Shown here in pieces: positions 1 to 18,427 of a stretch of 18,427 nt of DNA. A model generated the notes under the pieces. That model was not told where the DNA came from. It saw nothing but the letters and a program-made list of their open reading frames with translations, and did no database searches. Source of the stretch: Anaerolineae bacterium (GTDB taxonomy: Bacteria > Chloroflexota > Anaerolineae > UBA1429); contig JAFGLK010000377.1 in the NCBI GenBank assembly GCA_016928125.1, forward strand, positions 1 to 18,427, written 5' to 3'. Each line of letters begins with the position of its first letter. The first letter of the stretch is position 1. The translations under genes and the position numbers were made by a program.

Positions 1-2
1 CG

Positions 3-119
3 CTCAGCTCTGAGCCGAACGGCATCCGGCTGCTGTATCCCGATGACATCATGTCCCAAAGCCAGCGAACGAACCGACTGCTGGTCAGAAATCGGCCCTG
101 GAAGCAGTCCAATGGCTAG
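3..119 (+). CDS. C-terminal fragment of an unidentified protein (5' end outside window)
   Basis: An open frame runs in from the left edge and stops at TAG 117-119, giving 38 residues rich in charged and hydrophobic residues (for example NGIRLLYPDDIM, then an Arg/Asn-rich tail ending KQSNG). The composition looks like real protein. A competing frame, open from position 1 to about 173, is rich in Ser and Cys and looks like a shadow. No family can be named from so short a piece. It would be the upstream neighbour of the CAP-propeller gene, in the same orientation. It could also be a chance open frame. Confidence 0.35.
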   Translation, partial: LSSEPNGIRLLYPDDIMSQSQRTNRLLVRNRPWKQSNG

Positions 120-231
120 AACTGGCCGGCGAAGCCACGATGGATCAGCTCGTCAAGAGCGCTCAAGGCTCTAGTTGATGTGCGTGAAGATCATAGGAGC
201 CCTGATTGTGGCCAGTAGAGCGCAAAGTGGC

Positions 232-260
232 TTGATGAGACGCAAGAGATCATGTAGATT
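232..260 (+). promoter_or_regulatory. Candidate sigma-70-type promoter for the CAP-propeller gene
   Basis: TTGATG (232-237) and TAGATT (255-260) are separated by exactly 17 bp, each matching the consensus hexamer at four of six positions. Transcription would start near 267, leaving a short leader of about 37 nt before the ATG at 304. This rests on sequence similarity alone. Confidence 0.4.
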
Positions 261-290
261 GGGCCTGCCAGTTCAACTTTCATGATCGAG

Positions 291-295
291 GGAGG
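291..295 (+). promoter_or_regulatory. Ribosome binding site GGAGG that fixes the CAP-propeller start
   Basis: GGAGG lies 8 nt before ATG 304. A closer ATG at 297 is out of frame and too near the Shine-Dalgarno sequence, so 304 is the start. Confidence 0.7.
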
Positions 296-303
296 AATGG
301 GAG

Positions 304-2313
304 ATGCACACAATCGGTAGATCGCCGCGACGGTTGAGGCTCCTCTGGTCGCTCGCGCTGATCGTCTTGGCCCTGGTGGCAGCGCAGGGCGCCCTGCTGG
401 GGCCGGCGGGTGCGCAGCAGCTGGCCGGAAATGAGTCGCAAGTCGGGGAGGGCGTATTCATGGAGGTCGAGCCCCTGTCCCTTTTGGCGACAGGCTGCGG
501 AGGCCCGGCGCCAGCGCCGATGAATGAGCCTTTTGAGTGGGAGCTGGTCAGACTCATCAATCTCGCGCGCGCCGACATCGCCGCGCGCGACGGCGTCAAG
601 TTGCTGCCTCTCAAGCGTGCGCCCGAGCTGGATCAGGCGGCGCGCTACCATGCCTTTGACATGGCCGAGGATGGCTACTTTGGAAACGACACCTACGACC
701 CTGGGACGCCTGATCCGGTGTTCGTGTGTCGCTGGGATCAGCGTCTGGCCACCTACTACACGGGCCGAGCTGTGGGGCAGAACAGCGCCAAGAACTATCC
801 CAACCCTGAAAGCGTGGTCGCAGCCTGGCTTGAGACGACGACGGAGCGCTGGGTCCTCACCAATGATAAGGTGCGGGAGATCGGCGTCGGATACTATCAG
901 ACGGCCGAATGGGAGACCTACTGGGTCGTGAACATAGGTATGCGGGAAGACGTCTATCCGCTGATCATCGATCATGATGCACCCGTCACCAACGACCTCA
1001 CCGTTTCGCTCGACATCTATGGGGATTGGGATGAGATGCGGCTCAGCCATGACGGTGGTATGGGCCTCGGATGGCAGGATTTCCGGAGCCATATCCCCGA
1101 TCACCGGCTGGAGCGCGGCGAGGAAGGGTTGCGTACGGTTTGGGCCGAGTTGAGCAAAACGAGAGGCGGGATCGTCACCACCGTCACGGTGAGCGATACG
1201 ATCTACTACCGGCCTATTCCTGTCACACCTACCCCCGACCCCACATCCATCGACAGCGTCTATTACTTGCCTCTGATCTGGCGCCCTGTACCACGCCCGC
1301 GAGATGGGTTTGTCGTCTTCGAGTCCAATCGCGATGGCAACTGGGAGATCTATCTTCTCAACGTGGCGACCGGAGCCGAGACGAATCTCACCAACGACCC
1401 GGCCAGCGATCAGAACCCACTGCCCTCGCACGATGGCATGACGGTTGTGTTCGAGTCCGATCGCGACGGGGAGAGCTCTGAGCTCTATGCGTTGCCCATT
1501 CTGGGCTACCTGCCCGAGGTCACGTTTGGGGCGCCTGTGCGGTTGACCACCAATGAGGCGGATGACTATGGGGCAGGCTTCTCGCCTCGCGATCGTAAGG
1601 TGCTCTTTGAATCCGAGCAGAGCGGGAACCGTGACATCTATGCTGTGGACCGCAGTGGCATAGGCTTGTACCAACTCACATCCCATCCCGCCGTCGATAC
1701 GCATCCCGACTGGTCACCGATCACGTCGACTGTGGTCTTTGAGAGCTATCGCGACGGGCCCCAGGACATTGAGATCTATGGCATCACCTTCACCGAGACG
1801 GTTGATGATATCATCCTTGGCCCTGGGCCCTACAATATGACCCGCCGCGATTTCTCACACGACAGGAATCCCACTTGGTCGCCCGTGGGGGATCTGATCG
1901 CCTTTGACTCGGAGGATCTGTTGTACACGAATACGGACATCTATGTGATGAATCCGGACGGGCGAAACCAGAGGCGCTTGACTACAGATCCTGCCAGCGA
2001 CTCGCATCCCACCTGGGCGCCGGACGGAGAGGTGATCGCCTTCTGCTCCTGGCGAGATGATAACGCGGAGATCTACACCGTCAGAGCCGATGGCATGGGC
2101 CAGCCGCTGCGCCTGACGCGCAATCGGACCATGGATGGCTGGCGGGGCGATCTGAGCTGGTCGCCTGACGGAGAGTGGATCGCCTTCTCGGGCTGGGATG
2201 CTCTCGGTGGACAGGACATCTACATGGTGCGCTCTGATGGCTCGACCGTGGAGATTCGCCTGACGAGCAGCTCAGGAATCGACTGGAATCCGAGGTGGAT
2301 CATCCAAAGGTAA
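304..2313 (+). CDS. Secreted CAP-domain protein with C-terminal PD40/TolB-like beta-propeller
   Basis: The 669-residue protein begins with a Sec signal peptide (twin Arg pairs, hydrophobic 13-33, likely cleavage after the Ala-Gly-Ala near 37). Residues about 74-213 resemble a CAP/SCP (PR-1-like) domain: the NEPFEWELVRLINLAR start, the helix with YHAFDMAEDGYF, and the later WETYWVVNIG strand. A Thr/Pro linker (307-313) and a YLPLIWR motif (321-327) follow. Seven PD40-type repeats then fill 335-669, each with an hhFxSxRDG...DIY...LT...P.WSPDG pattern, predicting a beta-propeller like that of TolB. CAP residues are altered: His116 is kept, but the second His is Asn (128-129 region) and the GEN motif reads GQN (158-160). 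The role is probably extracellular, as an adhesion or binding protein; no enzymatic activity is shown. It appears monocistronic, with its own candidate promoter and a terminator. Confidence 0.85.
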   Translation: MHTIGRSPRRLRLLWSLALIVLALVAAQGALLGPAGAQQLAGNESQVGEGVFMEVEPLSLLATGCGGPAPAPMNEPFEWELVRLINLARADIAARDGVKLLPLKRAPELDQAARYHAFDMAEDGYFGNDTYDPGTPDPVFVCRWDQRLATYYTGRAVGQNSAKNYPNPESVVAAWLETTTERWVLTNDKVREIGVGYYQTAEWETYWVVNIGMREDVYPLIIDHDAPVTNDLTVSLDIYGDWDEMRLSHDGGMGLGWQDFRSHIPDHRLERGEEGLRTVWAELSKTRGGIVTTVTVSDTIYYRPIPVTPTPDPTSIDSVYYLPLIWRPVPRPRDGFVVFESNRDGNWEIYLLNVATGAETNLTNDPASDQNPLPSHDGMTVVFESDRDGESSELYALPILGYLPEVTFGAPVRLTTNEADDYGAGFSPRDRKVLFESEQSGNRDIYAVDRSGIGLYQLTSHPAVDTHPDWSPITSTVVFESYRDGPQDIEIYGITFTETVDDIILGPGPYNMTRRDFSHDRNPTWSPVGDLIAFDSEDLLYTNTDIYVMNPDGRNQRRLTTDPASDSHPTWAPDGEVIAFCSWRDDNAEIYTVRADGMGQPLRLTRNRTMDGWRGDLSWSPDGEWIAFSGWDALGGQDIYMVRSDGSTVEIRLTSSSGIDWNPRWIIQR

Positions 2314-2410
2314 GGGCTCGCCAGAGGTTGCGGGCTCAAGCCGGTCTGGAATGCAGCTGCACTGCGCTGAACACTGCGCAGGCTGGGTCCTGAAGCAAGG
2401 CGCGTGAGGG

Positions 2411-2442
2411 AGCCCGGGCCAATTCATGGTCCGGGCTCTTTA
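2411..2442 (+). terminator. Rho-independent terminator after the CAP-propeller gene
   Basis: AGCCCGGGCC (2411-2420) pairs with GGTCCGGGCT (2428-2437), ten pairs including one G-U, around a 7-nt loop. A short CTTTAT run follows. The U-tract is on the plus strand only, so the site serves the gene ending at 2313 and not the convergent gene ending at 2500. Confidence 0.75.
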
Positions 2443-2499
2443 TCCTATGCTGCTGGGCGTGGCCTATGCTGCCCACCCGAGTGGCGGCGGCCGACACCT

Positions 2500-3870
2500 C
2501 TAGCTTGGTGATAGCTCCTCCCAATGAGCCCGGCGCCCCCACCGCCGCCAGCTCTGCAGGTTAGTCAGCACCCGCTGCCACACCTGCTCGGGCGCCGTCT
2601 TGTTCGGCCAGGGCTTGAAGCCCAGCCGTAGATAGGTGGCGATCGCGGCCATGCGCCAGTCTTGCGTGATCAGCATGGCCTTGCCAAGGCCCCGCGCCTT
2701 CAGACAGTGGAGGGCGGCCAGGCTCACGGCGCGGCTCAGTTTCTTCCCGCGCTCGCCGCTATCCACGCCCACCCAATGCACCACGCCCCAGCGCTCCCCT
2801 TCGATCTCGGTATGCCAACCAGCAGCGGCTGCCACTGGCTGCTCTCCTCTCCAGATGATCTGCAGGAAGGCGGGGTCATACTCGGGGTCGCTGGAGAAGG
2901 TGCGCTCGAACCAGATTTCGTCGGCCTCACCCGAGTAGTTGGACTTGTTCATTACGGCCAGGTAGGCCCAGGCCTCGTCCTCTCGCATCGCCCTGGCCGT
3001 GTAGCCTGAGGGCAGTTCGATCGGGGGCAAGTCCTCCAGGTCATCGCGGCGCATGTGAATCGAGACATCGGCGTTGCGTTGGGTGGCGGCAAGCGCGTAG
3101 GAACAGGTCGGCCCCACGAAATGCACCGGGATCTGCGGAAAGCGTTCCTGGAAGTGCTCCGCCAGCCTGCGCAGGCCCGGAATCTCGGCCGTCATGTGGT
3201 TGACGATGATCATGGGGACGCCCAGATCCTCCATCCAGGCGGCGTCACGCCACAGCGTGGTGCCATCGTCGGTGGCCAGCACCACGTCGGCGCCCAGCTC
3301 CACCATCTGGCGTACATTCGTGATGGCTCCCGTGCCCACGGCCAGACGACTCACCATCTGCCACTTGGTGCCCACGAATTGCACCGCACCCTCGCCCAGA
3401 GAGGCGACTCGCTGGGCCAGGCGATAGGTTAACTCCCAGGCGCTGACCGACTCCAGGGCGTGCAGATTGTAATACTTGGCGCGAGCGATCGGCTCGCCAA
3501 GCCCCAGAAAGCGACTCCACGCATCTACGATGCCGATCTGCGGATACACGTCCCAGGCATCATGGCAGCGATAGACGGCCATATCCGCATGATCGAGAAA
3601 GGCCATCTTGCGCCGAGCGGGCTCGGTTGCCTTGAGCCGTTCGTCATCGTCCATATGGCTGTAGAAGGTGGGCTCGTGGGTGACAAAGAGGTTGCACCCC
3701 AGCGCGTGGGCCTCCTCGAGCGCGCGCTGCAGCGATTGCCAGGCGACCGCGATCCCCTTGACCTCGCTGGCGGGATCACCATACTTGAACCCGTCGCAGG
3801 TGTGCTCCCAGTCGACCCAAGGCGCCACCGCATGTAGATGGGCGTCGATATCCTGCGCAAGAACTGGCAT
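2500..3870 (-). CDS. NIF3/DUF34 (YbgI-like) metal-binding domain fused to a GNAT acetyltransferase
   Basis: The 456-residue protein has two parts. Residues 1-265 match the NIF3/DUF34 family (annotated as Nif3-like dinuclear metal centre or GTP cyclohydrolase I type 2 homologue): LFVTHEPTF (61-69), RCHDAWD (101-107) and NHMTAEIPG (224-232) supply plausible metal ligands His65, Asp104/Asp107, His225 and Glu229. The usual His-His pair in the first motif is His-Glu here. Residues about 288-420 resemble a GNAT fold: a WVGVDSGERGKKLS acetyl-CoA loop (366-379) and an AIATYLRLGF motif (409-418). The start at 3870 is chosen over the upstream ATG at 3921 because AAGGAG sits 5 nt before it and the NIF3 fold begins there. 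Family function is debated, and the acetyl acceptor is unknown. It is divergent from the YdjM-like gene and convergent with the CAP gene. Confidence 0.85.
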   Translation of the reverse strand: MPVLAQDIDAHLHAVAPWVDWEHTCDGFKYGDPASEVKGIAVAWQSLQRALEEAHALGCNLFVTHEPTFYSHMDDDERLKATEPARRKMAFLDHADMAVYRCHDAWDVYPQIGIVDAWSRFLGLGEPIARAKYYNLHALESVSAWELTYRLAQRVASLGEGAVQFVGTKWQMVSRLAVGTGAITNVRQMVELGADVVLATDDGTTLWRDAAWMEDLGVPMIIVNHMTAEIPGLRRLAEHFQERFPQIPVHFVGPTCSYALAATQRNADVSIHMRRDDLEDLPPIELPSGYTARAMREDEAWAYLAVMNKSNYSGEADEIWFERTFSSDPEYDPAFLQIIWRGEQPVAAAAGWHTEIEGERWGVVHWVGVDSGERGKKLSRAVSLAALHCLKARGLGKAMLITQDWRMAAIATYLRLGFKPWPNKTAPEQVWQRVLTNLQSWRRWGRRAHWEELSPS

Positions 3871-4067
3871 ATCGTCTCCTTTTCCTGTGGCGTAATCAGC
3901 GACATCCCGGTCCAGGCTCATGCCTGGGCGCCATTCGCAAATGTCTCACGAAACCTGTGCACATCCCGTCGGGGCTTGATCCCACCGTATATCGCCCAGG
4001 CTAGGAACCATCCCAAGCCTGATCGCAGCTACGTGATCGGGCTCGATGCGAGGAGGCGACAAGCAGC
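3871..4067. other. Divergent intergenic region between NIF3-GNAT and YdjM-like genes
   Basis: About 200 bp should contain promoters for both flanking genes, but I find no hexamer pair with acceptable spacing. The ribosome binding sites are clear: AAGGAG for the minus gene near 3876-3881, and AGGAGG at 4051-4056 for the plus gene. Confidence 0.4.
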
Positions 4068-4562
4068 ATGGATCCGTTATCACACTTGGCCGTCACTGCT
4101 CTCTTTGTGGGCCGCAAGCCTGGCTTGCTGTTGGCTGGGGTCGCGCCCGACTTGCCCTTCTATCTGCTCTATCCAGCTTGGCTGCTCAGACATCGAAGGC
4201 GGTTGGACCTGGCTCACACGGGTTGGCCGCTCCCCTCCAAGCCAATCCAGGATCTACACCATGCCTCGCACAGTCTGTTGATGCTCGCGGGCCTATGGGC
4301 CGTTGGTCGCATGGCACGCGTTGGGTCGGGCAGGTGGGCTCTCGCCTGGGCCATGCATATTCTCCTGGATGTGCCCTCTCACACCCGGGCCCGCATGGGT
4401 CCGCGCATTCTCTGGCCCCTATCGCATTGGGCCTATGATGGCTTCTCTTGGGCCGACGGGATTTGGCGTCTACTGAAGGGGCTGTCGGGCATTCGTGGAC
4501 GTTCGCATGGCGCGGCGGAGCGCCCAGAAAACGCGCAGATGCCCAGGCTCGTAGGAACATGA
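4068..4562 (+). CDS. Small YdjM-like membrane-bound metal-dependent hydrolase family protein
   Basis: The 164-residue protein has the pattern of the YdjM/DUF457 family (LexA-regulated YdjM in E. coli; putative membrane metal-dependent hydrolases). It shows His6 at the extreme N-terminus (SHLAVTALFVG), AGVAPDLPFY with Asp28, DLHHASHS with His64, His65 and His68, and AMHILLDVPSHT with His97, Asp101 and His105. A further HWAYDGFSW motif is at 120-128. Three hydrophobic segments fall at about 18-39, 69-81 and 90-102. The His/Asp set is what one expects for a zinc site next to the membrane. AGGAGG lies 11 nt before the ATG, slightly long. The Arg/Pro-rich tail after 140 looks disordered. The catalytic activity and substrate of this family are not established. 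Confidence 0.75.
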   Translation: MDPLSHLAVTALFVGRKPGLLLAGVAPDLPFYLLYPAWLLRHRRRLDLAHTGWPLPSKPIQDLHHASHSLLMLAGLWAVGRMARVGSGRWALAWAMHILLDVPSHTRARMGPRILWPLSHWAYDGFSWADGIWRLLKGLSGIRGRSHGAAERPENAQMPRLVGT

Positions 4563-4599
4563 GCACCTGGGAGCCGCACACAGAGGCGTCGCCGTGAGT

Positions 4600-6084
4600 T
4601 CAGGATGTCGTCAGACGGTCGATCGCCGCAGCAAGCCGCCGGGCCACCATGTCCTGCCCCAGGATCTCCAGACTGCCAAAGAGAGGCGGCGAGACCTCCT
4701 TGCCGGTCGTCGCTGCGCGAATGCAGCCGAAAAAAGGCCGTGTCTTGACGCCGAGCTCATCCTGAAGTCCGCGCAGAGCTTGCTCGATTGTCGCTTCATC
4801 GAACCTCTCCAAGCTGGAGAGGGTGGCCTGCGCCGCGCGCAGCAATTCCAGCGTGCTGGCGCGATCCATCTTGTTCTGGATCAGCAAGTCGGCGTCATAC
4901 TCGAGCCTCGCGGCGAAAAGAAAGTCGGTCAGAGGCAATACGTCGTTCAGGGTCTTGAGGCGCTCTTGCACCAAGGGCACGATCTTGATGACCGTTTCGA
5001 TGTCTACCTCGATGCCCGCTGCGCGATAGATCCCCATGAGCCTGCCCGCGAGATCGCTGGGCCCCAAGCCCCGAATATAGCTGGCGTTCATGTATTCCAG
5101 CTTGTCATAAGCAAAGGCGCTGGGCGCCTTGCTCACTTTGGACAACGCAAAGCAGCGCACCAACTCATCCCGCGTGAAAAACTCGCGCTCGCCATCGTAA
5201 GACCAGCCCACAAGCGCCAGAAAGTTGGTCAGCGCCTCAGGCAGATAGCCAGCCTGCCGAAACTCGTGCACAAACGTCAGCATCTCGCCGCCGCCGGGGA
5301 GCCTCTTCTTGCGCTTGCTCAGCTTGCCCTTGCCCGAGGGGTCGAGAATTGTCGGGAGATGGGCCTGGATGGGCATCGGCCAGCCGAACGCGTCATAGAG
5401 CAGCACATGCTTCGGGACGGAGGAGAGCCACTCCTCGCCGCGCATGATGTGACTGATCTCCATGAGGTGATCATCCACCACGTTGGCCAGATGATAGGTG
5501 GGAAACCCATCTGACTTGAGCAGTACCAGATCATCGAGCTGGTCGTTCTCCACGGTGATATGGCCGCGCAGCACATCGTCAAAGGAGGTGGATCCCTCGA
5601 GCGGAATGGCGAGCCGGATCACGGGCTCGATGCCTTGCGCCTCCAGGTCTGCAATCTGTTGGCGCGTGAGATAGCGGCAATGCCGATCGTAACCGTAGGC
5701 GATGTTAGCCGCGTGTTGTGCCTCTCGCAGCGCGGCCAAGCGCTCGGGGCTACAATAGCAGCGATAGGCCTTACCTTCCGCGACCAGCTTCTCGGCAAAC
5801 TCCTTGTAGAGGTCGAGGCGGTCAGACTGGAAATAGGGGCCATAATCGCCACCAACTTCTGGCCCCTCGTCCCACCACCATCCCAGCCAGCGCAGTCCCT
5901 CCAGATGGTCGGGCAAGGCCTCCGGCTGATAGCGGGCGCGATCCGTATCCTCGATGCGCAGGATGAATCGCCCGCCGTGATGGCGCGCAAAGAGCCAGTT
6001 GAAGAGCGCCGTGCGGGCTCCACCCACGTGAAAATAGCCTGTCGGACTGGGCGCGAATCGCACCCGAACGCGATCTGCCATCAT
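4600..6084 (-). CDS. gltX: Glutamyl-tRNA synthetase
   Basis: This class I aminoacyl-tRNA synthetase charges tRNA-Glu (and possibly tRNA-Gln if non-discriminating) in the cytosol. The 494-residue length is normal. Visible signatures are the RFAPSPTG start with the HIGH-equivalent HVGG (19-22), LRIEDTD (42-48), and KLSKR (254-258). Between KLSKR and the conserved GYLPEAL there are about eight more residues than usual, with a LPGGGE loop. Cys109-x-Cys111 and Cys136 match the spacing of the zinc cluster I recall from the E. coli enzyme, but the fourth ligand position is Tyr138 here. The start has two adjacent ATGs (6084 or 6081) and only a weak GGGAAG Shine-Dalgarno. It is the last gene of the minus-strand block, 65 nt below rodA, and could be read through from it or use its own promoter. 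Confidence 0.95.
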   Translation of the reverse strand: MMADRVRVRFAPSPTGYFHVGGARTALFNWLFARHHGGRFILRIEDTDRARYQPEALPDHLEGLRWLGWWWDEGPEVGGDYGPYFQSDRLDLYKEFAEKLVAEGKAYRCYCSPERLAALREAQHAANIAYGYDRHCRYLTRQQIADLEAQGIEPVIRLAIPLEGSTSFDDVLRGHITVENDQLDDLVLLKSDGFPTYHLANVVDDHLMEISHIMRGEEWLSSVPKHVLLYDAFGWPMPIQAHLPTILDPSGKGKLSKRKKRLPGGGEMLTFVHEFRQAGYLPEALTNFLALVGWSYDGEREFFTRDELVRCFALSKVSKAPSAFAYDKLEYMNASYIRGLGPSDLAGRLMGIYRAAGIEVDIETVIKIVPLVQERLKTLNDVLPLTDFLFAARLEYDADLLIQNKMDRASTLELLRAAQATLSSLERFDEATIEQALRGLQDELGVKTRPFFGCIRAATTGKEVSPPLFGSLEILGQDMVARRLAAAIDRLTTS

Positions 6085-6148
6085 CTAACTTCTTCCCTCT
6101 CGCTTTGAGCGATCTTGTCGGGATGGGTCCTTGGCGCATTCGCCACAC

Positions 6149-6157
6149 ATCATACCA
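6149..6157 (-). promoter_or_regulatory. Candidate extended -10 promoter for gltX, overlapping the rodA stop
   Basis: On the minus strand TGG-TATGAT is an extended -10 (TATGAT complements 6149-6154), embedded in the last codons and TGA of rodA. No good -35 is seen at 16-18 bp. Transcription would start near 6142, about 58 nt before the gltX ATG. It may be coincidental coding sequence. Confidence 0.3.
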
Positions 6158-7271
6158 GAGCTCGCTCCCCGACCTGCTGACGCGCAGCAACGCTCTGGGC
6201 CGTCCCCAGGGCCAGCAATGTGGTGATCAGGGAGCTCCCGCCGTAGCTTACCAGGGGCAATGGCAAGCCGGTGACGGGCATCAGATTCGCATTCATGCCC
6301 AGGTTGATCAGCGTCTGCACGAGAATCATGATGGCTACGCCGCCCGCAACCAAGCGCCCGTAGCTGTCCCGAGCTGACCAGGCGACACGGACCAGCCGCA
6401 GGATGACAAACGCAAACAGCGCGATCAGCAGGAGCGACCCCAAGAAGCCCATCTCCTCGGCCAGTACCGAGAAGATAAAATCCGTGTGCCGAACGCGCAA
6501 AAAGTAGAGTTGGGTCTGGGGGCCTCTCAAGGGCCCCTTGCCCCACCAGCCTCCCGAGCCAATGCTGATGAGCGCTTGATTCACATTGTAGCTCGCGCCT
6601 GAGGGATCCTGATCCGGAAAAAGAAAGGTTACAAAACGCTCGCGCATATAGCCTTCCAGTTGGAACCAGAGTACAGGGGCTAACACGGCGGCGACCAGAG
6701 CCAGAATCGCCAGATGGCGCCAACGCACGCCGGAGAGGAATACCAGGCCCAGCCAAGTAGTCAGGAGGATTAGGGCTGTGCCAAAGTCGGGCTGAAGATA
6801 GATCAGCAGAACGGGCGGCACACTCATCAGCATCGATCTCAGAAGAGGCCAAGGTCTCTCCAAATCCACCTGATCGCTGCTCAACTGGCGCGCCAGCACG
6901 AAAACCATCAAGACCTTGGCGAACTCTGAGGGCTGGGGCGCGAACTGGCGCAGCTCGATCCAACTCTGGGCCCCAAACGCGATCCGCCCAACCAACAACG
7001 TGATGCCTAGGATGAACACGATGAAAAGATAGATCCAGCGCGACAGGGAGAGCAGACGATGGTAGTCAATCGCCGCGGCCGCGAAGTATAGGATGAGACC
7101 GACCACACCGAAAAGTCCCTGCCGGAACACCAGATTGTCCAAGAGACCGCTGCCAGGAGATTCAACGTTGATCTCATAGGCGCTGTAGATCATCGCTCCA
7201 CCGATCAGCATGAGGATGACGGTGGCAGCGAAGAGGGGCCAGTCGAATCGACGCCAAGAGCTAACCACCAT
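6150..7271 (-). CDS. rodA: RodA, SEDS-family peptidoglycan glycosyltransferase of cell elongation
   Basis: RodA polymerises lipid II into glycan strands and works with the class B transpeptidase PBP2, whose gene lies two genes upstream. The 373-residue protein has about ten hydrophobic segments and SEDS family signatures: SWIELRQFAPQPSEFAKV (103-120), LQPDFGTALIL (159-169), the RVRHTDFIFSVLAEEMGF block (259-276) with the expected catalytic Asp264, and the late GLPLPLVSYGGSSL motif. The frame extends upstream to 7343, but that would overlap minD and add a non-hydrophobic Cys-rich stretch. ATG 7271 leaves a 32-nt gap after minD and places the protein start directly before the first membrane helix, though no clear Shine-Dalgarno is present. 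Confidence 0.93.
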   Translation of the reverse strand: MVVSSWRRFDWPLFAATVILMLIGGAMIYSAYEINVESPGSGLLDNLVFRQGLFGVVGLILYFAAAAIDYHRLLSLSRWIYLFIVFILGITLLVGRIAFGAQSWIELRQFAPQPSEFAKVLMVFVLARQLSSDQVDLERPWPLLRSMLMSVPPVLLIYLQPDFGTALILLTTWLGLVFLSGVRWRHLAILALVAAVLAPVLWFQLEGYMRERFVTFLFPDQDPSGASYNVNQALISIGSGGWWGKGPLRGPQTQLYFLRVRHTDFIFSVLAEEMGFLGSLLLIALFAFVILRLVRVAWSARDSYGRLVAGGVAIMILVQTLINLGMNANLMPVTGLPLPLVSYGGSSLITTLLALGTAQSVAARQQVGERALV

Positions 7272-7303
7272 GAAACACTCGCAAACCAAAGTGACGCTGC
7301 ATG

Positions 7304-8107
7304 CTAGCGCTTCCGCCTTCTGCCCAGGCCAATGCGTTGCCAAAAGGTCTTCCGGCCCTGGAGCGCGGCCATGAAAGGCACGTTTTCGCCCAGCACGCGG
7401 CGCGCGATGTTGCTGTAGGCTTTGCCTACGAGTGTGCTATCGTCGTGAGCTGCGGGTATGCCGCGCCCGTTCGCCACCAACACCTCCTCTGCTTCGGGGA
7501 TGATCCCCAAGAGGTCAATGGATAGCATCCTGAGCATCTGCTCTGGGTTCAACATCTGCTGGCGTTGCACCAGATCGGGATGTATTCGATTAATGATGAG
7601 CCCGAGCACACGGCGGCGCTCCGACTCGAGGATGCCGAGCACGCGGTCTACATCCTGGATGGATGGAGCATCCGGTGTCGTGATGAGCACGAATTCGTCG
7701 GCTGGCGCCACCGCATTGCGAAAGCCAGACTCGATGCCAGCGGGTGAGTCGATCAGGACAAAGTCGCTCTCGCCGCGCAGACTCTCGCACACCCGGATCA
7801 TATCGGCTGGGCTCAGTGCGCTCTTGTCTCGACTCTGTGCTGCTGGGAGCAGATAGAGATCCGGCACAAACCGGTCGCGAATGAGCGCCTGGCGCAAGCG
7901 ACAGCGACCCTCAACCAAGTCCACGATATCGTAGATGATGCGATTTTGCAGCCCCATGACCACATCGAGGTTGCGCAAGCCGATGTCTGTATCGATGATG
8001 ACCACACGTTGACCCAACCGCGCCAAGGCCACGCCCAGATTAGCGGTCGTGGTTGTCTTGCCCACTCCGCCTTTGCCTGAGGTCACTGTGATCACCCGCG
8101 TAGGCAT
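7304..8107 (-). CDS. minD: Septum site-determining ATPase MinD
   Basis: MinD is a ParA-type ATPase that dimerises on the membrane with ATP and recruits the FtsZ inhibitor MinC. The 267 residues include the deviant Walker A GKGGVGKTT (11-19, signature Lys12 and catalytic Lys17), DTDIGLRNLD (39-48), and the Walker B-like VLIDSPAGIE. The C-terminal KTFWQRIGLGRRRKR is an amphipathic basic helix, the usual MinD membrane-targeting sequence. GAGGAG lies 9 nt before the ATG and overlaps the minC stop, implying translational coupling. Gene order minC-minD follows the PBP2 gene, like the mreBCD-minCD order of Firmicutes. No minE is found in the window, so the topological partner is unknown. Confidence 0.95.
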   Translation of the reverse strand: MPTRVITVTSGKGGVGKTTTTANLGVALARLGQRVVIIDTDIGLRNLDVVMGLQNRIIYDIVDLVEGRCRLRQALIRDRFVPDLYLLPAAQSRDKSALSPADMIRVCESLRGESDFVLIDSPAGIESGFRNAVAPADEFVLITTPDAPSIQDVDRVLGILESERRRVLGLIINRIHPDLVQRQQMLNPEQMLRMLSIDLLGIIPEAEEVLVANGRGIPAAHDDSTLVGKAYSNIARRVLGENVPFMAALQGRKTFWQRIGLGRRRKR

Positions 8108-8111
8108 GCGG

Positions 8112-9017
8112 CTAAGCTCCTCGTCGCGTGGTATCCCATCTTGCGATCAGGATCTTGGCATCGTCCACATACGCTACCTCAGGATGAATTGGCGCTTCTG
8201 AATCGGAGGCCGTGCCGGACGGATAGCGCAAGTCGGGCACCGTGTCGGCTCGGCCGTGCGGGGCGATCCCATCCTCCTGGCGCGCTATGATCTGGCCAAT
8301 GCGCAACTGCATGGGAGCCATCTCTAGCGCACACACCACAGCCGATTCATCGCCCATCGAGCCGGCATGGGCCATGCCATAGAGTCGTCCCCAGACGACG
8401 ATATCCCCGCCGGCAATCACCGCAGCGCCGGGGTTCACATCGCCAATGATCGCCACATGGCCAGTATGGCGCACAACTTGGCCAGAACGAACCAGGTGGC
8501 GGACGAGAATACCCCTGCTCCCCTGAGGCATGGACCCTGATGTCGCCACAGTCCTGCTCGATACATCAGAAGACCAAGTTTCTGTCTCCTGGGGTGGACT
8601 GGGTTCCACAATCCGAAGGCCCAGCGCCCGAGCCGCGTGTTGTGACTCGAGGTTAGGCGTCACCACCGTGCGGAAGATCATATCATACTGCTCAAGCAGG
8701 TCCCGGAGGCTCTCGAGGTCAGTCTGTCGAAGTGGACGATCTCCAACCTCCAAAGCCACTCGGCCACCCCGAAAAAAGGCCCCCTGATTCGCCAAATGGT
8801 CACTCAACTCGCTCAGCAACTGCGAAAACTCGCCAACGCCAAGCGTGATCGTCAACCCCTCGCGCGTGCCTTTGATGCGCGTGCGTTGCTCCGATCGGGC
8901 ACCCCGATTGGGGCTCGTCTGGAATGTGGCTCGTTCCTCGGCAGGGCCGCTTGTCTCAGGCTCGTGGGAGCTCGATTCGATCAAGGCCCGCCTCCTTCCT
9001 ACACCCGCATCTACCAT
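8112..9017 (-). CDS. minC: Septum site-determining protein MinC
   Basis: MinC blocks FtsZ polymerisation and acts together with MinD, encoded 4 nt downstream. In this 301-residue protein, residues about 52-137 form the N-terminal FtsZ-inhibitory domain. Residues 168-250 form the beta-helical MinD-binding domain with the recognisable RSGQVVRHTGHVAIIGDVNPG (177-197 region), AGGDIVVWGRLYG (202-214) and AHAGSMGDESAVV (216-228). A polar Ser/Thr/Glu linker separates the two. The first 45 residues and the last 45 are low-complexity and probably disordered. The frame extends to 9278, but that part only overlaps the PBP2 gene. ATG 9017, just 4 nt after the PBP2 stop, is the natural start despite a weak ribosome binding site. 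Confidence 0.9.
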   Translation of the reverse strand: MVDAGVGRRRALIESSSHEPETSGPAEERATFQTSPNRGARSEQRTRIKGTREGLTITLGVGEFSQLLSELSDHLANQGAFFRGGRVALEVGDRPLRQTDLESLRDLLEQYDMIFRTVVTPNLESQHAARALGLRIVEPSPPQETETWSSDVSSRTVATSGSMPQGSRGILVRHLVRSGQVVRHTGHVAIIGDVNPGAAVIAGGDIVVWGRLYGMAHAGSMGDESAVVCALEMAPMQLRIGQIIARQEDGIAPHGRADTVPDLRYPSGTASDSEAPIHPEVAYVDDAKILIARWDTTRRGA

Positions 9018-9021
9018 ACGG

Positions 9022-10998
9022 TCACTTGGGGGGCAAAGCGAAATAGTATCGCAAGATCTCTGCTGCCACCGGTACGGCAACCTGGGAGCCTTCGCCCCCA
9101 CCCTCCAGAAACACCACCAGGGCGATCTCGGGCGCCTCGTAGGGGGCAAAGGCCGTGAACCAAGCATGGGTCGGCAGGTTGCCTTGCTCGTCCAAGAGCA
9201 AGTTCCCTTGCTCGTCAAGGCCCGGATACTCGGCCGTGCCGGTCTTGCCAGCCACAGCGAGTTCGGGCATGAAGGCATGCCACGCCGTCCCCATGGTCAC
9301 CGCTTCACGCATGCCCTGGCGCACCAGCGCCAGGTTCGCTTCATCGATCCCCAGCTCCCTGATAGGCTCGGGCACCAGGGCATGGCGCACAGAGCCCTCG
9401 GCGTCCCGAACTTGGTACACAAGCTGAGGGCGATAAAGCGTGCCACCATTCGCGACCGCAGCCGCTGCATTGAGCACCTGCAATGGGGTGGCCAGGATAT
9501 AGCCCTGCCCTATGGCCGCGTTGTAGGTGTCTCCAGTGTACCATATCTCGCCATAGTTGTGGCGCTTCCAGCTGTCGCTGGGCAACAGCCCTGCCGCCTC
9601 GCCCGAAAGCTCGATGCCCGAGGGTTCACCAAAGCCGAACACGCCAGCATACTTGGCCAGGCGCTCGATCCCTAGCCCCTCGAACTCACGAAAGCCCCCA
9701 GTGAGCTGATAGAAGAAGATATCACACGACTGCCGCAGTCCGCCCAGGATATCGAGCGAGCCATGTCCCTGTATACGCCAGCAGTAGAATGGTTGCGCTT
9801 TGGAGAGATCATCTGGAAAATACCGATTGGGCAGCCACAACGTGCCGGCGCATGAAAGGCGCGTGGAGGCATCGATGACGCCCTCCTCGAGCGCAGCAGC
9901 CGCGGGCACAATCTTGAATGTCGAGCCAGGGGGATACTGCCCACTGATGGCGTGGTTCACCAAAGGGCGGTCTCTGTTACCGCTCAGCTCCGCATAGTCG
10001 CTATAGGAAATGCCCCCTGAGAACAGGTTGTTATCATAGCTGGGCAAAGATACCAGAGACAGAATCTCGCCTGTCCGTGGGTCCATCGTCACACAGACAC
10101 CCACAGACGACCCGGCAGCGCGCATCCCTTGGCGTAGAGCGGCCTCTGTAGCCTTCTGTAGCTCGACATCGATGGTCAACACGATGCTCTTGCCCTGCAC
10201 AGCCGGTTCAGAGGCGATAACGGCTACTTCACGCTCAAAGGCATCGACCTCAATATGCTTGCGTCCCTTGACGCCATGCAGCAAAGCCTCCTGGGTAAGC
10301 TCGATGCCTGTGAGCCCAACCTGGTCGCTCGGATCGTAGCCTCGCTCGAGATAGCTTTCCGCATATTCGCTCGGAATGTTGCCCACGTAGCCCAGCAAAT
10401 GTGCCGTGAGGGGACCGTCGATATAATGACGCAAGGGCTCAACCTGAACCAGCACGCCGGGCAGTTCGAGTTGCTCCTCCTCAATGATAAACGCCGCCTG
10501 ACTGTCCACAGCACGGGCGACGCGTACGGGCGCATAGGGGCTTAGCGTCCGCTCTGCCAGGATCGTTTCGATGCTCGTCTCTGTGCGCGCCGTCTGGCGT
10601 CCCGCCACAGGCGCAGAGGCCTCGGGCCGAGACCCAGTATCCGCGGATGTCGCTTCGTCCACGGGCAATGGCGCGGCCCTGTTGATCAGCTCACTCACGC
10701 GCTCGAGGACCTTGCGCCGTTCCTCCCCATCCTCAGGCAGGCTGGCGGGAAGGATGCTGACAGCGAAACTGGGCACATTGCGCACCAGAATACGCCCGTA
10801 GCGATCATATATGATACCCCGCGGAGCGTCAATCGGGACAAGGCGGTAGCGATTGCGATCTGCCAGCTCTGCATATTTCGCAGAAGAGATGATCTGTAGA
10901 TCCCACAGCCTAACGCCGATTATCGTAAAGGCAATAACAGTAAAGATACGGAGCAAAATGAAGCGGACTCGAGATATGGGTCTATCGTTCATTGCCAT
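9022..10998 (-). CDS. mrdA: Penicillin-binding protein 2, class B transpeptidase of elongation
   Basis: PBP2 cross-links peptidoglycan during side-wall growth, paired with RodA. The 658-residue protein has a single N-terminal membrane anchor (13-31), and a pedestal/dimerisation domain beginning with the PRGIIYDRYGRIL motif (59-71). The transpeptidase domain has the three penicillin-binding motifs: S359-T-F-K362, S424-C-D426 and K585-T-G587. A polar Ala/Pro/Thr-rich stretch at about 108-141 interrupts the pedestal domain. Just after KTG there is a direct octapeptide duplication (594-609). The first ATG (10998) overlaps the mreD end by 10 nt; the alternative ATG at 10992 gives a classic ATGA overlap with the mreD stop. 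The two starts differ by two residues. Either way translation is probably coupled to mreD. Confidence 0.95.
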   Translation of the reverse strand: MAMNDRPISRVRFILLRIFTVIAFTIIGVRLWDLQIISSAKYAELADRNRYRLVPIDAPRGIIYDRYGRILVRNVPSFAVSILPASLPEDGEERRKVLERVSELINRAAPLPVDEATSADTGSRPEASAPVAGRQTARTETSIETILAERTLSPYAPVRVARAVDSQAAFIIEEEQLELPGVLVQVEPLRHYIDGPLTAHLLGYVGNIPSEYAESYLERGYDPSDQVGLTGIELTQEALLHGVKGRKHIEVDAFEREVAVIASEPAVQGKSIVLTIDVELQKATEAALRQGMRAAGSSVGVCVTMDPRTGEILSLVSLPSYDNNLFSGGISYSDYAELSGNRDRPLVNHAISGQYPPGSTFKIVPAAAALEEGVIDASTRLSCAGTLWLPNRYFPDDLSKAQPFYCWRIQGHGSLDILGGLRQSCDIFFYQLTGGFREFEGLGIERLAKYAGVFGFGEPSGIELSGEAAGLLPSDSWKRHNYGEIWYTGDTYNAAIGQGYILATPLQVLNAAAAVANGGTLYRPQLVYQVRDAEGSVRHALVPEPIRELGIDEANLALVRQGMREAVTMGTAWHAFMPELAVAGKTGTAEYPGLDEQGNLLLDEQGNLPTHAWFTAFAPYEAPEIALVVFLEGGGEGSQVAVPVAAEILRYYFALPPK

Positions 10999-11492
10999 TC
11001 AGCCGACTCTGGACCCCATATGACGCGCAATCTGCCCAGCAACATATACACCAGCGGCATGAAAAGCAGGTTGAGGAGCGCCTCTGGGAAGACGATGCGT
11101 CCCAGCGCGGGAGCCCAGACCATCGGGCGGCCGGCCATACGCAGCAAGAACATCAGCGTCCCTTCGTAGGCCAATGTCGCCAGCGCGATGACCAGGTAGG
11201 GCAGGAACCACGCCGTGCGAAAGACGTTGCTCTCCCCCAGCCCTGCTACCAAACTGGCAAGCAACAGAGAGAGCGTTGAGAAGCCAAAGGGGGCGCCAGA
11301 TAGCGCATCCAACACCAGCCCACCCACCAGAGCAACAGCTATCCCCTGGCGAACGCCGCAGAAGAGCACCCAGCCAACGGTGAACAAAAGTGCCAGATTC
11401 GGACTCACGCCAAAGATCTGCAGGCGTGACGTGACGGCCGATTGAAGGATAGCCAGCAAAATACTCACAGGAAGCCCCAGATACAAACTCAT
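10989..11492 (-). CDS. mreD: Rod shape-determining membrane protein MreD
   Basis: MreD is the small integral membrane member of the MreBCD elongasome. From the chosen start it has 167 residues with five or six hydrophobic segments and the family pattern SPNLALLFTVGWVLF..G..QGIAVALVGGLVLDALSG in pieces (residues about 30-66), especially the GLVLDALSGAPFG turn. ATG 11492 is selected because GGAG lies 6 nt upstream and the first helix follows directly. In-frame GTG 11510 and ATG 11504 would add four to six residues but lack a Shine-Dalgarno. The gene lies 27 nt after mreC and overlaps the PBP2 start, matching its operon role. Confidence 0.9.
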   Translation of the reverse strand: MSLYLGLPVSILLAILQSAVTSRLQIFGVSPNLALLFTVGWVLFCGVRQGIAVALVGGLVLDALSGAPFGFSTLSLLLASLVAGLGESNVFRTAWFLPYLVIALATLAYEGTLMFLLRMAGRPMVWAPALGRIVFPEALLNLLFMPLVYMLLGRLRVIWGPESAEWQ

Positions 11493-11519
11493 ACTGAGCT
11501 CCATGGGCACGGAAGAACG

Positions 11520-12374
11520 CTACCGCGGGACATTCTGTCCTTGCGCGGCACCGGAATCTGCTTCGGAAGGCACAAAGTTGAGCAACACCATCACGGTCTC
11601 CAATTCCTGTAGGTTCACCGCCGGGACGAGCCGGGCCTCTTGGAATAGGGCTGCATCCCGGTTCTCAACGCTTTCGACCTGGCCAATGACCAGTCGCTTG
11701 GGGAAATTGCCGCCCAGGCCCGAGGACAGCACGATGTCCCCCGGTTCAACCGTCTCGCCTTGGGGGATGTAGCGCATGATGAGCTCTTGGCCGATATATC
11801 CCTGCACGACGCCGCTGGCGCGAGATCGCTGAACCAAGGCACTCACCGAGCTGGATGAATCGGTGATCAACAACACTTGAGCGGAGCTTGCGCTCACCTG
11901 ACTGATGCGTCCGACCAGCCCAGAATCCGTGAGCACGGGCATGCCACGTTCAACGCCATCCGCTGCGCCACGATCGATCGCGAGATGGCGAAGGAGGTTG
12001 TTCGGATCGCGGCCGATCACCTCGGCTGACAACAGACTGTACTCAGGAACAGCGCTTCTGAAGCGCAGTTGCTCGCGCAGTGTTTCGTTCTCTATGGCGG
12101 CCTCCTGCAGCGAGATGATCTCAGCCTTGAGCGAGGCGTTCTCGCGGCGCAAGGCTTCGTTCTCCCTCTGCAATCGACCCAACTGGTGCACATGTCCCAG
12201 CAACTGGATCAGGGGGCGGGCGACTCGGCCCAATGTGTACTGGATGGGAGAGAGGACATGGGAGAAACCATCCCGAATGGGGTTGGGACCCCCCGTCCCC
12301 TCCAAGATCAGCCAGCTCAGGATGAGCGCCAAAACGAGGATGATCACGATGGCCTGCTGGCGTGAGGGGCTCAC
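11520..12374 (-). CDS. mreC: Rod shape-determining protein MreC
   Basis: MreC is a bitopic membrane protein whose extracytoplasmic beta domain scaffolds PBP2/RodA. The 284 residues show a short cytoplasmic tail, one membrane helix (8-25), and a coiled coil (about 62-105, heptad-like QRENEALRRENASLKAEI). A beta-rich domain from about 112 follows with the family motifs AEVIGRDPNNLLRHLAIDRG (117-136) and GMPVLTDSGLVGRI (144-157). The start is GTG (complement of 12372-12374), with only a weak AGGA 10 nt upstream. The C-terminal tail after about 265 is polar and probably disordered. It lies 85 nt below mreB in the same orientation. Confidence 0.93.
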   Translation of the reverse strand: MSPSRQQAIVIILVLALILSWLILEGTGGPNPIRDGFSHVLSPIQYTLGRVARPLIQLLGHVHQLGRLQRENEALRRENASLKAEIISLQEAAIENETLREQLRFRSAVPEYSLLSAEVIGRDPNNLLRHLAIDRGAADGVERGMPVLTDSGLVGRISQVSASSAQVLLITDSSSSVSALVQRSRASGVVQGYIGQELIMRYIPQGETVEPGDIVLSSGLGGNFPKRLVIGQVESVENRDAALFQEARLVPAVNLQELETVMVLLNFVPSEADSGAAQGQNVPR

Positions 12375-12459
12375 TTGTTGAGCGTCCTAAGTGGGGCCAT
12401 AGCGCGTGCCTTCTCGACGGGTTACCTGGGCGGTGCGCATGGACCGTTCCTGCCAGAGC

Positions 12460-13527
12460 TCAGCGCGCGTGCGCCAGGGCGCCACGCTGGGTGCTGGCCA
12501 ACACTTTATAATAGCGGTCTAGATCTTCGACAATACGGCCAGCTCCCCGCACCACGCAGGTGATGGGGTCCTCGGCCCGGTAGACCTGCATACGCGTCTC
12601 GTCTGAGAGCCGCTCAGGCAGGCTCTGCAGGAGCGAGCCCCCGCCGGCCAACACAAGCCCCTGTTCCATAAGGTCGGCGATGAGCTCAGGAGGGGTTTCG
12701 TCCAGCGCAGCTTTGACCGCCTCAACGATGATCGAGACCGGGCCAGATAACGCCTCGCGAATCTCGACGCTGCTGACCTCCACGGCGTCCGGCAGTCCGG
12801 TGATGAGATTGCGACCTCGAATGGTGATGGTCTGTTCCTCGGCCAGCGGATAGGCAGAGCCGATGGCGATCTTGGTTCGTTCTGCCATTCGTTCGCCGAT
12901 GAGGAGATTGTACTTTTGGCGCGCGTAGCGGATGATCTCTTCATCCATCTCGTCGCCAGCCACGCGAATGGAGCGGCTGGCCACAATCCCGCCCAAAGAG
13001 ATCACGGCCACCTCGGTGGTGCCTCCGCCGATATCGACGATCATGCTGCCCACCGACTCGTTGACGGGCAGTCCCGCGCCGATGGCCGCGGCGATCGGTT
13101 CCTCCACGAGATAGGCTTCCCGGGCGCCGGCGCTTATGGTAGCATCGTGCACAGCGCGCTTTTCCACCTCGGTAACCCCGCTGGGAATCCCGATGACCAC
13201 GCGGGGGCTGGGGCTCAGAAACCAGCGCCGCTCGTGCACTCGGTGAATAAAGTAGTGGAGCATCTTCTCGGTGATGTCAAAGTCCGAGATCACGCCGTCG
13301 CGTAGCGGACGTATGGCTACGATGTTGGCCGGCGTGCGCCCGACCATCTCCTTGGCTTCAGCACCGATCGCGAGCGTCTTCTTGGTGAGCTTGTCGATGG
13401 CCACGAAAGACGGCTCGTGGATGACGATGCCCTGTCCGTGAACGGAGACCAGGGTGGTCGCCGTGCCAAGATCGATGCCAATATCTCGAGAGAATAAACC
13501 GAGCAGAGATCTGAGCGGTCTTATCAC
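12460..13527 (-). CDS. mreB: Rod shape-determining actin homologue MreB
   Basis: MreB forms membrane-bound filaments that orient side-wall synthesis. From GTG 13527 it has 355 residues, close to the family norm. The nucleotide-binding signatures are phosphate-1 DIGIDLGTATT (15-25), VIGIPSGVTEVEKRAV (111-126), VEEPIAAAIGAGLPV (141-155), phosphate-2 DIGGGTTEVAV (165-175), and the adenosine motif LVLAGGGSLL. The first 13 residues (MIRPLRSLLGLFS) could form an amphipathic membrane-binding helix. The open frame continues upstream to 13668, but the extension is not MreB-like. GAGGAAGG lies 7 nt before the GTG, which settles the start. It is the first gene of the minus-strand elongation block, with an extended -10 and palindrome about 200 nt upstream. 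Confidence 0.95.
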   Translation of the reverse strand: MIRPLRSLLGLFSRDIGIDLGTATTLVSVHGQGIVIHEPSFVAIDKLTKKTLAIGAEAKEMVGRTPANIVAIRPLRDGVISDFDITEKMLHYFIHRVHERRWFLSPSPRVVIGIPSGVTEVEKRAVHDATISAGAREAYLVEEPIAAAIGAGLPVNESVGSMIVDIGGGTTEVAVISLGGIVASRSIRVAGDEMDEEIIRYARQKYNLLIGERMAERTKIAIGSAYPLAEEQTITIRGRNLITGLPDAVEVSSVEIREALSGPVSIIVEAVKAALDETPPELIADLMEQGLVLAGGGSLLQSLPERLSDETRMQVYRAEDPITCVVRGAGRIVEDLDRYYKVLASTQRGALAHAR

Positions 13528-13680
13528 CAAGGTACCTTCCTCTGCATGCCACCAAGCCGATCTTAGAGCCGGCTGTGTAGGTCTGGGCATGATCATGCCA
13601 TCATGCCGGCAGCGGAGCTTCAAAGTCGGACCTGCCCGGATGGCAACGCGATCCGCGCAACTACCCACAGCGCTCTCGGC

Positions 13681-13730
13681 AATCTTGCGAGATCCGGAGA
13701 TCTCGCGAGATCCCCGGATCTCGCAAGATT
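13681..13730. repeat. Nested perfect palindrome at the mreB operon start (possible operator)
   Basis: AATCTTGCGAGATCCGG (13681-13697) is perfectly inverted at 13714-13730. The 16-nt spacer itself contains the perfect 14-bp palindrome GATCTCGCGAGATC (13699-13712). The result is four copies of GCGAGATC in alternating orientation within 50 bp. It overlaps the mreB -10 by 3 bp and covers the predicted transcription start. That layout fits an operator for a dimeric or tetrameric repressor. In RNA it would form a strong 5' hairpin instead. There is no U-run on either side, so a terminator is unlikely. Confidence 0.75.
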
Positions 13731-13736
13731 ATACCA
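13728..13736 (-). promoter_or_regulatory. Extended -10 promoter of the mreB-rodA operon
   Basis: On the minus strand TGG-TATAAT is a perfect extended -10 (TATAAT complements 13728-13733, TGG complements 13734-13736). The -35 region is weak: TTTTGT at 17 bp or TTGTGT at 15 bp. The start point would be near 13721, inside the palindrome, giving a leader of about 195 nt before GTG 13527. Confidence 0.55.
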
Positions 13737-13850
13737 CACTTCATATGAACACAAAAGGTTGGGAGGGCCACGCGCAGGGCCACAGTTTGCACGGGCTACA
13801 CGCGGTTCGAATTGTGCTTTTTGTCACAAGTATTTTTGGGCTAAAATGAG

Positions 13851-13856
13851 TATAAT
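13851..13856 (+). promoter_or_regulatory. Possible distal promoter -10 (TATAAT) for the transport operon
   Basis: A perfect TATAAT lies in a locally AT-rich segment. The nearest -35-like hexamer, TTGTCA at 13821-13826, is 24 bp away, too far for a normal promoter. If used, the leader would be about 330 nt. Confidence 0.25.
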
Positions 13857-13981
13857 AGCGCTCACGTGCAGACCGGGACGAGCTCGCCGGGTTGGGCGCG
13901 TGTCAACCCAAATGATAATCCGACCGAAGCAAGACGGGGCGAGCGCGCCTTGGATTGGGGTTTTCCGCGCACTCTGAGTTG

Positions 13982-13990
13982 TGGTAGAAT
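13982..13990 (+). promoter_or_regulatory. Candidate extended -10 promoter for the transport operon
   Basis: TGG-TAGAAT is an extended -10, preceded by GT as in the mreB promoter (TGTGG-TAxAAT in both). TTTTCC at 13961-13966 could be a poor -35 at 18 bp. The start near 13997 would give a leader of about 195 nt containing the inverted repeats around 14035-14095. Confidence 0.35.
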
Positions 13991-14033
13991 GAGCCAATAT
14001 GGCGTGTTCGCCGATCGGATTGCTGAGGCAAGA

Positions 14034-14095
14034 AAGGAGACCTAGCGCCCGAATAAGGCCATGACGCTGTGATGGCGCCAACTCCCACAGTCGAG
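14034..14095 (+). other. Leader segment with nested short inverted repeats
   Basis: Within the probable 5' leader, GGAG pairs with a later CTCC, GCGCC with GGCGC, and GCCAT with ATGGC, all nested around a central loop. They are separated by small bulges. The arrangement could be a structured RNA, but it matches no riboswitch consensus that I can recall, and short GC-rich pairings are easily found by chance. Confidence 0.25.
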
Positions 14096-14193
14096 CTGCA
14101 AGGGGGTAGGGGGATGGCGCGCCCCGCACGTCGCGCAAGCGACCATTCTAGCATCAAGACACTCAAAATGAACAGAAGAAGGAGAAGCAGATC

Positions 14194-16125
14194 ATGAAGC
14201 CCAGATTGGGTATGATCATCGCCGCCACATTGGCGCTGCTTCTGGTGGTCAGCGGGTGTGTTACGCCCACCCCGACGCCAGTGCCAGCCCCAGCCGCGGC
14301 TCCCGCACAAGCGACCGCAGCGCCTGCGCCGACTCAAGCGCCGGCCGGCAAGATCGTCATCGCCACGGATGCGGCCTTCCCGCCCATGGAGTTCGTGGAC
14401 GAGAACAAGAACATCGTTGGCTTTGACATCGACATGATGAATGCCATCGCGGATGTGATGGGCCTGGAGATCGAGTACAAGAACACCGCTTGGGACGGCA
14501 TCTTTGCCGGGCTCGAGAGCGGCGACTATGACGCCATTCTGTCAGCGGTGACCATCAGGGATGACCGCAAGGAAAAGTACGACTTTTCCGACCCGTACAT
14601 CAATGCCGGGCAGGCAGTGGTCGTCCGGATGGACGAGGCAGCGATCGCGAGTCACGAGGATCTCAGCGGCAAGACCGTCGGGGCCCAGATCGGCACGACG
14701 GGCGCCTTTGCAGTCCAGGAGATCTCGGGGGCTACGCTCAAGGAATATGACACGATCGACCTGGCCTTCATGGACCTCATAGGTGGCAACATCGACGCCG
14801 TGGTGGTGGATACGCCCATTGCGGCCGACTATGCCTTGGCCTCCGATCAGTTCAAAGGCAAGCTCAAGATCGTAGGTGAGGCTTTCACCGATGAGCAGTA
14901 TGGTCTGTTGGTCGTCAAGGGCCAGATGGGCGATCTCCTTCAGGCCTTCAACGAGGGCCTCAAGAGGATTCAGGCCGACGGCACCTATGACGAGATCTAT
15001 GCCAAGTGGATCTCGGGTGGGGCAATGGCCTCACCGATCGCTGCGGGTGGAGCAGGACCGGCGGTGCCGCCTGCGCCGGGCTTTCCGGTGAAGCTGGCGA
15101 TCGTGGTGCCCCTCAGCGGCGACGTGAAGACCTTTGGCGAGTCGACCCGCGACGGCGCCATGATGGCCTTCGACGAGGCGGAGGCGGCTGGCTGGGACAT
15201 CGAGGTGGTGCTGGCTGACAGCAAGTGCGATGCCCAGGAGGCGGCCAACGCGGCGAACAAGGTGATCTTTGAGGACGAGGTCAAGTACATCGTGGGAGAG
15301 GTCTGCTCGAGCGCTTCGATTCCGATCTCAGAGATTGCGGAAGCGAACCAGGTGTTGCAGATCTCGCCGACGTCAACCAACCCAGTGGTGACGGTGAATG
15401 AGGATGGGAGCACGAAGGAATACGTCTTCCGGGCGTGCTTCCTGGATCCGTTCCAAGGGGAAGTGGTGGCTGCGCTGGCGCAGGAGCTAGGGGCCAGCAA
15501 AGCGGCGGTGCTGTACGACGTGGGCAACGACTATGTGAAGGGCTTGGCCGAGTACTTCAAGGCCTCGTTCGAGAGCATGGGCGGGACGGTGCCGGTGTAC
15601 GAGGCGTACACCAAGGATGACACGGACTTTTCGGCGGTGCTGGGCAAGGTAGCCGCGGCGGACGTAGACGTGTTGTTCCTGCCGGACTACTATGCCAAGA
15701 ACAACCTGATCGCGGCGCAGGTGAAGGAGAAGGGCATCGACGCCACGCTACTGGGTGGCGACGGATGGGATTCTCCGGAGCTGCAGTTCGATCTGTTCGA
15801 GGGTGGGTATCACTCGAACCACTACTCGCCCGCCGATCCACGGCCGTTGGTGCAGAACTTTGTGAGCGCCTACGAGGCCAAGTATGGCATGGTGCCCGAT
15901 GCGTTGGCCACGCTGGCCTATGACGCGGCTGGCATCTTGCTGCAGTCCATCGCTGAGGCAGGGGTAGATGACCCCACGTTGGTGAAGGACGTGATGGCGG
16001 CCATCCAGTACGAGGGTGTGTCTGGCGACATCACGTATGATGAGAAGCACAACCCGGTCAAGAAGGCGGCCATCGTCAAGATCGAGGGTGGCAAGCCCAC
16101 CTTCTACAAGTTCGTCGCGCCTTAG
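14194..16125 (+). CDS. Lipoprotein with fused family-3 and family-6 (LivJ-like) solute-binding domains
   Basis: The 643-residue extracytoplasmic binding lipoprotein begins with a signal peptide and a lipobox VSGC, lipidated Cys22. A Thr/Pro/Ala spacer (23-51) follows. Residues 53-275 are an SBP_bac_3 domain (polar amino acid type): IATDAAFPPMEF (56-67), GFDIDMM, the TIRDDRKEKYDFSDPY motif with ligand Arg125 (120-135), and DTPIAADYAL with Asp206. An Ala/Gly/Pro linker (275-298) leads to residues 299-640, a Peripla_BP_6 domain. This aligns with LivJ: the Cys345...Cys371 pair, VGEVCSSAS and ISPTSTNP (390-397). AAGGAG lies 9 nt before the ATG. It heads an operon with LivH/LivM-like permeases, so the family-6 half is the natural donor. 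No family-3 permease is visible. The ligands are probably amino acids but are unproven. Confidence 0.92.
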   Translation: MKPRLGMIIAATLALLLVVSGCVTPTPTPVPAPAAAPAQATAAPAPTQAPAGKIVIATDAAFPPMEFVDENKNIVGFDIDMMNAIADVMGLEIEYKNTAWDGIFAGLESGDYDAILSAVTIRDDRKEKYDFSDPYINAGQAVVVRMDEAAIASHEDLSGKTVGAQIGTTGAFAVQEISGATLKEYDTIDLAFMDLIGGNIDAVVVDTPIAADYALASDQFKGKLKIVGEAFTDEQYGLLVVKGQMGDLLQAFNEGLKRIQADGTYDEIYAKWISGGAMASPIAAGGAGPAVPPAPGFPVKLAIVVPLSGDVKTFGESTRDGAMMAFDEAEAAGWDIEVVLADSKCDAQEAANAANKVIFEDEVKYIVGEVCSSASIPISEIAEANQVLQISPTSTNPVVTVNEDGSTKEYVFRACFLDPFQGEVVAALAQELGASKAAVLYDVGNDYVKGLAEYFKASFESMGGTVPVYEAYTKDDTDFSAVLGKVAAADVDVLFLPDYYAKNNLIAAQVKEKGIDATLLGGDGWDSPELQFDLFEGGYHSNHYSPADPRPLVQNFVSAYEAKYGMVPDALATLAYDAAGILLQSIAEAGVDDPTLVKDVMAAIQYEGVSGDITYDEKHNPVKKAAIVKIEGGKPTFYKFVAP

Positions 16126-16133
16126 GCTACTCT

Positions 16134-16159
16134 GGGGGAGGGCGTTAGCGTCCTCCCCC
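16134..16159 (+). other. Strong hairpin just after the binding-protein gene
   Basis: Eleven pairs (GGGGGAGGGCG with CGTCCTCCCCC, one G-U) enclose a TTAG loop, starting 9 nt after the stop codon. No U-run follows. In binding-protein transport operons such hairpins often protect the upstream mRNA or cause partial termination, giving more binding protein than permease. That role is inferred here. Confidence 0.6.
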
Positions 16160-16232
16160 CTAGACTCAAGTCAAGGTGAGATCGGTCCGCTGCCCACAGA
16201 AACGCGTGGATCCCGCCTTGCCTTGAGTCTAG
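16160..16232. repeat. Long imperfect inverted repeat between binding-protein and permease genes
   Basis: The 24-nt arms 16160-16183 and 16209-16232 are inverted copies identical at 21 positions; the outer 11 bp (CTAGACTCAAG) are perfect. The loop is 25 nt. The left arm starts at the base after the preceding hairpin. It may be a second mRNA processing or attenuation structure, or the remnant of a small palindromic element. No U-run follows. Confidence 0.6.
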
Positions 16233-16310
16233 ACTCTGCTCATAGGTAGGCGCCCGTTGGAACCTGAACCGCGGGCAGATCTCTTTCGACTGACCGGTGC
16301 AGGAGGCTGG

Positions 16311-17312
16311 ATGAGAAACTCCCTGGCCAAGCTCCCGCTGCGTATCATTGCATGGCTTGTGTATGCCGCGCTTGGTGTGGGCATCGTATGGGGTGTAATC
16401 TCTCTCGTGCGTCTGAACGGGCCCGTCTATTTTGGACAGGCCGTGATCGATGGCCTGAAGCTGGGCTTTGTCTATGCCTTGATCGCCCTGGGCTACACCC
16501 TGGTATATGGCATTGTCCGTTTGATCAATTTTGCTCATGGCGATGTCTTCATGGTGGGTGCCTTTGCCAGCTTTTATGCGATCACAGAGTATGACTGGGG
16601 CTTCATCCCGGCTATCGTCTTTTCCATGGTTGTGTGTATGGTGTTGAATGTCGTCATCGAGCGAGTGGCCTACAAGCCGCTGCGCGAGGCCCCACGTATC
16701 GCGGCGCTGATCACGGCCATCGGCGTTTCCTTTTTCCTCGAATACTTTACCGCGCTCAAGTTCGTGTTCAGCGCGGATTTCATCACCTACAAGCGCCCTT
16801 TCGAGGTGGTCGTCTGGAACCTGGGGGGCCTGCTGATCACGAACATCACCGTCATTATCACCGTCATCACGATCGTTCTCTTGTTGGCTCTGCAATACAT
16901 CATCCACCAAACCAAAATGGGCAAAGCGATGCGCGCCACAGCCGCCGACAAGCCCGCCTCGCGTTTGATGGGTATCAATGTCAATGGCATCATCTCGCTC
17001 ACCTTTGCCCTGGGCGCGGCCCTGGCTGGCGCTGGCGGCATGTTGTATGCGATCGCTTTTCCACAGATCTGGACCTTTATGGGCGTGATGCCCGGCCTCA
17101 AGGCCTTCGTGGCGGCTGTGCTGGGCGGCATCGGCAACGTCCTCGGCGCCTTTGTGGGCTCTCTGCTGATGGGCACGATCGACGTTCTGGTCGTGAGCTT
17201 TGTCCCGATGGGCTCACGCCTGCGTGACCTCTTTGCTTTCCTGGTCTTGATCCTCGTCTTTCTCATCAAACCCACGGGCATCTTTGGCGAAGCCGAGATC
17301 GAGAAGGTCTAG
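16311..17312 (+). CDS. livH: Branched-chain amino acid ABC transporter permease, LivH family
   Basis: This is an inner-membrane permease subunit of a Leu/Ile/Val-type ABC importer. The 333 residues contain the LivH hallmark GLKLGFVYALIALGYTLVYG (48-67), then LINFAHGDVFMVGAF (71-85), the cytoplasmic TKMGKAMRATAADKPASRLMGI loop (about 200-221) that contacts the ATPase, and the KPTGIFGE end. ATG 16311 has AGGAGG 4 nt upstream. A TTG at 16257 in the same frame has no Shine-Dalgarno and adds a polar stretch. Unlike standard LivH, which starts almost at the GLKLG helix, this one has about 45 extra N-terminal residues with one more hydrophobic segment (11-34). It is followed by livM 11 nt downstream. 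Confidence 0.92.
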   Translation: MRNSLAKLPLRIIAWLVYAALGVGIVWGVISLVRLNGPVYFGQAVIDGLKLGFVYALIALGYTLVYGIVRLINFAHGDVFMVGAFASFYAITEYDWGFIPAIVFSMVVCMVLNVVIERVAYKPLREAPRIAALITAIGVSFFLEYFTALKFVFSADFITYKRPFEVVVWNLGGLLITNITVIITVITIVLLLALQYIIHQTKMGKAMRATAADKPASRLMGINVNGIISLTFALGAALAGAGGMLYAIAFPQIWTFMGVMPGLKAFVAAVLGGIGNVLGAFVGSLLMGTIDVLVVSFVPMGSRLRDLFAFLVLILVFLIKPTGIFGEAEIEKV

Positions 17313-17323
17313 GAGGCGTCCAC

Positions 17324-18427
17324 ATGAAGCGAAAGCTCGCCCTGCCGTCCTGGATACCCACCCTGCTGGTCGCCTTGGCGATCTACTTCGCAGTGAGCTA
17401 TGCGAGTAGTCATGAGTTGATCACCCAGTATTGGTATCAAGTGATCCAGATCGCCGCTTTCACCGCCATTTCGGCTCTCGGTCTGAACTTGATCTATGGG
17501 TTCAACGGCCAGTTCTCGCTCGGGCATATCGGTTTCTATGCCATTGGCGCGTATGGCTCGGCCCTGATCACCAAGGATTTCCTGACCAAATGGAGCGGTG
17601 GCCAAGCCCTGTCGCTCTCCTGGATCATCGCGGGGCAGCTGGGCATTCTGGTCGCTCTGCTTGCGGTCAGGGCGCTGCGCATAGGCTCCCTACGTGAACG
17701 CCTCAAGAGCGCGTTGCAGGGCATCCTCCGGCCCTATGAGGCCGGGGTGATCACGACACTGGTCGCGTTGGTCCTTGCAGCCATCGTGGTCGCTATCGGG
17801 GCTGGGGCCACCTGGCTTCTGCAAAAGGTGGTCTTGTTGGTCGTCGAAAACACGGTGCTTCGATTGCCTCAATCGGTGGCCCAGGGCGCTATCTTTGTGA
17901 TCGCCCTCATCAACGGGGGCACCATGGCCGCCCTCGTTGCCTATCTGGTGGGTCTGCCGCTGCTGCGCCTCGGCTCAGACTATTTCGGCATCGCCACGCT
18001 AGGATTCGCGATCATGGTGTACACAGCGCTGCAGAACTCGGACCTGGTGGTCCCGATCATGAAAGGCGCGCGCGGCATGGTGGCCATTCCCCGTTGGAGC
18101 AATTGGGCCTGGGTCTTTGGCGCCCTGGTGGTCTGTGTCATCATCATGCGCAACTTGATCTACTCCAGCCATGGGCGCGCCATCATGTCGGTGCGGGAGG
18201 ATGAAATCGCGGCGCGCACGATGGGCATCGATGTGGCCCAGCTCAAGGCGCTCGCTTTTGCTTTCGGCGGCTTTTTTGCCGGCGTGGCCGGCGGGCTGTA
18301 TGCTCATCTCTTTGGCTTTCTCCATCCCAGCAGCTTTAACTTTGTCAGAGGCTTTGATCCAATGATCATCATTGTGTTTGGTGGTCTAGGGAGCATGACT
18401 GGCACGATCGTAGCCTCGGGTGTGTTC
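17324..18427 (+). CDS. livM: Branched-chain amino acid ABC transporter permease, LivM family (3' end outside window)
   Basis: ATG 17324 follows AGGAGG (17311-17316), which overlaps the livH stop, so the two are coupled. The frame stays open for 368 codons to the window edge. LivM signatures are ALGLNLIYGFNGQFSLGHIG in parts (51-70), GAYGSALIT (75-83), GLPLLRLGSDYFGIATLGF (210-228), the ATPase-contact loop SVREDEIAARTMGID (289-303) and GGFFAGVAGGLYAH (315-328). Between the first conserved block and the LRLGSDYF block there are roughly 125 residues, where about 40-50 are usual. The excess (about 105-190) carries two additional hydrophobic segments and a charged stretch (RERLKSALQG). The missing C-terminus should be short. 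livG/livF ATPase genes would be expected next. Confidence 0.92.
   Translation, partial: MKRKLALPSWIPTLLVALAIYFAVSYASSHELITQYWYQVIQIAAFTAISALGLNLIYGFNGQFSLGHIGFYAIGAYGSALITKDFLTKWSGGQALSLSWIIAGQLGILVALLAVRALRIGSLRERLKSALQGILRPYEAGVITTLVALVLAAIVVAIGAGATWLLQKVVLLVVENTVLRLPQSVAQGAIFVIALINGGTMAALVAYLVGLPLLRLGSDYFGIATLGFAIMVYTALQNSDLVVPIMKGARGMVAIPRWSNWAWVFGALVVCVIIMRNLIYSSHGRAIMSVREDEIAARTMGIDVAQLKALAFAFGGFFAGVAGGLYAHLFGFLHPSSFNFVRGFDPMIIIVFGGLGSMTGTIVASGVF

Follow-up and report, generated by a model that had tools for sequence, protein, structure and literature searches.

A single ORF from a member of the Anaerolineae encodes a lipoprotein in which two unrelated solute-binding folds, an N-terminal SBP_bac_3 domain (hereafter SBP3) and a C-terminal LivJ-like domain, share one lipid anchor, and we consider it probable, judging from the operons of related genomes, that this two-headed receptor serves two complete ABC importers of one operon, a PAAT system via SBP3 and LivHMGF via LivJ. 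The ORF lies in the window, by which we mean the whole stretch of DNA analysed (18,427 nucleotides), whose relevant features are these:

14194..16125, forward strand: SBP3-LivJ fusion lipoprotein of 643 aa (open frame; PF00497 and PF13458 above cut-off; full-length relatives)
14194..14259, forward strand: signal peptide up to the lipobox VSGC, Cys22 being the lipid anchor (pattern scan; Cys22 in 34/34 fusions)
14260..14346, forward strand: Ala/Pro-rich tether after the lipid anchor, residues 23-51 (pLDDT <50 at 21-48)
14347..15018, forward strand: SBP_bac_3 domain of the His/Arg/Gln-binding type, residues 52-275 (Pfam; solved sequence relatives; Foldseek)
15019..15084, forward strand: flexible linker, residues 276-297 (pLDDT <50 at 276-288; 48-58% identity)
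15085..16122, forward strand: LivJ-like Peripla_BP_6 domain without a signal peptide of its own, residues 298-643 (Pfam; best solved relatives 3td9 and 4gnr)
16257..17312, forward strand: livH-like permease, BPD_transp_2 (profile matches; the ATG at 16311 is probably the true start, judged from the translation plus one relative)
17324..18427, forward strand: livM-like permease, cut by the window end (profile matches)

The frame is unbroken over 643 codons, and a pattern scan located one lipobox in the protein (VSGC, Cys22) and none in the linker, as the original prediction, made from the DNA alone, had read it. Both domain families that it named were recovered by Pfam far above cut-off: SBP_bac_3 (PF00497) spans residues 54-273 (E 5.5e-42; 143.1 bits against a gathering score of 26.4) and Peripla_BP_6 (PF13458) spans residues 298-633 (E 6.3e-51; 174.5 bits against 31.7), with additional matches to ANF_receptor and Lig_chan-Glu_bd. 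The chain falls below the NCBIfam whole-protein cut-offs for the LivJ/LivK type (NF011933; 158 of 477 bits), GlnH (NF007029; 169.5 of 303) and the LAO type (TIGR01096; 189.4 of 256.35); its C-terminal half is of the HAAT type, the domain scoring above its gathering threshold and livH and livM adjoining. The 643-aa protein contains no permease domain, the permeases being separate genes. An Rfam scan of the window found no family at gathering score, and a promoter and terminator scan of 13600-16500 found nothing above shuffled sequence.

The two-domain order is recurrent. A database search returned 3379 matches, the best 120 of which were listed and then split by domain into 48 LivJ-LivJ proteins, 35 SBP3-LivJ fusions (including the window's own, P0001), 28 with LivJ only, 7 SBP3-LivJ-LivJ fusions and 2 with three LivJ stretches. 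One protein counted among the 35, P0090 (613 aa), bears kinase Pfam labels that look like an unrelated 5' end; it was left out of the alignment of the remaining 34 (A1), whose other members are 68-84% identical to the window's protein. Relative to four relatives, identity is 70-89% in the domains, 48-58% in the linker and 31-54% over residues 1-51, and dN/dS is approximately 0.08-0.24 for SBP3 and 0.09-0.15 for LivJ, values that are rough because synonymous sites are far diverged. SBP3 is also joined to LivJ on seven genome contigs (L001-L006 and L008, of which L005, L006 and L008 end within LivJ), and the link to the liv operon recurs with it. An assembly join or frameshift artefact, which the original prediction had raised, is ruled out, since 34 other listed proteins and seven contigs share the order. 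Among the 15 genomes of the family to which the genome of L001 belongs, the fusion occurs in seven (G001, G004, G005, G006, G011, G140, G227), unfused neighbouring genes in three (G002, G003, G010) and a dissociated arrangement in one (G009); G237 is cut by a contig start within LivJ, and G158, G198 and G217 gave no match at 1e-140 and were absent from the 79 matches at 1e-80. Same-family and same-order searches of these 15 genomes produced no further fused operon, and in a phylum-wide draw, where 8 of 400 genomes matched at 1e-100, the fusion was present in G001 and G011 only, both already known.

The number of LivJ domains in the true gene bears directly on its length. The two LivJ copies of L003 share 99.4% DNA identity over 1043 bp, and in three of the 7 SBP3-LivJ-LivJ proteins among the best 120 matches listed the copies are 98.6-100% identical. 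Contigs break within LivJ in five genomes (G010, G011, G140, G227, G237), with contig ends that overlap by exactly 141 nt in G010 and 127 nt in G011, as at assembly-graph branches. Given such near-identical copies and breaks, a second LivJ may have been collapsed in the window, the gene being in truth SBP3-LivJ-LivJ and 643 aa too short. We take this reading seriously while thinking it unlikely: the window reads straight through, and a single LivJ is found in 35 of the 120 listed proteins, several of them on very long contigs (P0047, P0081, P0084). It is in any case compatible with service to two importers.

Unfused states are found close by. In L007, L010 and L016, SBP3 and LivJ are separate, adjoining lipoprotein genes with one lipobox each; G009 carries livJHMGF on one contig (L009) and SBP3 on another (L013), there followed by an ORF that matches the PAAT permease N-terminal extension and is cut by the contig end. 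Three further loci (L173, L174, L175) encode two importers in series, livJHMGF-SBP3-permease-ATPase; these are parallels and not ancestors, because their SBP3 sits elsewhere in the SBP3-domain tree (68 rows, root not inferred). Fused, twice-fused and unfused-neighbour LivJ types fall within one 38-row group of that tree (96/92). The same group contains six SBP3-SBP5 fusions, three SBP3 genes beside SBP5, L019 as a plain PAAT protein, and L024, the orphan; further SBP3-SBP5 fusions lie in separate groups. Each of the labels SBP3-LivJ and SBP3-LivJ-LivJ requires four or more changes on starred branches, so that a single fusion event is not supported and LivJ copies seem to have been both gained and lost. 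Since close relatives keep the two genes as unfused neighbours, the fusion is not obligatory, which lends some weight to a neutral joining of two adjoining lipoprotein genes with no gain beyond co-translation. This origin, likewise compatible with two importers, we consider rather doubtful in view of the fusion's presence in 7 of the 15 family genomes and of the mixed SBP5 fusions in separate groups of the SBP3 tree.

The evidence that carries our preferred reading of one receptor for two importers comes from operons that can be followed beyond the point at which the window ends. We scanned genomes with two peptide patterns, kept the best 80 loci and annotated their ORFs against references from these loci, mostly named first by Pfam and later by NCBIfam. 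Plain SBP3-PAAT permease-PAAT ATPase operons account for 54 of the 80 (many from Spirochaetota and Thermodesulfobacteriota, some from Chloroflexota); the others comprise 7 with SBP3 fused to LivJ, 4 with SBP3 fused to SBP5, 3 with SBP3 followed by LivJ, and 12 other or cut loci. In all four operons of the window's type that are readable past livF the order is livH-livM-livG-livF-PAAT permease-PAAT ATPase, and livF is separated from the PAAT permease gene by 16-61 nt: L003 (an SBP3-LivJ-LivJ fusion), L011 (from the same genome as the fused L008), and the unfused L010 and L018 (the latter from the genome of L016), so that fused operons are read past livF in DNA twice only (L003, L011). The best NCBIfam matches of the PAAT permease and ATPase are GlnP and GlnQ, at scores below the equivalog cut-offs. 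The window stops at 18427 within livM, ahead of the place where PAAT genes would lie, which made them invisible to the original prediction and changes the question of a partner for the SBP3 half: the claim that only LivH/LivM-like permeases follow is correct as far as the window extends and fails in relatives. By sequence comparison with these operons, livG, livF, glnP-like and glnQ-like genes are predicted beyond 18427 in the window's organism. Elsewhere, an orphan SBP3 lies approximately 9.6 kb behind livF in the genome of L024, L128 and L191, and no PAAT gene could be recognised over the 16.7 kb that follow it in L191; none was found either between OppC and the contig end, 2.4 kb further on, in an SBP3-SBP5-OppB-OppC locus (L029/L192).

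A census extended this comparison to other liv clusters. Of 396 genomes drawn across the class, 79 gave a match at 1e-80, and 77 regions (L123-L199) were taken from among these matches, L198 and L199 standing outside the count; short copies of other regions (L081-L122) and genomes repeated under other numbers (L012, L024, L026, L128, L197) were left out. Of 59 livJ-to-livF clusters, 12 with less than 2.5 kb downstream were dropped and 47 counted, a limit under which PAAT genes placed further off, with other genes in between, would go unnoticed. SBP3 and PAAT genes occurred together in 8, neither in 35, PAAT alone in 2 and SBP3 alone in 2 (Fisher p 5.9e-6 on raw counts from related genomes, whose rows are not independent); when 4 kb downstream was required the figures were 8, 29, 2 and 1. 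All four discordant rows are edge effects of contigs or regions. The PAAT-only rows, L011 and L018, come from contigs that start within LivJ and have their SBP3 on L008 and L016 respectively; of the SBP3-only rows, L144 ends within the SBP3 protein and L151 is cut at the end of the region read, its extension (L198) encoding OppB, OppC, a PAAT-like permease (157 bits) and an ATPase. Among 37 liv clusters with no visible PAAT gene, 35 also lacked SBP3 as far as the search reached, and the remaining two are edge-cut.

A second, indirect sign of PAAT genes beside fusions was obtained by counting how often the length of the longest contig of a fused binding protein was exactly that of one of the 120 listed proteins related to the L003 permease. 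On contigs of at least 12 kb, identity was found for 11/21 fusions, 0/22 LivJ-LivJ tandems and 3/8 single LivJ proteins; over all contig sizes the counts were 11/44, 1/49 and 4/26, the matches on contigs below 12 kb being the LivJ-LivJ fragment P0088 and the single LivJ P0116. The 44 fusions include the partial or odd P0009, P0089, P0090 and P0093 and leave out P0001, and the window's nearest kin by identity (P0010, P0011, P0013, P0014) were not among the longest-contig matches.

These distributions weaken the original suggestion that the family-3 half, lacking a permease of its own, widens or tunes LivHMGF by docking on LivHM or by passing ligand to the LivJ head. Such a role would accord with the presence of SBP3 and LivJ on one chain in one operon and with LivHM as the only permeases visible in the window, but PAAT permease and ATPase genes occur in 4/4 readable operons, the two SBP3-bearing clusters without them are both edge-cut and, to our knowledge, BPD_transp_2 permeases do not take SBP3 proteins; we regard it as improbable. 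Marginally less probable still is that the SBP3 head is mainly a sensor regulating the importer or a signalling partner: Venus-flytrap binding domains are reported to act as the sensor domains of BvgS-type kinases, and a PAS-HisKA-HATPase kinase gene lies convergent after the PAAT ATPase in L003, with a response-regulator gene likewise placed in L011, but these two-component genes are on the opposite strand outside the operon, in the unfused L010 and L018 that position is occupied by genes for an FGGY kinase and an FAD oxidoreductase, and SBP3 occurs with a transport permease in readable operons. The flank scan for sensor genes covered ten ORFs beside L003, L010, L011 and L018, of which two are fused loci, too few to judge.

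Residues at the presumed binding sites are conserved in both heads. In the SBP3 half, Asp59, Arg125, Thr168, Thr169 and Asp206 are invariant in the 34/34 aligned fusions, the window among them, which bears out the complete family-3 domain with its ligand arginine; we take these to be ligand contacts from the roles of their counterparts in GlnBP and LAO, where those of Arg125, Thr168, Thr169 and Asp206 hold the alpha-carboxylate and alpha-amino groups. In sequence alignment with AncQR, Arg125, Thr169 and Asp206 are the same, whereas Thr168 is replaced by Ser and Asp59 by Glu. In the LivJ half, Ser372, Thr395, Tyr447, Tyr499 and Asp523 are equally invariant (34/34, the window included) and all five are the same in 3td9; their roles are presumably those known from LIVBP. 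Both heads are expected to take alpha-amino acids. Completeness of the LivJ-like domain was sustained. Its proposed disulfide-type cysteine pair holds less strictly: Cys345 is conserved in 32/34 fusions and Cys371 in 33/34, and a further cysteine, Cys415, occurs in 34/34.

AlphaFold2 (46-row alignment A2) returned the two-domain architecture that had been anticipated, with two confident globular domains (mean pLDDT 87.3, pTM 0.59), low-confidence stretches (pLDDT <50) at residues 21-48 and 276-288, the latter in the linker, and no membrane helices inserted in the SBP3 domain, whose SBP_bac_3 match is of ordinary length. The pTM and the two low-confidence stretches leave the relative placement of the heads undefined in the model, which contains no defined head-head contact. 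The closest solved sequence relatives of the SBP3 half are SBD1-SBD2 of GlnPQ (6h30) and AncQR; Foldseek matched it to the Gln/Arg-binding proteins 4zv1 and 8eyz and the LivJ half to 3td9 and 4gnr, and no SBP3 and LivJ fold pair was evident, judged by description, among the 50 matches listed.

Under the proposed two-importer arrangement, the SBP3 head would deliver a ligand, predicted to be an amino acid of polar or cationic character (for instance Gln or Arg), to a PAAT importer made of an extended GlnP-like permease and a GlnQ-like ATPase, while the LivJ head would deliver a branched-chain or other neutral amino acid to LivHMGF. Each head may dock on its own permease, and the single anchor would fix the two receptors at a 1:1 ratio and keep the two pumps close together. 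The fusion could have arisen from adjoining genes by loss of a stop codon and of the lipobox of LivJ, although the tree gives no direction. The PAAT permease of this operon type (P0167, 488 aa) has approximately 250 residues ahead of the PAAT core, against approximately 60 in the permease of L014. AlphaFold2 predicts that this extension holds a small beta domain (residues 54-102) besides a membrane helix and other helices (pLDDT approximately 80-97 over residues 31-230); the core is poorly predicted, and for that reason we base no claim of docking on the model. It is a guess that this beta domain lies on the outer side and serves as the docking site of the receptor.

Other poly-headed receptors occur in related Anaerolineae, including SBP3-SBP5, LivJ-SBP5 and triple fusions. 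SBP3 fused to or adjoining SBP_bac_5, followed by OppB-OppC-PAAT permease-PAAT ATPase, is found in seven loci (L014, L017, L123, L126, L127, L134, L190), with livJHMGF ahead of three of these operons (L126, L134, L190), and L123 encodes LivJ-SBP3-SBP5 as a single chain of 1132 aa. A circularly permuted SBP5 is present in each of the 40 SBP3-SBP5 proteins listed, in two LivJ-SBP5 proteins and in the L123 triple fusion (relative to the SBP5 of L020, reference residues approximately 180-573 come first and approximately 57-180 last), in a list biased towards this form because the query used to compile it was itself the permuted L123 protein; unpermuted SBP5 is present in L036, L124, one of the two in L151, and P0158. 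It is possible, and we advance it tentatively, that these receptors (SBP3-LivJ, SBP3-LivJ-LivJ, SBP3-SBP5, LivJ-SBP5, LivJ-SBP3-SBP5) physically bridge at least two different ABC importers into one uptake supercomplex on one lipid anchor, with the extra domain of the PAAT permease as the docking piece.

In the usual description of ABC importers, each permease family is paired with a single binding-protein family. Importers shared by several binding proteins are known, as are tandem binding domains of one family. GlnPQ of Gram-positive bacteria (SBD1-SBD2) resembles the fusion in having two binding domains in series on a flexible linker, but both of its domains are of the SBP_bac_3 type and are fused to one permease, whereas here two families (PF00497 and PF13458) are combined in a lipoprotein separate from the permease, and relatives encode two permease systems. 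The tandem domains of GlnPQ are reported to work independently of each other, and lengthening their linker to slow transport (PMC8025302); both findings fit heads that act independently and a tether that has a use. The C-terminal domain and its livH and livM neighbours, with livG and livF in relatives, are as in LivJ/LivK with LivHMGF (HAAT), from which the fusion differs in its extra N-terminal SBP3 head, the absence of a lipobox in the LivJ half, NCBIfam scores below cut-off, and PAAT genes at the operon end in relatives. The SBP3 head, and the PAAT permease and ATPase of relatives, are shared with PAAT systems of the GlnHPQ/ArtJ type, where, unlike here, SBP3 is neither fused to nor adjoining livJ, liv genes do not separate it from the PAAT permease, and the permease lacks the extension of approximately 250 residues. 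Ionotropic glutamate receptors also combine LIVBP-like and SBP3-like domains, in the order opposite to that of the fusion, which has no channel segment and is a bacterial lipoprotein. Among the matches listed from open-access full-text literature (subscription journals lay outside the scope), we found no account of a mixed-family fused binding protein, nor of one serving two importers, and no description of a circularly permuted SBP5, and we file the mixed-family fusion as a new variation on multi-domain binding proteins.

For the annotation of metagenome-assembled genomes, a protein named solely as a branched-chain amino-acid binding protein may also imply a polar-amino-acid importer. The fusion allows a test of whether one shared receptor can run, dose or physically couple two unrelated ABC importers, and its relatives provide a natural range of arrangements, from separate operons through adjoining lipoprotein genes to fusions.

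Two domain orders were found among proteins that carry three binding-protein families, SBP3 (SBP_bac_3), LivJ (Peripla_BP_6 type) and SBP5 (SBP_bac_5), in one chain:

L123, 4618-8016: triple fusion LivJ-SBP3-SBP5 (P0121, 1132 aa)
P0158 (database protein): triple fusion SBP5-LivJ-SBP3 (1148 aa)

The Opp/Dpp-type SBP5 domain also occurs circularly permuted, with reference residues ~180-573 placed first and ~57-180 last. In a list drawn with a permuted protein as query, this form was present in 40 SBP3-SBP5 proteins, two LivJ-SBP5 proteins and one triple fusion (P0122, P0126 and P0148, among others); it is encoded at loci L014 (9651-12041), L134, L126 and L127, and as separate genes at L012, L017 and L029. 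At L126, L134 and L190 one cluster encodes three importers, in the order livJHMGF, SBP3 and SBP5, OppB, OppC, PAAT (glutamine-type) permease and PAAT ATPase; a metallo-beta-lactamase-fold gene lies 3' of livF in L134 and L190.

Two-component genes are convergent to both fused operons readable past livF (L003, L011), and the unfused operons L010 and L018 have carbohydrate kinase and oxidoreductase genes immediately 3' of the PAAT ATPase:

L003, 19518-21290, minus strand: histidine kinase gene
L011, 7056-8141, minus strand: response-regulator gene
L010, 18200-21189, and L018, 6753-9930: FGGY-family carbohydrate kinase and FAD-dependent oxidoreductase genes
L003, 17146-18705: extended PAAT permease (P0167 and relatives)

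In this last permease and its relatives, about 250 residues precede the PAAT core; additional helices and one small beta domain are predicted within this N-terminal extension. The orphan SBP3 at L024 (9923-10687; also within L191) belongs to the same SBP3 tree group as the fusions and, with no PAAT permease recognised nearby in L024/L191, is an exception to the pattern of SBP3 with PAAT.

The window itself encodes further genes, minC-minD sitting between pbp2 and rodA in its mreB-to-gltX run:

304-2313, plus strand: CAP domain then PD40 propeller repeats, one protein
2500-3921, minus strand: NIF3/DUF34 protein fused with a GNAT acetyltransferase domain
4600-13668, minus strand: mreB-mreC-mreD-pbp2-minC-minD-rodA-gltX

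Near-identical LivJ copies stand in tandem in L003 (9911-13048), and contigs end within LivJ, where their ends overlap by 127 and 141 nt (L008/L011 and L016/L018, each pair from one genome); together these suggest LivJ copy-number change or collapsed repeats.
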